NCBI GenBank assembly: GCA_003133325.1
Contig: PKXA01000069.1
Coordinates: 1 to 64,000, forward strand
DNA: 64,000 bases
Source: Acidimicrobiaceae bacterium
GTDB taxonomy: Bacteria > Actinomycetota > Acidimicrobiia > Acidimicrobiales > RAAP-2
Reading direction: 5' to 3'
In this document: one piece after another, positions 1 through 64,000 of the stretch
Position numbering within the stretch: the first letter of the stretch is position 1
Layout: every line of letters starts with the position of its first letter
The notes under the pieces: model-generated
Databases searched by the model: none
Told to the model about the DNA's origin: nothing
Seen by the model: the letters and a program-made list of their open reading frames with translations, nothing else
Made by a program: the position numbers and the translations under genes

Positions 1-315
1 CGGAGCGTTCCGCTCATCAACGACACCGAGGCCGCCAGCCAGGCCCGGGTCGGGGCCTCGGACGCTGATCCGGCAGCGATGCTACCCCCCACCGGCGGCG
101 ACCGAGATGGTGTGGTCCTAATGCCTGTCCATGGTCCGCATGGTGATCACTGGAACTGGCCGAGTCCTTCGATGGCGATCACGGAATGGCCCCGGCAAAG
201 GCTGGCCCGCAAGTGCAGTGGCGGGGTGCTGCCAACCCGATCACCGACACCGAGCTGCCTATGTCTACCTGGGCACCCAATGAGCGGTTACAGCGGGCGT
301 CTCACTCAATCCTGA
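1..315. other. gene-poor left edge
   Basis: I see no supportable gene. The short open frames here have no recognisable domains. The part next to 316 is probably the degraded N-terminal portion of the transposase that follows, but too little similarity remains to place its start. Confidence 0.4.
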
Positions 316-1540
316 CACGTAGGGCGCCGGCACAAAGATGCCCGCGACATCGTGGTGCGCAGTCTGTTCGGCACACTGAACCTGGCCAGCACCCCGCTGG
401 TGGCATTGCGCTTGTGCAATCCATGAGGCCCGGACCTTCAGTCCGCTGGCCGAACTGCTTCGGGAACGGACCACGCCAGAGCTCGTCTATTTCGAGTCCA
501 AGTTCGCCAGGCTTGTCTCCTACGGGCTGTCGGCCAAGTTGCTCGCCGAGGTCCTGCCCCTCGGCCGGACCATGCACGCCGCCGCTATCCGCCGCCAGGT
601 ACAAGGTGTCGCCCAGCGCATCGAAGACGAGTTGGGAGAGGAGCAGACCAGCTACATCGAAGGCTGCCCTTCCGTCTGGGGGGAGCTGCCCCGGCCAGAC
701 CTGCCCCTCGTGGTCGGTCTCGATGGTGGCTATGTCCACTCCAGCGAACAGCGCTCCCGCAAAGACGGCTGGTTCGAGGTGATCGCCGGCAAGTCGATGC
801 CCGCCGAGGGACCGGCAAAGTGCTTCGGATACGTCCAGACCTACGACACCAAGCCCAAACGCCGCCTGTTCGAAGTGCTCAACGCCCAGGGCATGCAGAT
901 GAACCAGCAGATCACCTTCGTCACCGACGGTCGCGAGGACATACGTGAACTGCCGCTGTACCTCAATCCCAATTCCGAGCATCTTCTCGACTGGTTCCAT
1001 GTCACCATGCGCCTCACGGTCATGGCCAATATGGCGAAAAGCCTCCGTGCTCCACCACCGGACCCAGACTTTCCGTCGTCCCAATCGATGGCCCTCGCTG
1101 CCAGCGTCGGCGAGGAGCTGGTACGCCTCAAGTGGTTTCTCTGGCACGGCAACGTCTTTCGAGCGCTGCAGATCGTTGACGACCTGGTGGTCGACCTCGA
1201 CGTCGAGGACCCGGCCCCCGAACAGGCCAAGCTGCTCAAGGCCGTCACCGAGTTCGACACCTACATCCGGGCCAACGCCTCCTCCACCCCGAACTATGGG
1301 GAACGCCACCGAGCGGGCGAGACCATCTCCAGCTCGTTCGTGGAGTCAGCGGTTAACCAGGTCGTGAGCAAAAGGATGGTGAAGAAACAACAGATGCGCT
1401 AGAGCCCCCGAGGTGCGCACCTCTTGCTCCAGGTACGTACCCGAGTTCTGAACGACGACTTGGCCAAGGACTTCCACCGGTGGTATCCCGGGTTCACCCA
1501 CACGATCCTCGATCAAGAGGAGTTGGCGGCGGCCGCGTAG
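316..1540 (+). pseudogene. ISKra4-family transposase, inactivated
   Basis: This reads as the conserved body of an ISKra4-type DDE transposase. It contains a zinc-finger-like stretch (RWWHCACA, near 395-421), a DGGYVH motif near 723, the YDTKPKRRLFEV block near 843-872, and DWFHVTMRL near 988-1016. It is broken twice. An extra base around 386-392 shifts the reading from the frame of VVRSLFGTLNLAS to that of PRWWHC. An amber TAG at 1390-1392 sits where the family has a tryptophan codon (QMR-W-x-PRGAHLL). Beyond that stop the frame stays open to 1540 and encodes the normal C-terminus (RWYPGF and an acidic tail). The longest intact segment starts at 539. I did not find terminal inverted repeats. 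The family call is firm and the boundaries are approximate. Confidence 0.85.
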
Positions 1541-1651
1541 CCCTCCCACGGTTTGTTCCACTCTCGGGTCCGGGGTGCCCAAATGTCGTGGCATCCGGAC
1601 TGCTTGCTGTAGGTCTGGCCTCATCGACGCCCAACCTCCACTGCAGTCAAC

Positions 1652-1963
1652 TCATGGCGAATCGGAATTCGGCTCCTCGTCACTTCGCGTGATCGTCCCT
1701 GCCCATCGGCACTGTGACTCTTCGTGGACGTCAAGATCGACCATCACGGCTTCTCCGTTTTCAGCTAACTCCCAACCACGCAAATCGTGCTGGATGCCAG
1801 CGATGAGCGCCGCTGGATCGTCGTGCTCATGATCGACAACGAGGCATCCCGTGGACGCGTTGAGGTGCACATTACCGACGAGCGGTCGGGCGCGCAACTG
1901 ATCCGCCATGGCATTCAAGCACCATCCACAGTTGCTGCTCCCCAGTTGAATGATGGTCCGCAC
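1652..1963 (-). CDS. small HMA-like (heavy-metal-associated fold) protein
   Basis: A 103-residue protein with the shape of a single HMA/MerP-like domain: an opening beta strand (RTIIQL), a loop with two cysteines (SSNCGWCLNAM, in place of the usual GMxCxxC), a VGNVHLNAS strand and an LI-AGIQ helix. The start chosen is GTG at 1963, because AGGAGGAG lies six bases upstream; a TTG at 1984 is less likely. The charged C-terminal tail is outside the fold. The CGWC pair could bind Cu(I) or Zn(II), but no P-type ATPase or metal regulator is nearby, so the metal and partner are unknown. Family assignment is moderate because the motif is atypical. Confidence 0.6.
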   Translation of the reverse strand: MRTIIQLGSSNCGWCLNAMADQLRARPLVGNVHLNASTGCLVVDHEHDDPAALIAGIQHDLRGWELAENGEAVMVDLDVHEESQCRWAGTITRSDEEPNSDSP

Positions 1964-2189
1964 GGCATCTCCTCCTAGCCACAATAGCGAAAGCCTTGAG
2001 CGGGGCGCGCTCGTTCTTGGGAGCTGAGCAGCCCACGATGAGCGCCCTCAGTGTGGCCGGCAATTGTCGCGGACTCCCCAACGCCGCCGCAATGCCACAG
2101 CTCTGGTCAACTGGTCGCCCGGAAGCCCGCCACCTGCGCCTCAAGTCCCGAGCCACGGTGTCAAACAGCCGGACGGCTTCTGAGTAGGC

Positions 2190-2410
2190 CGGCAACGGCG
2201 ATGGGGACATTGATGAGGGCGGGCTCAACCCCCACCAGTAGCAATCGAGCAAGAAGCCGCCGAGGATGGGCCCGACCGCCACCCCGAGCCCGGTCGCGCC
2301 CGACCAGATACCGATGCGCGGGCCCAGTCGGTGGTGACCCACGGGCGGGCAGAACTGAGGGCCGTTAGGATTCCGGCGTACGACGAGTACTGCGGGCGAG
2401 AGAACCTGGG
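2190..2410 (-). pseudogene. fragment of an MFS drug-efflux transporter (EmrB/QacA type)
   Basis: On the minus strand, three frames together recall DHA2-type MFS transporters: an ILTALSSAR helix end, then the conserved stretch around IGIWSGATGLGVAVGP and GGFLLD-YWWG, then INVPIAVAGLL. The pieces lie in different frames, so at least two frameshifts have occurred. No start, no complete helix bundle and no downstream half are present. It is a relic. Confidence 0.65.
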
Positions 2411-2458
2411 AGAACCAAGGTCCGGACCCAATGGCACGATCGGCCACGGGAGACGGCG

Positions 2459-5311
<2,853 letters not shown>

Positions 5312-5432
5312 ACGCCACGGTTTGACAGGCCCGACGAAATCGAGGCACTCCCCATTTGACCAGCCGACGAGACGAGAGTGCCGGCGTTCCGGAGGATATG
5401 ACCATCGGCGAGGAGCCCACTACGTCATATCT

Positions 5433-5446
5433 CTAGTATAAACTAA
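5433..5446 (+). promoter_or_regulatory. CTAGT-N4-ACTAA operator-like box
   Basis: CTAGT-ATAA-ACTAA, one mismatch from the palindrome CTAGT-N4-ACTAG that recurs upstream of other genes in this window. It lies about 130 bases before the broken osmC and is the only AT-rich island in the 260-base gap after acnA. It would control the osmC-gltD transcription unit. Confidence 0.5.
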
Positions 5447-5572
5447 AAGAACAGCTTAACATCCGATGGCTGGCGAGCCGATTGGAGACGTCCCCGAGAC
5501 AGGAGCTCGGTAGCAACGAGTGGTGAACCGTGTCCGCAACCGGGCTATGTCGCAGCGGCGATAAGAGGGAGG

Positions 5573-5996
5573 ATGATGCCAGAACGGACAGCGCACGCTC
5601 ACTGGGAAGGGCCCATCAATGCAGGGCACGGTTCGATAGCAGTAGCCCGCGGTGTCTTCGAGTCGGAGTACTCGTTCGGTTCGGTTCCCGCTTCGAGAAT
5701 CGAGAAGGAACGAATCCCGAGGAATTGCTCGGAGCAGCTCAGGCCGTTGTTTCAACATGGCACTGACGCTCGGCTTGTCCGAAGCTGGCCACCCACCACC
5801 GGGGATCGACACGACGGCCCGCGTAGCCATCGAAAAGGAGCCAGATGGCTTTCGTATCACCCGTATCGTGCTTCGACCTGAAGCCGAAGCCCCTGGCGTG
5901 GGCCCCGACGAATTTCAACTTCATGCCGGGAGAGCGAAGGAGAACTGTCTGGTGTCACGGGCGCTCACGGAAGACCAGCCGAACGGAGATCAGTGA
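5573..5996 (+). pseudogene. OsmC-family peroxide-resistance protein, frameshifted
   Basis: Three consecutive frames rebuild an OsmC/Ohr-type protein that would reduce organic hydroperoxides with a reactive cysteine. The pieces are MPERTAHAHWEG...FESEYSFGS, then SRFENREGTNPEELLGAAQA, then CFNMALTLGLSEAGH through PGVGPDEFQ...KENCLVSRAL. The first break is a tandem five-base repeat (gttcg-gttcg near 5672-5684). The second is a one-base loss near 5748, just before the catalytic CFNMAL cysteine. A good Shine-Dalgarno (GGGAGG) precedes the start. The 3' end lies 12 bases before gltD and includes its ribosome-binding site, so both were one operon. The protein is not made full length unless these are assembly errors. 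Confidence 0.85.
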
Positions 5997-6008
5997 TGGA
6001 GGTGTCGA

Positions 6009-7517
6009 ATGGGTGACATAAGGGGGTTTCTCAAGTTCGGTCGAGAGCTTCCGCAGCACCGTTCGGTGGGAGTCCGGATCCGGGACTGGAACGAGGTCTA
6101 TGAGCCGTTCCCAGTGGAGTCCAGTCGCCAGCAGGCAGCGCGCTGCATGGATTGCGGTATTCCGTTCTGCCACGAGGGATGCCCGCTCGGGAACCTGATC
6201 CCGGAGTGGAACGATTTGGTCTATCGGGACAACTGGGCTGCAGCGATAGAGCGGCTCCATGCCACCAATAACTTCCCCGACTTCACCGGCCGGCTCTGCC
6301 CAGCCCCCTGTGAGACATCGTGCGTGCTTGGGATCAATGCCCCTCCGGTCACCATCAAGCAGATCGAGTACGAGATCATCGAACGGGCTTGGGCGGAAGG
6401 TTGGGTGACCCCGGTGAGCGCGAAGGTGCGCAGCGGCAAGCAGGTCTCGATCGTTGGCTCGGGACCTTCAGGACTCGCGGCGGCCCAGCAGCTGGCGCGG
6501 GCCGGACACTCGGTTGTGGTCTTTGAGCGGGCGGAGAGGCCCGGTGGACTCCTGCGCTACGGCATCCCCGAGTTCAAGATGGAGAAGTCCGTCCTTGAGC
6601 GCCGACTGACGCAGTTGACCCAAGAAGGCGTCGAGTTCCGCTGTGGTGTCTCGGTGGGCAATCCCGCACCCGAAGCAGTGAATGCAGTCGCCGATGGCGC
6701 ATCGACGATTTCGACGACATTGCTCACCGCGGAGTACGACGCGGTGGTCCTTGCCGGTGGCGCGACGATCCCAAGGAACCTCAGCATCCCTGGCCGCCAT
6801 CTGCGGGGCATCCATCAGGCCATGGACTACCTAAGGCCTGCCAATCAGGTACAGGAGGGCTCGCTCACTGAACCAACGATCACTGCAGCCGGTAAGCACG
6901 TGGTGATCATCGGTGGGGGTGACACCGGGGCCGACTGTCTCGGAACCGTCCACCGCCAGGGTGCGCTCTCGGTTCACCAGCTCGAGATCATGCCCGAGCC
7001 ACCCCGTTCCCGAGGACCCAAGGATCCGTGGCCGACCTGGCCGGCGGTCTTACGGATCTATCCGGCTCACGAAGAGGGCGGCGAACGACTCTTTGCCGTC
7101 TCGACGGCCGAGTTCCTCGACGACGGAGGGGGGGCGGTCAAGGCCCTTCGCGCGCAAGAGGTGCAGCTGGTGCCCGATGACGAGGGTCGTCCGTTATTCA
7201 TGCCCGTGGCTGGCTCGGAGTTCGAGCTCAGCTGCCAACTGGTGCTGCTGGGACTCGGGTTTCTTGGACCCGAGCGGACCGGTGTGGTTGCTGACCTCGG
7301 TTTGGACCTAGACGAGCGAGGGAACGTGGCCGCCGATCAGTCTTGGGCGACGAACGTCGATGGGGTATTTGTCTGCGGCGACATGGCCCGGGGCCAGAGT
7401 CTCATCGTCTGGGCCATTGCCGAGGGACGCTCGGCGGCCGCGGCAGTCGACCGGTACCTGATGGGTGAAACAGTCCTGCCGGCCCCGGTCGTCCCAGGAC
7501 AGCTCGCGTTGCGCTGA
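6009..7517 (+). CDS. gltD: glutamate synthase small-subunit-like NADPH oxidoreductase (orphan)
   Basis: A 502-residue GltD-type flavoprotein. The N-terminal domain carries the two [4Fe-4S] cysteine sets: Cys46/49/54/58 (CMDCGIPFCHEGC) and Cys97/101/105 (CPAPCETSC). A FAD Rossmann motif (GSGPSGLAAA) begins near residue 150 and an NAD(P)H motif (GGGDTGADC) near 302. The C-terminal FAD loop is FVCGDMARGQSLIVWAI. In glutamate synthase this subunit feeds NADPH electrons to GltB, but no gltB is near. It may partner a distant GltB or act as a stand-alone electron-input module. The start follows GGAGGTG. It sits directly behind the dead osmC and shares its putative CTAGT-box promoter. Confidence 0.9.
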   Translation: MGDIRGFLKFGRELPQHRSVGVRIRDWNEVYEPFPVESSRQQAARCMDCGIPFCHEGCPLGNLIPEWNDLVYRDNWAAAIERLHATNNFPDFTGRLCPAPCETSCVLGINAPPVTIKQIEYEIIERAWAEGWVTPVSAKVRSGKQVSIVGSGPSGLAAAQQLARAGHSVVVFERAERPGGLLRYGIPEFKMEKSVLERRLTQLTQEGVEFRCGVSVGNPAPEAVNAVADGASTISTTLLTAEYDAVVLAGGATIPRNLSIPGRHLRGIHQAMDYLRPANQVQEGSLTEPTITAAGKHVVIIGGGDTGADCLGTVHRQGALSVHQLEIMPEPPRSRGPKDPWPTWPAVLRIYPAHEEGGERLFAVSTAEFLDDGGGAVKALRAQEVQLVPDDEGRPLFMPVAGSEFELSCQLVLLGLGFLGPERTGVVADLGLDLDERGNVAADQSWATNVDGVFVCGDMARGQSLIVWAIAEGRSAAAAVDRYLMGETVLPAPVVPGQLALR

Positions 7518-7779
7518 ACCCGAACGGTGGCCGGAAACGCGCTGGTTCGCGCCGGTCAACCCGCAGGTGGGCGGCGGCTACACGGTCGATCTGGACGCAC
7601 TGAACGCTAGGCTCCAGACGACCCATGAGGAACCGACAGCAGTAGGCGTCACCGTGTTCACGCGTCGCGAATCAGGCGGTTTGGGCACGCCGGCTCGGTT
7701 GCGGTTTGGAACCGCGGCCCGCTACCGATCGCAGTCGCTCGACGCCGCGATCCTCCTTGACGCACCCGATCTCAATCGT

Positions 7780-8115
7780 TCACCCAACTCCGGCGGAGCT
7801 CTCGTTCACGCTCGAAGCCACACGGCGTTCGACCGACTCCACCTTTCGACCCAGACGGCCGCTCGGTTCGCCCGGACGGTGGTCCAGCTTCACCACGACC
7901 GAGACGCGCGGCGCAGCTTGGGCCATCGTGTCGACGCATGTCTTGATGACAGCCATGATCTCGTCCCACTCGCCCTCGACGTTGGTGAACATGGCATTGG
8001 TCTCGTTGGGGAGGCCACTCGCCCGTACGATGCGGACTGTCTCGGCGACCAGGTCGCCGACAGACTCGCCGGTGCCCAGCGGGGTGATGGAGAACGCAGC
8101 GAGCATTGTCGGCAT
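7780..8115 (-). CDS. MTH1187-family thiamine-binding-type protein
   Basis: About 111 residues. The first 95 match the MTH1187/YkoF-like (DUF77) fold, small ferredoxin-like proteins that bind thiamine or related ligands. Recognisable features are FSITPLGTGESVGDLVAE, the GLPNETNAMFTNVEGEWDEIM segment (split here for length) and VSVVVKLDHRPG. The start at 8115 has a weak GGTGAG upstream. A second in-frame methionine three codons later would also fit the family. The C-terminal tail is less conserved. No thiamine genes adjoin it. Confidence 0.8.
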   Translation of the reverse strand: MPTMLAAFSITPLGTGESVGDLVAETVRIVRASGLPNETNAMFTNVEGEWDEIMAVIKTCVDTMAQAAPRVSVVVKLDHRPGEPSGRLGRKVESVERRVASSVNESSAGVG

Positions 8116-8206
8116 TGTCTCACCCGAGGACCCGGACCGCCAGCGGTCACCGATCGCGACGCCGGCTCCGGGACCAGGCGTCAGGCGTCAGGCGTCGTAG
8201 GGTCGT

Positions 8207-8362
8207 GGCGAGGATCTGGGCCGCATTGGCATCTGGACCTCAGCGGACGACCGCCAACCGGCCGCGGACCCTCCCGAAGTGTGGGAGGCCTTGGCCGCCA
8301 ACGGGGCCGACGTCACACCCGTGGTTGGCCTCCCGATGCCTGCGGATGCAAAATGGATCTAG
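8207..8362 (+). other. possible fragment of a luciferase-like oxidoreductase
   Basis: One frame reads LGRIGIWTS followed by an open stretch ending in MPADAKWI and a stop that overlaps the next operator. LGRIGIW resembles the start of LLM-type F420-dependent oxidoreductases, but only about 50 residues are present with no start codon. I list it as a possible relic only. Confidence 0.2.
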
Positions 8363-8372
8363 TTATTACTAG
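8359..8372 (+). promoter_or_regulatory. perfect CTAGT-N4-ACTAG box
   Basis: CTAGT-TATT-ACTAG, a perfect palindrome, followed ten bases on by a further half-site (GACTAG, 8377-8382) and an AT-rich stretch suitable for a -10 element. It lies about 60 bases upstream of the operon starting at 8429. Confidence 0.65.
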
Positions 8373-8428
8373 TGTTGACTAGATATATATGGTAAGACAT
8401 CTACGGCAGACGAGAAGAGGAGGCACTG

Positions 8429-8686
8429 ATGAGGCCTGCAGTCACGACCGCGAAGCCGCCTGCAGCCGGCAGCGTGGCGGCGCCCCCCACCCGTGCGGCC
8501 GTTGCCACTCGAATGATCGGGGCGCCACTCGGCAACCTGGCGATGGACCGCTTCACCGGGCAGTCGACGGCAGAAGCGTTCATCGACAAGTTCGGTCGAG
8601 CCATCGGGGACCGACGTCACGCAGAGCCGTCATACAGCAAGGGTGATGGCCGCGACGGCCGCCGAGGAGGCTTGAGCCATGGCTGA
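8429..8686 (+). CDS. small hypothetical protein, first gene of hemerythrin-like operon
   Basis: 85 residues. The N-terminal half is rich in Ala and Pro, followed by an amphipathic MDRFTGQSTAEAFIDKFGRAI segment (split here for length) and a basic, Gly-rich tail. AGGAGG five bases before ATG 8429 strongly supports translation. The last codons overlap the next gene's start (8679). I recognise no domain. The second hemerythrin-like locus at 44618 has no counterpart of it. Confidence 0.55.
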   Translation: MRPAVTTAKPPAAGSVAAPPTRAAVATRMIGAPLGNLAMDRFTGQSTAEAFIDKFGRAIGDRRHAEPSYSKGDGRDGRRGGLSHG

Positions 8687-9113
8687 TGCATCCCAACCCG
8701 CCCGGGGTCCACGTCACTCCCAGGTTTGCCTGTGTCCAGAGCGCTGGACAGGCGAGCATGCTGTGCACCTCCCTCATGAGGCCCTGCTGACTCTGGCGCG
8801 CAAGGTCCATGCCGCCGCTGACGACGACGATCCGCAACGCCTGGAGCAGGCAGCGCTGCACCTCTTCGATGCACTGGCGACCCATGTGCGCGACGAGGAC
8901 GTCACTATGGGCGCACTCTCCCCAGCGCTGGTCCGCATCCTCGGACGTGGCCAGGAGCGCCTCCTCTCCCTGGCCGCCGAGCTTGCCGCCGAGGCTGCTG
9001 CCGGTTGCACGTCGACATCCGAGCTGTGCCGGACACGCACTGAGGAGCTGCTGGCCCTCCTCGTGCTCCAGGCCCGAGACGAACACGTCGCCCCGTACGA
9101 CCCCGCTGCCTGA
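8679..9113 (+). CDS. hemerythrin-like protein, copy 1
   Basis: 144 residues, mostly helical. A His-Glu pair opens the conserved part (LPHEALLTLARKV), then HLFDALATHVRDE, a GQERLLSL helix, a Cys-rich turn and the closing LQARDEHVAPYDPA. The spacing of His and Glu/Asp fits a degenerate HHE four-helix bundle that could hold a diiron centre. It is clearly paralogous to the protein at 44618-45049, and both are followed by an NHL-repeat gene. The start is supported by GGAGG eight bases upstream. Binding of O2, NO or iron is inference; the metal ligands are incomplete compared with classical hemerythrins. Confidence 0.65.
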   Translation: MADASQPARGPRHSQVCLCPERWTGEHAVHLPHEALLTLARKVHAAADDDDPQRLEQAALHLFDALATHVRDEDVTMGALSPALVRILGRGQERLLSLAAELAAEAAAGCTSTSELCRTRTEELLALLVLQARDEHVAPYDPAA

Positions 9114-9143
9114 GTCACCGGGCGAGGAACTGAGAGGACGGAC

Positions 9144-10126
9144 ATGCCACGCGTTGCCGAATCGAGTCGCCCTGCGACCATGCTGCGTTCTGCGGCTGCC
9201 TCCGAGCCGTCGATGGTCGACTGCGCAGACGCAATGTTCTTGTTTCGCGGGCATCCTGGCGGGATCACGGTCGACATCGACGACACCGTCTGGGTCTCGG
9301 ACTCCCTGTCCGGCGCCATCTGGCACGTGGCTTTCGATGGCACGCCCACACCGGTCCTCTCACCCGCGGTCAGCCGCCACTTCGCCGGGCACGGCGCGGC
9401 TCCCCTCGCACCGGCTGGTCTTGCCTTGGCCCCCGACGGCTCGCTCTATGTGGCCGATTCCAGCGGGCATCGGATCTTGGCCGTGACGCCTGGCGGTTCG
9501 GCTCGTGTCGTCACCGGCGGGGCTGCTGGGTACCGGGACGGTCCCGGGACCGAGGCGCTGTTCCGCCATCCCCTCGACGTCGCCTTCGCACCGGACGGCG
9601 CTTGCTATGTGGCCGACACCGGCAACCACCGCATTCGGCGCATCGCTCCCGACGGGGCCGTCACTACCGTGGCCGGGTCCATCTACGACTACGGCGACGG
9701 CCGCGGCCCCGACGCTCGGTTTCGGCGGCCCGCGGCCCTCGATGTGGTTGCCGACGGGACGTGCTACGTGGCCGATACCGGTAACAACGCCATTCGGCGC
9801 ATCCAGCCTGATGGCGCCGTCACGACGCTGGTCGGCGAGCCACCGGGCGGAGACGGTACGGGACCGGGCGTGACATCGGGCTGCGATGGCCGACGGGGAT
9901 CGCCGTCGGAGCAGACGGCACCGTCTGGATCGCCGACCACGGCAACGGCACGGTGCGCCGCATCGCCGCCTGGGGCGAGAGCCAGACCATGCTCCGGCTC
10001 TCTGGTCTGCGTTGGCCGGTAGGTGTCGCGCTGCGCAGCGACCACACACTCGTGGTTACAGGGACCGCGCTGTCCAACCCCGGTCGCCCCGAGGCATGTC
10101 TTCTCGTGGTCGGGGGTGCGCGTTGA
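9144..10126 (+). pseudogene. NHL-repeat beta-propeller protein, frameshifted
   Basis: Several NHL repeats are clear: GGITVDIDDTVWVSD, LALAPDGSLYVADSSGHRI, VAFAPDGACYVADTGNHRIRR and YVADTGNNAIRRI. The frame of the start codon is lost between about 9860 and 9878. From there another frame continues the propeller (GIAVGADGTVWIADHGNGTVRRI) to a stop at 10124-10126. One frameshift therefore separates an N-terminal ~240 residues from a C-terminal ~83. GAGAGGA precedes ATG 9144. No signal peptide is evident, so a cytosolic scaffold or ligand-sensing role would be expected of the intact protein. Confidence 0.8.
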
Positions 10127-10199
10127 GCGGACCGGCTCCTCCCGGCTTCGCCACGCGGACCCTGGTTCGTGGAGCACGTGGCGCGGCGGCCGTCCACCT

Positions 10200-10507
10200 G
10201 ATGGCCAGGGCGGGCAACGCGAAGGGGGAATCCCGCCGATGGCGGTAGTGCTCGCGTCTGCTGGGCGCATCACGTCTGGCGACGACCGGCAGCTCTTGTC
10301 CGGCGGCCAAGACACGAAGCGCCGTGCCGCTACCACACACCACCGCACCAGGACTGAGCACGCCGAAGGGAACCTCACCGGTGAGTCCCAGACTTGCCGA
10401 TCGAAGTGCGGGGACGAACTGCCGGGGAAGGACCCCGTGCCGATCACCATGGAATGGTGGATGCTCTCGAAATGCTCGGCGATCACAGCGCTCACACCGA
10501 GCAGCAT
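10200..10507 (-). pseudogene. C-terminal fragment of a second aconitase
   Basis: Reading leftward from 10507, [19 protein letters not shown] matches the AcnA segment [19 protein letters not shown]. After a shift of frame near 10440, TALRVLAAGQELPVVARRDA and REHYRHRRDSPFALPALAIR match the AcnA end. It lacks cluster ligands and a start. It is a relic of a duplicated aconitase gene in the orientation opposite to the intact copy at 2459. Confidence 0.85.
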
Positions 10508-10578
10508 GCCGTTACCCCGGCAGTGCTGTGGTGCCTCGATGGCCTCGTTACCCGGCGCGCATTGCCCTATTACCTTCT

Positions 10579-10597
10579 CTAGTCACCGTTATAAGAA
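10579..10597 (+). promoter_or_regulatory. CTAGT half-site with adjacent -10
   Basis: TTCT-CTAGT-CACC-GTTATAAGAA: one good half-site and symmetric outer TTCT/AGAA arms. TATAAG at 10590-10595 resembles a -10 element and lies four bases before ATG 10599, which suggests a leaderless transcript. Confidence 0.4.
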
Positions 10598-10598
10598 T

Positions 10599-10973
10599 AT
10601 GGGACACACAACGAGAACTAGAGACCAGCGGACGAGCGGGTCCGGCTCCGACGGACCCCAGCGGGAAGCCCGGGCTCTCGGTGGCCCAACGCGCCATCAG
10701 ATCTTCCGTCATACCGAAGACGCCCGGCGCTCGGAGAATTCCGTCCGGCTCACCGCGCTCTTGTTCCTCAACCAGTACGCGGTCTGCCAGCATCTGACCG
10801 TGAGCGAAGATGCGAGGCTGGTGGTCGAAGAGATTGGGCAGCGTAGCCGGCACAGGCGACCTCTCCTGCTGTACCGGCTCCGTCCTGACGCTTCACGGCC
10901 CCACCCGCCACGGGGCGTTCTTGCCCCATCAGGTGGCCACCTCGGAAACACTTCCTCACGAATGTCCGCATGA
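10599..10973 (+). pseudogene. decayed ArsR/SufR-like winged-helix regulator
   Basis: An open frame of 124 codons. Residues ~20-105 align with the regulator at 39035-39703: QREARALGGPTRHQIFRHTED versus QREARALGDPTRYRLFRYIVD (fragments of each), then QHLTVSEDARLVVEEI and RRPLLLYRLRPDA. The recognition-helix segment NHNAVRQHL is replaced by NQYAVCQHL, and the whole cysteine-bearing C-terminal half is missing. It keeps an upstream CTAGT half-site. It probably no longer binds DNA as the parent does. Confidence 0.7.
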
Positions 10974-11142
10974 AACGAGCAAGCCATGGTACAAGATCGC
11001 TCCTCCGCCACGAGAGGCGACGCCAGGCCCCGGCGCCCCTTCGTCGCGGGTGCGCAGGGGATCTACGTGCTGACGCGCACGTTCCTGCGCACTCACCACG
11101 CCAGCGCAGCCGGACTCCGATGACGGTCGCGGTGCCCCGCCG

Positions 11143-11589
11143 GTGACGCCGCCCTGGCGCTGGATGCTCTTTGTCACATCAGGCGCCACGTTCGTCCTCG
11201 CTGGCGGCTTTGCCGCCGCCGTCGATGGAGTAACACCCTCACCACACCTGTCGTGGGCGAGCGCTTACCTCGTCCTCGTGTGCGGCTCGGCCCAGATCGT
11301 GCTCGGTGGTGGCCAAGCCTTGGTCGCCTCCTCCCCACCGCGAGCGCGCCTTGTCACGTGGCAGTTTGCCGCGTTCAATCTCGGCAATGCGGCGGTGCTT
11401 GCCGGGACGCTGTCGATGGTTACGGTTGTGCTCGACGCAGGCAGTGCGCTCTTACTCGTGGCGCTCGGACTATTCGCCTGGGCCACGAAAGAGGCCGGCC
11501 TGAGCCACCGATCGGTCGCACTCGTCTATCGTGCGGCGCTCCTGGTACTCGCAGTGAGCGTCCCGATCGGCGTACTGCTGGCGCACTGA
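11143..11589 (+). CDS. small four-helix membrane protein
   Basis: 148 residues with four hydrophobic segments at about 8-28, 40-60, 74-98 and 118-146 and very short loops. GTG 11143 is the likely start, and an upstream short frame ends just past it. I recognise no family; it resembles small integral membrane proteins of unknown function. It stands alone between the decayed regulator and the convergent AhpD-like gene. Confidence 0.55.
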   Translation: MTPPWRWMLFVTSGATFVLAGGFAAAVDGVTPSPHLSWASAYLVLVCGSAQIVLGGGQALVASSPPRARLVTWQFAAFNLGNAAVLAGTLSMVTVVLDAGSALLLVALGLFAWATKEAGLSHRSVALVYRAALLVLAVSVPIGVLLAH

Positions 11590-11781
11590 ATCCGAGAAAA
11601 GCCTCAATGACGTCCACTGCGCGTCCGTCCCCTTCGTCAGATCCACGTCGCCAACCACCGAGCTCGTGACATCGCGGCCACCCAAAGCATCGGCATTCAC
11701 AGCACGAACACGGTGCGGCTGCGGGAACCTGGGCTGTCCCACTGTGCCCGTACACCGCTGGCGAGTCGGGACGGCCCGGGA

Positions 11782-12243
11782 TCATGGGCGAACCTCGTCG
11801 CGCCGAACGTAGCTTCCGACTGGCGAACGCAAGCCGACCGCAAAGCGGTTCCAGCCGTTGATGGCGACGATGGCGAGCGTGAGCGCGACGATCTCTTCGG
11901 AGCTGAACTGGTCCGTCACCTGCTCGTAGACGTCGTCTGGCGCCCCTGAGCTCGGCAGCAGGGTGAGCGCTTCGCACCAGGCGAGCGCGGCGCGTTCCCG
12001 CGCCGAGTAGACCGGCGCCTCCTTCCACGCGACCACGAGGTGGAGCCGTTGGTCCTCGACACCGATGCCGTTGGCATCCTTCGTGTGCATGTCCACGCAG
12101 TAGCCACAGCCGTTTAGCTGGGATGCCCGCAGCTTCACCAGCTCAAGCAACTCCGCATCAAGGGAACTCGAATGGACGGCTTCTTCGAGTCCTGCCATGG
12201 CCGTGACGGCAGCGGGAAAGACGCTTCGATAGTCGATGCGCAT
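11782..12243 (-). CDS. carboxymuconolactone decarboxylase / AhpD-like protein
   Basis: 153 residues of the CMD/AhpD fold. The redox motif is Cys46-Gly-Tyr-Cys49 with His53 (NGCGYCVDMH), as in alkylhydroperoxidase AhpD. The C-terminal ALTLAIVAINGWNRFAV segment is also typical. ATG 12243 is chosen because GGAGG lies seven bases upstream; an ATG two codons earlier is too close to it. It directly follows, with a four-base overlap region, the DsbA-like pseudogene, so both were co-transcribed from the box at 12942. It is likely a peroxide or thiol-stress protein. Confidence 0.9.
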   Translation of the reverse strand: MRIDYRSVFPAAVTAMAGLEEAVHSSSLDAELLELVKLRASQLNGCGYCVDMHTKDANGIGVEDQRLHLVVAWKEAPVYSARERAALAWCEALTLLPSSGAPDDVYEQVTDQFSSEEIVALTLAIVAINGWNRFAVGLRSPVGSYVRRDEVRP

Positions 12244-12245
12244 CG

Positions 12246-12893
12246 TCATGCCTCCTTCGTTCGGGCCGGCCATTGCCGGCGGTCCTGCGAGACCCCCCGG
12301 ATGTCCTCGGACACGAACGGCCGACCTCGCCGGCCGGCCCCGCCAAGGACGCCGAGCTCGACAAGCCGCTCCAAGATGCCGATACGCATCGGCGCGGTAC
12401 CCCCAGAGACGGCCATCGTGGGCACCGTCGGCCTGTCGAAGCCCAGCCACTCGTTATGCCACCACTGCAGGGTGGCGCTGGGCGGAGCGGTTGGGCAGCC
12501 GAACTCACCAGGCACACTCGCATTGCCTTTGTCGAGTCCTTTGACCCATAAGGCGTCGAAGACCGCTGCCCGAAGTAGGTCCGCGTCGACATCGGTGACC
12601 ATCGAGTACCTCGTGAGGGCGAGCGTGGTACCGGGATGCACTGTGGATCGTGTCGCCGGGTAGGACCCGCCGAGCCCTCCCAGCAGGCCGTGGATCCCGA
12701 CGGCTTCCCGGTCTGACAGCTCGGTCAGCTCTGTCGAGACAGGTGGCCCTTCGGAAGGGACATCGAGGTCATTCACGACCATACGCCACTCCAGTCCGAC
12801 GACGCCGAGTCCGACGCGGGCCGTCCACCCGCCGGCTGGCCAAGAAGCTGTAGTGACAGTTGAACGAGCCATACATGACGAGCTTCATGTGAT
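12246..12893 (-). pseudogene. DsbA-family dithiol oxidoreductase, frameshifted copy
   Basis: The true start is ATG 12893 (MKLVMYGSFNCHYSFLASRR). One extra base after GTG-GAC near 12830 shifts the frame, and the remaining ~190 residues (VGLEWRMVVNDLDVP ... NEWLGFDRPTVPTM) continue in another frame. It aligns end to end with the intact paralogue at 38439-38996. The active-site motif is CHYS here and CPYS in the paralogue. AGGAGGG precedes the start. Confidence 0.85.
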
Positions 12894-12941
12894 CCCTCCT
12901 CGGCCCAGCACTCGCTCGGCGCGATGACGACTACGGTTATT

Positions 12942-12955
12942 CTAGTCAATCAAAG
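12942..12955 (+). promoter_or_regulatory. CTAGT half-site between divergent genes
   Basis: TTATTCTAGT-CAAT-CAAAGATATT: the left arm matches the recurring box and the right arm is degenerate. It sits between the divergent DsbA-like pseudogene (start 12893) and the DUF488 gene (start 12964). GATATT just before 12964 could be a -10 for a leaderless message. Confidence 0.4.
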
Positions 12956-12963
12956 ATATTTGG

Positions 12964-13653
12964 ATGTCCGGGCATGGTACGGAACACGGTGCGTCTCATG
13001 AGGTAGGAGGAATGGCTGCGTGGGGCGTTCACGCCCCAGGGCCGGTGGTGCCGCGTTCCTGCAGCCAGGGAGGCGAGCCGCCTGGCGAAACCGGACAGAG
13101 CTCGCGGCTGCTCACCGTCGGGCATGGCACCATGAGCAGCGACGAGCTTGCCGAGCTGCTCACTGGAGCAGGCGTCGAGCTCGTCGTCGACGTGCGCAGC
13201 GCCCCGGGCAGCCGCCGGCACCCTCAGTTCGCCCGTGTCGAGCTCGAGTCGTGGTTGCCCGCCGCCGGCCTCGGCTATCGATGGGAGCAGGACCTCGGGG
13301 GTTTCCGCCGACCCAGGCCAGACTCCCCGAACATGGCGCTTCGTCACCCGTCCTTCCGAGGCTACGCCGACTACATGGCTACGGACTACTTCCGAGGTGC
13401 CCTGACGCACCTGCTCGATGAAGCCTCGCACCAGCACGTCGCCGTCATGTGCGCGGAGACGCTCTGGTGGCGGTGCCATCGTCGCCTCATCGCCGATGCG
13501 ACGACCATGCTGTTCGACACAGAGACCCTTCACCTGGGCCACGACGGGCGGCTGAAGGGGCACCGGCTCACCGAAGGGGTGCGGCTCGACGGAAACGGTA
13601 GCCTCGTCTATGACGCCGGTCAGGCCCAGCTTGACCAGCGACCTCCCGAGTGA
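12964..13653 (+). CDS. DUF488 domain protein
   Basis: About 229 residues. From residue ~48 it matches DUF488: RLLTVGHGTMSSDELAELL, VVDVRSAPGSRRHPQF, WEQDLGGFR, FRGYADYM, VAVMCAETLWWRCHRRLIA. The conserved CAE-x-CHR-type motif is present in the form CAETLWWRCHRR. The biochemical role of DUF488 is not established. ATG 12964 fits a leaderless mRNA; ATG 13012 has GGAGG one base upstream, which is too close, so the start is uncertain. It is divergent from the DsbA-like/AhpD-like pair and followed by a VOC protein. Confidence 0.85.
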   Translation: MSGHGTEHGASHEVGGMAAWGVHAPGPVVPRSCSQGGEPPGETGQSSRLLTVGHGTMSSDELAELLTGAGVELVVDVRSAPGSRRHPQFARVELESWLPAAGLGYRWEQDLGGFRRPRPDSPNMALRHPSFRGYADYMATDYFRGALTHLLDEASHQHVAVMCAETLWWRCHRRLIADATTMLFDTETLHLGHDGRLKGHRLTEGVRLDGNGSLVYDAGQAQLDQRPPE

Positions 13654-13731
13654 TCGGGACACGGCACCGGGACCGGGATGTCCGGCATCAAACGTGTGAG
13701 CGTCCTGCATCCTCGAGAAAGGCTGAGTGAC

Positions 13732-14208
13732 ATGGAACTACCCCAGTTCACAGGGATCGGGCACCTCGACCTTTCGGTCTCCGACATCGAGGAGAGCGCC
13801 CGCTGGTACGAACAGGTCCTCGGGTTGCGACAGGCGCGACGGGTCGACTTCGAGGAACGGACCATGATCGTCCTCCTCCACCAGCCGACCGGCCTGGTGA
13901 TCGGGCTCAACCAACACATGGGGCACCCCGGCGAGCAATTCGACGAGCGTCGCTCGGGCCTCGATCACGTCGGGTTCGCTGTCGAACGACGCGACGACCT
14001 CGACGCATGGCAAGCCCGCTTTGCCTCGCTCGACGTCGTGCACTCACCGGTTGCCGACACCGACGTCGGCTCGGCGCTCGTCTTTCGCGATCCGGATCAC
14101 ATCCAGCTCGAGATGTGGTGGAGCCACCCTCGTGACGAGGCAGGCAGTGCCCAGGCAGCCACCACAGCTGCCAGTCCTGGATCCGGTTTGCTCTACCACT
14201 CGAGCTGA
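13732..14208 (+). CDS. VOC superfamily (glyoxalase-like) protein
   Basis: 158 residues with the paired beta-alpha-beta-beta-beta modules of the vicinal-oxygen-chelate fold. Conserved pieces are GIGHLDLSVSDIEESARWYEQVLGL (split here for length), GLDHVGFAVERRDDLD and FRDPDHIQLEMWW. Metal ligands would be His in the first and second modules and Glu in IQLEMW. The substrate cannot be told from sequence. The start is ATG 13732, with an AAAGG about ten bases upstream. It lies 78 bases after DUF488 and probably in the same unit. Confidence 0.85.
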   Translation: MELPQFTGIGHLDLSVSDIEESARWYEQVLGLRQARRVDFEERTMIVLLHQPTGLVIGLNQHMGHPGEQFDERRSGLDHVGFAVERRDDLDAWQARFASLDVVHSPVADTDVGSALVFRDPDHIQLEMWWSHPRDEAGSAQAATTAASPGSGLLYHSS

Positions 14209-14294
14209 AGGGTGAGGTAGGCCGCTGGTTGAGCGATTGAGCACATCGGCGACTCACGGTGTCCCGGCGACGGGTCGTCATTTTGGTGGATCTC

Positions 14295-14530
14295 TGTATC
14301 TCCGATGTGGTCGCCGGCTTTCCCCAGCGGCCCCCCTTTTAATCCGTGCATGCCGTTCTCCCGCACACGGGTGAGTAGCGGGAGGGAACCTCCCCCTCCC
14401 GCTCTCTCAGAATCCGGCGTGAGCCTCTCGACTCACCGGGTGTCACAACTCACAAGCTTCCTGCTGCGGGCCCCGCCGTACGCCGTCACCCCTGGGGGGT
14501 CAGGCCATAACACGTACCTCAAACCCGCAC
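14295..14530 (-). mobile_element. 3' remnant of a group II intron
   Basis: Read on the minus strand, 14341-14371 forms the hairpin CCGTGTGCGG-GAGA-ACGGCATGCACGG, which closely resembles group II intron domain V (usual form GAGCCGTGTGCGgtgaaaGcCGCAtGCACGGTTC). It is followed by a purine-rich run and a short stem that could be domain VI. No reverse-transcriptase frame is near, so only the catalytic 3' end remains. The catalytic triad is altered (ACC in place of AGC), implying a dead intron. The rest of the 440-base gap holds no gene. Confidence 0.45.
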
Positions 14531-14621
14531 CGACGGTCAGCACCACCCACGACGATCACACCTGAACATTGCACCACCGATAGCTCCGACCGATCCCGGC
14601 GAATCCAGGAATCACTTTCTT

Positions 14622-14644
14622 CTAGTCTTTACTAGTGAAATACT
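14622..14644 (+). promoter_or_regulatory. perfect CTAGT-N4-ACTAG box overlapping a promoter
   Basis: CTAGT-CTTT-ACTAG (14622-14635) is a perfect palindrome. AATACT at 14639-14644 makes a -10 element, and TTTCTT 17 bases upstream is a plausible weak -35, so the box fills the spacer. The GTG start at 14651 is six bases beyond the -10, which predicts a leaderless mRNA repressed by occupancy of the box. Confidence 0.65.
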
Positions 14645-14650
14645 TAGATC

Positions 14651-15457
14651 GTGGATCACTCGCTCGCCATCGACACCAGGTTTCTTGCCACCCCGGCGAC
14701 GCCCGGCCGGAAGGCCCGCGACGTCCCGAAGCGGAGGCCTGCACGCTGGGAGAACGCCCAGGTGACCGAGATCATCGAAGAGGCGCCGGATGCCGTGACC
14801 CTTCGGCTTCGACTCGAGGAGTCCACTGGCTTTCTCCCCGGCCAGTACTACAACGTGCGTCTGCCGGTACCCGGCCGACCCGGCCCGGTTCAGCGTGCCT
14901 ACTCCATTGCCTCTTCACCTGTACCGGACCCCTCGATCATCGACCTCGGGGTGCGCGAAGTCTCCGACGGGCTGATCTCGCCACGTCTGGTTCGGGATCT
15001 ATCCCCAGGCGACCGGATCGAAGTGCGGGGCCCAGTCGGGCGTTTCACCTGGACGGCCGATGACGGCGGACCGGTCCTGTTGATCGGAGCGGGCAGCGGA
15101 GTCGTCCCGCTCATGAGCATGGTCCGCTACGGAGCGGTAGCGGATCTCGCCATTCCCATGTGTCTGGTGTGCTCGTCGAGCAACTTCGACTACGCGTTCT
15201 ACCACCGTGACCTGGCTGATCTGGCCGCCCTGTACTCGTGGCTGGAGGTAGTCCACACCTTCACCCGGGATCCGGACGATCCCCGAGCGAGGCACCATCG
15301 CCGCATCGACAGGGCCATGGTGGCCGAGGCTGTGGCGGGACAGTTCCCAAGGCGTACCTACATCTGTGGCCCACCGGCAATGGTCGAGGATGTTCAGGGG
15401 TGGCTGACCGAACTTGGCGTCGATCCGGACCAAGTCCGGGTCGAGAAGTACGACTGA
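14651..15457 (+). CDS. FAD-binding oxidoreductase (ferredoxin-NADP+ reductase type)
   Basis: 268 residues, a complete FNR-like flavoprotein. The FAD domain shows the RAYSIASSP motif (residues ~83-91) and GDRIEVRGPVGRF. The NAD(P)H domain opens with LLIGAGSGVVPLMSM near 147 and ends with TYICGPPAMV and VRVEKYD. It should pass electrons between NAD(P)H and a one-electron carrier or heme protein. Degraded relatives lie at 30490 and 42420 next to metE sequences. The nearest plausible partners are the ferredoxins and hemerythrin-like proteins behind the same type of box. Confidence 0.9.
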   Translation: MDHSLAIDTRFLATPATPGRKARDVPKRRPARWENAQVTEIIEEAPDAVTLRLRLEESTGFLPGQYYNVRLPVPGRPGPVQRAYSIASSPVPDPSIIDLGVREVSDGLISPRLVRDLSPGDRIEVRGPVGRFTWTADDGGPVLLIGAGSGVVPLMSMVRYGAVADLAIPMCLVCSSSNFDYAFYHRDLADLAALYSWLEVVHTFTRDPDDPRARHHRRIDRAMVAEAVAGQFPRRTYICGPPAMVEDVQGWLTELGVDPDQVRVEKYD

Positions 15458-15618
15458 ACATGACCCGCCGCTACCTGCGGTCGGAGCGCAATGACAGGAG
15501 GCGGCCAACTTGTTCGCCATCCACCCCGTCATGGCAACGAGGGCGCGTCGATGTCGCGATCGGCTCCCGTACCGCTCCGTCCACTACGACCTCGACTCGC
15601 AGGAGGTCACGGCAGGCT

Positions 15619-16320
15619 TCACGTCGATGTCAGGTCGCGAAGAGCCTGTGGATGAGAGGATCGAGGATTGGTCCCACGTGGCCGGATCTCGAACGCGCAG
15701 ACATATGCGCCCGCTACTTTGTGAGCAACCCGGGTCACTTCCGCCTCCGGCAGAACCTCCTGCATGAATTCGAGCTCGGTGGCGCAAGCCGGACCGAAGC
15801 GGGAGGCCACCGCCCAGATGGCACAGCTGTGGAGCGTGAGTCGATAGCTGTCGCCGGGCAACTTGTCGACGCCGGCCATGTATCCCTCGCTGTCGAGGAG
15901 CTCGTCCAGACCGGCGACCTTCTCGTCGAGCGTCTTGCCTGTCAACTGGTCCTGGCACTGCTCGACCCGCCGTCGACGACGTCGCTCGAAGACGCGCGAG
16001 ACCAGCTCGGGGTCTTCGTCCTGGAGGTGGCCGAGGAGCTCGACCGAGAGGTCAACAGCCAACCGCCCGGCAAACAGGGACTCGCCCAACTCGGTGCCGT
16101 GGTAGAGATCGACCGGCCGTCCCGACCGTCCGCGTTCTTGACGCGAGGCCACGAACCCGCCGGACTTGAGCGCAGCGAGATGCTGGCGGACAGCGCTCGG
16201 GGTAGTCCCCACGGCCTCCGCCACCGCGTCGGCGGACGCCTCGCCACGACGCTTCACGGCGACGAGGACGTGCCGCTGGGCCGGCGACAGTTCGACTGAG
16301 TCCACAGGAACGCTGTCCAT
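15619..16320 (-). CDS. sufR: SufR-type Fe-S cluster-sensing repressor
   Basis: 233 residues. The N-terminal winged helix (residues 11-75, with VAEAVGTTPSAVRQHLAALKSGGF split here) is DeoR/ArsR-like, and the C-terminal domain carries Cys166, Cys179 and Cys208. The Cys-x12-Cys spacing is that of SufR proteins, which bind a [4Fe-4S] cluster and repress suf genes when cluster supply is adequate. It is transcribed divergently from the suf operon, and a perfect palindrome (16361-16378) sits between them. The start at 16320 gives the usual length. Confidence 0.9.
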   Translation of the reverse strand: MDSVPVDSVELSPAQRHVLVAVKRRGEASADAVAEAVGTTPSAVRQHLAALKSGGFVASRQERGRSGRPVDLYHGTELGESLFAGRLAVDLSVELLGHLQDEDPELVSRVFERRRRRRVEQCQDQLTGKTLDEKVAGLDELLDSEGYMAGVDKLPGDSYRLTLHSCAIWAVASRFGPACATELEFMQEVLPEAEVTRVAHKVAGAYVCAFEIRPRGTNPRSSHPQALRDLTST

Positions 16321-16360
16321 GGCAAAAGGCTACTCCTTCGGGGCGCTCTGTCGTTAGTTT

Positions 16361-16378
16361 TACAAGGCTATACTTGTA
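16361..16378. promoter_or_regulatory. probable SufR operator
   Basis: TACAAG-GCTATA-CTTGTA is a perfect inverted repeat. The arms extend to TTnTACAAG/CTTGTATAA with one mismatch. It lies 41 bases from the sufR start and about 80 bases upstream of the first suf reading frame, where it can cover both divergent promoters. Confidence 0.7.
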
Positions 16379-16458
16379 TAAGTAGCGTCAGTACGACTTC
16401 CGGTTACCGGCAACGGCCCGCCAGCGGGAACGGCCGCCGGTCGGGCAAGGAGACAACG

Positions 16459-16647
16459 ATGAGCTTCCACGTGGCCACCAGACACAGCTCGATGGATGAG
16501 GCCGACAAGGGACAGCCGAGTTCGGTCCAAGCGCCGCGGCATCGGCAGTGTCCGGCACCCGTCGTTTCTGACAGCGGAGCAAGTCCGCCGATGCATTCGC
16601 CATCCCCCGGCACTCAGGAGTTCCCCGGTTGGAAGGCAATGCCATGA
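16459..16647 (+). CDS. 62-residue leader ORF coupled to sufB
   Basis: ATG 16459 follows AAGGAG at an ideal six-base spacing. The frame runs 62 codons, rich in Ser, Pro and His with one Cys, and its stop TGA overlaps the sufB ATG (ATGA at 16644-16647). This suggests translational coupling. I recognise no homologue. It could be a small protein, a regulatory leader, or simply an upstream frame with a chance good ribosome-binding site. Confidence 0.4.
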
Positions 16648-18089
16648 CTGGCGTGTCGGACGACGTCCGGGAATTCGTTAGCCAACAGTACCAGTACGGA
16701 TTCTCCACCGACCTCGACACCGACGTCGTGCCCAAGGGCCTGAACGAGGACGTCATCCGGCTGATCTCGGCCAAGAAGCACGAGCCGGACTGGCTCCTCG
16801 AGTGGCGCCTGCGGGCGTACCGGTACTGGATCACGCTGGAGGAACCCCACTGGCAGAACGTGCACTACGGACCCATCGATTACCAGGACATCATCTACTA
16901 CGCCGCCCCCAAGCCGAAGCCGGAACTGGCGAGCCTCGACGAGGTGGACCCCGAACTACGGACCATGTTCGACAAACTCGGGATCTCGCTCGCCGAGCAG
17001 GAGCGCCTCAGCGGCGTGGCTGTGGACGCCATCGTCGACTCGGTATCGGTGGCCACCACGTTCAAGCAGAAGCTGGCCGATGTGGGGGTCATCTTCTGCT
17101 CGTTCTCCGAAGCGGTGCAGAACCATCCGGAGCTGGTGCGCCCCTACCTCGGCTCGGTGGTCCCCTACCGGGACAACTACTTCGCCACGCTCAACTCAGC
17201 CGTCTTCACCGACGGCTCGTTCTGCTTCATCCCCAAAGGGGTGCACTGCCCCATGGAGCTCTCCACCTACTTCCGCATCAACGCCGCCGACACCGGCCAG
17301 TTCGAACGCACCCTGATCGTCGCCGAAGAGGGTGCGGACGTGAGCTATCTCGAGGGTTGCACCGCTCCGATGCGCGACAACAACCAGCTCCATGCGGCAG
17401 TCGTCGAGCTCGTGGCGCTCGAAGGGGCACGAATCAAGTACTCCACTGTCCAGAACTGGTACCCGGGCGACGCCGAAGGGCGCGGCGGCATCTACAACTT
17501 TGTCACCAAGCGGGGCAAGTGCGCCGGTGCGAACTCCAGGATCTCGTGGACACAGGTCGAGACGGGCTCGGCCATCACCTGGAAGTACCCCGGGGTCATT
17601 CTCCAAGGTGACAACTCGGTCGGGGAGTTCTATTCGGTTGCCCTCACCGCCAATCACCAACAGGCCGATACCGGCACCAAGATGATCCACATCGGCAAGA
17701 ACACGCACAGCACCATCGTCTCGAAGGCGATTTCCGCCGGACACGGGCAGAACACCTACCGGGGCCTGGTGAAGACACTGCGTTCGGCCGAAGGAGCCAG
17801 GAACCACACGCGGTGCGATTCGTTGCTCCTCGGCAGTGACAGTGGTGCCCACACCTTCCCGTACATCGAGGTCAAGCACCCGAGCGCACAGGTCGAACAC
17901 GAAGCCTCCACCTCCAAGATCAGCGAGGACCAGCTCTTCTACTGCCGCCAGCGGGGGATCTCCGAGGAGGATGCCGTTTCCATGATCGTAAACGGTTTCT
18001 GCCGCGAAGTCTTCAAGGAGTTGCCCATGGAGTTCGCGGTGGAGGCCCAAAGGCTCCTGAGTGTCAGTCTGGAAGGAAGCGTCGGATGA
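16644..18089 (+). CDS. sufB: Fe-S cluster assembly scaffold protein SufB
   Basis: 481 residues, the beta-helix core of the SufBCD scaffold on which Fe-S clusters are built. Conserved stretches include [20 protein letters not shown] (split), [73 protein letters not shown] and [23 protein letters not shown] 16644 is chosen because GGAAGG lies eight bases upstream; an in-frame TTG at 16629 overlaps that signal. It overlaps sufC by four bases. Confidence 0.96.
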
Positions 18090-18868
18090 TGCTGCAGATC
18101 GAGAACCTCCACGCCCAGATCGGCGAAAACGAGATCCTCCGGGGCGTCAACCTCGAAGTTGCAGCAGGCGAAGTGCACGCCATCATGGGCCCGAACGGCT
18201 CGGGAAAAAGCACCCTCGCCAACGTGCTTGCCGGCCACGAAGCCTACGACATCACCGGCACGGTCCTCTTCGAGGGCGAAGATCTGCTCGCCCTGTCGCC
18301 TGAGGACCGGGCCGCGGCCGGTGTCTTCCTTGCCTTTCAGCACCCGGTGGAGATTCCCGGAGTGGGCAACCTGTACTTCTTGCGCACGGCGCTCAATTCG
18401 GTGCGTCGGCAACGAGGACTCGGTGAACTCGATGTCATGGGATTCCTTGCCTTGGCTCGGGAGCGGATGAAGCTGGTCGAGATGGACGAGAGCTTCATGA
18501 GCCGATCGGTCAACGAGGATTTCTCCGGGGGTGAGAAGAAGCGCAACGAGATCCTGCAGATGACAGTTCTCGAGCCGAAGCTCGCCATCTTGGACGAGAC
18601 CGACTCCGGCCTCGACATCGATGCCCTCCGGATCGTCGCCGGCGGGGTGAACGCGCTCCGAGGTCCCGATCGGGCCCTGGTCGTCATCACCCATCATCAG
18701 CGGCTCCTCGACTACATCGTCCCCGATCAGGTCCATGTCATGGCCGGAGGTCGGATTGTCCGCTCGGGTGACAAGCACCTGGCGCTCGAACTCGAAGCGC
18801 ACGGCTACGCAGATCTCGGGCAAGAGGTGGCGTCGGACCGGTCGGCATCGGTGGGAGCAACGCCGTGA
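18086..18868 (+). CDS. sufC: Fe-S assembly ATPase SufC
   Basis: 260 residues, an ABC-type ATPase that drives conformational change in SufB-SufD. Walker A is GPNGSGKST (residues 35-43), the SufC-specific signature is [11 protein letters not shown], Walker B is [12 protein letters not shown], and the H-loop lies in [12 protein letters not shown]. Start and stop overlap its neighbours by four bases, implying a tightly coupled sufBCD unit. Confidence 0.97.
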
Positions 18869-20232
18869 CCACCGTCACGCCCACAGCAACAACCGCGCCC
18901 ACGGCGACTGTCGCCGAGCTGCTCTCCCACCTGAGGTTCCCAACAAGTGGCCCCGGTCCGGCCTGGCTGACGCAGGCCCGCCACCGGTCCGCCGAGTGGG
19001 CGACGATGCGCGGATTCCCGACGCTCAAGGACGAGGACTGGAGGTACACGCGACTCGGGCCGCTGTTGGACGTGCCGTTCGAGCGTGCGGAGGCCGGAGC
19101 CGACCACCGGATCTCGTCGTCCACCATCGAAGCGTTGACCATCGATGCGGAGAGCACTCGGCTGGTCTTCATCAACGGCTTCTTCGCCCCCGAGCTGTCG
19201 TCGATGACTGAAGTGCCGGACGGTGTCACGGTGACGAACCTGGCCTCGGTTCTGGCTGAAGGAGGCGCGGGTCTCGAACCGTTCTTCTCACACCCGTTCG
19301 GCGAGCACGACCACGCCTTCACTGCGCTCAATACCTGCCTGTTCGAGGATGGTGCGTTCATCCATCTCCCTGCCGGTTCCCTTGTCACCGCACCCATCGA
19401 GTTGGTGTTCCTCTCGGAGGCCCAGGGGTCCCCCGTCGTCTCCAATCCGCATTCCCTGATCCTGGCCGGCCCGGGCAGCCGGGTGGCAGTCATCGAGACG
19501 TATGCCGGGAACACGGGCGCCATCACGTGCACCAACACCGTGACCCAGGTGGTCCTCGAGGAGGGAGCACAGGTCGAGCACTACAAGGTCCAGGACGAAC
19601 CCGACACCGGGTTCCACCTTGCGTTGCTCGACGTCCGCCAGGGCCCCGAAAGCCGGTTCTCATCGGGATCAGTGGCACTGGGGTCGAAGATTGCCCGTAA
19701 CGAGGTACGAGTGCGCCTCGAGGGCGAGGGGGCGGAGGCCGCCATCGACAGCCTGTACTTGCCATGCGCTGACCAGCACCACGACAATCCGATTCTGATC
19801 GAGCATGCCGCGCCCCGGTGCACCAGCCGACAGCTCTACAAGGGCATCGCCGACGAACGCGGCCATGGAGTGTTCAACGGACGCATCATTGTGTGGCCAG
19901 GTGCTCAGGGTACGGACGCCAGCCAGACCAACAAGAACCTGCTGCTCTCCGACCACGCCGAGATCGACACCCGACCGCGACTCGAGATCTTCACCGATGA
20001 CGTGAAGTGCACCCACGGCGCAGCCGTAGGGGCTCTCGATGAGGAAGCACTGTTCTACCTGCGCTCGCGAGGAGTGCCCCATGAGGCGGCGAGGGCCCTG
20101 CTCACCTATGCGTTCGCCCGCGAGGTGCTGGATCTGATCCCCTCCGAGTCACTTCGTACCCACGTGGACACGCTGGTCGCTGACCAGCTCTTGACGGACC
20201 ATGACGCGACAGGGGCACGCTCCGATGAGTAA
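18865..20232 (+). CDS. sufD: Fe-S cluster assembly protein SufD
   Basis: 455 residues, homologous to SufB and its partner in the scaffold. Typical elements are DEDWRYTRL near the N-terminus, LNTCLFEDGAFIHLPAG, NTVTQVVLEEGAQVEHY, QLYKGIADERGHGVFNGRI, TNKNLLLSDHAEIDTRPRLEI and KCTHGAAVGALDEEALFYLRSRG (each a fragment of the conserved core). A low-complexity Thr/Ala N-terminus precedes the domain. It is followed by the dead sufU rather than by a cysteine desulfurase gene. Confidence 0.96.
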   Translation: MTTVTPTATTAPTATVAELLSHLRFPTSGPGPAWLTQARHRSAEWATMRGFPTLKDEDWRYTRLGPLLDVPFERAEAGADHRISSSTIEALTIDAESTRLVFINGFFAPELSSMTEVPDGVTVTNLASVLAEGGAGLEPFFSHPFGEHDHAFTALNTCLFEDGAFIHLPAGSLVTAPIELVFLSEAQGSPVVSNPHSLILAGPGSRVAVIETYAGNTGAITCTNTVTQVVLEEGAQVEHYKVQDEPDTGFHLALLDVRQGPESRFSSGSVALGSKIARNEVRVRLEGEGAEAAIDSLYLPCADQHHDNPILIEHAAPRCTSRQLYKGIADERGHGVFNGRIIVWPGAQGTDASQTNKNLLLSDHAEIDTRPRLEIFTDDVKCTHGAAVGALDEEALFYLRSRGVPHEAARALLTYAFAREVLDLIPSESLRTHVDTLVADQLLTDHDATGARSDE

Positions 20233-20679
20233 TGGCCTGGGCGACATCTACGAGGAGGTGATCAGCGACCACGTTCGCCCTCTCCACAACTACCAGAGAC
20301 TCGAGAGTGCGACGCGGACAACCGAAGGCGTGAGCTACCCGTGGAGCGACGAGTTCACCGTCCATCTCGAGCTCAACCACGGTCGCACCAACGACAGCGG
20401 CTTCGAGGGATCAAGGAGAGCCATCTCCCATTCCTGCGCTTCGCGGATGACCACCGAGCCTGCCGGCAGGAGCGAAGCAGAAGCCCTCGCCTTGTTCGGG
20501 GACGTCCGCGCCACAATCACCGAGCGATCCGACAGCGAGGTCGGCTTGGCGCACCTGGGCCGTTTCGCCGTCCGCGCCGGACTGTCGAAGTCCCGATGCG
20601 GATCAACTACGCAACGTTCGCATGGCACGCGCTTCGAAGCGCCCTCGAAGTTGACGACGCATGGATCACCAGGAAGTAG
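20225..20679 (+). pseudogene. sufU: SufU-like protein with all three cysteines lost
   Basis: The frame from ATG 20225 matches SufU/NifU-like sulfur-transfer proteins: LGDIYEEVISDHVRPLHNY, EFTVHLEL, GFEGS-AIS, EAEALALFGDVRA, and in the last part AWHALRSALE. SufU needs three Zn/sulfur-accepting cysteines and every one is replaced: the N-P-L-C-G-D cysteine is Trp (SYPWSD), the G-S-G-C cysteine is Arg (GSRRAIS), and the R-I-K-C cysteine is Tyr (RINYATFAWH). In addition one base is missing near 20590-20600, so the C-terminus lies in a second frame that ends at 20679. No function as a sulfur acceptor is possible. It keeps its place between sufD and sufT. Confidence 0.85.
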
Positions 20680-20685
20680 GCACCG

Positions 20686-21237
20686 ATGAGCTCACCGCGA
20701 CACACACCGATCGAACTCGGACAGGACTGCGATGTCACGCTGATTCCCAGCGGCCAGAACGTGACGCTCCAAGCGGGCGAACGGGTGGTGGTCACCCAGG
20801 CTCTCGGTGGCACCATCACCGTCCAGACCGAACGTGGTCACCTGGCCCGGATCTCCTCCGAGGATGCCTACACACTGGGGCTCGACGGCGAACCGGGCGA
20901 GGAGGAGACTGCGCCATTGGGCCCCTTCGAGCTCGAACGGGTATTCGAACAGCTGAAGACGGTCTTCGACCCGGAGATCCCGATCAACGTGGTCGATCTT
21001 GGGTTGATCTACGCGTGTGACGCGCATCTGCTGGCAGACGGAAGTCACCGGGTGGAGATCAAGATGTCGATGACCGCCCCGGGTTGCGGCATGGGCGACG
21101 TTCTCAAGGATGACGCCTGCGCTCGGGTGCAGGGGGTTCCCGGCGTCAGCGAAGTCGATGTCGAACTGGTGTGGGACCCGCCGTGGGACCAGAGCCGGTT
21201 GACCGAGGTCGCCCGCCTCGAACTCGGACTGTATTGA
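20686..21237 (+). CDS. sufT: putative Fe-S cluster assembly/carrier protein SufT
   Basis: 183 residues. An N-terminal ~75-residue small beta domain (IPSGQNVTLQAGERVVVTQALGG, split) is followed by a DUF59/MIP18 domain with VFDPEIPINVVDLGLIY, SMTAPGCGMG and VWDPPWDQSRLTEVARLELGLY (fragments). This two-part layout is that of SufT, which aids maturation of Fe-S proteins. The Cys in APGCGMG is the conserved ligand residue of the family. It is the last scaffold gene of the suf operon. Confidence 0.92.
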   Translation: MSSPRHTPIELGQDCDVTLIPSGQNVTLQAGERVVVTQALGGTITVQTERGHLARISSEDAYTLGLDGEPGEEETAPLGPFELERVFEQLKTVFDPEIPINVVDLGLIYACDAHLLADGSHRVEIKMSMTAPGCGMGDVLKDDACARVQGVPGVSEVDVELVWDPPWDQSRLTEVARLELGLY

Positions 21238-21285
21238 TCGGATGAAGCGGCGTCGCGCATTGCCACCAAAGGAGAACACTTCACC

Positions 21286-21519
21286 ATGAAGGTCTGGATC
21301 GATCAGGATTTGTGCACGGGCGATGGGCTCTGTGAGGAGATCGCCCCGGCAGTCTTCACGTTGCTCGACGACGGACTCGCCTATGTCAAAGAGGGCACCT
21401 ATGTGAAGTCCGACCCCGGTGGCGCCGAAGGCCTGGCCCAGGTGCCCTCGGAGCTCGAGGAAGCGGTCACCGAGGCTGCCGAGGAGTGCCCGGGGGAGTG
21501 CATCTTCATTGAGCCGTAG
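21286..21519 (+). CDS. ferredoxin, single-cluster [3Fe-4S]/[4Fe-4S] type
   Basis: 77 residues. Cys10-Thr-Gly-Asp-Gly-Leu-Cys16 and the C-terminal ECPGECIFIEP provide the cysteines, and Asp13 stands where [4Fe-4S] ferredoxins have a further Cys, as in actinobacterial P450-type ferredoxins. AAAGGAG lies upstream of ATG 21286. It is 49 bases behind sufT, so it is probably co-transcribed with suf. Confidence 0.92.
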   Translation: MKVWIDQDLCTGDGLCEEIAPAVFTLLDDGLAYVKEGTYVKSDPGGAEGLAQVPSELEEAVTEAAEECPGECIFIEP

Positions 21520-21539
21520 AGGCAGGGGCACGGATTCAC

Positions 21540-22259
21540 ATATTGGAGTGCAACGGCGAATGCAGCACCGATCCACTCCGGGATCGAGTCGTGTGCTGAG
21601 CGCCGACCATTCGAGGCCGTAGACCAGACTCTCCATGAGATGGAGGTCCAAACTGCGGACGAGGTCGGTGGACTCCTGGGCAAGGACGTCAAATGGGCAG
21701 CTTGCTAACTTCACGCCGCTCGTAGCCGAAGTCATCCAGAACCTCGAGTACGGCGGCCAGCAGAGCCGGGCGACTGTCCATCGCTCCACTCCGTGGCGGG
21801 CCTGCCGGCCGAGGTCTTGGCCGACCAGTCTGGCGACGCAGACCAGGGCCTCTCCGACAGGGCTACCCTCGCGTTCGACGTCGGTCACGGCAGTGGCGAG
21901 AAGACGCCCGATGCGCTCGTACCGACGGGCGGCCAGGCTCATGGCCAGCTGTCGAGACGACCGACGGAAGAGCTTGGCCGGTCAACCTGCGTCCGGTTCC
22001 CCCCTCCCCGGCGGGCGGCGAAACTCGCACTCGAGGAGCCCGTCATCGACCAACTTTTCGAGATGGAACTTGGCGACGTGATGGCGACAGCGGATCCCGA
22101 GGCGGCCTCGTCGCGGCTGACGGCATCGGGCTGTAACTCCACGAAGCAGTACAAGGATCAGCGCTCCGGTTCGGCCGATGCAGCGATGCCGGTCACCTGT
22201 GCATCGAACTCGTCGGAGTGCGATGACACATCGATGGGCACGGGGCGCTCCCGACCCAT
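21540..22259 (-). pseudogene. three-cysteine winged-helix regulator, dead copy
   Basis: From ATG 22259 the frame meets an in-frame TGA at codon 34 (SAEPER-stop-SLYCFVELQPDAVSRDEAA). A frameshift leads to HHVAKFHLEKLVDDGLLECEFRRPPGRGEPDAG (fragments), and another leads to RRYERIGRLLATAVTDVEREGS ... LASCPFDVLAQES ... DRCC. The reconstructed protein parallels the intact regulator at 27771-28472, including the CPF and terminal CC cysteines. It lies divergent from folE, as the intact copy lies divergent from a DoxX-like gene. Confidence 0.8.
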
Positions 22260-22287
22260 TGCGCCGTCCTTCTAAAAGTGAGGAGTG

Positions 22288-22316
22288 TTGACGAAAAGGG
22301 GCTTTCCGTCTATCGT
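22288..22316 (+). promoter_or_regulatory. sigma-70-type promoter for folE
   Basis: TTGACG - 17 bases - TATCGT, an excellent vegetative-type promoter in the 90-base gap between the dead regulator and folE. A GGAGA ribosome-binding site follows before GTG 22352. Confidence 0.6.
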
Positions 22317-22351
22317 ATATTTTATTATCCGTTAGAGATGGAGACAACCCG

Positions 22352-23065
22352 GTGACCAGCACGCTGACAGGCTCGACCCATTCCGCATTGCCAGCTCCGA
22401 CCGACAAACAGGGTACGTCCCTCCCCCAGCGACTGCCGGTGGCTGAACCCGCAGACCAACCGCTGGAGATGTCCCATGACGGGCGTCTGCCTGTCGTCGG
22501 TGCGGAGATGACGGTGGATGCGCCCGCCGCTGAACGAGCCGTCAGGGATCTGCTTATCGCTCTGGGCCGGGACCCCGCCGACGAACATCTTGCCGCCACC
22601 CCCCGGCGGGTTGCCGCTTCGTTCATCGAGCTACTCACCCCCGAGCGTTTCGACCTCACCACATTCGCCAACGAGGAGCGCTACGACGAGCTGGTTCTAG
22701 TCCGGGATATCCCGTTCCGGTCGCTGTGCCAGCACCATCTCTTGCCATTCCACGGGGTTGCGCATGTCGGCTACGTACCCGGTGATCGCATATTGGGACT
22801 CTCCAAACTCGCTCGCGTCGTCGAGTTGTTTGCCAGCGACCTCCAGGTACAGGAGCGCCTGACCAAGCAGGTCGCCGACTGGCTACAGGAGCATCTACAG
22901 CCCAAGGGAGTCGGGGTCGTTCTGGAGGCCGACCATCTGTGCATGTCGCTGCGGGGCGTTTCGGCCACTGGTAGCCGGACCGTCACCTCGGCTGTGCACG
23001 GCTTGCTCCGCGACAATGCCAGCTCCCGGCAGGAGTTCTTCACACTCACTCATGCCGGTCGATAG
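22352..23065 (+). CDS. folE: GTP cyclohydrolase I
   Basis: 237 residues. It catalyses the first step of tetrahydrofolate (or pterin) synthesis from GTP. Zinc and active-site motifs are SLCQHHLLPFHG (Cys126, His128, His129) and DHLCMSLRGV near the C-terminus. GYVPGDRILGLSKLARVVE is the other conserved block. The first ~50 residues are a variable extension. The start is GTG 22352 after GGAGA. A decayed flavoprotein gene and transaldolase follow. Confidence 0.95.
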   Translation: MTSTLTGSTHSALPAPTDKQGTSLPQRLPVAEPADQPLEMSHDGRLPVVGAEMTVDAPAAERAVRDLLIALGRDPADEHLAATPRRVAASFIELLTPERFDLTTFANEERYDELVLVRDIPFRSLCQHHLLPFHGVAHVGYVPGDRILGLSKLARVVELFASDLQVQERLTKQVADWLQEHLQPKGVGVVLEADHLCMSLRGVSATGSRTVTSAVHGLLRDNASSRQEFFTLTHAGR

Positions 23066-23127
23066 CGAGCACTGCCTGCGCCGCCCGACCGCAAGTACCT
23101 ACATTGGAACTGATGAGGAGAGACGCG

Positions 23128-23637
23128 ATGGTCAAGCTGCATAGGTTGACAATCCTGTGGGCGAGCTCGGCTGGTGCCGTAGCCGCCGAGACCCTCCGGC
23201 ACGGGGACTTCGACGGCACGGTCGTCCTGGTTGGCGAGGAGCCGGTCGGTCCCTACGAATTCCCGCCTCTGTCGGAGGGCCATCCACCCGGCGAGATCGG
23301 CCTCGACACTGCCGCGGTGCACTCGGCACCCTTGTCCAGGGACCAGCATGTTTCGCTGTCGACCTCGACCACGGTAGGCGCCATCGACCTGGTGACCGAC
23401 ACGATCTCCGCCCTCCCCGGAGTCGATCTCAGCTACGACCATCCACCACTCGCCACCGACGTGGCACCTCGGGCGATGCCGATTCCCGGAGCGACGCTGC
23501 CATGGAATCATCGCCTGTGCAGCCTGGTGAGCCGAGGCCGACTGGAGCCGGCACAGCCCTCAGCTGATCATCCGGCCTGGAACAGGTTTCAGTCCGACGG
23601 ATTCCCCGGCAAGCACGTTACGGAAGCTCTGCTGTGA
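23128..23637 (+). pseudogene. N-terminal remnant of a ferredoxin-reductase-type flavoprotein
   Basis: About 170 codons without an internal stop. They align with the first ~150 residues of the intact flavoprotein at 29246 (GAVAAETLRHGDFDGTVVLVGEE versus GAKAAETLRTEGFVGRIVLIGDE, fragments; then PPLSEGHPPGE versus PPLSKDYLRGE). The FAD-binding VGASLAGAKA has become WASSAGAVA, losing the glycine dinucleotide loop, and the NAD and C-terminal domains are gone. AGGAGAG precedes ATG 23128. The stop overlaps the transaldolase start (GTGA), so it remains translated as a leader-like frame or is simply decaying. Confidence 0.7.
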
Positions 23638-24740
23638 CCAACCTGCAGCGACTGTACGTCGACCAGGGTCAGAGCCCGTGGCTCGACAACCTGACCCGCC
23701 CATATCTGCGTGATGGCACGCTGGCGCGTTTCATCGACGAGGGCATCCGCGGCGTGACAGCCAACCCAACGATCTTCGCCAAGGCCATCGAAAGCTCCGA
23801 TGCTTACGATGAGCAGTTCGCGGGGCTCACCAACACCGGCGGAACGGTGATCGATGCCTACTGGGATCTCGTGATCGACGACGTCTGCGACGCACTCGCA
23901 CTCCTGCGACCCACCTTCGACGCCAGCGCCGGCAACGACGGATTCGTGTCGATCGAAGTGGCACCCGAATTGGCTCGGGACACCGAGGGCACCATTGCCG
24001 CAGCCCGCAACCTTCACACGCGGATCGACCAACCCAATCTGTTGGTGAAGATCCCTGCGACCGTTGATTGTATTCCCGCTATTCAGGCCATGACGGCTGA
24101 AGGGCGCAGCATCAACATCACCTTGATCTTCTCCCTCCCCCGATACCGCCAAGTGATCGAGGCCTACTTGTCGGGGCTCGAGGAGTACGCCCAGGTCGGT
24201 GACGACCTGGGCACTGTGCACAGCGTTGCCTCGTTCTTCGTGAGCCGAGTCGACTCAGAAGTCGATCGGCGCCTCGGAGCCATAGGGACACCCGAAGCGC
24301 TCGCGCTTCGCGGCCGGGCCGCTGTCGCCCAAGCCAAGCTCGCCTATCAGCTGTTCCGGGAACAGTTCGCCGGGAATCGGTGGACGGCGCTAGCGGAGCT
24401 CGGCGCTCATCCACAACGACCCCTGTGGGCGTCAACATCGACAAAGAACGAAGCGTACGCCGACACGCTATACGTCGACAGCCTCATCGGCCCTGACACG
24501 GTCAACACCCTCCCAGAGACTTCCATCACCGCCTTCGAAGACCACGGCACTGTTGCCCGGACAATCGACCAAAACGCCAGCGGCGCGGGCGCGATGCTGG
24601 AAGCTCTCGAGCTCGTCGGTGTCGATATGGACGCGGTGGGCCTCACTCTCGAGGACCAGGGTGTAGCTAGCTTCCATGAATCGTTCGCCCACGTCCTCGA
24701 GACGCTCAGCACCAAAGTCCGTCAACTCGGGAAACACTGA
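23634..24740 (+). CDS. tal: transaldolase
   Basis: 368 residues, the pentose-phosphate enzyme that moves a dihydroxyacetone unit via a Schiff-base lysine. Conserved pieces are GVTANPTIFAKAI, LLVKIPAT (with the catalytic Lys in the VKIPAT motif), INITLIFS, ASFFVSRVD and PLWASTSTKNEAYADTLYV (fragment). GTG 23634 overlaps the stop of the preceding relic. Length and motifs match the actinobacterial/cyanobacterial transaldolase group. Confidence 0.95.
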   Translation: MTNLQRLYVDQGQSPWLDNLTRPYLRDGTLARFIDEGIRGVTANPTIFAKAIESSDAYDEQFAGLTNTGGTVIDAYWDLVIDDVCDALALLRPTFDASAGNDGFVSIEVAPELARDTEGTIAAARNLHTRIDQPNLLVKIPATVDCIPAIQAMTAEGRSINITLIFSLPRYRQVIEAYLSGLEEYAQVGDDLGTVHSVASFFVSRVDSEVDRRLGAIGTPEALALRGRAAVAQAKLAYQLFREQFAGNRWTALAELGAHPQRPLWASTSTKNEAYADTLYVDSLIGPDTVNTLPETSITAFEDHGTVARTIDQNASGAGAMLEALELVGVDMDAVGLTLEDQGVASFHESFAHVLETLSTKVRQLGKH

Positions 24741-24741
24741 C

Positions 24742-25218
24742 ATGGACTGGGCCGGTTGGGCGCTCTTCGGACTCGTTTCGACCGCCGTGCTCACCGCGGT
24801 GATGATTGCGGCCCAGCTGGCCGGTCTTACCCGCTTGGATCTGCCGTTGCTGCTCGGCACCATCGTCTCCGAAGACCCAGACCGGGCGCGTGTAGCCGGG
24901 TTCTTCATCCATCTCGCAATCGGGCAAGCCTTCGCATTGGGATACGCCGCCGCCTTCGCCTTGCTCGATCGCGCCACGTGGTGGCTCGGCGGACTGTTCG
25001 GTCTGCTGCATGTCGCTCTAGCCCTCACCGTGTTGGTACCGCTGCTCTCCGGGGTCCATCCCCGTATGGCGTCTGACCGGGCCGGCCCCTCCTCGACCGC
25101 AGTTCTTGAACCACCCGGTCTGCTCGGACTCAACTACGGTCCGCAAACTCCGATTGTGGCCATCGCCGCCCACCTCGCCTACGGCATCGCGCTAGGCGTG
25201 CTGCTCACCGCGCACTGA
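24742..25218 (+). CDS. four-helix membrane protein of unknown function
   Basis: 158 residues with hydrophobic segments at about 3-24, 48-70, 78-100 and 136-157. A PDRARVAGFFIHLAIGQAF segment and a LNYGPQTP motif precede the last helix. I recall similar actinobacterial proteins without known function. It starts two bases after the tal stop, so it is probably co-transcribed with it. Confidence 0.7.
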   Translation: MDWAGWALFGLVSTAVLTAVMIAAQLAGLTRLDLPLLLGTIVSEDPDRARVAGFFIHLAIGQAFALGYAAAFALLDRATWWLGGLFGLLHVALALTVLVPLLSGVHPRMASDRAGPSSTAVLEPPGLLGLNYGPQTPIVAIAAHLAYGIALGVLLTAH

Positions 25219-25281
25219 GATGCTCCAACTTTCCCCCAACTCCGGCAAGTTCAACTCAGCCAAACCGGCAGTCAAACGTCC

Positions 25282-25836
25282 ATGGGCGTGAGCATGACCG
25301 CCGACATCAACGGCGCCGCTGCCCTCTCCGGAAGATCACGAACCCTTGGCGGCTGGGCCAGCAAGAATATGTGCACAACACTGGGTTCTCCGACTGACGT
25401 GATCCTCGTCGGCGCTGTCACTCGGCGAACCGAACGCTGCGGCTCCACCTGCCCTGCCGACACCACACCAGATTGGTGCCGGAAATGGGAACTGGAACCA
25501 GCGGCATCCGTCGCGATGACTGCCAGCGATTGTCGACCGCACGGGAGTTCGCCGATTCCCACCGAAGGCGAGTCGGGTCGCGCTGCGATCGACCAGAGAC
25601 CGGCAGTTACCGCAGGTCGAGGTCGGAGCGCCGCGGTAGCCGAGGTCTGCGTATCCGGTGACGACGGCGTCGACCTGGTGCCCGCGATGCGCTCACATCG
25701 CGAGCTCGGTCACGATACCTGTATTGGCCGAGGTCGGCCCCGGGGTCACCGCACTACCCGCGAGAGCCAGGCTGCTGGCGGGTTGTGGCACGTTTTCGAA
25801 GTCGGCGGTCATCTCTACATTCGTTACCGGGGATGA
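25282..25836 (+). pseudogene. RibD-C-like pyrimidine/dihydrofolate reductase, decayed
   Basis: An uninterrupted frame of 184 codons whose two ends fit the RibD C-terminal (pyrimidine reductase) family: SMTADINGAAALSGRSRTLGG ... TDVILVGAVT (fragments) at the start and FEVGGHLYIRYRG at the end. SGDDGVDLVPAMRSHRELG matches an internal block, but the glycine-rich LCEGGP region that should follow lies in another frame (VLAEVGPGVTALPA). The protein is ~50 residues short. Compensating frameshifts are the simplest reading. Its end overlaps the next gene's start. Confidence 0.55.
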
Positions 25837-27647
25837 TGACGGCAAGAGGGCCCGCCGACCCATCGACTCGCGGTGATCGACCCATTGAGGACTACGGGCT
25901 CATCGGCGATACCCGTTGCGCCGCCTTGGTCGCCTCCGACGGCTCCATCGACTGGATGTGCGTGCCTCGGTTCGACGGACCACCCGTCTTCGGACGTCTC
26001 GTGGGAGGACCGGACGCAGGAACCTTTGGGCTGGGTCCGTCGGGGGAAGCGATCGTCATCGTCCGCCGTTACCGACCGGAAACCGCCAGCCTCGAGACGA
26101 CTTGGAGCACCACAGGCGGGCGGCTCACGCTCACGGAAGGAATGATCGCCGAAGTCACCGGCACACTGCTGCCCTCGACCTTGCTCGTGCGTCGGCTGAC
26201 GGCAGAGGGCAGCCCGATCGACGCCGTCATCAACTTCGACCCACGCCTCGGCGAGCAACGTCGAGTGCCAGTCGCTCAGCACCGCGGGAACATGCTCGTG
26301 TGCAGCTGGGCGGCGACCGCCATCGCCGTGCATTGCTCGCCGCCGGTTCGGCTCGTGCCCGGCCAACCGATGACCGTCACCATCAATCCGGGCGAACCCC
26401 TCACGGTCGTCCTCGCGGTCGCTGATCGCGAGCCGATCGTGTATGTCGATGCCGATGCTGCCTGGGCTGCGCTCAAAGCTGACGAACTGCGCTGGCAAAG
26501 CTGGTGTGGCGAGATCGACGACGGACTCTCCTACCGAGACATAGCCGTCCGCAGTCTGCTCACCTTGCGTTTGTTGACCTATTCGCCGTCGGGTGCACCA
26601 ATCGCCGCGCCCACCACCTCGCTGCCCGAATGCCTGGGCGGGATCCGCAATTGGGACTATCGCTTCGCGTGGCCCCGCGATGCCAGTATCGGTGTTGGTG
26701 CCTTCCTTGGCAGCGGGCAACTGAATGAGGCTCGCCGGTTTCTGGCGTGGCTACTCAGCGCCAGCCGTCTCGACCGTCCTCGCCTGCCCGTGCTGTTCAC
26801 CCTCCACGGGCGCCAACCCACCTCCGAGCACGATGCTGAGGGTTGGCCCGGCTATGCGCAAAGCATGCCCGTTCGGATCGGCAACGCCGCTACCGACCAG
26901 CACCAGCTCGACGGGTACGGGTGGGTCCTCGATGCCGCGTGGCTGCTCGTTCGAGCCGGGCAACACCTCTACTCGGAGACGTGGCGAGCCATGCGCGGCT
27001 TCGCCGACGAGGTCGCGAATCGATGGACCGAGCCAGACGCAGGTATTTGGGAGATCCGCGGGGATGGCGCCCACCACGTCCACTCCAAGCTCATGGCCTG
27101 GCTGGCCCTCGACCGCGCTCTACGCATTGCCGGCACCCATCGAACTCCGGTCCGCCAACTGGCTCGATGGCAGATCCAGAGAGAGGCCATCGCCGCTGAG
27201 GTCACCACCCGAGGCTTCAATTCTGCCCTGGGAAGCTACACCGGCTCCTACGGCTCGACCGATCTCGACGCCGCCGTGCTCCTGCTCCCCTTGCTCGACT
27301 TCGAACCTGCCGACTCGCCACGCCTGCGTGGCACCATCGACGCCATCGCGCAGCAACTCGGTGCAGGAGGACCGCTCGTCTACCGCTACCCGCCCGGTCA
27401 AGACGGCCTTCCGGGCATCGAGGGTGCCTTTCTCCCCTGCTCGTTCTGGCTGGTGCAGGCCCTCGCCGTCACCGGACGCTCCGCCGAAGCACACGAGCTA
27501 TTCGACCAGCTCTGTGCGCTCGCCAGCCCGCTTGGGCTCTTCGCCGAAGAAATGGATCCGGCAACCGGTCGGCACCTCGGCAACTACCCCCAGGCCCTCA
27601 CCCATGCCGCGTTGCTTCAGGCAGCGCTGTCCTTGCGAGTGAAATGA
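25833..27647 (+). CDS. glycoside hydrolase family 15 protein (trehalase/glucoamylase-like)
   Basis: 604 residues. The N-terminal super-beta-sandwich begins with IEDYGLIGDTRCAALVASDGSIDWMCVPRFD (fragments), and the (alpha/alpha)6 barrel follows. The catalytic region shows GGIRNWDYRFAWPRDASI and GIEGAFLPCSFWLV, with the general base expected near that Glu. Actinobacterial members often hydrolyse trehalose. ATG 25833 has only a weak ribosome-binding site, and its neighbour's stop overlaps it. Confidence 0.9.
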   Translation: MMTARGPADPSTRGDRPIEDYGLIGDTRCAALVASDGSIDWMCVPRFDGPPVFGRLVGGPDAGTFGLGPSGEAIVIVRRYRPETASLETTWSTTGGRLTLTEGMIAEVTGTLLPSTLLVRRLTAEGSPIDAVINFDPRLGEQRRVPVAQHRGNMLVCSWAATAIAVHCSPPVRLVPGQPMTVTINPGEPLTVVLAVADREPIVYVDADAAWAALKADELRWQSWCGEIDDGLSYRDIAVRSLLTLRLLTYSPSGAPIAAPTTSLPECLGGIRNWDYRFAWPRDASIGVGAFLGSGQLNEARRFLAWLLSASRLDRPRLPVLFTLHGRQPTSEHDAEGWPGYAQSMPVRIGNAATDQHQLDGYGWVLDAAWLLVRAGQHLYSETWRAMRGFADEVANRWTEPDAGIWEIRGDGAHHVHSKLMAWLALDRALRIAGTHRTPVRQLARWQIQREAIAAEVTTRGFNSALGSYTGSYGSTDLDAAVLLLPLLDFEPADSPRLRGTIDAIAQQLGAGGPLVYRYPPGQDGLPGIEGAFLPCSFWLVQALAVTGRSAEAHELFDQLCALASPLGLFAEEMDPATGRHLGNYPQALTHAALLQAALSLRVK

Positions 27648-27770
27648 CTCATTCGTGGAACCCGACAAGAGGCATCTCTTCCTCCGAGGCGGCAAACGCC
27701 TCGGCCGCGGGTCGAAGCTGCCGATCGCCATCAAGTGTGTCTTCCCACCAGATCGGAGTCGGCCGCATGC

Positions 27771-28472
27771 TCATGCTCGGTCCGGTGTTTCCTTCGCCAC
27801 GAGGGTCACGCAGCATCGCCCGGGTGCCGGATCCAGGTTGGCCGAAGTGTCGGGCAGACCTGCGGCCTGGACTACTCCTTTGATCATTTCGTAGTTCATG
27901 CCACAGACCAGTTCTCGGTGCTCGTCGGCCAGGGTGTGAAAGGGACAGTTGGCGAGGGTCATCGTGCTGCCCGCCATCCGTGGTTCATAGCCATGCTCTG
28001 CAAGAAGGTCGCACAGCCGTTCCATCGACGACGATGACCGCTCCTCCGCCCAGTCAACTCGGGCCCCGAGGGTGCGCCCGTACTCTCCGGCGACGGCCCG
28101 GAGAGCGTCGATGACGGCGACCGAACCGTCGGCTGCCTTCTCGACGGCCCGGGCCAAGAGGAGGGCTGCGAGATCATAGTGACGTTCGGGAACGCTGAGC
28201 GCGATCTCGCCTGCAGCCCGGCTGTACATCTTTGCCGGCCGGCCGGCTCCGGGACCCCCCCGTCCCGGTGGGCGGCGGTACTCGACCTCAAGAAGACCGA
28301 CGCCTGCCAGCTTGTCGAGGTGAAAGGCCGCCACGGATCGAGCCATTCCCAGGGCGGCGGAGGCATCGTCGCGGCTGACCGCGGACTCCTGTGCAGCCAC
28401 GTAGTCGTACAAGCGACGACGCATCGGTTCGTTCAAGGCGGCAAGGGCGGGCAGGCGGCCGTCGTTCTCCAT
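27771..28472 (-). CDS. winged-helix regulator with SufR-like three-cysteine sensor domain
   Basis: 233 residues. The winged helix spans ~10-85 (LNEPMRRRLYDYVAAQ, AVSRDDASAALGMARSVAAFHLDKL split, and the basic wing YRRPPGRGGPGAGRPAKMY). The C-terminal domain holds Cys176 (NCPF), Cys190 and Cys220/221, the same arrangement as Cys163/177/209 of the regulator at 39035 and Cys166/179/208 of SufR. That layout suggests Fe-S or metal ligation. It is divergent from the DoxX-like gene with palindromic CTAAA/TTTAG boxes between. Ligand and targets are inferred, not shown. Confidence 0.8.
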   Translation of the reverse strand: MENDGRLPALAALNEPMRRRLYDYVAAQESAVSRDDASAALGMARSVAAFHLDKLAGVGLLEVEYRRPPGRGGPGAGRPAKMYSRAAGEIALSVPERHYDLAALLLARAVEKAADGSVAVIDALRAVAGEYGRTLGARVDWAEERSSSSMERLCDLLAEHGYEPRMAGSTMTLANCPFHTLADEHRELVCGMNYEMIKGVVQAAGLPDTSANLDPAPGRCCVTLVAKETPDRA

Positions 28473-28481
28473 GTCCTCATT

Positions 28482-28545
28482 CTAAAACATATTTAGGTTG
28501 ACACAATACCCTGAAAGTTCTAAAGTAGAATTACATAGACTTTAG
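28482..28545 (+). promoter_or_regulatory. strong promoter with two inverted repeats
   Basis: TTGACA (28498-28503) - 17 bases - TAAAGT (28521-28526) is near consensus. CTAAA-N5-TTTAG (28482-28496) abuts the -35. CTAAAG (28520-28525) and CTTTAG (28540-28545) flank the -10 and start site. Both repeats are natural operators for the divergent regulator at 27771-28472. Confidence 0.7.
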
Positions 28546-28561
28546 AGAAAGAAGAGAGCTG

Positions 28562-29062
28562 ATGACAACCACGCCTGCGCCGGAAATTAAAGTAATTCGG
28601 TCCGACATTCCCCGCCATGTGCCCTTCGTTGAAGTCGAAAAGCTGAAGGACCCTAAGTACCAGGCCTACCTGATCTTGCGCACCGCGTTCATTGCCGCGC
28701 CAATCCTCATGGGTCTGGACAAGTTCTTCAACTGGATGACGTTCTGGCCCAAGTACCTGTGGGTGGGATTTCCCAATTTCCTCAGCGTGAGCCCTCATCA
28801 CTTCATGCAAGGGGTAGGCGTCATTGAGATCGCTGCCGGGCTCGGGGTCCTGCTTCTGCCGCGCGTTTTCTCCTATGTGGTGGTCGGTTGGCTGGGAGGC
28901 ATCATCACCAACCTGGTCATTTTGAGCATTCTCGGCCAGGGTCACGTCAACGTCTTCTGGGACATTGCTCTCCGCGACTTTGGATTGCTGCTTGCCGCCT
29001 TGGCCCTCGCTCGGCTGGCGGCTGCCTATACCCCACAGCTGTTTCACTCACGCCGCAGCTGA
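28562..29062 (+). CDS. DoxX-like membrane protein
   Basis: 166 residues with about four membrane helices (residues ~38-58, 78-98, 100-122, 132-152) after a soluble N-terminus. LRTAFIAAPILMGLDKFF, HHFMQGVGVIEIAAG and the DIALRDFGLLLAALALARL end (fragments) resemble DoxX/thiosulfate:quinone-type small membrane subunits. It has the best promoter in the window, so it may be highly expressed when the divergent repressor lets go. The precise redox role is unknown. Confidence 0.65.
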   Translation: MTTTPAPEIKVIRSDIPRHVPFVEVEKLKDPKYQAYLILRTAFIAAPILMGLDKFFNWMTFWPKYLWVGFPNFLSVSPHHFMQGVGVIEIAAGLGVLLLPRVFSYVVVGWLGGIITNLVILSILGQGHVNVFWDIALRDFGLLLAALALARLAAAYTPQLFHSRRS

Positions 29063-29245
29063 CACCAGTTGGGAACTCGACCGGACCAGCATGATGCCGG
29101 ACACCGGGGTTCGCCACAGGCGAGCCCCGGTGTCCGCCGGGTTGGGCGGGTCGAAGTGAGAAATGGAGAGCTGACAACGCTACAGCGCGAGAACCGGGCC
29201 ATCGGTGGTCACCGTCATCGTGGTCCGGGTTGAACAGGAGAGAAC

Positions 29246-30481
29246 ATGACAACGGACAGGGCATTTGTGATCGTAGGAGCAAGCCTGGCGGGAGCCAAGG
29301 CAGCCGAGACCCTTCGCACGGAAGGATTTGTCGGTCGGATCGTACTGATCGGAGACGAGGCTGTTCGCCCCTACGAACGGCCGCCGCTCTCCAAGGACTA
29401 TCTGCGCGGTGAAAAGGGGTTCGACTCCGCAGCCGTCCACGATGAGGGCTTCTACGACGCCAACGCCATCGAGTTGCGAACCTCGACGGTGGTGACAGCT
29501 CTCGACACGGACAGGTCAGAGGTCATGTTGAGCTCAGGCGAGCGCATCCGGTATGACCAACTCCTCCTGGCCACCGGAACCAGCCCCCGACGTCTGTCGA
29601 CGCCCGGTGCCGCGCTCTCCGGAGTGCACTACCTGCGCCAACTCGTCGACGCCGACGCTCTGCGCCAGGTCTTGACTGCCTCGCGTCGGGTGGTGGTCAT
29701 CGGGGCGGGATGGATCGGTTCCGAGGTGGCCGCCTCGGCCCGACAACTCGGCGCCGAGGTAACAATGATCGATCCAGGCTCGGTACCGCTTGAACGCGTC
29801 CTCGGTCCCGAGGTGGGCGCTGTCTACCGTGACCTGCACGCTGAGCACGGGGTCGAGATGCACTTCGGGGTCGCCATCGACTCCATCAGAGGCACAACAG
29901 CCGTGGAAGAGGTCCGTCTGACCAATGGGACCGTCCTACCAGCTGAAGTGGTGGTCGTGGGAATCGGCGTGACCCCGCGGATCGAACTCGCCCAGGCCGC
30001 GGGCCTTGCCATAGAGAACGGCATCGCCGTCGACGGACACCTCGCCACCAGCGCTCCGAGCGTCTACGCGGCGGGCGACGTGGCCAACGCGTTCCACCCC
30101 TTATACGGCACACGGGTCCGGCTCGAGCACTGGTCAGCCGCCCTCAATCAGGGACCAACGGCGGCGATGAACATGCTCGGGGAACCGACCGTCTACGACA
30201 AGGTTCCGTACTTCTTCTCCGACCAGTACGACCTAGGGATGGAGTATCGGGGCTGGGCTCCAGTCTGGGACGAAGTGGTTTTTCGGGGGGACCCAGCCAC
30301 CCGTCAGTTCATCGCCTTCTGGCTCCGCGACAGCCGCGTGGTCGCCGCCATGAATGCCAATACCTGGGACGCCGGCGATGCGCTCGAAGCGCTGATCCGC
30401 ACCCGACTTCCCGTCGACCACGCTCGGCTGATCGACCCGGACGTAGATCTGGCCAGCCTCGCGGTCCCTTCGGCAAGCTGA
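29246..30481 (+). CDS. NAD(P)/FAD-dependent ferredoxin/rubredoxin reductase
   Basis: 411 residues. FAD motif VGASLAGAKAAETLR at residues ~10-24, NAD motif VVVIGAGWIGSEVAASARQLG (fragment) near 148, the second FAD motif VYAAGDVAN near 272, and a C-terminal reductase domain beginning VRLEHWSAAL. These enzymes reduce small ferredoxins for P450s or dioxygenases. The window has two single-cluster ferredoxins and a P450 that could be partners. ATG 29246 follows AGGAGAG. A wrecked copy of its N-terminus is at 23128. Confidence 0.93.
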   Translation: MTTDRAFVIVGASLAGAKAAETLRTEGFVGRIVLIGDEAVRPYERPPLSKDYLRGEKGFDSAAVHDEGFYDANAIELRTSTVVTALDTDRSEVMLSSGERIRYDQLLLATGTSPRRLSTPGAALSGVHYLRQLVDADALRQVLTASRRVVVIGAGWIGSEVAASARQLGAEVTMIDPGSVPLERVLGPEVGAVYRDLHAEHGVEMHFGVAIDSIRGTTAVEEVRLTNGTVLPAEVVVVGIGVTPRIELAQAAGLAIENGIAVDGHLATSAPSVYAAGDVANAFHPLYGTRVRLEHWSAALNQGPTAAMNMLGEPTVYDKVPYFFSDQYDLGMEYRGWAPVWDEVVFRGDPATRQFIAFWLRDSRVVAAMNANTWDAGDALEALIRTRLPVDHARLIDPDVDLASLAVPSAS

Positions 30482-30489
30482 GCAACCAC

Positions 30490-30960
30490 TGTCGTAGGCA
30501 GTCTTGGCGATGACGAGGTCGGTGAACAAGGGCCCCATTAGGCATCCAGTGGCAAACCACGCTCTCAGGCCAGCAACCATGCCGATCATCACGAGCGGGC
30601 CTCCGCCGGCTTCGTTCCACGTGAGAGCGCCGAAGGGTCCGTGCAGGTGGAGTTGATCGCCGTCGCCCACCTGCCGGGTGAGTACGGGGGACACGCGGGC
30701 AGGGACGTCGCGAACGGTGATCTCGATCTCTGAAGAAGGCGGCCATGGCGACGACGAGACCGAATAGGCCTGCTCGACTCCCTTGGGGGCAGCGTCGACT
30801 CGCACGCGCACCAGTAAGTACTGCCCGGCTGCGAAGTGCGCCGGCTCTAGTAGCTCCAGTCGCGGCGTCGCGGCGTCGGAGCCGTCGGGACGAACCCCGG
30901 CCACCGTCGCCACCTCCCACAGTGGGCCCCGGTTGGGGGCGAGCCGCCTTTAGGTGACCT
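30490..30960 (-). pseudogene. truncated FAD-binding oxidoreductase behind metE
   Basis: On the minus strand, LWEVATVAGVRPDGSD, HFAAGQYLLVRV, VEQAYSVSSSP, LHGPFGALTW and GGPLVMIGMVAGL match the FAD and early NAD portions of an FNR-like enzyme related to that at 14651. An in-frame TAA lies ahead of the domain (near 30952) and the C-terminal half is absent. With the metE 3' end it forms a unit that is duplicated at 42420-42890. Confidence 0.8.
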
Positions 30961-30976
30961 CGTCCGATCTCGTCGG

Positions 30977-33325
30977 CTATGGGCCAGGTGGCGCCGCGTT
31001 CTTGGCCGGAACAGCACCGGCGTCGGGTGACACCTCGCCGAAGGCCACCTCTGCTCGAAGATTGCGAGCCGCCGCGACCATGTGGTCCAGCGCGGGGATG
31101 ACCTGGTCGTAGCGGCGGGTCTTGAGGCCGCAGTCAGGATTGACCCACAACCGGTCTGGCCCGAGACCCTCGAGGGCCCGGCGGAGCAGGCCCTCGATCG
31201 CGGCGATCTCGGGGACCCGCGGCGAATGCACATCGTAGATGCCGGGCCCTGCCCCACCTTGGTACGAGGCACGCTGCAACAGGTCGACAGCTGCCATGTC
31301 GGAGCGTGCCGCCTCGAAGGACAGGACATCTACTTCCAGCTCTTCCAGCACGTCGACGATGTCCCCCAGCTCCGCGTAACACATGTGGGTGTGCACCTGC
31401 GTTTCCTCGGCCGCCGCGGAGGTGACCAGTCGGAAGGCCCGAGTGGCCCATCTCAGATACTCCGGACGATCATCGAGGCGGAGAGGTAGACCCTCCCGCA
31501 AGGCCGGTTCATCGACCTGGATGATGACGATCCCGGCCGCCTGGAGATCAGCCAGTTCGTCGCGCATGGCCAGTGCCAGTTGGCTTGCGGTATCGCGCTC
31601 AGGCTGGTCATCTCGCACGAACGACCACCGCAGCATGGTGATCGGTCCGGTGAGCATGCCCTTGACCGGCTTCGACGTACGCGACTGGGCGTAGCGAGCC
31701 CAGTCCACCGTCATCGGGCCACGTCGCGCCACGTCGCCGAAGAGCACTGGTGGCCGTACGCATCGCGACCCGTAGGACTGGACCCACCCTCCGTCGGGGA
31801 TCACGAATCCGGTGAGCTGGTCGGCGAAGTAGCGAACCATGTCGTCGCGCTCGGGTTCCCCGTGGACGAGGACATCGAGCCCCATCTCCTCTTGGATAGC
31901 CAGCACACGATCAATTTCGGTGCGGAGCGACGCGTTGTAGTCAGCATCGTCTACACGTCCGGCGCGCCACGAAGCCCGTGACCGTCGAAGTTCGGGCGTC
32001 TGGGGGAACGACCCGATCGTGGTCGTCGGCAAGGCCGGAAGCGCCAATGCTGCCCGCTGGGTAGCGGCCCGTTCGGGGGATGCCTGGGGCCGGTGGGGAT
32101 CCGCTTCACCAAAGTACGCGACACGCTGTCGGATTACCTCGTCTGTTACTCGGGGCGAATTCCGCCGGGTGGTAAAGACTGCTCGATTTGCGTCGAGCTC
32201 ATCGGCAATCGCCTCACGACCGTCGGCGATTCCTCGTGCCAGGAGCGTCAACTCGCCCAGTTTGTCATCGGCAAATGCGAGCCAGGGACGCACCTCGTCG
32301 TCGACGTTCTCGTCGGCGGCGGACCCCAGGGGTACGTGCAACAGCGAGCACGACGTGGAGACGACAACTTCCGTGGCGAGGTCCGTGAGCTGGTCGAGCA
32401 GATCGAGACTGGCGTGCAGATCGTTGGCCCAGATGTTTCGACCGTCCGCCACACCGGCAAAGAGCACCTTGTCTCCGACGCCACCAGTGGACTGCAGCAA
32501 GTGGAGGTTCTCTCTACCTCGACAGAAGTCGAGGCCTATCGCCTCCACTGGGAGTTCACTCACATCTTCCATGGCCGATCCCACATGACCGAAGTACGTC
32601 GACAGCGCGATCTTCGGCCGATCCGAGTGGTCGCCGAGCCGTCGGTACACGCGTCGCAGTGCCGCCAGTTCGTCGGGGTCGCGCTCCTCGACCAGTGCGG
32701 GCTCGTCGATCCGAACCCAGGTAGCGCCACCCCGCTGGAGCTGGGACAACACCTCGATGTAAACGTCGACAAGGGGATCGAGCAGTCCCAACATGTCAAC
32801 ACCTGGGTGTACTGGGGTGCTCCGCAATACCAGGGTCAGTGGACCGATAAGTACTGGGGTGGTGTGGATGCCGAGTCCCGAGGCTTCGGCCAACTCCCCA
32901 ATTGCCTTCGTCGCATCGGGGGTGAACACGGCGTCGGAGCCGAGTTCGGGCACCAGATGGTGGTAGTTGGTGTCGAACCACTTGGTCAGGTCGAGAGGAG
33001 CGGCCGCCTTCCCGCCGATGTCCCCTCCTCTCGCCATGGCGAAGTAGCGCTCACGGTCGCTTGTCCTTCCAACAAGGGCGAACCGGGCCGGGACGGCACC
33101 CACCATGACCGCAGCATCGAGCACGTGGTCGTAGAGGGAGAAGTCGTTCGAGGGGACGAAGTCCACGTTGGCGGTAACCATGCTCTGCCAGTTGTGCCGG
33201 CGGATCGATGCCGCCACCTCGTCGAGGTCGGCAGCCGACACCGTTCCGGCCCAGAAGCCTTCGAGCGCCCATTTGAGGGCGCGGTCTCGTCCGATGCGGG
33301 GCATTCCGTGAACAGCTGTCCTCAT
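30977..33325 (-). CDS. metE: cobalamin-independent methionine synthase
   Basis: 782 residues. It transfers a methyl group from 5-methyltetrahydropteroyl-polyglutamate to homocysteine. Both barrels are present: the N-terminal GMPRIGRDRALKWALEGFW (fragment) and the catalytic C-terminal TTTIGSFPQTPELR, HGEPERDDMVRYFA, VHTHMCYAE (zinc His and Cys) and WVNPDCGLKTR (zinc Cys). ATG 33325 follows GGGAGACC. The C-terminus ends in AKNAAPPGP, probably altered by the rearranged downstream sequence. I could not recognise a cobalamin or SAM riboswitch in the ~95-base leader. Confidence 0.95.
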   Translation of the reverse strand: MRTAVHGMPRIGRDRALKWALEGFWAGTVSAADLDEVAASIRRHNWQSMVTANVDFVPSNDFSLYDHVLDAAVMVGAVPARFALVGRTSDRERYFAMARGGDIGGKAAAPLDLTKWFDTNYHHLVPELGSDAVFTPDATKAIGELAEASGLGIHTTPVLIGPLTLVLRSTPVHPGVDMLGLLDPLVDVYIEVLSQLQRGGATWVRIDEPALVEERDPDELAALRRVYRRLGDHSDRPKIALSTYFGHVGSAMEDVSELPVEAIGLDFCRGRENLHLLQSTGGVGDKVLFAGVADGRNIWANDLHASLDLLDQLTDLATEVVVSTSCSLLHVPLGSAADENVDDEVRPWLAFADDKLGELTLLARGIADGREAIADELDANRAVFTTRRNSPRVTDEVIRQRVAYFGEADPHRPQASPERAATQRAALALPALPTTTIGSFPQTPELRRSRASWRAGRVDDADYNASLRTEIDRVLAIQEEMGLDVLVHGEPERDDMVRYFADQLTGFVIPDGGWVQSYGSRCVRPPVLFGDVARRGPMTVDWARYAQSRTSKPVKGMLTGPITMLRWSFVRDDQPERDTASQLALAMRDELADLQAAGIVIIQVDEPALREGLPLRLDDRPEYLRWATRAFRLVTSAAAEETQVHTHMCYAELGDIVDVLEELEVDVLSFEAARSDMAAVDLLQRASYQGGAGPGIYDVHSPRVPEIAAIEGLLRRALEGLGPDRLWVNPDCGLKTRRYDQVIPALDHMVAAARNLRAEVAFGEVSPDAGAVPAKNAAPPGP

Positions 33326-33421
33326 CTGGTCTCCCTTGGGATGTTGGCGTCGCAGCAGTTGGCCGAGGCCAGGGCATTCCACGGCACACGGCCAGCCGAG
33401 GGTGCACGTCTCCCTGATGGC

Positions 33422-33817
33422 TTACGTTCCATCCGCACCCACGATGACGTCGCGCAGGACGGTTGCTCCGGAGTGCTCGATGTCCCGCGTTGCGGTGAGG
33501 AGGGCGAGTCGTCGTGTCTCGCTTGTCTCCCGAAGCTGCGATACGACCCCCGACCCCGGTGGCAGCGCGAGCTCGGCCCGGTAGCGCCGGGCGAACTCCG
33601 AGAAGCGCTTCGGTTCGTGTCCATACCACTGCCGCAACTCGGTACTGGGCGTGGCGTCCTTGACCCATTCATTGTGATCAACCGCGCCCTTCGATTGCCC
33701 ACGGGGCCACAGCCGGTCGACGAGCACTCGATACTCGTTGCGCTGGCGCCCCGGGTCGTCGTAGACGCGGACGATTTCGACGTCGCGCTTCACCACACCC
33801 ACTGGTTCCCGATCCAC
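33422..33817 (-). CDS. DUF488 family protein (YeaO-like)
   Basis: Up to 131 residues. VRVYDDPGRQRNEYRVLVDRLWPRG (fragment), WYGHEPKRFSEFARRYRAEL and LALLTATRDIEHSGATVL identify the short DUF488/YeaO family, whose function is unknown. Two GTG codons in the first ten residues could also be the start. It lies upstream of metE on the same strand. Confidence 0.85.
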   Translation of the reverse strand: MDREPVGVVKRDVEIVRVYDDPGRQRNEYRVLVDRLWPRGQSKGAVDHNEWVKDATPSTELRQWYGHEPKRFSEFARRYRAELALPPGSGVVSQLRETSETRRLALLTATRDIEHSGATVLRDVIVGADGT

Positions 33818-33902
33818 TCGGATGAGGCAATCAGGTCACAGTGCACCGACAATAGATGCGCCCCCGGTGTTGAGGCTCGAGAGCACCTTGTAATTACCGT
33901 CA

Positions 33903-34277
33903 TTACCGAACCCGAAACCCAAGCGCCGCTGCCGCTTCTGCATCTATCAACGCGGGACTCCAGGGCGGGTCCCAGACGATGCGCACGTCGACAGCGGTCG
34001 GGTTCCCGACGGACTGGGAGATCGCGGCCCGTGCCATCTCCGGAAGGCTCTCCGAAGCCGGACACCCAGGCGTAGTGAGGGTCATTTCGACAACAATGGT
34101 CCCGTCCTCCTCACGCACGTCATAGACCAGGCCCAGGGACACCACGTCAAGGTAGAGTTCAGGGTCATAGACGGAGCGGAGCGCGCTCCACGCCACGTCG
34201 ATGGCGCTGTTCGCTGGGATCTCTGCCCGGTCCATCCCAATCGAGACCGGCCCTCTCACCTCGTCCCCAGCATTCAT
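33903..34277 (-). CDS. DUF59/MIP18 metal-sulfur cluster assembly factor
   Basis: 124 residues with the single DUF59 domain: SVYDPELYLDVVSLGLVYDV, TLTTPGCPASESLPEMAR (cluster-linked Cys) and RIVWDPPWSPALIDAEA (fragment). Such proteins help insert or repair Fe-S clusters (PaaD/SufT relatives). Its start overlaps the stop of the DUF2249 gene by four bases. Together with that gene it is divergent from the ACP-like/heme-copper-oxidase-like pair, with a CTAGT-type box between. Confidence 0.92.
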   Translation of the reverse strand: MNAGDEVRGPVSIGMDRAEIPANSAIDVAWSALRSVYDPELYLDVVSLGLVYDVREEDGTIVVEMTLTTPGCPASESLPEMARAAISQSVGNPTAVDVRIVWDPPWSPALIDAEAAAALGFRVR

Positions 34278-34495
34278 GACTGCCTCCGAAAGGTGACCTG
34301 CCAGTCGCCGACGCCAATCTCGACGGCCTCGTAGGAGAAGCCCTGTGCGCCGAGGACGCCTTCGAGCGGAACTGGTTCGAAGGGCGCCAGGACGACGAGC
34401 TCCTCGTGCTCGTCGAGGGCCGCCACCGTGGCCATGATCAGGTCGAACGGCTCGTCACCTGCGGCGATGAGCGGACGGGCGTCGATGGTGGCCAT
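34274..34495 (-). CDS. DUF2249 domain protein
   Basis: 73 residues, a stand-alone DUF2249 domain: IDARPLIAAGDEPFDLIMATVAAL (fragment), ELVVLAPFEPVPLEGVLGAQG and the closing GVGDWQVTFRRQ. DUF2249 commonly travels with hemerythrins and nitric-oxide genes. AGGAGG is five bases before ATG 34495. It is first of the DUF2249-DUF59 pair. Confidence 0.9.
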   Translation of the reverse strand: MATIDARPLIAAGDEPFDLIMATVAALDEHEELVVLAPFEPVPLEGVLGAQGFSYEAVEIGVGDWQVTFRRQS

Positions 34496-34538
34496 GACAA
34501 TCCTCCTGCGGCAAACGATCACGATTGCTGTAGTTGTT

Positions 34539-34552
34539 CTGTTTGTTACTAG
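34539..34552. promoter_or_regulatory. CTAGT-type box between divergent units
   Basis: TTCTGTT-TGTT-ACTAGAG, two mismatches in one arm from the shared palindrome. It lies between DUF2249 (start 34495) and the ACP-like gene. TTATAC at 34555-34560 could be a -10 for the rightward gene and leads straight to GTG 34569. Confidence 0.5.
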
Positions 34553-34568
34553 AGTTATACCATGATCA

Positions 34569-34901
34569 GTGTCAGAGGTCATCACAGTCGTGGAGAACAT
34601 GGACATGCCCGGTGAAACGCACCAGATCATCCAAGACATCGACGCCGACACTGTCATGGCGTTGCTCCAAGTGCTGCTCGATCCGCCCGACGGGGACGAC
34701 TTGGGCACCGCCACCATGGCCGACCTCGGCATCGACGGCCGCGACGCGTTGGACTTGTGGCAAGCGGTGTGCGAAGAGTTCGGCGAACGCACAATGGGCT
34801 CGGAGATCGATCCTAATCTGATCGATCCGACAATGACCGTGGTGGCCGCGGCCGCGGCCATGGCTGCCGAACTAGCCAACGGTTGCCATCATGGCCTCTG
34901 A
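34569..34901 (+). CDS. acyl-carrier-protein-like protein lacking the phosphopantetheine serine
   Basis: 110 residues, acidic and helical. DDLGTATMADLGIDGRDALDLW followed by VCEEFGER (fragments) recalls the ACP core (LGLDSLDALEL...EEEFG), but the attachment Ser of the DSL motif is Gly-Arg here, so it is unlikely to carry phosphopantetheine. GTG 34569 fits a leaderless start. ATG 34605 has GGAG nine bases upstream and is an alternative. It overlaps the next gene by 11 bases, implying coupling to the membrane protein. Confidence 0.5.
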   Translation: MSEVITVVENMDMPGETHQIIQDIDADTVMALLQVLLDPPDGDDLGTATMADLGIDGRDALDLWQAVCEEFGERTMGSEIDPNLIDPTMTVVAAAAAMAAELANGCHHGL

Positions 34902-36258
34902 GGCTGTGCCCCCGGCACCGAGCGCGGGAGCGTGGCAGGGACGTCCGGCCGGGCTCCCGAGCGGGATCCCACCGCCTTCAGTGCCGCTGAGTTTTCTCGC
35001 CGCTGCGTCCCTCGGGCTGGTGGCGTGTGGCGCTGCCCTGATCTGGTCACGGGCCTACGGGGTCGTGGACCCCACCGACGACCAGGTGGTCGCAGCAGCC
35101 CATTTCGCCATGTTGGCGACCCTCTCGATGGGAGTGCTCGGGGCAATCCATCAGTTCACACCGGTGATCACCCAACGGCCGTTGCGCTCGGTGCGGCTTT
35201 CCCGCGCCACATTCCTGACCTGGCTGGCTGGTGCGTGGTTGCTGCCATTCGGCTTTGCCACCCAGCAGGAGCACGTTGTCGAGACCGGAGGGGCATTCGC
35301 CGCGTTGGCTGTCACCTTGTTAGTGGTCAATATTGCCGCACCATTGTCGGTGCAGGGAAAAGGGGCCCCGGTAACAGGCCTGCGTTTTGCCATCGCCGGA
35401 TTTGTGGTGACTGCCTGTTTCGGGGTTGTCTACGTCATCGACCGTCAGGGAAACTGGTTCGACCTCACCGGGCATGTGGTCTTGGCCCACGCCTGCGTCG
35501 GGCTGTTTGCCTGGTTGGGACTCGCCTACGTCAGCGTGTCGGAGAAGCTCTGGCCGATGTTCCTCCTCGCCCATGTTCCGGGTCGACGCCGTTCGGCGTG
35601 GCTTGCCGTATGGGCAGTTCCGAGCGGGGTACTCCTGCTTTCGCCCGGGCTGCTCTTCGGCGTGGTTTGGCTCGCGTGGTTCGGGGCGGCGATCCTGGCA
35701 GTCGGGCTCGGTGCGCACCTCTTCTCCTTGATGATGCACATCCGGTATCGCCGACGTAAAGCCGATCTGCACTTGCTGTTCGTGATCACGTCGGCAGTCT
35801 GGTTGGTCGTCGGTGCCGCCCTCGCTCTTGCGGCAGAGATGATCATCGGCCGACATCATCATGTCGGCGTCGCATTGGTGGCAGCAGCAGTGGCGGCGTT
35901 CAGTGGCTGGCTGCTCATTGCCCTGGTGGGCCACGCGCACAAAGTCGTTCCTTTCATCCTGTGGTCAGCGCTTCGCGGGCGCGGTGTCGCGAAGAAGGCG
36001 GACGGGACGCCGCTCATGTTCGCCGATCTCTACGACCACCGTTGGGCCGCCATTGTCTACGGACTCGTCACCGCAGGTGTTGCCGCCGTCTGCCTGGGTT
36101 TCGCCGCGTCCATTGCGATCGCCATCGCAATTGGAGGGGGCCTGTTCATCGCCACTGGGCTCTGCATTGCCGCGAACCTCTCTGCGGCACCGCTTCGACT
36201 GCTTTCTGCCCCGCGCGCCGACCGCCTCGTCAGAGCGGAAGAGCGGACGGCTCCCTGA
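34891..36258 (+). CDS. orphan heme-copper-oxidase-like / NnrS-like membrane protein
   Basis: 455 residues with about 12 membrane helices. Histidines sit in patterns familiar from stand-alone cbb3-subunit-I-like or NnrS-like proteins: AAHFAMLATLSMGVLGAIHQFTP (fragment), GHVVLAHACVGLFAWLGLAYV ... PMFLLAH, and GHAHKVVPFILW. Such proteins are often co-regulated with nitric-oxide detoxification genes. No other oxidase subunit is nearby. Heme content and NO role are inference from family and context (DUF2249, DUF59 and hemerythrin neighbours). Confidence 0.7.
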   Translation: MASEAVPPAPSAGAWQGRPAGLPSGIPPPSVPLSFLAAASLGLVACGAALIWSRAYGVVDPTDDQVVAAAHFAMLATLSMGVLGAIHQFTPVITQRPLRSVRLSRATFLTWLAGAWLLPFGFATQQEHVVETGGAFAALAVTLLVVNIAAPLSVQGKGAPVTGLRFAIAGFVVTACFGVVYVIDRQGNWFDLTGHVVLAHACVGLFAWLGLAYVSVSEKLWPMFLLAHVPGRRRSAWLAVWAVPSGVLLLSPGLLFGVVWLAWFGAAILAVGLGAHLFSLMMHIRYRRRKADLHLLFVITSAVWLVVGAALALAAEMIIGRHHHVGVALVAAAVAAFSGWLLIALVGHAHKVVPFILWSALRGRGVAKKADGTPLMFADLYDHRWAAIVYGLVTAGVAAVCLGFAASIAIAIAIGGGLFIATGLCIAANLSAAPLRLLSAPRADRLVRAEERTAP

Positions 36259-36416
36259 TCTCTTTGCACGGCACAAGTGCCCGAGAACAGTGACTACGGC
36301 CTGACGTGGCCCCTACACTGCACAGGCGCAACCTGTCGGCGCCGATGATCGGGTACATGCCTTCGCGCAGTACCACGCCGCACTCTTGCGTGCGTACGTA
36401 TGCAAGGTTGCCATCC

Positions 36417-37664
36417 TCAGGCTGCCGCCGGAACGGGTGGCCTTCCGATGCGCACCCGCCACATCTCAGGTCCGGATTCTAGATAGTCCCAGGTGAAATC
36501 ACCCAAATACTCGGCCTCGAACTGGTAGCGGAGCGGCTGGGGATCGTGATCGTTGACGAGGACGAATCCTTCCCCGGGCGAAAGGTTGCCATAGGTGGCG
36601 AAGATCACATCGTGGCGCTGTCCGTGGGGAAGGACGCGCACGTCCAACTCCTGTTCCCCTGAACCTTCGGACACGTTGGATCCACCAGGGGCTGCACCGT
36701 CGGGCGACGGCCTTCCAATGCGCACCCGCCACACCTCAGGTCCGGACTCGACCGCGTCCCAGGTGAACTCGCCAGCGTGTTCGGCCTCGAACTGGTAGCG
36801 GAGCGGCTTGGGATCGTGGTCGTTGACGAGCACGTAGCCGGTTTCGGGAGCGAGTCCGTGGTACGCGGCGAAGATCATCTCGTGGCGCTGTGCAGGCGCC
36901 AGATGGCGCACGTCGAGCTCACGATCCGCGGCAGCGCCACTGCCCTCCTCCGGCGAGTGGAACGCGACCGGCTCACTGGTCACCAGCCTCACGAGCCGGT
37001 GCAGGCTTGCGGTGGTCCTGACGGCGAGCGCCGGTCTGGGGGTCCGCAGCGCGGCCCATGCCGACGCGACAAGCTTGCACGCCCGATCGCCGTGACCGGC
37101 ATTTGCCAGATCACTCGCCGCCTCCAACAGTAGCGACAGCACCACCGCTTCGGAATCAGGCGACGACGCATCCTCGACGAATGGGGCCTCCTGGGCCTCT
37201 TCGGTCAGTCGGTGCATCTGCACCAACAGCTGTGCCAGGTCGACATCGTCATCCTCCAGGAGTACTGGGAGCAGCAGATCGTTCTCCTTGTTGACGTGAG
37301 TGGTGAAGAGGGTACCGATCTGCATTGCCTGCTCGACTGCCGCAGGGGCCGTTGCCGCATTGGCCAGCGACTCGGCGGCCGAGGTGAGGACACGGTGCTC
37401 GGCAGTCATCTTGTCCACCGTGTCGGCAAGGTCGGCACGGACCCCGGCGACACGGTAGATGCTGTGTTCTTCCGCCACCGCGTGGGGGAGCACTTCCTCC
37501 GCGAGGTAGGCGACCAGTGCAGCCACCGCCGGTTCGTAGGCGATGCCGCTCTCCACGGCCCCAACGAGGGCGGCGATCCGGACACCCACGTGCTCGTCCA
37601 GGGCGCGGTGGTGCTGGAGCATCGCATCGAAAGCTTCGGTCTGAGTGATCGTCATGGTGTCCAA
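36417..37664 (-). CDS. hemerythrin HHE protein with two C-terminal DUF2249 domains
   Basis: 415 residues. The HHE four-helix bundle occupies ~10-160 (LQHHRALDEHVGVRI, LPHAVAEEHSIYRV, MTAEHRVL, TTHVNKENDLLLPVL), followed by a helical linker (~160-235). Two DUF2249 repeats of about 70 residues then follow, nearly identical in their core VNDHDPxPLRYQFEAE and WRVRIGRPxP and separated by a Gly/Ser linker. Diiron hemerythrins of this kind are tied to O2/NO sensing and to Fe-S repair (YtfE/RIC). It starts at 37664 next to a strong CTAGT-type palindrome and is divergent from a small membrane protein. Confidence 0.92.
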   Translation of the reverse strand: MDTMTITQTEAFDAMLQHHRALDEHVGVRIAALVGAVESGIAYEPAVAALVAYLAEEVLPHAVAEEHSIYRVAGVRADLADTVDKMTAEHRVLTSAAESLANAATAPAAVEQAMQIGTLFTTHVNKENDLLLPVLLEDDDVDLAQLLVQMHRLTEEAQEAPFVEDASSPDSEAVVLSLLLEAASDLANAGHGDRACKLVASAWAALRTPRPALAVRTTASLHRLVRLVTSEPVAFHSPEEGSGAAADRELDVRHLAPAQRHEMIFAAYHGLAPETGYVLVNDHDPKPLRYQFEAEHAGEFTWDAVESGPEVWRVRIGRPSPDGAAPGGSNVSEGSGEQELDVRVLPHGQRHDVIFATYGNLSPGEGFVLVNDHDPQPLRYQFEAEYLGDFTWDYLESGPEMWRVRIGRPPVPAAA

Positions 37665-37718
37665 CTCCTCTTTCGGTTCCTACCGCGACCGGTCTGGGTA
37701 CCGGGACGCTCTTCACCT

Positions 37719-37742
37719 TTATTCTAGTATCGATTAGAATAA
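37719..37742. promoter_or_regulatory. CTAGT-type box with perfect 8-base arms
   Basis: TTATTCTA-GTATCGAT-TAGAATAA: perfect eight-base arms. Its core is CTAGT-ATCG-ATTAG, one mismatch from the shared box. It lies 55 bases from the hemerythrin start and 28 bases from ATG 37770, so it can control both divergent genes. Confidence 0.7.
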
Positions 37743-37769
37743 TGTCATGACGGACAAGGGAGAAGCAAG

Positions 37770-38243
37770 ATGTTGGCGACAAGTGCACCGCTGGTAGCCG
37801 TCGAGTTGATCTCCGCGTCCATCTGGGTGGGCGGCATGGCCTGCCTCGCCATCGTCGCCAAAGCGGCGCGAGGTGTCCTCGACGAGTCATCCCAGGTGGC
37901 ATTCTTCCGTGCGGTCGGCCGCCGGTACGGAATCGTCGGCACCGCGTCGTTGCTCATCGCCATCGCTGCCGGCCTGGCGCTCTCCTGGCCACCATCCTCA
38001 TGGTCGAGAACCATTGATGCCGCCGTAGTGCTGGCTGGTGTCCTCGTTGTCGCGACAATTGTGGGGATGATGCAGGCGCGGGCGATGACCGCCCTCCGCC
38101 GCAAAGTGATCACAAACCCCGGGGACAGTGCGACTGAGGGCGCGCTGCGTCGAGGTCGGTTGCTGGCCAACGGCATCCGTGGCCTGATGGCACTGATGAC
38201 TCTCGCCATTGTCATCCTCGCGGCATTCGCCGTCGCTCACTGA
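37770..38243 (+). CDS. CopD/DUF4149-like four-helix membrane protein
   Basis: 157 residues with hydrophobic segments at about 5-28, 48-70, 86-106 and 134-156. ELISASIWVGGMACLAIVAKAA (fragment) and VGRRYGIVGTASLLIAIAAGL match the start of CopD-like putative heme or copper membrane proteins. It is divergent from the hemerythrin gene under the same operator, so a role in the same stress response is likely. Confidence in the family is moderate. Confidence 0.6.
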   Translation: MLATSAPLVAVELISASIWVGGMACLAIVAKAARGVLDESSQVAFFRAVGRRYGIVGTASLLIAIAAGLALSWPPSSWSRTIDAAVVLAGVLVVATIVGMMQARAMTALRRKVITNPGDSATEGALRRGRLLANGIRGLMALMTLAIVILAAFAVAH

Positions 38244-38438
38244 CGGTTCGACAAAGCGCGCATTACGCCTTGCCCCGGCCAGGAGCCTCGACGGCGTGAG
38301 CGGATCAGATCGATGGCGGCCCGAGGCGCATTTGGATGTCGCTGAAGACGAGCGACTTCGTCGACGGCCCCGGCTTGTTGTCGCCCGACGCTCCCCGGTC
38401 CTCCCCTGCCTCTGGGCTCCCTGGGGGCAACGACGCGG

Positions 38439-38996
38439 TCATTGGGTAGTGGTACCGCCGAAAGCGAAGTCGGCGAGCCGCTTCAAGGCGCCCAGACCTC
38501 GCGAAACGGTGCCGTCGGTCAAGACCAACATGGGCACCACTGGCCGATCGAATCCGAGCCACTCGCTGCGCCATTGCTCCGCGGTGGGAGTCAGAGCCGG
38601 AGCCGGACAGTCCAACCCACGCAGTACGATCGCATCACCGATGTCCAGGTCCCGCACCCAGAGCGCGTCAAAGAGTCGGGCCCGGAGTCGATCGGCGCCG
38701 TCGCCGGTCATTGCGGAGAACCCAGCAACCGCCAGTGCCGTGTTGGGCTGCACGGTCGGCGACGACGCCTCATACGTTTCTCCCCCACGCAGTAGGCCCC
38801 GAATCTCTTCGAGCTCCCGATCGAACAGTGCAGCCAGCTCTCCGACGACCGGCTCTCCCTGTATCGGAACATCGGGATCGTGGACGACAGCGCGCCACTC
38901 CACGCCGGCGACACCCAACTCAACCAGGCGGTCTACCCGCCTGCTGGCCAGAAGGCTGTAGGGACAGTTGAAGGACCCGTAGACCACGAGCTTCAT
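38439..38996 (-). CDS. DsbA-family oxidoreductase (CPYS active site)
   Basis: 185 residues, thioredoxin fold of the DsbA/HCCA type. The opening strand MKLVVYGSFNCPYSLLASRR places a single active-site Cys11 (C-P-Y-S rather than CxxC). The conserved cis-Pro region is GFDRPVVPMLVL. The single cysteine suggests isomerase, reductase or glutathione-type chemistry rather than disulfide formation. No signal peptide is visible, so it acts in the cytosol. A frameshifted paralogue is at 12246-12893. It is immediately downstream of the regulator at 39035, probably co-transcribed. Confidence 0.85.
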   Translation of the reverse strand: MKLVVYGSFNCPYSLLASRRVDRLVELGVAGVEWRAVVHDPDVPIQGEPVVGELAALFDRELEEIRGLLRGGETYEASSPTVQPNTALAVAGFSAMTGDGADRLRARLFDALWVRDLDIGDAIVLRGLDCPAPALTPTAEQWRSEWLGFDRPVVPMLVLTDGTVSRGLGALKRLADFAFGGTTTQ

Positions 38997-39034
38997 GTCC
39001 TACCTCCTCGGACTCATATTGGTACCGTTCGGGC

Positions 39035-39703
39035 TTACCCCTGCGCCGATACCGGATCGCGCTTGAGAACGAGCCGACATCCTGCGCGGTGCGGGTCTTT
39101 GGCTGTAAGGCGGTCCACCGTCAATCCGCCGAGGCCTTGGGCGAGCCCCTCGGCGAGACCGAGGTGGAGCTGGCAGACTGTGCCAGGGTTGCCGGTAGCA
39201 ACCTCCTCAAACGGACAGCGCGCCAGTACGAAGTCGACTTGGCGACCTCGCTCGCTCCGGGTCGGGCGGAAGCCACCTCGGATCAGCTCCCGCTCCATGG
39301 TGTCGACGGAGTCGCCGATACCCGAGCACTCGTTCGCTCGTTGCAGACCTTCTTGACGGCCCACCTCACGGGAGCTCAGGTCGTGCTTCACTGCCTCACC
39401 CAGCAATCCGGCGAGCCACGCATACGGCCCTGATGTCTCCCACTTCCCGGCCGCCTCAGGGTGCAACCGATAGAGCAGGCGTGGACGACCCGGACTGTCA
39501 CGGGCTTCGACCTCTTCGACGACCAGGTCAGCGTCCTTCAGCACGGCGAGATGCTGGCGCACCGCGTTGTGGTTCAATTCGACATACGTGGTCAGCTCCG
39601 CCACGCCGACCGGTCGGTCGGAATCGACGATGTAGCGGAACAGGCGATAGCGAGTCGGATCCCCGAGTGCCCGCGCCTCGCGTTGAATTGCGTTCGTGTC
39701 CAT
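39035..39703 (-). CDS. SufR-like three-cysteine winged-helix regulator, candidate CTAGT-box repressor
   Basis: 222 residues. The N-terminal winged helix reads REARALGDPTRYRLFRYIV, VELNHNAVRQHLAVLKDADLV (split) and GRPRLLYRLHPEA. The C-terminal sensor domain holds Cys163 (RCPFEEV), Cys177 with His180 (CQLH) and Cys209 (GCRL). That is Cys-x13-Cys-x31-Cys, comparable to SufR's Cys-x12-Cys-x28-Cys. ATG 39703 follows AGGAG. A CTAGT-type box lies 40 bases upstream, so autoregulation is likely. This is the best candidate in the window for the factor that reads the shared box; two decayed relatives (10599 and 39770) also keep the box nearby. Confidence 0.8.
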   Translation of the reverse strand: MDTNAIQREARALGDPTRYRLFRYIVDSDRPVGVAELTTYVELNHNAVRQHLAVLKDADLVVEEVEARDSPGRPRLLYRLHPEAAGKWETSGPYAWLAGLLGEAVKHDLSSREVGRQEGLQRANECSGIGDSVDTMERELIRGGFRPTRSERGRQVDFVLARCPFEEVATGNPGTVCQLHLGLAEGLAQGLGGLTVDRLTAKDPHRAGCRLVLKRDPVSAQG

Positions 39704-39742
39704 GCGTCTCCTCACGATGCCCCTCAGTGGGACACGTCAGAG

Positions 39743-39760
39743 TTCTAGTCTATACCAGAA
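39743..39760. promoter_or_regulatory. CTAGT-type box upstream of the regulator gene
   Basis: TTCTAGT-CTAT-ACCAGAA, one mismatch between the seven-base arms. It lies between the intact regulator (start 39703) and the relic that begins at about 39770. Confidence 0.65.
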
Positions 39761-39769
39761 GAACTAGCC

Positions 39770-39995
39770 TCTATGTGAACCCCCGTGTGCTGCAGCAGGG
39801 CGCTGGACGGCAGGTCAGAGGTCGGGGATCTCGACCTCGTCGACCACGAGGCCCATGGCTCTGCGTATGCCGAGATGCTGGCGCACGACGTTGTGGTTGA
39901 GGTGTGCAAAAGTCGGTGAATTCGGCTACACCAGCCAGTCGAGCCGCCTCGGTCACATGGCAAAGAGACAACGGTAGGCCGGATCTCCAGGCACC
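39770..39995 (-). pseudogene. relic of a third three-cysteine regulator
   Basis: On the minus strand, GDPAYRCLFAM and, after stops, LNHNVVRQHLGIRRAMGLVVDEVEIPDL (fragments) match GDPTRYRLFRYI and LNHNAVRQHLAVLKDADLVVEEVEARD of the adjacent regulator. Stops interrupt it, and its C-terminal half is absent. It looks like a tandem duplication of the regulator that decayed. Confidence 0.75.
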
Positions 39996-40045
39996 CGCGG
40001 TTCACGTTGCACGCCTGCTTCCACCGAGCACCTCCCGAGGTGCTC

Positions 40046-40063
40046 TTCTAGCGTACGCCAGAA
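40046..40063. promoter_or_regulatory. CTAGC-type box
   Basis: TTCTAGC-GTAC-GCCAGAA, one mismatch between the arms. It is followed by an AT-rich TATATATAG suitable for a -10 towards the gene at 40153. It may also have served the relic to its left. Confidence 0.55.
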
Positions 40064-40152
40064 CTATATATAGCTCCGGTCTGTGATCCAAGACGATCAG
40101 TGGGCGCTGGTTCAGTGGCATTCCCAGGCGCCTGTGCCACTACTCTGGACCT

Positions 40153-40797
40153 GTGGAACAAACGATCACGGGGTTCCACCTCGACGAGGAGAGCGACTGG
40201 GTCGCCGAATTGTCGTGCTGGCACAACCAGCACGTACGGCACCAACCGCCATTCCAGCTCCGGCCGTGGGTCATCCATGTCGAGGGTCGAGCGGCGAAGA
40301 TCGGAGCGCCGCTCGATTGCCCTCTCTGCGATCGTGCCGAGCTTCCAGAGGGCCTCCGTCTGGCCCGATCCAGCCCGGAATGGGATCAGCTGACCGTCCC
40401 CGCGGGCCTGCTCCGTGCCCACCGTGTGGCAAACAGTACCTGGGGGTTGATTCGGATTCGCGACGGAAGGCTGCAGTTTGTGATGGCGAGCAATCCAGCC
40501 CTCGATGTCGCCTTGGACTCCACGTCCACACAAGCGATTCCTCCAAGTGTCCAACATCACGTGAAGCCACTCGGTCCGGTCCGGTTTTCGATCGATTTCC
40601 TCGTCGGCAGTGAGCGCGGTGGCGTCGGTGAGCATCGAGATGGACCGACGAGAGGTCACGCACGTGATGGAGGCCGGGGCATCCCCGACGAAGGTGGTGA
40701 TCCGGCCTGCTGGGCCGGGTTGATCTGCCCCGAGTGCGGGTCGGTGGCCGATGGGAGTCCCCACCGACCGGGGTGTCCGAGAGGGTCACCCTCGTGA
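40153..40797 (+). CDS. DUF3565-DUF1971 fusion with C-terminal zinc-ribbon-like tail
   Basis: 214 residues. Residues ~1-60 are DUF3565 (ITGFHLDEESDWVAELSC, HNQHVRHQPPF, CPLCDRAELPEG). Residues ~60-155 are DUF1971, a cupin-like TehB-associated domain (YxxS-type strand SSPEWDQLTVPAGLL, HRVANSTWGLIRI, HHVKPLGPVRFSIDFLV). A Gly-rich linker leads to CPECGSVADGSPHRPGC, a plausible zinc site. Such proteins are linked to tellurite or nitrite stress; the function is unknown. The GTG start is about 90 bases behind the CTAGC-type box. Confidence 0.8.
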   Translation: MEQTITGFHLDEESDWVAELSCWHNQHVRHQPPFQLRPWVIHVEGRAAKIGAPLDCPLCDRAELPEGLRLARSSPEWDQLTVPAGLLRAHRVANSTWGLIRIRDGRLQFVMASNPALDVALDSTSTQAIPPSVQHHVKPLGPVRFSIDFLVGSERGGVGEHRDGPTRGHARDGGRGIPDEGGDPACWAGLICPECGSVADGSPHRPGCPRGSPS

Positions 40798-40800
40798 CCG

Positions 40801-41856
40801 GTGTCCCAGGCAGAGCCGACCGGCACAAACCACCTCGTCGGGCGAGACGTGGACACCGGCGCCGCCATGCGCACCACGTGGTCGCAGCGTCAGATGGCTG
40901 AACTCTCCACTCCATGGTCGCGAGCCCTGCGGCTCGGTGCCCCGATCCTGAACGCCCCGATGGGAGGCGTGGCCGGAGGTGAGCTGGCCTCCGCCGTGTC
41001 TCGTGCGGGCGGGCTCGGAATGGTCGGGATTGGAAGTGCCGGATCGATGGCGCTCTTGGAACGGGAGGCCGCCCGTCCACGCGATGCCGGACTTCCTTTC
41101 GGGATCGGCTTGCTCGACTGGGCAGTGGCCGGCGAGCCTCGACTCCTCGACGTGGCTATCGGCACCTCTCCGGTCCTGATCTCCGTGAGCTTCGGGGATG
41201 CATGGCCTTGGGTGGAGCGGGTCCGAGACGCAGGGATCACGACGGCTGCCCAGATCGCAGACGTGGAGAGCGCCCGGCGGGCGGCCGATGCCGGTCTCGA
41301 GGTACTGGTGGCCCGAGGGGCCGAGGGCGGAGGCCACGGCGAACCGCTGGTCGGCACGCTCCCGCTCCTCGAAGGCGTGCTCAATGTGGTGTCGGTCCCG
41401 GTGCTGGCTGCGGGAGGTATCTCCTCGCCCCGGGGGCTCGCCGCGGTCCTGGCCGCCGGTGCGTCCGGCGCCTGGCTGGGCACGGCGTTCGCGGCCTGCC
41501 CGGAATCGCTGGCATCCGATGCCGCCCGGTCGGCACTCGTGGCCGCTTCGGGCACCGACACGGTCACCACACGGGTCTTCGACGTGGCGCTCGGCTACCC
41601 GTGGCCCGCCCGGTATCCCGAGCGGGTCCTCCGGAACGGGTTCTGGGAACGTTGGGAAGGACACGAGGACCAGCTCTCTGCAGACTCCGACGCGCTGTCG
41701 GAATTCATTGCGGCCCGGGAGCGTGGAGACTTCGGCTATATCCATATCGACGCCGGGGAGGGTGTCGGGGACCTCACCGCGGTCAGGGCTGCATCCGAGG
41801 TGATCGAGCAACTGTGCACGGGCGCCGCTGATCTCCTGGGCCGTTGGACGTCGTGA
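40801..41856 (+). CDS. nitronate monooxygenase-like flavoprotein
   Basis: About 330-351 residues. The FMN barrel is evident: LGAPILNAPMGGVAGGELASAVSRAGGLGMVG (fragments), VARGAEGGGHG (catalytic-loop region) and AAGGISSPRGLAAVLAAGASGAWLGTAF (phosphate-binding, fragments). Members oxidise propionate 3-nitronate or related nitro compounds, or act as enoyl-ACP reductase relatives. The start may be GTG 40801 or, better placed relative to the domain, ATG 40867. It overlaps or abuts the previous gene, so the two are one unit. Confidence 0.88.
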   Translation: MSQAEPTGTNHLVGRDVDTGAAMRTTWSQRQMAELSTPWSRALRLGAPILNAPMGGVAGGELASAVSRAGGLGMVGIGSAGSMALLEREAARPRDAGLPFGIGLLDWAVAGEPRLLDVAIGTSPVLISVSFGDAWPWVERVRDAGITTAAQIADVESARRAADAGLEVLVARGAEGGGHGEPLVGTLPLLEGVLNVVSVPVLAAGGISSPRGLAAVLAAGASGAWLGTAFAACPESLASDAARSALVAASGTDTVTTRVFDVALGYPWPARYPERVLRNGFWERWEGHEDQLSADSDALSEFIAARERGDFGYIHIDAGEGVGDLTAVRAASEVIEQLCTGAADLLGRWTS

Positions 41857-41980
41857 GCCACCCTGGGATCACCGGAGGATCTGGGCAACACCACGTGCGT
41901 TGGGTCCCCAATTGGAACCTTCGGCCCCTGGTGTCCGGTGGCCGCGAAGCGGACAGCGTGCGGCATTGCCAGCACCATCC

Positions 41981-42354
41981 ATGGAGATCCTCAACCCTGC
42001 AGAATGCTCGGCGCTATTCAGCGGGGTACCGGTAGGTCGAATCGCCATCACGGTCAGCGCGTTTCCGGTCATCCTGCCCGTCAACTTCGTCGTCACTTAT
42101 GGCGACATCTTCCTCCGCACTGACCGGGGAACCAGGCTTCCGCAGCCATGTCAAGAGCCGTTGTCGCATTCGAGGTCGACTCGTACGAGCCCGACGGGCG
42201 CTCAGGTTGGGGCGTGATGGCACAAGGCATGGCATGCGAGGTCACCGATCCGCCAACTCTCGAGAAGATCCACAATTCTGGGATCAAGGCGTGGGTAGTG
42301 GACGGTCAGGCCGAGCATGTGGTGTGCCTCAGTGGACGCCATTCCAGCACCTAG
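41981..42354 (+). pseudogene. pyridoxamine 5'-phosphate oxidase-family protein, frameshifted
   Basis: ATG 41981 begins a split-barrel flavin protein: ECSALFSGVPVGRIAIT, PVNFVVTYGDIFLRTDRGT. The frame is then lost near 42125-42148 and continues in another as VVAFEVDSYEPDGRSGWGVMAQGMA up to a stop at 42354 (fragments). One frameshift (-1 or +2) separates the halves. Intact members bind FMN or F420 and reduce small molecules. Confidence 0.8.
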
Positions 42355-42419
42355 TGCCGTCCCCGATCATGAGGGGCTGATATGAGGGTCCGTCGTGGGC
42401 TTCGCTCTGGTGGGCCCGC

Positions 42420-42890
42420 GAATTCGCATGCGCACCAAGTAGTACTGCCCGGCTGCGAAGTGCGCCGACTCGGGTAGCTCCAGTCACAGCGTTACGGCGT
42501 CGGAGCCGTCGGGACGAACCCCGTGCACCGTCGCCACCTCCCAAAGTCGGCCCAGGTCGGGGGCGAGCCACCAGTGGGCGAACCCGTCCGATCTCATCGG
42601 CTACGGCGAGGTAGCCCGCGGTCTTGGCCGGAACAGCGCCGGCATCGGGTGACATCTCGCCGGAGGCCACCTCTGCTCGAAGACGGCGAGCCGCCGTCAC
42701 CATACGGTCGAGCGCCGGAAGCACCTGGCCATAGCGACGAGTCTTGAGGCCGCAGTCAGGATTGACCCATAACCGGTCGGGCCCGAGACCCTCGAGGGCC
42801 GGACGGAGCAGGCCTTCGAGACCGACAACCCCGGGGACCCAATGCGAATACGCTTCGTAGCCGAGCCGGGCCGTGTTCGATCCGAGATAC
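42420..42890 (-). pseudogene. duplicated metE 3' end plus oxidoreductase 5' end
   Basis: On the minus strand, LEGLLRPALEGLGPDRLWVNPDCGLKTRRYGQV ... SPDAGAVPAK (fragments) is the MetE C-terminus. Next comes MRSDGFAHWWLAPDLGRLWEVATVHGVRPDGSDAV (fragments), the start of the FNR-like gene, cut by TGA near 42489. About 470 bases correspond base by base to 30790-31230 at an estimated 80-85 percent identity, including the junction between the two genes. It is therefore a segmental copy that has decayed. Confidence 0.85.
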
Positions 42891-42926
42891 GCGCGGCACC
42901 GAATGGCGTCATTCGAACCATTCAAG

Positions 42927-43898
42927 TCATCCGGTGGCGGTGGTGTCATCCCAGGCTTCCGGTCTCACGTTTCCTGCGTTGGCAAGGGCGTCCAGGAGCA
43001 AGTGGAAGTACACGAGCCCACCATACGGCGACCAGCGACTCGAGTATTGCTTCACTTCCTCGTAGCCGGCGGAAGCAGACAAATCGAACCGTCGATGGAG
43101 ATTGTTGCGAGCCCCGATGTCGTCGCCCGGAAGTACGTGGAGCCGTCCAAGTCCTCGCAACAGGATGTACTCGGCGCTCCATCGACCAATCCCGGTGAGG
43201 TCGAGGAGGGTCGTCTTCGCCTGACCATCATCGGCATCCCAGAGGGATTGGAGTTCGGTGTCTCCCGCGACAATTCGCTGGGAGAGCTCGATGATGGCCC
43301 GGGCTTTGGATCGGCTGAATCCGAGATTCCGCAGGTGCTGGGGGTCCTCCCCCGCAAGTCGCTCCGGTGTCGGGAAACCGTGTGGCACTTCACTCCCAAC
43401 AGAAGCAGTCGGCCCGAACTGCTCGGACAATCGGTTGAGTAGGTGGATCCCCACGGTCAAGGAGAGTTGTTGGCAGGCGATCGCGTTGATTGCCGCCTCA
43501 AACACACTTGGGAAGCACGGTGGTCGCATACCCACGAACTGGTGAGCCAGGGTCGCCAGCAAAGGTTCACTCTCGGCCATCTGATAGAAGCCGCTGAGGT
43601 TCGCCTCGAGCCCGAGCGAGCGCGTGAGGACCTGCCGTATCTCGCTCCTGGAATGGTCGTCCAATCCGGCTCCACGGTGGCGCACCTCAACAGCAAGGAG
43701 GGCAACCTTTTCGTTGCTCTCTTGATGGACGGTGACCTCAACGGGCACCTCCTCGATCACCAACGTCCGCCGGTAGCGAGTGCCGTCCCATGCATCCACG
43801 GCGTTGTGGGGACGGCGCCGCAGGGTCCAGACAGTGAAGTCGAGTCGGAAAGGGTGGGCCACCTCGATCTCGAACTGGCAGACCGATCCGGCCCTCAT
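42927..43898 (-). CDS. alkA: DNA-3-methyladenine glycosylase II
   Basis: 323 residues. It excises alkylated bases from DNA. The HhH-GPD domain is complete: INAIACQQLSLTVG, the hairpin-helix-hairpin LLDLTGIGRWSAEYILLRGLG (fragment) and the catalytic Asp in LPGDDIGARNNL. An N-terminal AlkA-like beta domain (VAHPFRLDFTVWTL) precedes it. It ends 40 bases from the metE/oxidoreductase relic. NO-derived nitrosation can create its substrates, but no box is seen near it. Confidence 0.92.
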   Translation of the reverse strand: MRAGSVCQFEIEVAHPFRLDFTVWTLRRRPHNAVDAWDGTRYRRTLVIEEVPVEVTVHQESNEKVALLAVEVRHRGAGLDDHSRSEIRQVLTRSLGLEANLSGFYQMAESEPLLATLAHQFVGMRPPCFPSVFEAAINAIACQQLSLTVGIHLLNRLSEQFGPTASVGSEVPHGFPTPERLAGEDPQHLRNLGFSRSKARAIIELSQRIVAGDTELQSLWDADDGQAKTTLLDLTGIGRWSAEYILLRGLGRLHVLPGDDIGARNNLHRRFDLSASAGYEEVKQYSSRWSPYGGLVYFHLLLDALANAGNVRPEAWDDTTATG

Positions 43899-44021
43899 GT
43901 CTGATGGACGCCCAAGCTTCTACCCGCGTCATTGTTCATTGCTGCCGGATTCCTCGATGAATCCAATGCTCCACGTACATCCATAATGACAAGCGATTCC
44001 CGGGGCGCGACACTTCCAAGC

Positions 44022-44490
44022 CTATCCTCGACCTGCCGTCCGCCCGACGGTGCAGTTCACGTCCGGTACACCGAACGAGGCTCCGGTAGCGCCGGTGGCG
44101 ACGACGAGGTAGTCGTAGGCAAGGGTCGTGTCGCCGGACAGGTACACGATTCGCTTGTCGACATCGACCGCCAGAGTACGGACTTGGAGGAACCGGATGG
44201 TTGCGTACCGACGCAGGATGGTGCGGATGGGATAGGCGACGTCGGCGGCATCCAAGCCGGCCGTTGCCACCTGGTAGAGGAGCGGCTGGAAGGTGTGGAA
44301 GTTGTGCTGATCGACCGCGACCACATCCAGCGGCACCTGCGGCGGCGGCCAGCCCGGCGAAGCCGCCGCCGAGCACCACCTCGCGCGCAGCCGCGGAGGC
44401 TCCGGTCTTGACGCAATCAGCGGCTTCGAACGATTCGACCTCTGCTCTTCCGACAGGACCGTGGTGCCACGAACTCATCCTGCTCCCTCG
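44022..44490 (-). pseudogene. type II NADH dehydrogenase-like flavoprotein, N-terminal relic
   Basis: Two frames on the minus strand give EVVLGGGFAGLAAA (FAD loop) and then VVAVDQHNFHTFQPLLYQVATAGLDAADVAYPIR through YDYLVVATGATGASFGVPD (fragments), the start of an NDH-2-type NAD(P)/FAD oxidoreductase. A frameshift separates them, and the remaining ~300 residues of the family are missing. Confidence 0.75.
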
Positions 44491-44544
44491 ATACAGCTTG
44501 CTGTCGGTCAGATGCACGATCGTCTCCAGTTTTCCGTGTCACTC

Positions 44545-44573
44545 TTGTTTTTCTAGCCATTACTAGATATACT
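44545..44573 (+). promoter_or_regulatory. promoter with CTAGC-N4-ACTAG box in the spacer
   Basis: TTGTTT (44545-44550) - 17 bases - TATACT (44568-44573). The spacer holds CTAGC-CATT-ACTAG (44553-44566), one mismatch from the perfect box. A bound protein would block RNA polymerase directly. This is the clearest repressor-style arrangement in the window. Confidence 0.75.
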
Positions 44574-44617
44574 GCTAGTGGATGGCTGGAGAAGCCTGGA
44601 GTCGAAGGAGGTGTTTG

Positions 44618-45049
44618 ATGCCAGTAGATCCGCAGCGAGATCCTTCATCTCTGGCCTACAGGGGTGTCTGGGAGCGGCAATCCCCGAATGGCCAGTACAT
44701 GCCCCTTCGCCACGAGGCCCTCTTGACCTTGGCCCGCAAGGTGCAGGCTGCCGCCGAAGACGGCGACATCCATCGTCTCGAAGAAGCAGCGTCGTACCTT
44801 CTTGACGAATTGGCTCTTCACGTCCTTGACGAGCGGACCGCCTGGGTCGCGCTCGCACCGAACGAAGAGCGCATGCTTGCCCGTGGGCTGGCTCATCTCG
44901 TATCCGATGCCGCAGCGTTGGCCGAGGCCACCTCCACGGGCTGCGCAGGGCAGACAGAGCAGTGCGTGGACCGTGCTGAGGAGCTGGTGGCCCGTTTGTA
45001 TCTACAGGCCCGTGACGAGCGTCTCGCGTTCTACGATCCGGCAGCCTGA
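44618..45049 (+). CDS. hemerythrin-like protein, copy 2
   Basis: 143 residues, paralogous to 8679-9113 (HEALLTLARKVQAAAEDGD versus HEALLTLARKVHAAADDDD; LQARDERLAFYDPAA versus LQARDEHVAPYDPAA). The final His of copy 1 is Arg here, so the metal site may differ. AAGGAGGTG precedes ATG 44618, a near-perfect Shine-Dalgarno; an upstream in-frame ATG at 44582 is less likely. It is led by the box-containing promoter at 44545 and followed by the NHL remnant. Confidence 0.65.
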   Translation: MPVDPQRDPSSLAYRGVWERQSPNGQYMPLRHEALLTLARKVQAAAEDGDIHRLEEAASYLLDELALHVLDERTAWVALAPNEERMLARGLAHLVSDAAALAEATSTGCAGQTEQCVDRAEELVARLYLQARDERLAFYDPAA

Positions 45050-45078
45050 TCCGTGCCCAAGACCGAAGGAATCGGACG

Positions 45079-45243
45079 ATGACCATTCTCTCCGGCGCGC
45101 CGTTCACGACCGACTCCATTCCGCGATTCTCTGGCTCGGCCCCAGGCGCGGAGGCGGAACTCTCCTTCAGGGGACGGCCCGGTGGCGTGGCCGTCGCGTC
45201 CGACGGCACCGTGTTGGTCTCCGATCCACTCGGCCAGCTCTGA
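45079..45243 (+). pseudogene. NHL-repeat protein, truncated after 54 codons
   Basis: LSFRGRPGGVAVASDGTVLVSDPLGQL-stop corresponds to the start of the NHL protein at 9144 (MFLFRGHPGGITVDIDDTVWVSDSL). The gene ends abruptly where a minus-strand Rrf2 fragment begins (~45225), so a deletion fused two convergent genes. Confidence 0.8.
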
Positions 45244-45327
45244 CGACTTCAATCGGAGTCCGCTGGATATCAACGCAAGCAGTGCCCGAGTGGCGAGATC
45301 TGACCTTCGGGTAATTTCCAGTCTCAT
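45225..45327 (-). pseudogene. N-terminal 34 codons of an Rrf2-family regulator
   Basis: MRLEITRRSDLATRALLALIS and LKSSELAEWIG are the unmistakable start of an Rrf2 (NsrR/IscR/RsrR-type) regulator. The rest, including its cysteines, is missing. Its ATG overlaps the ferredoxin stop (ATGA), so it was the second gene of that operon. It ends in the truncated NHL gene on the opposite strand. Confidence 0.75.
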
Positions 45328-45740
45328 TGCTGCCGCCTCTTGCCCGGTAGTGCCGCGCCGGCTGGTGATGCGACCGGTGCAGTCCTCTCCACCTTGCCGG
45401 ACGGACCAGATGTGCGTCTGCGTTCGATCCAATAGTCCAGTGGTGGTCCAATGACCGTGATGGCTCGAACCGGGCATGCGGAGGCACGCCATGTCGCCTG
45501 CTCCGCCAATTCCGAGGGCACTTCCATCACGTGTACGTCGATGAACCCGTCCTCGTCGAGCGGATAGACGTCTGACGCCCAACGGTGGCATTGCCCCCAA
45601 CCTTCGCAGATCCCCGAGGAGACGCGTACCTGAACCGGACAGACCTCGCTCGAGAGACCCTCCTCGCTCGCTTCCATCGGACGCGAGTTGACGGTTTCGG
45701 CCCCCTCGCGACCCTGGTCACCATGACGGACTTGCAGCAA
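45324..45740 (-). CDS. ferredoxin, single-cluster type
   Basis: The ferredoxin core (VRVSSGICEGWGQCHRWASDVYPLDEDGF then ACPVRAITV, fragments) has a Cys-x5-Cys and a distal CP motif, as in actinobacterial 3Fe-4S ferredoxins. The full frame starts at 45740, but ATG 45677 or a GTG nearer the core are better starts because family members begin about 10 residues before the first Cys. The C-terminal ~35 residues are extra. Upstream (45797-45810) is a CTAGT half-site. It forms an operon with the truncated Rrf2 gene. Confidence 0.8.
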   Translation of the reverse strand: MLQVRHGDQGREGAETVNSRPMEASEEGLSSEVCPVQVRVSSGICEGWGQCHRWASDVYPLDEDGFIDVHVMEVPSELAEQATWRASACPVRAITVIGPPLDYWIERRRTSGPSGKVERTAPVASPAGAALPGKRRQQ

Positions 45741-45796
45741 TCGCTACCCTTCGCCCTCAGTGACTCAGACGATGAACCCATGTCGCCTCAATTGTT

Positions 45797-45810
45797 AAGT
45801 CTCATACTAG
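45797..45810 (-). promoter_or_regulatory. CTAGT half-site upstream of ferredoxin
   Basis: Minus-strand TTCTAGT-ATGA-GACTTAA: one conserved arm and a degenerate second. It sits in the only AT-rich stretch between the ferredoxin and the TehA-like gene. Confidence 0.35.
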
Positions 45811-45852
45811 AAGACTATTTAATCGAAGCCAAGCTCGGATCCCCTCAGCTCG

Positions 45853-47025
45853 TCAGGCGCTAGAGCCGCCTCGGCGGCCCAGGGCGCGCACCATCGCGAT
45901 CACCATGAGTACAAGGACGACCACCCAGGCGATCATTCCTGCCCACACCCACGCCCTGGCCACCGACACCATGAACCCGAAGCCGGCAGCCTTCCCCAGC
46001 GTGTACGACGCCACCGTGTACATGCCGACGGGAAACACCATGCTCCACAAGCGAGGTTCGTAAGCCCGCGAATACCCCCGGACCAGGTAACGCCAGATGC
46101 CGAACAGAATTAGGAGTGGAATCCACCAGGTGGCGAACGACCAGAACACAACCGAAAGTCCGACGAGGAACGGTCGAAGCTCCGCCACGTACGTGGCCGC
46201 GTGGCCGCCGTGCAGCGCGAGGATCCCGGCGGCAGCGCGGATACTGATGGCCATCGCCCCCATGGCGATCCAGTAGGCGGGGCCCATCTCTGCGGGAGTG
46301 ACTTCGATCACGAGCAGGCGGAGGAAGACGATGACAATCAAAATGAGATACAGCATCACCCCGATCCCCCACAGGCAGATCGCCACGATCGGCAGGCCGG
46401 TGGCCAGCCAGTCCGACGGGGCGTGGGGGGTGAGGCCGGCCGCGATGATCGCAAGGGATTGGGTGCCCACTACCCACACCAGCCAGGTGCCGTTGAACTC
46501 TGCAAGCACGGGACGGTGTGCCCTGGCGACGATCGACCAGGGCAATCCGTATGTCAATACCAGCCAGATGATTGCGGCGGCCATGCCGAGCCCAAGAGCA
46601 ACTGTCGTATGACCGGCCATGAGAAAGCGCACTGCGAGGACGTCGGTGCCGGCCACCACGGTGAAATACGCCATCGCCGTCGTAGGGTCGCGCAGGCTCT
46701 CGAGAGCCCACGCGCTGAATGATATGAACCGGATGGCATAGGCGGCGACCAGGAGCAGGAACGCGAAGATGGTCACGCCGAGGCTCACCTGGGAGAACAC
46801 ACGGAAGCCAAGCAGGTCCGTTCCCACGGAAACGATGCCGCTGGCCATGACCCATGCGAAGTAGCCCGAATCGAGAGTGGCAAGGGCGCGCGCCAGCAGG
46901 CCTGCCGGGGGGGCGGGCATGCGCCGATTTCCGGACTTCGATGCAGCCGCCTGGGATGGGCGCGTCCAGTCGGGCATGCCGCTCCTGTCGCCGTGGTCGG
47001 GGTGCACGCTCACCGTGAGACCCAC
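45853..47025 (-). CDS. TehA/SLAC1-family (TDT) anion channel or transporter
   Basis: Up to 390 residues with ten membrane helices after a ~45-residue polar N-terminus. LDSGYFAWVMASGIVSVG marks the first helix, and LEFNGTWLVWVVGTQS-type, GPAYWIAMGAMAISI and FWSFATWWIPLLI segments follow the TDT pattern. The start is uncertain (GTG/ATG 47025, 46977 or 46920). It lies 41 bases behind narI in the same direction. In that place an anion channel may move nitrite or nitrate, but this is inference. Confidence 0.85.
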   Translation of the reverse strand: MGLTVSVHPDHGDRSGMPDWTRPSQAAASKSGNRRMPAPPAGLLARALATLDSGYFAWVMASGIVSVGTDLLGFRVFSQVSLGVTIFAFLLLVAAYAIRFISFSAWALESLRDPTTAMAYFTVVAGTDVLAVRFLMAGHTTVALGLGMAAAIIWLVLTYGLPWSIVARAHRPVLAEFNGTWLVWVVGTQSLAIIAAGLTPHAPSDWLATGLPIVAICLWGIGVMLYLILIVIVFLRLLVIEVTPAEMGPAYWIAMGAMAISIRAAAGILALHGGHAATYVAELRPFLVGLSVVFWSFATWWIPLLILFGIWRYLVRGYSRAYEPRLWSMVFPVGMYTVASYTLGKAAGFGFMVSVARAWVWAGMIAWVVVLVLMVIAMVRALGRRGGSSA

Positions 47026-47066
47026 CGTGCGATGCTTCGCCTTCCGGCCTCCACCATCCGCAGAGC

Positions 47067-47828
47067 TCAGTACCGGGTGCCGATACTGCGCCAGCGACGA
47101 CCGCTTGTCCCTGGCTCATTTGGATGGGCGGCGACGCGGGAGCGATACACGACGAAGGGTCGCCACAGATACCACACCGGGTAGCTCCATGCATGCACCA
47201 ACCGGCTGAACGGCCACACGATGAGGATCGCCCACGCTGCGGTGGCATGCACCTGATAGAGCAATGGTGCATTGGCGATGGCTCGGACATCCGGATTGGC
47301 CACGAACAGTCCGCGGAACCACAGAGCAACGCTCTGTCGATAATCGTAGGCGGAGCCGAGGAGATTGACACCCACGGTCTCGGCGATACCGAGCGCGATG
47401 ACGATGGCGAGCAAGATGAGCGTCAGCCAGTCGACAGCGCTGGTGGTGGCCCGCACCCGGGGTACGAACAGCCGCCGGTAGGCCAGGAAACCGATCCCGA
47501 CGACGATCCCGACCGCGGCGGCAGTCCCGGCCGCGGCCGAGAACCAGTGGTAATAGTTCTCGGGAATACCGACAGCATGAGTCCAGCTCTCGGGGATCAG
47601 AATGCCGATCACGTGACCGGCGATTGCACCGAAGGTAGCGTAATGGAATATGGGCGAGCCCCACTTGAGCAGTTTCTTCTCCTGGAGCTCGGTGGATCGG
47701 CTCGTCCAGCCGAACTGGTCGTAGCGGTAGCGCCAGACGTGCCCGATGACGAACGTCGTCAATGCCAGGTAGGGCAGGATGACCCACCACAACAGTTGGA
47801 AGCCGGTGATGCCCTGGGTGCCGCTCAA
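47067..47828 (-). CDS. narI: respiratory nitrate reductase gamma subunit (cytochrome b)
   Basis: 253 residues with five membrane helices. It oxidises quinol at the outer face and passes electrons through two b hemes to NarH. Helix 1 starts LLWWVILPYLALTTFVIGHVWRYRYDQFGWTSRS (fragments). Heme-ligand histidines lie in GSPIFHYATFGAIAGHVIG and in YQVHATAAWAILIVWPFSRLVHAWS (fragments). It overlaps narJ by four bases. Confidence 0.95.
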   Translation of the reverse strand: MSGTQGITGFQLLWWVILPYLALTTFVIGHVWRYRYDQFGWTSRSTELQEKKLLKWGSPIFHYATFGAIAGHVIGILIPESWTHAVGIPENYYHWFSAAAGTAAAVGIVVGIGFLAYRRLFVPRVRATTSAVDWLTLILLAIVIALGIAETVGVNLLGSAYDYRQSVALWFRGLFVANPDVRAIANAPLLYQVHATAAWAILIVWPFSRLVHAWSYPVWYLWRPFVVYRSRVAAHPNEPGTSGRRWRSIGTRY

Positions 47829-48454
47829 CGTCGGGTCGGTCCCATGGCGACGAATTCCGGTGGGGCGAACGGCTCGAGACCGACCCGTTCCGACGGTGGG
47901 CCCTGGGCCCGGTACCGATGGACGGCTTCCCTGTCAGCTCGCGAGGGTACCCCCAAGGTATCCCCCACCGCGCTCACCGTTTCGGCATAGGGGCTGTCCT
48001 CCGAGGCGAGGTCGATACTCAGCGTGTCTATGGCGGCGCGATGCTCTCTGAGAAGCGCTGCCCCGGTGGAGGATTGTGCCGCCAGCTCTAAGAGCGCCGG
48101 AAGAAAGTCCGGAAGCTCGTTGGGTACCACCCGAACGCCCGCCTGTCTGTACGCCTCGATGAGGGCAGCCAGTGCCATACCGCGCTCGCGGGTGTCGCCA
48201 TGGCGGTAATACGTAAGGTGCAATGTACGCCGACGTCGGAGGTCGAACACCTCGACGTAGGATGCCGCCGCTTCCATCCTCGACATACCTGCCAGCCACG
48301 CCCGTGTCCGCTCGAGCCGGCTGGTAACCGAGCCTTTCGGTAGTCGGCCCAATGCGTCAGCAACGGCGATCAGATCTTCGGCGTAATTGCCCTCGGGGTA
48401 ACTGAGCAACACCGACGCACAGCCAAATACCACACGCGCTTCAGACCGTTTCAC
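47825..48454 (-). CDS. narJ: nitrate reductase assembly chaperone
   Basis: 209 residues, helical NarJ/TorD-like chaperone needed to insert the Mo cofactor into NarG. Typical pieces are LLSYPEGNYAEDL, YVEVFDLRRRRTLHLTYYRHGDTRERG (fragments) and ELPDFLPALLELAA. It overlaps narH and narI by four bases each. Confidence 0.95.
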   Translation of the reverse strand: MKRSEARVVFGCASVLLSYPEGNYAEDLIAVADALGRLPKGSVTSRLERTRAWLAGMSRMEAAASYVEVFDLRRRRTLHLTYYRHGDTRERGMALAALIEAYRQAGVRVVPNELPDFLPALLELAAQSSTGAALLREHRAAIDTLSIDLASEDSPYAETVSAVGDTLGVPSRADREAVHRYRAQGPPSERVGLEPFAPPEFVAMGPTRR

Positions 48455-50058
48455 AGTGCTCCTCCCGTTGCCGGCGTTTCGTTCACCAACAGGTGCAGGC
48501 GTCCCGTCGCGTCCCGTCCGGCTACCGCCACATCGTCCGAGTCCCGGCGGTTCAGGTGAAAGCTCTCGACCCCCGAGCCATCGTCCTCCGTTCCACCCAT
48601 ACCCGGCCCTCCGTCGGTGTCGAGCGAGCAGCCAGTTTGGGCATGCTGGGCCAAAAGCCTGCCCGCTTGCTCGGCATGGGCAGGAGGGATGACGTAGCGA
48701 TCCTCGTAGCGTGCAATGGCCAGTAGCCGGAACAGGTCCTCGGCGTCATCCTCGGTCAGCCCCACGTCGGATAGATCGACGTCGGGATGTTGGCCGAGCT
48801 GGTTGGCCCGCATGACCGTGCGTACCAGGGCCAATCGCCGCAAGGCGTCACGAACCGGGGAGATGCGTCCGGCGGTGAACAGATTCGCCAGATATTCGAG
48901 TGGTATGCGCAACGTGTCGATGGCCCCGAATATGACATCGGCATTCTCTTCGTACCCGACCGCTGTAGCCGCGTCTGCAACCGGGGAGAGTGGCGGTATG
49001 TACCAGACCATCGGCATCGTCCGGTATTCAGGGTGCAGTGGCAGTGCCACCCGATGCCGCATAATGAGGGCGTAGGTAGGTGAGCGTTGAGCGGCCACCA
49101 CCCAATCATGCGGGATACCCTGAGCCTCCGCAGCTGCCGCCACCTCAGGGTCATTGGGATCGAGGAAGACATCACGCTGCGCTTCGTAGAGATCCTCGGC
49201 ATCGGGTGTCGCTGCCGCGGCCATCACGGCATCGGCGTCGTACAACATGAGGCCTAGGTACCTCAGTCGGCCCGGGCATGTCTCCGAGCAGATGGTGGGC
49301 AATCCGGCCTCGATGCGCGGGAAGCAAAGCGTGCACTTCTCTGCCTTGCCGGTTCGGTGATTGAAGTACACCTTCTTGTACGGGCACCCCGACACGCAGA
49401 AGCGCCAACCCCGACATCGGTCCTGGTCGACGAGGACGATGCCATCTTCCTCACGCTTGTACATGGCACCTGACGGGCACGATGCCACACACGACGGATT
49501 GAGGCAGTGCTCGCAGATACGCGGCAGATAGAACATGAACACCGATTCGAAATCGAGTTTCACCTTCTCGGACATCGCCTCGATGTTCGGATCGTGGAGC
49601 GCCCGGGCTGGGGCGCCAGCCAGATCGTCCTCCCAGTTCGCTCCCCACGAAGGGACCATGTCACGACCGGTAAGTGCCGACCGGGCCGACACGCTTGGTG
49701 ATTTGGTACCTGCGGGGGCGGTGATCAGTCGGTCATAGTCGTAAGTGAACGGGTCGTGGTACTCGTCAATGGTGGGAAGATCAGGGTTGTAGAAGATGGA
49801 CGCTAAACGGCGCAGTCGGCTACCTCCTCGAAGTCGGAGCCGTCCCTTGCGGTCGAGTTCCCAACCACCCTTCCATTGCTCCTGGTCCTCGTAGCGAGCT
49901 GGGTACCCGAGTCCGGGCTTCGTCTCGACGTTGTTGAAGTAGACGTACTCGGTACCCGGCCTGTTCGTCCATGTTTGTTTGCACGTGACCGAGCAGGTAT
50001 GGCATCCGATGCACTTGTCGATATTCATGACCATGCATACCTGGGCCATGATGCGCAT
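48451..50058 (-). CDS. narH: respiratory nitrate reductase beta subunit
   Basis: 535 residues, the electron-transfer subunit with one [3Fe-4S] and three [4Fe-4S] clusters. Cysteine sets are CIGCHTCSVTCKQ near the N-terminus, CEHCLNPSCVASCPSG, CRGWRFCVSGCPYKK (with the Trp typical of the [3Fe-4S] site) and CTLCFPR ... CSETCPG. The C-terminal ~80 residues form a variable acidic tail. ATG 50058 overlaps the narG stop (TGATG). Confidence 0.97.
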   Translation of the reverse strand: MRIMAQVCMVMNIDKCIGCHTCSVTCKQTWTNRPGTEYVYFNNVETKPGLGYPARYEDQEQWKGGWELDRKGRLRLRGGSRLRRLASIFYNPDLPTIDEYHDPFTYDYDRLITAPAGTKSPSVSARSALTGRDMVPSWGANWEDDLAGAPARALHDPNIEAMSEKVKLDFESVFMFYLPRICEHCLNPSCVASCPSGAMYKREEDGIVLVDQDRCRGWRFCVSGCPYKKVYFNHRTGKAEKCTLCFPRIEAGLPTICSETCPGRLRYLGLMLYDADAVMAAAATPDAEDLYEAQRDVFLDPNDPEVAAAAEAQGIPHDWVVAAQRSPTYALIMRHRVALPLHPEYRTMPMVWYIPPLSPVADAATAVGYEENADVIFGAIDTLRIPLEYLANLFTAGRISPVRDALRRLALVRTVMRANQLGQHPDVDLSDVGLTEDDAEDLFRLLAIARYEDRYVIPPAHAEQAGRLLAQHAQTGCSLDTDGGPGMGGTEDDGSGVESFHLNRRDSDDVAVAGRDATGRLHLLVNETPATGGAL

Positions 50059-53000
50059 CAGAACTCCACCACCTGTGATCGACGTCGGATGACGGCAATC
50101 TCGTCGCGCTGCGATCCGGTCGGACCGTAGTAGTTGAACCCGTAGGACAGTTGTGCGTAGCCGCCGATCATGTGCGTTGGCTTCATGATCGTGCGGGTAA
50201 GTGAATTGTCGGTACCGCCGTGAAGCCCCGACCCTTCGGAGATCGGCATCTGCAAATGGCGATCCACTGCGTGGTACATCAACACTGTCCCCGGTGGGAC
50301 CCGATGGGTCACCGCAGCTCGGGCGACCGTGACGCCGTTCCGGTTGTATGCCTCGATCCAGTCGTTGTCGGAGACTTTCACTCGTTGTGCGTCGAGGTCA
50401 TTGATCCAGATGACCGGACCACCTCGGAACAGGTTGAGCATATGCAGGTTGTCCTGGTACTCGGAGTGGATCGACCATTTCGAATGAGGTGTCAAGAAAC
50501 GCGCTACCAACTGCTCCTCGCCAAGGTCGGCACGACGCTGATCGCCGAACGTACCCCCGAGGTCGAGCGGGGGACGGTAGGTGGGCAACATCTCGCCCAA
50601 TTCGGCCATCCATTCGTGGTCGACGAAGAAATGCTGGCGACCCGTGAGGGTGTGCCACGGCTTCAGGCGCTCCACGTTGATGGTGAACGGGGAGTACCGT
50701 CGACGTTCGGACTCACATCCGGACCACTCGGGTGAACAGATCACCGAGCGGGGCTGGGTCACGGTATCGGCGAACGTGATGCGATCCCCGGCGCGCTCGT
50801 GGGCCAGATCGGAGAGTTGCACACCAGTGCGGCGCTCCAGGTTTTCGAATGCCGCCACGGCAAGCCGGCCATTGGTCGTTCCCGACATGGCCAGGATGGC
50901 TTCGCAGAAGAGGTCATCGCGGTCGATGCGAGGGCGCCCATTGCCGACACCACCCCGAATCACCCCGTTCTTGCTACGCAGGTAGCCGACCTCCTCGCCC
51001 ACCGGCATGGCGATGCCCTTGGTGGTTGCTCCGAGCTCATCCACCAACGGACCCAACGCCTTCATACGCTCTGCGAGGTGCGGATAGTCCCGTTCCACCA
51101 CCACTATTCGAGGCATCGTCTTGCCCGGTATGGGTTCGCATTCGCCTGCAGCCCAGTCGAGCGCTCGCCCTCCGGGTTGAGCGCATTCATCAGGGCTGTC
51201 GTGGAGCAATGGAATGGCAACGACGTCGTGGCGGACTCCGAGACGCGTTTCGGCAAGGTGAGAGAATTCAGTAGCCAAATCGTTGAAGATGTCGAAATCC
51301 GACCGCGTCTCCCAGGGCGGTGCGATCGCCGGATTGAACGAGTGGACGAACGGGTGCATGTCGGTTGTGGATAGATCGTGCTTCTCGTACCACGTCGACG
51401 CTGGGAGCACGACGTCGGAGTAGATGGCCGTTGATGTCATTCGGAAGTCGATGTTGACCAACAGGTCGAGCTTCCCCTCCGGGGCCTCGTCGTGCCACAC
51501 GACCTCGCTTGGTCGTGACTCCGGCGGGCATTCCGAGGCAGCCACGGCATTATCGGCACCGAGTAAATGGCGCAGGAAGTACTCGTGGCCCTTGCCCGAT
51601 GAACCCAAGAGGTTGCTGCGCCAGACGGTCAGCACGCGGGGGAAATTGGCCGGATCGTCCGGATCTGATGCCGCGAACTGCAGGCGCCCGGATGTGAGCT
51701 CGTCAACGACGTACTCAGCGGCATCTTTTCCGGAGCCAGCCGCCTCGTCGGCGAGCTTGAGCGGGTTTCTGTTGAAGGTCGGATGCGAGCCCAGCCAGCC
51801 GAGTCTTGCCGCATATGCATTGAGGTCGGCCGCTGAGCGCCCTGTGAACCGGCCATCACCGAGTGGGCTCGACAGCGTGTCGGCGTGGGCACCCTCGTAT
51901 CGCCATTGATCCGATGCGAGGTACCAGTACGGAGTAGCCGGCATGTGGCGGGTCGGCCGTGCCCAGTCATAGGCGAAAGCCAAGGTGAACCAACCGGTCA
52001 GCGGACGGACTTTCTCCTGGCCGACGTAGTGCGCCCAACCTCCCCCGTTCACTCCCTCGCAGCCACCCAACATCAACAGAGACAGGAACGTCCGGTAGAT
52101 TTGATCCGAGTGGAACCAATGGTTGGTGCCTGCCCCCATGGCAATCATCGAACGACCTCCGGAAACCTCGGCGTTGCGAGCGAACTCACGTGCTACCCGG
52201 GTGCACGAGGCCGCCGGAACCGAGGTGATCTTCTCTTGCCAGGCGGGCGTGTAGGGAACGTCGGCGTCATCGAACGAGGTGGGCCACTCGCCGGGGAGCC
52301 CGGGCCTCGACACGCCGTATTGGGCCATCACCAGGTCGAAGACCGTAGTGACCAGGCGACCGGCCACCCGCACCGCCGGTACTCCCCGTTGGAGCACGCT
52401 GCCACCCTCACCATCTCCCACGTCGAACCGGGGCATATCGACGGCCAGTGTCTCGGACCCGGGTCGCCCGAACAGACTGAGTACCGGTTCCACGCCTTCG
52501 AGGCGGAGATTCCAGCGCCCCATGTCCTGGGCGTTCCAGCGAAAGCCCAGCGAGCCGTTCGGCACTGCCGGTGTGCCGGTACGTTCGTCCAAGACCACCG
52601 TTTTCCATTCCGCTCCTTCATCCGCCTCGCCTAGGTCGCTGGCGGTCAGAAAATGGTCGGGTACGTAGTTCCCGTCGCGCTCTCGCAACGACACCAGGAA
52701 TGGCAGGTCGGTGAAGGTGGTGGCGTACTCGGCGAACCGTGGAGTCAGTCGATCGCGATAGAATTCGGTGAGCATGACGTGCCCCATGGCCATGGCCAGG
52801 GCACCGTCCGTCCCCGGATTGGCGGCCAGCCAGTCGTCTGCGAACTTCGTGTGGTCCGAGTAGTCGGGGGAGACGACCACGACCTTCTGGCCCCGGTAGC
52901 GGGCTTCGGTCATGAAGTGGGCGTCCGGGGTGCGGGTAATCGGGAGGTTGGTTCCCCAGAGGATCAGATACGTGGCATTCCACCAGTCTGCCGATTCGGG

Positions 53001-53789
53001 TACGTCGGTCTGATCGCCGAACACCTGGGGAGAGGCGATGGGGAGGTCGGCGTACCAGTCGTAGAACGAGAGGATGGTGCCACCTAGTAGCGAGTAGAAC
53101 CGGGTACCAGCCGCATAGGACGCCATCGACATGGCCGGGATCACGGTGAACGCGGCAGTCCGGTCCGGGCCGTACTCAGCCACGGTGTGCACGTGGGCCG
53201 CCGCCATGAGCTCGAGTACCTCGGGCCACGGCGCCCGCACGAACCCACCTCGGCCACGGGCCTGCTTGTATCGACGCGCGCGTTCCGGATCGCCGGTGAT
53301 CTCGGCCCAGGCGGCAACGGGATCGTCGAGACGGTCCCGGGCTTCTCTGAACATCTCGAGCAGTTCACCGCGCACGTAGGGGTAGCGAACGCGCGCCGGC
53401 GAGTACGTATACCACGAGAACGATGCTCCCCGGGGACAGCCTCGTGGTTCGTATTCGGGAGAGTCCGGGCCGACCGAGGGATAGTCGACGGCCTGGGTCT
53501 CCCACGTGATAATCCCGTCCTTGACGAATATTCGCCACGAACACGAGCCGGTGCAGTTCACACCGTGGGTGGAACGCACCACCTTGTCGTGGCGCCACCG
53601 CTCGCGGTAGAACTCCTCGGCTTGGCGCCCACCGCGACGATGCACCTCGCGACCATCGGATGTCGGTTCTCCGGGCTGAAGGTACCGGGCCGGGCGGACC
53701 AGACCGGAGTCGGCAAGGAGGCCAGTTTGGCCGGTACCAGTCTGGTCGCCGAAGCCGGATGGGTTCTTCGGGTTCACACGTTTGGGCAT
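50058..53789 (-). CDS. narG: respiratory nitrate reductase alpha subunit (Mo-bisMGD)
   Basis: 1243 residues, the catalytic subunit reducing nitrate to nitrite at the cytoplasmic side. The FS0 cluster ligands are His75, Cys79, Cys83 (HGVNCTGSC) and Cys118 (CPRG). The molybdenum ligand is Asp248 in SFYDWYADLP, equivalent to E. coli Asp222. The stretch QTDVPESADWWNATYLILWGTNLPITRTPDAHF (fragments) is diagnostic. No twin-arginine signal is present, which fits a cytoplasm-facing NarG. A SD (GGGAG) precedes ATG 53789, and a TTGACG-N17-AACGAT promoter lies 80-110 bases upstream. Confidence 0.98.
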   Translation of the reverse strand: MPKRVNPKNPSGFGDQTGTGQTGLLADSGLVRPARYLQPGEPTSDGREVHRRGGRQAEEFYRERWRHDKVVRSTHGVNCTGSCSWRIFVKDGIITWETQAVDYPSVGPDSPEYEPRGCPRGASFSWYTYSPARVRYPYVRGELLEMFREARDRLDDPVAAWAEITGDPERARRYKQARGRGGFVRAPWPEVLELMAAAHVHTVAEYGPDRTAAFTVIPAMSMASYAAGTRFYSLLGGTILSFYDWYADLPIASPQVFGDQTDVPESADWWNATYLILWGTNLPITRTPDAHFMTEARYRGQKVVVVSPDYSDHTKFADDWLAANPGTDGALAMAMGHVMLTEFYRDRLTPRFAEYATTFTDLPFLVSLRERDGNYVPDHFLTASDLGEADEGAEWKTVVLDERTGTPAVPNGSLGFRWNAQDMGRWNLRLEGVEPVLSLFGRPGSETLAVDMPRFDVGDGEGGSVLQRGVPAVRVAGRLVTTVFDLVMAQYGVSRPGLPGEWPTSFDDADVPYTPAWQEKITSVPAASCTRVAREFARNAEVSGGRSMIAMGAGTNHWFHSDQIYRTFLSLLMLGGCEGVNGGGWAHYVGQEKVRPLTGWFTLAFAYDWARPTRHMPATPYWYLASDQWRYEGAHADTLSSPLGDGRFTGRSAADLNAYAARLGWLGSHPTFNRNPLKLADEAAGSGKDAAEYVVDELTSGRLQFAASDPDDPANFPRVLTVWRSNLLGSSGKGHEYFLRHLLGADNAVAASECPPESRPSEVVWHDEAPEGKLDLLVNIDFRMTSTAIYSDVVLPASTWYEKHDLSTTDMHPFVHSFNPAIAPPWETRSDFDIFNDLATEFSHLAETRLGVRHDVVAIPLLHDSPDECAQPGGRALDWAAGECEPIPGKTMPRIVVVERDYPHLAERMKALGPLVDELGATTKGIAMPVGEEVGYLRSKNGVIRGGVGNGRPRIDRDDLFCEAILAMSGTTNGRLAVAAFENLERRTGVQLSDLAHERAGDRITFADTVTQPRSVICSPEWSGCESERRRYSPFTINVERLKPWHTLTGRQHFFVDHEWMAELGEMLPTYRPPLDLGGTFGDQRRADLGEEQLVARFLTPHSKWSIHSEYQDNLHMLNLFRGGPVIWINDLDAQRVKVSDNDWIEAYNRNGVTVARAAVTHRVPPGTVLMYHAVDRHLQMPISEGSGLHGGTDNSLTRTIMKPTHMIGGYAQLSYGFNYYGPTGSQRDEIAVIRRRSQVVEF

Positions 53790-53867
53790 GGTTCACGTCT
53801 CCCGGCCTGGCCGTTGGGAGCCTACGGATCCAGGATCACTCCCGCACCCGAGGCACCACCTGCCAGC

Positions 53868-53896
53868 ATCGTTTCAGCGCATTTTCCTAGCGTCAA
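53868..53896 (-). promoter_or_regulatory. candidate narG promoter
   Basis: Minus-strand TTGACG - 17 bases - AACGAT, about 80 bases before the narG start, in the 225-base gap behind moaC. I saw no obvious FNR-type (TTGAT-N4-ATCAA) site. Confidence 0.45.
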
Positions 53897-54013
53897 GTGA
53901 TAATACCCATAACCCGCTGCACCCCGAATGCAGGAGGGAGCACTCGACGGCCGCGTTCCTCGATCTGCAACGTCAGGTACCGTCTGGGGTTGAACCGGCA
54001 CGGTTAACGGTGG

Positions 54014-54517
54014 TCATGCATCCGAATACACCGCGTCACCGGGCTCCTCTCGGTGCCACGAACCGGAACGTCCTCCGGTCTTCTCCCAGACGCACAGGTC
54101 CTCGATGCTCAAATCGGGGTCCGACGACTTGCACATGTCGTAGATCGTCAGGGCCGCAACCGCTCCCGCGGTGAGTGCTTCCATCTCCACGCCCGTCCGG
54201 TCAACTGAGCCCACCTCCACCCCGATCGCCACGTGGTCTTCAGCCACCGTAAAGGTGATGTGGATGTCCTGGAGCAGAAGCGGGTGGCACAGCGGCAACA
54301 GTTGGGACGTCAGCTTTGCCGCCTGGATCCCAGCCACCCGAGCCGTCTCCAGTATGTCTCGAGCCGTCGCCCCCCCTTCGGCCAACTGAGCAGCCGTTCC
54401 CGGGCGCATGACGACACGGCACGCAGCGCGAGCAAGCCGACAGGTCACGGTCTTCGCAGTGATGTCCACCATGTGCGCGTGACCCCGTCTGTCAAGGTGG
54501 GTGAACGCGCCTTTCAT
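54014..54517 (-). CDS. moaC: cyclic pyranopterin monophosphate synthase
   Basis: 167 residues. With MoaA it makes the first molybdopterin intermediate from GTP. Conserved: GHAHMVDITAKTVT, LLPLCHPLLLQDI, VGSVDRTGVEMEALTAGAVAALTIYDMCKSSD (fragments) with the active-site Asp-Arg-Thr and Lys. The C-terminal EKTGGRSG is typical. It lies upstream of narG in the same direction. Confidence 0.96.
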   Translation of the reverse strand: MKGAFTHLDRRGHAHMVDITAKTVTCRLARAACRVVMRPGTAAQLAEGGATARDILETARVAGIQAAKLTSQLLPLCHPLLLQDIHITFTVAEDHVAIGVEVGSVDRTGVEMEALTAGAVAALTIYDMCKSSDPDLSIEDLCVWEKTGGRSGSWHREEPGDAVYSDA

Positions 54518-54577
54518 AATGGATCGACCTGTGTCTTCGGACCAGCGGTCTCCGTCTGGCTCGCGACAGCGGATCGG

Positions 54578-54826
54578 TCAGTCACCGAGGGAAGCGGCGA
54601 GGTGCTCGGCGGCAAGACGGGCCGTCTGCGGGTCAGAGCCGGAACGGCCGACGAGCCAGCAGGAAATGGGAGCCGCGGTTCGTTGCGAGGCCCTCGCGGC
54701 GGTGCCGGCCAGGTCGAGCAAGTCCTCGATGTCCTGGTCGGTCGGTGCGGGCAACCCGAGTTCGGCTGCGAACCTGCGTATCCACTCGCGATCCGTGATC
54801 GTCACAACCGGTAATGATAGACGCAT
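54578..54826 (-). CDS. DUF6457 domain protein
   Basis: 75-82 residues. EWIRRFAAELGLPAPTDQDIEDLLDLAGTAARASQR (fragments) and PISCWLVGRSG are the conserved core of a small helical family usually found beside molybdopterin genes. The start may be ATG 54826, which overlaps the divergent mogA ATG (CATG), or GTG 54805, which gives the usual length. The role in cofactor synthesis is unknown. Confidence 0.75.
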   Translation of the reverse strand: MRLSLPVVTITDREWIRRFAAELGLPAPTDQDIEDLLDLAGTAARASQRTAAPISCWLVGRSGSDPQTARLAAEHLAASLGD

Positions 54827-55340
54827 GGATAGGCTGCAGGCGAAGGTCATCACCGTCTCGGATAGCGCGTTCGCCGGTGAACGACCGGACCGAACGGGTC
54901 CGCTACTGGTGGGCGGTCTCGAGGCGGCAGGGTTCGTCGTCACGGAACGCTTGACGGTTCCCGATGGCATTCGAGAGGTTTCCGATGCGCTGCGGATCGC
55001 GGCCAAGGGATTCAGCGGGCTCGTGTTGACGACCGGGGGCACCGGCTTCGGTCCCCGAGATCTCACTCCCGAAGGCACCCTGGCCGTGCTCGACAGGGAA
55101 GCTCCTGGTCTCGCCGAGGCCATGCGATCGGTCAATCCACTCGGTCGCCTCACCCGTGGGCGGGCCGGGACGGTAGGGCGGTGCCTCGTGCTCAACGTTC
55201 CCGGCTCTCCCGCCGGTGGCATGGAGTCCCTCGAGGCAGTGCTCGACGTGCTCCCCCATGCACTGGCGCTCCTCGCCGACAACGGAGCGGCGCACCCCGG
55301 GCCGCCGACCGAACCGGCCCGGCCTGTCGATCCCGGTTGA
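54825..55340 (+). CDS. mogA: molybdopterin adenylyltransferase
   Basis: 171 residues of the MogA/MoaB fold: AKVITVSDSAFAGERPDRTGPLL (fragment), LVLTTGGTGFGPRDLTPEGT (adenylylation loop) and LVLNVPGSPAGGMESLEAVLDVLPHAL (fragments). It activates molybdopterin for molybdate insertion by MoeA. It is the only plus-strand gene in the cofactor block and starts back-to-back with DUF6457. Confidence 0.93.
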   Translation: MDRLQAKVITVSDSAFAGERPDRTGPLLVGGLEAAGFVVTERLTVPDGIREVSDALRIAAKGFSGLVLTTGGTGFGPRDLTPEGTLAVLDREAPGLAEAMRSVNPLGRLTRGRAGTVGRCLVLNVPGSPAGGMESLEAVLDVLPHALALLADNGAAHPGPPTEPARPVDPG

Positions 55341-55387
55341 GCGACCCCAGGCATCCGACCACGCTCCGACCGGTGGCCCCGGCGTCA

Positions 55388-55624
55388 TCATCCACCGGAG
55401 ACCGGTGGCAGGACGGCAAGCTCGTCCGTCGCACAGAGCCGATGGTCGGCACCAACAGGCTCACCGTTAACCCACACCCTCGAATGTTCGAGGACTCCCT
55501 CAAAGCCAGGACCGAATCGGTCTGACGCTACTCGCAGGACATCGCCGACACTCTCCCCGGGAAGCTCGCACACCGAGGTCCCGGCTGCTTCCCGTGCCGC
55601 AGCGAACAGTCGGAGCTGCACCAT
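55388..55624 (-). CDS. moaD: molybdopterin synthase sulfur-carrier subunit
   Basis: 78 residues, ubiquitin-like fold ending in Gly-Gly (PPVSGG), the thiocarboxylate tail used to sulfurate the pterin. LRLFAAAREAAGTSVCEL at the start and VNGEPVGADHRLCATDELAVLPP (fragment) near the end are typical. It lies four bases after moaA. Confidence 0.92.
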   Translation of the reverse strand: MVQLRLFAAAREAAGTSVCELPGESVGDVLRVASDRFGPGFEGVLEHSRVWVNGEPVGADHRLCATDELAVLPPVSGG

Positions 55625-55628
55625 CGCG

Positions 55629-56744
55629 TCAGCCCCCGATCATCGACATCGAGCGCTCCGGACGGAGGAATGTCGGGTCGTTGATCCCGTGGCCCGGGAG
55701 CTTCGCCCATATCGCACGACGGATCATGAGGGCGAGGTCGTCCTCCGTGCCGCCTTCCCGGAGGACCTTTCGCACCGACAGCTCATCGTGAGCGAAGAGG
55801 CAGTTGCGGAGCGAGCCGTCCGCGGTCACGCGCAACCGGTCACAGGTACCGCAGAACGGACGGGTCACACTGGCGATGACGCCGATCTCGCCGTTCCCGT
55901 CCACGAAACGGTAGCGCTCGGCTGGTTGGGATGCATCGAGGCCAGACGCCGGCATCGCTTCGAGCGGCCATCGGGCGTGGATGCGCGCCACGATCTCGTC
56001 GGCCGGGACCACGAGGTCCCGCCGCCACGCGCCATCAGCGTCGAGTGGCATGAACTCGATGAAGCGCACGGGTCGACCGGTGGACCGGGCGAACTCGGCG
56101 AACGATTCCACCTCGTCATCGTTGACGCCGACGATGGGCACGACGTTCACCTTCACCGGATCGAGCCCCGCCGCCTCCGCCGCGTCCATGGAGGCGAGCA
56201 CCGGGGCCAGCTGCCCGCGCCGTCGGATGCGGGCGAACCGCTCGGGTGAGAGCGAGTCACAGCTCACGTTGACCCGGTGCAGCCCGGCCGCGGCCAGCGA
56301 GGGGGCCAGACGGGCCAGCTCCGACCCGTTGGTGGTGAGCGACAGGTCATCGAACCCGAGGGCGGCCAGGCGGCCCACCAGATCGGGCACGCCCTGGCGG
56401 ACCAGCGGCTCCCCTCCGGTGATCCGCACCGAGGTGATGCCCAGTCGGCGCGCCACCGCCGCCGCCCGGACGATCTCGTCGAACCCGAGGATCTCCGACC
56501 GGGGCAGGAAGGTCACCCCCTCTTCGGGGAGGCAGTGGACGCAGCGGAGGTTGCACCGGTCCGTCACGGAGATCCGCAGGTCTCTATGGATCCGTCCGAA
56601 CCGATCGATGAGTGGACCCGTGGTCGGCATGGCGTCGACCACGCTCCTGTCGGGCCGGGGCCTGATCACGACCGGTACCCGGGGGTCTGCAATGGGGGCG
56701 GCCGGTGGCGAGCCGGAGGCCATTGGGAGAGGTCCGGTTGTCAT
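55629..56744 (-). CDS. moaA: GTP 3',8-cyclase (radical SAM)
   Basis: 371 residues. The radical-SAM cluster is Cys64-x3-Cys68-x2-Cys71 (CNLRCVHC). The second cluster is formed by FCGTCDRLRVTADGSLRNCLF (fragment) near residue 300. The C-terminus ends in the essential Gly-Gly. The first ~44 residues are an extension, and an internal ATG at 56630 is possible. The start at 56744 overlaps the moeA stop by four bases, which favours it. Confidence 0.96.
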   Translation of the reverse strand: MTTGPLPMASGSPPAAPIADPRVPVVIRPRPDRSVVDAMPTTGPLIDRFGRIHRDLRISVTDRCNLRCVHCLPEEGVTFLPRSEILGFDEIVRAAAVARRLGITSVRITGGEPLVRQGVPDLVGRLAALGFDDLSLTTNGSELARLAPSLAAAGLHRVNVSCDSLSPERFARIRRRGQLAPVLASMDAAEAAGLDPVKVNVVPIVGVNDDEVESFAEFARSTGRPVRFIEFMPLDADGAWRRDLVVPADEIVARIHARWPLEAMPASGLDASQPAERYRFVDGNGEIGVIASVTRPFCGTCDRLRVTADGSLRNCLFAHDELSVRKVLREGGTEDDLALMIRRAIWAKLPGHGINDPTFLRPERSMSMIGG

Positions 56745-58006
56745 TGATCACTCCTGCCGTCGGGCACCGCGTCGGGCTCCAGCAGGATCACGGACACCAC
56801 CTCTCCGGTGTCCATGCCTTCGCCGTCGGGCAGGACAGCGAGCGCATTGGCCAGAGCCGTGGACCGGAGTTGATGCGAGCCCTGCCCGGCGATCGGTCGG
56901 ACCACGAGGGTGCCCGCGTCCACGCCGGCCAGCACGCGAACGAGATGCACCTTGCCGTCACGGCGGCGCCTGAGAGGTTCAGCGGCGGTGGCGTTCCATC
57001 GGGGCCGGTCGAGGACGGAGTGCCCCATCATGAACCGGACGGCTCCCCGCGCCAGCAACTCGAAACTGACGAGAGCGGACACGGGATTGCCCGGTACGCA
57101 CAGGACCGGCGTCCCCGCGCTGCCGATTGTGGCGAACCCGAATGGCTTGGCCGGCTTGATGGCGATTTCCATCCAATGGGCCGATCCCCCCGATAGCCTG
57201 CCAAGGACCGTTTTCATATGGTCGGCGACGCCCACGCTCACTCCGCCTGACGTGATGATCGCATCGCACGTGGAACGTGCGCCGTCGAGTGCTGATTGGA
57301 TGTCGACTTCCTCATCTCCGACGATACCGAGGTCGATCGGCTCGCACCCGGCCCCCGACACCAGGGCGAGGAATGCGTGACGGTTGGAATCCCGTATCTT
57401 CCCGTCCCCCAGTTCCCCCGATCCCGATTGCAATTCGTCACCCGTGGACAAGACACCGACACGCGCCCGTGGATAGACCGTTACTTCTCGTACCCCGAGG
57501 CTTGCCAGTACCCCGATGTGTGCCGGTCGTATCTCCGTGCCTGCGTCGAAGACCAGGCTGCCCCTGGTCACATCCTCGCCCGTGTGCCGGACATGCTGAC
57601 CGACCTGTACGCCAGCTTCGAGTGTCACGTCATCGCCATCGATAACGGCATGCTCGACCATGCACACGGAATCGGCCCCGGGTGGCAACGGGGCCCCGGT
57701 GGTGATCGTCATGGCCTGGCCCGGTCCGAGCGGCGTGGTGGCCGGGTGCCCGGCGGCGATCCGGCCGACCAAGCGCAGGGAGCCTGGTACCTCTCCGATA
57801 TCGGCGGCACGAACGGCATAGCCGTCCATTGCCGCATTGGCGAAGGACGGGATGTTCTCGGAAGCGATCACCTGGGTGGCGAGCACGGTGCCTAGTGCCT
57901 GATCGAGAGGCGCGGGTCGAGGTGTTAGGCGATGCAGCGCAGCCAAGAGCTGGTCCCGGGCGGCCTCGAGCGAGACGGTGGGGCCTGGTCGGGCGAACTC
58001 GGCCAC
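56741..58006 (-). CDS. moeA: molybdopterin molybdotransferase
   Basis: 421 residues. It inserts molybdate into adenylylated molybdopterin. NIPSFANAAMDGYAVRAADI, GAPLPPGADSVCMVEHA, VGVLSTGDELQ and TSGGVSVGVADHMKTVLG, then KPFGFATIG and LCVPGNPVSALVSFELL are the family blocks (fragments). It starts five bases after moaE and is coupled to moaA. Confidence 0.96.
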   Translation of the reverse strand: MAEFARPGPTVSLEAARDQLLAALHRLTPRPAPLDQALGTVLATQVIASENIPSFANAAMDGYAVRAADIGEVPGSLRLVGRIAAGHPATTPLGPGQAMTITTGAPLPPGADSVCMVEHAVIDGDDVTLEAGVQVGQHVRHTGEDVTRGSLVFDAGTEIRPAHIGVLASLGVREVTVYPRARVGVLSTGDELQSGSGELGDGKIRDSNRHAFLALVSGAGCEPIDLGIVGDEEVDIQSALDGARSTCDAIITSGGVSVGVADHMKTVLGRLSGGSAHWMEIAIKPAKPFGFATIGSAGTPVLCVPGNPVSALVSFELLARGAVRFMMGHSVLDRPRWNATAAEPLRRRRDGKVHLVRVLAGVDAGTLVVRPIAGQGSHQLRSTALANALAVLPDGEGMDTGEVVSVILLEPDAVPDGRSDQ

Positions 58007-58010
58007 CGCG

Positions 58011-58490
58011 TCAGGTGCTCTCGGCCAGGTCGGCGACCTCGCTCAACTCATGGGCGCAGAGACCCCAGTCAGCGCCTCCTTCCCACACCTCGCGCTTCCA
58101 GATGGGGACGGTGGCCTTCAGGGTGTCGATGCACCAACTCGACGCGGCGAACGCCTCTTGCCGGTGGGGTGCCGAGACCGCGACAACCACCGAAGTCTCG
58201 CCAACGAAAAGCGTCCCGACCCGGTGGAGCAGTGCCACCCGCCCGAGTACCTGCCACCGGTCAAGCGCGGCCTCGGCCACATTCCACAAGCGCGGCTCGA
58301 CCTGATCGACGAATGCTTCGTATTCGAGGCACGTCACTCCGGGCCGTCCTTCCGAGCGGTCCCTGACGGTCCCGCAGAAGAGGTTGACCGCCCCACACTC
58401 CGGTGACGCCACCCAGGCAGCCACGTCCTCGATCCGTAGTTCCCCTTCGGTGACCTGCACCCAGATCACCGACGAATCGCGAACGCGCAT
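58011..58490 (-). CDS. moaE: molybdopterin synthase catalytic subunit
   Basis: 159 residues. With MoaD it sulfurates cyclic pyranopterin. AVNLFCGTVRDRSEGRPGVTCLEYEAF (fragments), GRVALLHRVGTLFVGETSVVVAVSAPHRQEAF (fragments) and the catalytic-lysine region VPIWKREVWEGGADW are clear. ATG 58490 has TGGAG upstream. It is first of the moaE-moeA-moaA-moaD operon. Confidence 0.95.
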   Translation of the reverse strand: MRVRDSSVIWVQVTEGELRIEDVAAWVASPECGAVNLFCGTVRDRSEGRPGVTCLEYEAFVDQVEPRLWNVAEAALDRWQVLGRVALLHRVGTLFVGETSVVVAVSAPHRQEAFAASSWCIDTLKATVPIWKREVWEGGADWGLCAHELSEVADLAEST

Positions 58491-58560
58491 GGCTCCAGTG
58501 TATGACCACAAAATCTCCCCTCCCTCTCGACCGGAAGAACCGGCCTGCTCACTGGCGCCC

Positions 58561-59163
58561 TCAGGCGTTGCCGGTCGGGGAGATTCCGAGCCTGGCCAGA
58601 TCTTCGGGGGTGTCGACGTCGGCGAAGGCCGAGCCTCCGGTGAGGTGGCCCCACGCGTCCTCCTCGAGGAACAGGGTGCCTTCACCGAAGCAGGACCGCA
58701 ACGACCGCTCCCCGGATGCCGCCGCTGCCACCGCTCGGTCCAGGTCGGTAACTGACCAGCGCGCGCAGAGAGGCTGACGCCGCCCTCCCACACGTGGCAC
58801 GACCGACCCCGAATACGGCCACTTCGCCACCAGGCGCAGCACCTCGACGGTCACCAACGGGAGATCGCCGGCGACGACGAGTACCGGACCCCGGTGGCCG
58901 ACGCGTTTCAACTCGGCCCACCCGGCGACGATTGCCACCAAGGGACCATGGCCAGGTGGCTCCTCCCGCACCGCCCGTAGGCCCGAATCCCCGGGTCCCA
59001 CCTCGATGACGGGTGACGCCACGACCGCGACCTTGGAGCCGATCAGGTCCGCCAGCCGGCGCCCTTCGATGAGCAGCGTCGTCTTCGACTCACCCATGCG
59101 TCTGCTGGCGCCACCGGTGAGGAGGATGCCGGCCACCCCGTCAGAATTCCCGTTGCCGGCCAT
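58561..59163 (-). CDS. mobA: molybdenum cofactor guanylyltransferase
   Basis: 200 residues. It attaches GMP to make the bis-MGD form needed by NarG. The nucleotide motif GILLTGGASRRMGESKTTL (LxGGxSxRMGxxK) is at the N-terminus, and VLVVAGDLPLVTVEVL and FADVDTPEDLARLG follow. It sits 70 bases upstream of moaE. Confidence 0.93.
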   Translation of the reverse strand: MAGNGNSDGVAGILLTGGASRRMGESKTTLLIEGRRLADLIGSKVAVVASPVIEVGPGDSGLRAVREEPPGHGPLVAIVAGWAELKRVGHRGPVLVVAGDLPLVTVEVLRLVAKWPYSGSVVPRVGGRRQPLCARWSVTDLDRAVAAAASGERSLRSCFGEGTLFLEEDAWGHLTGGSAFADVDTPEDLARLGISPTGNA

Positions 59164-59191
59164 GGTTCAAGGCTAGGCCGAAGTTACGTTT

Positions 59192-59263
59192 GAACCGCTC
59201 AGCTACGTGCCGCCGGTCGAGTGGGAGCTGCACTACCGACTCACCCAACTGCGAGCCGCATAA
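59192..59263 (+). mobile_element. IS3-type transposase C-terminal scrap
   Basis: EPLSYVPPVEWELHYRLTQLRAA-stop resembles the end of IS3-family OrfB transposases (GYLPPAEYE...). Only 23 codons remain. Confidence 0.45.
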
Positions 59264-59600
59264 CCAAGCGTCCGGCGGGCGGAGTGAAGCTCAAGGCGAC
59301 CTGTCCGCATAAGTCGACCTGGGAGCGGAGGTGCTCGATGTCTGCACTGCTCTCGTAACCGCCAACCAGTATCAACGCGATGCAGACGAGGGACTTGCCA
59401 GGTTCAGGGCTCGTTCGCTGGGAATAGGGATGCTCGCCGAGGGGTGCTGACCGAATCCCAACCAGTCGGCAACATTACCCTGGGCATGGAGCCCGTCGCG
59501 GCAGGCGACCCGGCCACCCCCGGATGTCACAACCTCCGGAGGTGCTGGTAGTTTCTGTTTCGTTGATGCCCTTCTTGTTCTTGCTCCCGATTGGTTCACA
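59264..59600 (-). mobile_element. IS1380-family transposase remnant, left
   Basis: On the minus strand, PEVVTSGGGRVACRDGL and, in another frame, ALILVGGYESSADIEHLRSQVDLCGQVALSF (fragments) match the N-terminal part of IS1380 transposases. The homologous stretch ALMLVGGGGCCCADIEHLSARVDLLGHVAL (fragments) is in the right-hand remnant at 60960-61420. Frames are broken. Confidence 0.65.
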
Positions 59601-59692
59601 TCCCTCAGAATCCCAGGCCGGAACGGCACGTCAGCGGATATGCGCCTTTCAGGTCATACGGCCGCGCGGATGACCGGAGCTAAAGCGGCAAC

Positions 59693-60892
59693 ATGATGTC
59701 GATCCGTGAACCAAGCGGAGCACCCAACGCTCCTTTCCCGAACTCCGGCGGTCCTCCTGTGTTGGATCCGACTTCCCTCCTGGTCGACCAGTTACAGGCC
59801 TTTGACGACTCTCGCAGTCGCTGTCCCATCGCCGTCAACGCACGGCTTGGCATAGCTGTCCTCAGCCACGCCGAGGTCGTTCGCATTCTCGACGATCCTG
59901 AGACTTTCTCGAGCGCAGTCTCGGCGCACCACGCCGCCGTTCCGAACGGGTTCGACCCACCGAAACATACGATGTATCGCGAGCTCATCAATCGCTACTT
60001 TACGCAGCAGAAGACAGCCGAATTCGAGCCCGACTGCAAGAGGGTGGCCACTGAACTGGTTGACACTCTTCCGTGCGACGAGCCGGTCGAGGTCATGAGC
60101 CGCTTCGCGCTGCACTTCGCCATGCGGGTGCAGCGTCGCTGGTTGGGCTGGCCGCCTTCGAGCGAGCCGTCACTACGGGAATGGATAGTTCGCAGGCACC
60201 ACGCGACGCTTGATAACGACCCAGTGGCGCGAGGCGCCATCGCCGAAGAGTTTGACGGGGTCATCATGGGAGTACTCTCTGACCGTCGTTCGACGACTAG
60301 CCCGCGGCTGGATGACCTGACTCAGGAATTGCTCGACGAGCGAATCGAAGGTCGGCCGCTCACGGATCCTGAGCTCATCTCCATCATGCGGAACTGGACG
60401 GTGGGAGAGCTCGCTACCATCGCAGCAAGCGTAGGCATCGTCATCCGGCATCTTGCCGTTCACCCGGTGCTCCAGAATCGCCTTCGTCGACACCCGGAGC
60501 TGATCTCAATGTCGATCGACGAAATCCTTCGGATCGTGCCACCGCTGATTTCCAATCGACGGGTCACGACACGAGTCGTAGATGTGGGTGGCTTTACGAT
60601 TCCTCGGCACGAACGCGTGACTGTGCTGTGGGCTTCTGCAAATCGGGACGAGTTGGTCTTCGGGTCGAGTAACGAATTCGATGCTGCCGGCCATGCCCCC
60701 GACAATCTGCTCTACGGCCGGGGCATACACCAATGCCCAGGCGCTGGGCTAGCTCGAATGGAACTCCGGGTAGTGACGGAAGTACTGCTCTCACGCATGA
60801 CCTCCATCGATCTCGCCGAAGACGTACCGGATCCGGCTCCCTTCCCCGATGGTGGTTACCGATCCGTGTCAGTGCGTTTCTCAAGCACTTGA
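59693..60892 (+). CDS. cytochrome P450
   Basis: 399 residues. The heme-thiolate loop is YGRGIHQCPGAGLARMELR, with Cys348 as ligand, and the K-helix reads DEILRI. The I-helix has VGELATIAASVG, so the usual acid-Thr proton-relay pair is altered, as in some self-standing actinobacterial P450 groups. The substrate is unknown. It is flanked by same-orientation IS1380 remnants and splits the molybdenum gene block, so it was probably acquired. Possible redox partners are the ferredoxins at 21286 and 45324 and the reductase at 29246. Confidence 0.93.
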   Translation: MMSIREPSGAPNAPFPNSGGPPVLDPTSLLVDQLQAFDDSRSRCPIAVNARLGIAVLSHAEVVRILDDPETFSSAVSAHHAAVPNGFDPPKHTMYRELINRYFTQQKTAEFEPDCKRVATELVDTLPCDEPVEVMSRFALHFAMRVQRRWLGWPPSSEPSLREWIVRRHHATLDNDPVARGAIAEEFDGVIMGVLSDRRSTTSPRLDDLTQELLDERIEGRPLTDPELISIMRNWTVGELATIAASVGIVIRHLAVHPVLQNRLRRHPELISMSIDEILRIVPPLISNRRVTTRVVDVGGFTIPRHERVTVLWASANRDELVFGSSNEFDAAGHAPDNLLYGRGIHQCPGAGLARMELRVVTEVLLSRMTSIDLAEDVPDPAPFPDGGYRSVSVRFSST

Positions 60893-60959
60893 TCGTGCAA
60901 TGTATGCTCTGAATCTCGGAGTCTGGATCCAGCGATACTAGTTACACGAGTTCTTGGAG

Positions 60960-61420
60960 TTGGCCGCTGCAGTCGCCCTGCTCATCGACTTCCCCGCTCT
61001 GGACGCCGACGCGCGGTCGAAGCTCGCTGTCCGATATCAACCCGCTCACAAGGCGCAAACGGTTTCTCACAACAGGGATGGATTCCAACCCCCCGCACCT
61101 TAAGTTGGGGCAAGTCTCCTCCGTGTTCTCCGGGTGGATCACTGGATATCGAGGTATCGATGACCAGAAAGCTCGGTGCGGGCCGGTCGTAGTTGCACTT
61201 CGGCTCCACATTTCCCAACGAACCTCGGCCAGCGCATCGGCGATTGAGGACCTCGTGTTGGAAGCGACCTAGTGGTAGGTCCGATGCGCCGTCGAACCCA
61301 AAGCGACGTGTCCGAGCAAGTCGACCCGGGCCGATAGGTGTTCTATGTCGGCACAACAACAACCGCCCCCGCCGACGAGCATCAGCGCTCTGTCGCCGAG
61401 GGCCTTGCACCGGTGCCAGC
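60960..61420 (-). mobile_element. IS1380-family transposase remnant, right
   Basis: Minus-strand frames give ALMLVGGGGCCCADIEHLS, RVDLLGHVALGSTAHRTYH, then IADALAEVRWEMWSRSATTTGP, and FLVIDTSISS ... VRGVGIHP, the order and wording of the IS1380 N-terminal half and first catalytic Asp region (LDIDASLVEIHSE...GFHP). Stops and frameshifts are many. It is a longer piece of the same element as the left remnant. Confidence 0.65.
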
Positions 61421-61481
61421 GTGAGCAACCTGCGCCGTGTTTCCGAGTCCCGCCAGACCGTTTCGTCAGGTCTTTCCGAGG

Positions 61482-62546
61482 CTACTGTCCGCCGTTCGCA
61501 GGAAAGGTGTCGACCTGTGTGGCCTTCACCGATGCCCACACAGGCGATCCCTCGGTCAGCCCGAGCTCGGCCAGGGATATCGCCGTGATCTCCGCGGCCA
61601 CCGGCACCGGATCGCCGAGGAGCACACGGGCCCGATCGCCGATGAGGTGGATCTCGCTGACTCGGGTCGGCCACATGTTCCGAGGACTCCCGTCGGGTCG
61701 ATCCAGGTGTAGAGAGATGCTCTGGGGGGCGATGACCACGAGCGTCTCACCGTTCGCCCGACTGGCAGCTTCCAGGGTAGCGCCGTTAGCCAGGACGATG
61801 GTCGTCCCACTCGCGCTGGCGCTGAGCAGGTTGAGACCCATCAGCCCGGCGATGTAGCTGCTGCGGGGGCGCGTGGTGATCTCCTTCAGCGTCCCCTGTT
61901 GAGTAATGCGCCCGGCCTCGATGATGACGAGGCGATCAGCGATAGCGGCGGCGTCGAGGGGATCGTGGGTCACCAAGACGCACGCACCGGTGAATGCGGC
62001 CAAATGGCGCCGGAGCTGGTGACGGACCGCACCACGGGCACCCGCGTCCAGCGCTGCCATGGGCTCGTCGAGGAGGAGAAGCTGCGGGTCGGTGGCTAGC
62101 ACGCGAGCCAGTGCCACCCGCTGGGCCTCTCCACCCGAGAGTTGATGAGGCTTTGCCTGGGCCCGGTGGGCCACCTCCATTCGGCCGAGCCACTTGAGTG
62201 CACGGCCATTGGCCTCGGATTTGTTCGTGCCCCGACTGCGGAGGCCGAACGCGACGTTGGCAACGGCGGTGAGGTGGGGAAAGAGTAGATAGTCCTGGAA
62301 GATCATCCCGCACTGACGACTTTCCGGGGCAACCAGCACCTTGGCCGCCGGATCGTCAAGAACCCGGCCGTCCAGCGTGATGTGTCCACTGCTCAGGGGC
62401 TGCAGCCCGGCCAGGGTGCGGAGCAGCGTTGTCTTGCCGCTGCCGTTGGGGCCGAGCACGGCGACCACCTCGCCGTCGGCCACGTCTAGATCCAGGTGGA
62501 GTTCGAACTCGCCCACGGCGACGCTGATCTCTGCATCGAGGCTCAT
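61482..62546 (-). CDS. modC: molybdate ABC transporter ATP-binding protein
   Basis: 354 residues from ATG 62546. Walker A GPNGSGKTTLL, Q-loop FQDYLLFPHL, signature LSGGEAQRVALARVLA, Walker B LLLLDEPMAALD and H-loop VTHDPLDA are complete. The C-terminal ~130 residues form the MOP-like domain found in ModC. It overlaps the modB stop by four bases. Confidence 0.93.
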   Translation of the reverse strand: MSLDAEISVAVGEFELHLDLDVADGEVVAVLGPNGSGKTTLLRTLAGLQPLSSGHITLDGRVLDDPAAKVLVAPESRQCGMIFQDYLLFPHLTAVANVAFGLRSRGTNKSEANGRALKWLGRMEVAHRAQAKPHQLSGGEAQRVALARVLATDPQLLLLDEPMAALDAGARGAVRHQLRRHLAAFTGACVLVTHDPLDAAAIADRLVIIEAGRITQQGTLKEITTRPRSSYIAGLMGLNLLSASASGTTIVLANGATLEAASRANGETLVVIAPQSISLHLDRPDGSPRNMWPTRVSEIHLIGDRARVLLGDPVPVAAEITAISLAELGLTEGSPVWASVKATQVDTFPANGGQ

Positions 62547-63361
62547 CGCCTGATGGCGCCGAGCCATCTGCCTCGGAGTGCGACCAGCACGACAATGGAG
62601 AATGTTAGCAACGCCAGCGACATGGCGATGGCGACCCCTTCGTTACTCTGGAGTTCGAGGTACACGGCCAGCGGCAATGTCTGTGTTCGGCCCTGGATGT
62701 TCCCCGCGAAAGTGATCGTGGCGCCGAACTCACCGAGCGCACGTGCCCAGGTGAGTGCCGCACCTGCGATCAGTGAGGGGGCGATGATGGGGAGGGTCAC
62801 GTGGCGGAAGGTCCGCCACCGTCCGGCACCGAGGTTGGCGGCGGCCTCCTCGTAGCGTCCGTCCATCGAGTGCAAGGCTGCTTCCACGGTGATGATCAGG
62901 AACGGCATGGCCACAAAGGTCTCGGCCAGAACCGCACCGGCGGTGGTGAACGGGAACTGGATGCCGAACAGGCTGTAGAGAGGTCGGCCGAGGAGCCCGT
63001 CCCGTCCGAAGGCCAGCAGGAGGGCCACGCCACCGACGACCGGTGGGAGCACCATGGGCAGGATGGCCAATGCCCGGACCAGGTTGCGTCCGGGAAGTTG
63101 GGTGCGGGCGAGCACCCAGGCCAGAGGCACGCCGAGTATCAACGAGAGCCCCGTAGCCCACAACGAGCAGACCAGCGACAGCTTCAAGGCGTCGAGAGCG
63201 ACCGGGGTGGTGAGGTCCTGCCACAGCGTGCCCCATGACACCTTCGTCAGGAGCCCGATCAGGGGAACGGCCAGAAACGCCACCGTCAACGAGGCGGTGG
63301 CGACGACGAGAACGGGCGGCCGCCGGCTCCGTTGCGGACCGGGCCCTGGCCGGCGGTTCAA
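62543..63361 (-). CDS. modB: molybdate ABC transporter permease
   Basis: 272 residues with six membrane helices and the EAA-type cytoplasmic loop (YEEAAANLGAGRWRTFRHVTLPIIAPSLIAG, fragments). ALGEFGATITFAGNIQGRTQTLPLAVYL (fragments) is diagnostic for ModB. ATG 63361 overlaps the modA stop. Confidence 0.95.
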   Translation of the reverse strand: MNRRPGPGPQRSRRPPVLVVATASLTVAFLAVPLIGLLTKVSWGTLWQDLTTPVALDALKLSLVCSLWATGLSLILGVPLAWVLARTQLPGRNLVRALAILPMVLPPVVGGVALLLAFGRDGLLGRPLYSLFGIQFPFTTAGAVLAETFVAMPFLIITVEAALHSMDGRYEEAAANLGAGRWRTFRHVTLPIIAPSLIAGAALTWARALGEFGATITFAGNIQGRTQTLPLAVYLELQSNEGVAIAMSLALLTFSIVVLVALRGRWLGAIRR

Positions 63362-64000
63362 CGGGGTGGGAGGAAGCTGGCTGCCCGAAGCTGCTTCTGG
63401 CCGGTGGGACCGAGGACGTAAGCGATCCAGGCCAGGGACAGAGTCCGGTTCTTCGTTGACTTGACCACGGCGATGGGATAGCTGGTGGTGACGTTCAAGG
63501 AGGCCGGGATCGGGATTCCGACGCCCTGGTCGCCGACGGTCTTGGCATTGGTCACGTAGACGATGGCGGCATCGGCGTCACCGGTGGTCACCGCTTCGAA
63601 CGTGGCGTCAACGTTCTCACCCAACGTGATCTTGGAGGTGGGGATGGTGACACCGGCGTTCTTCAGGGCCTGATCGGCTGTCGAACCGCACGGCGCAGTG
63701 CTCACGCAGATTGCCACCACGTTGGCCTTGGTCAGGTCCGTCAGGGAGTGGATGCCGAGCGGGTTTCCCGGCTTCACCACGATCTCCAGACTGTTGCGGG
63801 CGAAGGTCACGGGCTTTCCCAAGATGTCGCCGGCCTGCTGCACCGTTGCCATGTCCGAGGGGGAGGCCGAGGCGAACACGTCGGCTGGCGAACCCTGGGT
63901 CATCTGGGTTGCCAGCGCTCCCGACGAAGCGAAGTTGAACGAGATAGTTGTTCCCGGATGGGCCGACTGGAACTCGGTACCGAGCTGAGTGAAGGTGGCC
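63358..64000 (-). CDS. modA: molybdate-binding protein, 5' end outside window
   Basis: About 214 codons visible and open to the window edge. TISFNFASSGALATQMTQGSPADVFASASPSDM (fragments), PVTFARNSLEIVVKPGNP and DADAAIVYVTNAKTVGD are ModA blocks. The signal peptide and N-terminus lie beyond 64000. It is first gene of modABC. Confidence 0.92.
   Translation of the reverse strand, partial: ATFTQLGTEFQSAHPGTTISFNFASSGALATQMTQGSPADVFASASPSDMATVQQAGDILGKPVTFARNSLEIVVKPGNPLGIHSLTDLTKANVVAICVSTAPCGSTADQALKNAGVTIPTSKITLGENVDATFEAVTTGDADAAIVYVTNAKTVGDQGVGIPIPASLNVTTSYPIAVVKSTKNRTLSLAWIAYVLGPTGQKQLRAASFLPPR

Follow-up and report, generated by a model that had tools for sequence, protein, structure and literature searches.

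ArnR of Corynebacterium glutamicum is a nitric oxide (NO)-responsive [4Fe-4S] repressor, encoded next to narKGHJI, which represses nar and hmp and loses DNA binding with NO (PMC12343034). Preparations of ArnR hold about 0.5 Zn, and zinc-bound TRAPPC3 has served as its modelling template (PMC12343034). Rv2621c of Mycobacterium tuberculosis (Mtb), which has been called ArnR-like, comprises a winged helix-turn-helix (wHTH) and a TRAPPC3-like C-terminal domain (PMC12343034). SufR-type regulators, among them Mtb Rv1460 with its cysteines C203, C216 and C244, respond to cluster status (PMC6034842). In a haloarchaeon, expression of DUF2249 genes rises during denitrification (PMC11218638). The literature searched contained no description of an NO or SufR regulator from Acidimicrobiales.

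Here we analysed a 64,000-nucleotide stretch of an Acidimicrobiaceae genome (hereafter, the window) containing a regulator gene and a recurrent 18-bp palindrome, the box. We propose, with reasonable though far from complete confidence, that the encoded protein is a homodimeric Fe-S repressor that reads the palindrome and is released by NO or cluster damage, turning on NO-handling and Fe-S-repair genes. The DNA contact, dimer, cluster, sign of regulation and NO as signal are each inferred, the model being based on conserved residues, predicted fold, and the conservation, placement and regulator linkage of the operator. This gives the study of nitrosative and Fe-S stress in Acidimicrobiales, a little-studied group of actinobacteria, an operator, a regulator and a regulon that can be tested, and places DUF2249, a domain of unknown function, in a defined putative regulon.

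Regulator architecture and relation to known families

The regulator gene (39035-39703, minus strand) runs from an ATG at 39703 to a stop ending at 39035 and encodes 222 aa. Its sole Pfam match is an ArsR-type helix-turn-helix (HTH_20, 37 bits), and an AlphaFold model (pLDDT 79) shows a wHTH and a further domain of ~130 residues. Within the latter, residues 85-217 resemble the TRAPP subunits 2bjn, 3kxc, 2cfh and 2c0j (Z 11-12.4, rmsd 3.1-3.5) in one structural alignment of low identity (8-9%); the top Foldseek list consisted mostly of wHTH proteins, the sensor fold being visible only with a second aligner. Weak V4R Pfam matches were obtained for three orthologues. Four cysteines are present (126, 163, 177 and 209), with His180 three residues past Cys177, giving a C-x13-C-x31-C spacing with a C-x2-H motif. 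Orthologues were drawn from 24 loci of Acidimicrobiaceae and related metagenome-assembled genomes (MAGs), including an Acidiferrimicrobium isolate (L054), and from many further Acidimicrobiales genomes; most of the loci compared derive from MAGs. Across the 24 orthologues compared, Cys163, Cys177, His180 and Cys209 are invariant and Cys126 varies, so that the first-pass annotation of this reading frame as a winged helix with these four residues was correct.

Family models placed the protein outside several known groups. The ArsR/SmtB model NF033788 scored 42.8 bits against a cut-off of 55, over the wHTH part only, and the additional domain sets the regulator apart from single-domain ArsR/SmtB proteins. 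No Rrf2 match above cut-off was returned by profile search. NsrR, the NO sensor of the Rrf2 family, accordingly belongs to another protein family than the regulator and, if our model holds, would be alike in being a [4Fe-4S] repressor released by NO. The regulator shares a wHTH, three C-terminal cysteines and autoregulation with SufR, as represented by Mtb Rv1460 (PMC6034842), cyanobacterial SufR and the window SufR (15619-16320, minus strand). However, the SufR model TIGR02702 (curated cut-off 178.8 bits) matched the regulator at 19 bits over the winged helix alone (residues 34-82), compared with 88.9 bits over the full length of the window SufR. The spacing also differs, being x12 then x27-28 in SufR (C-x12-C-x28-C in the window protein, exactly as first annotated), as do the operators, and the regulator is not beside suf in this genome. 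In a tree whose deep order is not resolved, SufR and a further window protein at 27771 lying on very long branches, the regulator clade stood well apart from the window SufR. The first-pass assignment to a branch distinct from SufR was therefore well founded.

Judged by published layout and fold, and not by sequence alignment, the nearest described protein is ArnR, which provides a better fit than SufR. Both have a wHTH, three conserved cysteines of which the first two are separated by 13 residues, a conserved histidine close by, a TRAPPC3-like sensor domain (predicted here for the regulator) and a link to nitrate/NO metabolism; the second cysteine interval is 29 in ArnR and 31 in the regulator. 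The wHTH and TRAPPC3-like C-terminal domain are also shared with Rv2621c, as that protein is described (PMC12343034). Given the ArsR/SmtB-like wHTH, the zinc content of ArnR preparations and the zinc-bound template used to model ArnR (PMC12343034), the three cysteines might instead form a zinc site or thiol switches with no Fe-S cluster. We consider this quite unlikely, as three cysteines in this arrangement hold Fe-S clusters in both ArnR and Rv1460 (PMC12343034, PMC6034842) and the putative regulon includes Fe-S assembly genes.

Directly 3' of the regulator on the same strand lies a DsbA-like thioredoxin-fold gene (38439-38996, minus), a neighbour kept in three of the related loci (L047-L049). 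A second DsbA-like gene (12342-12888, minus; 47% identity) is split over two frames; 53 bp upstream of it, at 12940, lies a weak site resembling the box.

A conserved palindrome linked to the regulator

The box is an 18-bp inverted repeat, TTCTAGTNNNNACTAGAA, often with TTA...TAA flanks. Searches for CTAGTN4ACTAG with at most one mismatch identified 8 sites in the window, against 0.19 expected from dinucleotide shuffles. Of the 4.05-Mb genome the window makes up 1.6%, yet every exact core (3 of 3) and 8 of 13 sites with one mismatch or none fall within it (binomial p about 5e-12 for this clustering). The box is not a chance occurrence.

The operator of the regulator gene itself, TTCTGGTATAGACTAGAA (39743-39760, minus), lies 39 bp from its ATG, confirming the initial placement of a box about 40 bases upstream, and is conserved at orthologues. 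Further operators are found between the divergent genes for a hemerythrin-DUF2249 protein and a small membrane protein (TTCTAGTATCGATTAGAA, 37722-37739); 13 bp before the start of a reductase gene (TTCTAGTCTTTACTAGTG, 14620-14637, plus); and 14 bp before the reading frame starting at 44582 (TTCTAGCCATTACTAGAT, 44551-44568, plus). A weaker operator (TTCTGTTTGTTACTAGAG, 34537-34554, score 14.1) separates two divergent operons encoding a NorB-like protein and DUF2249-DUF59 proteins. At 8357-8384 (plus) two exact cores overlap with a 10-bp offset to form a double operator; this offset is approximately one helical turn and would let two dimers sit next to each other on the same face of the DNA. The site at 40046-40063 precedes a decayed second regulator copy on the minus strand and lies 89 bp before a DUF3565/DUF1971 gene on the plus strand (40153). 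An operator-like site at 5431-5448 (CTCTAGTATAAACTAAAA, plus, score 23.1) has no clear gene downstream, and one of the 8 sites with at most one mismatch, at 53084, lies inside narG and is probably fortuitous.

Conservation of the box was assessed across relatives. After two of 28 upstream matches (L066 and L070) were dropped as artefacts arising from genes truncated at contig ends, a box with at least 11 of 14 consensus bases was present upstream of 26 of the 34 distinct close orthologues whose upstream region was intact, and six more carried 10/14; shuffled upstream regions yielded about 0.3 boxes per 54. The usual gap between box and start codon at orthologues is 20-45 bp. A weight matrix recovered 111 sites in the 636 kb comprising the window and the regulator loci, compared with 5-13 in shuffles; the autoregulatory sites and four window sites used to train the matrix are not independent of it, the remaining sites being so. 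As the background control for exact boxes we compared genomes with and without the regulator, since a reversed-pattern control is unsuited, CTAG becoming GATC with another background frequency. Among 298 genomes of the order, an exact box was present in 25/65 with an orthologue and in 43/233 without a close orthologue (p 9e-4), the latter group counting against our model. In the genomes with an orthologue, exact boxes fell within 10 kb of the regulator in 11 of 35 cases with readable positions, where 0.25 were expected. The box lying in an autoregulatory position in orthologues and being linked to the regulator, these comparative data strongly support the regulator as the likely reader of the box, as was suggested in the first pass.

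A paralogue 68% identical to the regulator is encoded elsewhere in the genome (contig C16, 56097-56747) and carries a box of its own 25 bp before its start, a second point against the model as stated. This protein, of the same family and mechanism, could be the main reader, leaving the window copy redundant or specialized. Such an arrangement appears unlikely: no hemerythrin-DUF2249 or NorB-like genes occur within about 9 kb of the paralogue and, in relatives, the copy beside the box-linked genes of these two kinds is of the window type or is the sole copy found.

Putative regulon and proposed mechanism

Genes recurrently linked to the box across loci encode hemerythrin-DUF2249 proteins, NorB/cbb3-like proteins, a small DUF2249 protein followed by a DUF59 protein, FAD reductases and small membrane proteins; the first two are the commonest targets. 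In the window, the hemerythrin domain with two DUF2249 domains is encoded at 36417-37664 (minus), and the small membrane protein, which has a weak DUF4149 match and a box 30 bp upstream, at 37770-38243 (plus). The small single-domain DUF2249 gene (34274-34495, minus; 73 aa), assigned to its family via an orthologue (L054:12470-12688), accompanies a DUF59/FeS_assembly_P (SufT-type) gene (33903-34277, minus). The FAD/NAD reductase (14651-15457, plus) is also box-linked in L049, L050 and L051. A small hemerythrin-like protein (8679-9113, plus) is encoded some 300 bp past the double operator and has a paralogue at 44582-45049 (plus; 57% identity over 114 aa). A box also precedes a 1-Cys peroxiredoxin gene in some genomes.

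The NorB/cbb3-like gene (34891-36258, plus), preceded by a reading frame at 34569-34901 and box-linked across relatives, encodes a membrane protein resembling the heme-copper oxidase superfamily. Although it has no Pfam match above cut-off, the best matches to its structural model (pLDDT 80.7) are cbb3 oxidase and NO reductase subunits, and histidines 71, 87, 228, 276 and 348 are invariant. By its modelled fold, the protein looks like a candidate NO-handling protein.

Under the Fe-S repressor model, each subunit of a regulator dimer would hold one Fe-S cluster, probably [4Fe-4S], in its C-terminal TRAPPC3/V4R-type domain, with Cys163, Cys177 and Cys209 as predicted ligands and His180 as a candidate fourth. 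The cluster-loaded protein would bind the box on or beside the -10 region, blocking its own gene together with the hemerythrin-DUF2249, NorB/cbb3-like, DUF2249-DUF59, FAD reductase and related genes. NO or other cluster damage would then attack the cluster and lower DNA affinity, such that NO-handling and Fe-S-repair genes are turned on. TA-rich, -10-like stretches, judged by eye, occur within or just past many boxes and fit steric repression.

The target set, being both NO-handling-like and Fe-S-repair-like, fits NO as well as other signals of cluster loss. Accordingly, the same protein might respond to Fe-S supply, oxygen or peroxide instead of NO, as would suit boxes before sufBCD, DUF59 and peroxiredoxin genes as well as the response of SufR-type regulators to cluster status (PMC6034842). 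We regard this reading as less probable, albeit one to be taken seriously: the commonest targets are the hemerythrin-DUF2249 and NorB/cbb3-like genes, DUF2249 genes respond to denitrification in the haloarchaeon (PMC11218638), and ArnR, the nearest described counterpart of the regulator, is released from DNA by NO (PMC12343034).

The putative regulon also departs from that of ArnR. While ArnR targets nar and hmp, targets here comprise hemerythrin-DUF2249, NorB/cbb3-like and DUF59 genes and, in some relatives, sufBCD. The nar genes of the window start about 8 kb from the regulator, on the minus strand, and no box was found in the narGHJI promoter. This difference from ArnR weighs against our model, and indicates that the circuit is no copy of the corynebacterial one.

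An apparent exchange of regulators at the suf operon

The window SufR gene adjoins sufBCD and is preceded by a different inverted repeat, TACAAGGCTATACTTGTA, at 16361-16378. Two sufB genes, 46% identical, are present in this genome (in the 16629-20232 region and at G000:C43:208-1596). Across the order there are two sufB types, of which the window type was defined by at least 74% identity. This type has a patchy distribution and occurs in 21/65 genomes with the regulator versus 3/65 without (p 3e-5). Boxes, with scores up to 27, precede 11 of 17 window-type sufB genes without an adjacent SufR (excluding G246, whose upstream region is too short to judge), but none of the five beside SufR (the window, G085, G115, G160 and G167; p 0.018, uncorrected for shared ancestry), and none of 40 promoters of the other sufB type. 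In SufR-less genomes the box often lies ahead of a second sufBCD operon.

Among 20 genomes, nearly all with the regulator, SufR was found in four, once with an internal stop, and was absent from 16. Given the scarcity of SufR and the lack of a box at sufB promoters beside it, the box is excluded as a general SufR operator, and SufR was rejected as its general reader. A broader alternative, that SufR at 15619, the 27771 protein or a MerR-type regulator reads the box and happens to control the regulator gene too, could draw on a similar palindrome, TTCTAGTGCACTAGAA, in a probe from the Mtb Rv3334 promoter region (PMC6177252). The half-sites of that palindrome are, however, 2 bp closer than in the box, and loci that lack the other target genes (L055, L062, L191 and L194) still combine the box with the regulator; together with the distribution of SufR, this renders such a reader very unlikely.

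With the regulator retained as reader, the same operator would also control the second sufBCD operon in relatives without SufR. From the comparative sequence data, the regulator appears to control Fe-S-cluster assembly genes in these relatives, and probably does SufR's job in some lineages. The first-pass label of SufR-like may thus hold in function, given the operator before sufBCD in SufR-less lineages, whereas layout and fold are nearer to published ArnR. The apparent swap, with SufR and its own operator in some genomes and the regulator's operator in others, offers a natural experiment in the rewiring of Fe-S homeostasis. In close relatives SufR also looks broken, as if being lost, with an internal TAG in one and apparent frameshifts in the other (G008:C12:2324-2947; L049:18588-19225).

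More tentatively, and with somewhat less than even confidence, we suggest that a whole actinobacterial order may respond to NO and Fe-S damage through a circuit of its own. Such a circuit would comprise an ArnR-type repressor and one extended palindrome, with SufR displaced at the second sufBCD operon in many lineages, and would link Fe-S repair (DUF59, sufBCD) with a so far undescribed module for NO handling, composed of hemerythrin-DUF2249 and a single-subunit NorB/cbb3-like protein.

Decayed copies and related regulators

The winged-helix region of the regulator occurs in two further, decayed copies in the window, at 10653-10955 (plus) and 39823-40020 (minus); the latter, with broken frames, is the remnant alongside the box at 40046. 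A third regulator, alike in overall architecture, is encoded at 27771-28472 (minus), with a C-x13-C-x29-CC spacing and without C-x2-H; as a guess from this layout, it may be of the Rv2621c type. Its promoter region carries a different repeat, TTCTAAAGTAGAA, and in L137 a relative of this regulator adjoins the same divergent gene pair.

In other actinobacteria, homologues bearing C-x2-H likewise adjoin DUF2249 genes, with other promoter sequences, pointing by gene neighbourhood to a wider, unstudied pairing of such regulators with DUF2249. Because the wider family in large complete actinomycete genomes, though often beside DUF2249, has other promoters, the operator is, as far as seen, clade-specific. 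The pairing is seen for more distantly related regulators of other actinobacteria in L128, L131, L133, L134, L135 and L136, where the DUF2249 genes nearby are mostly in divergent orientation and the promoters differ.
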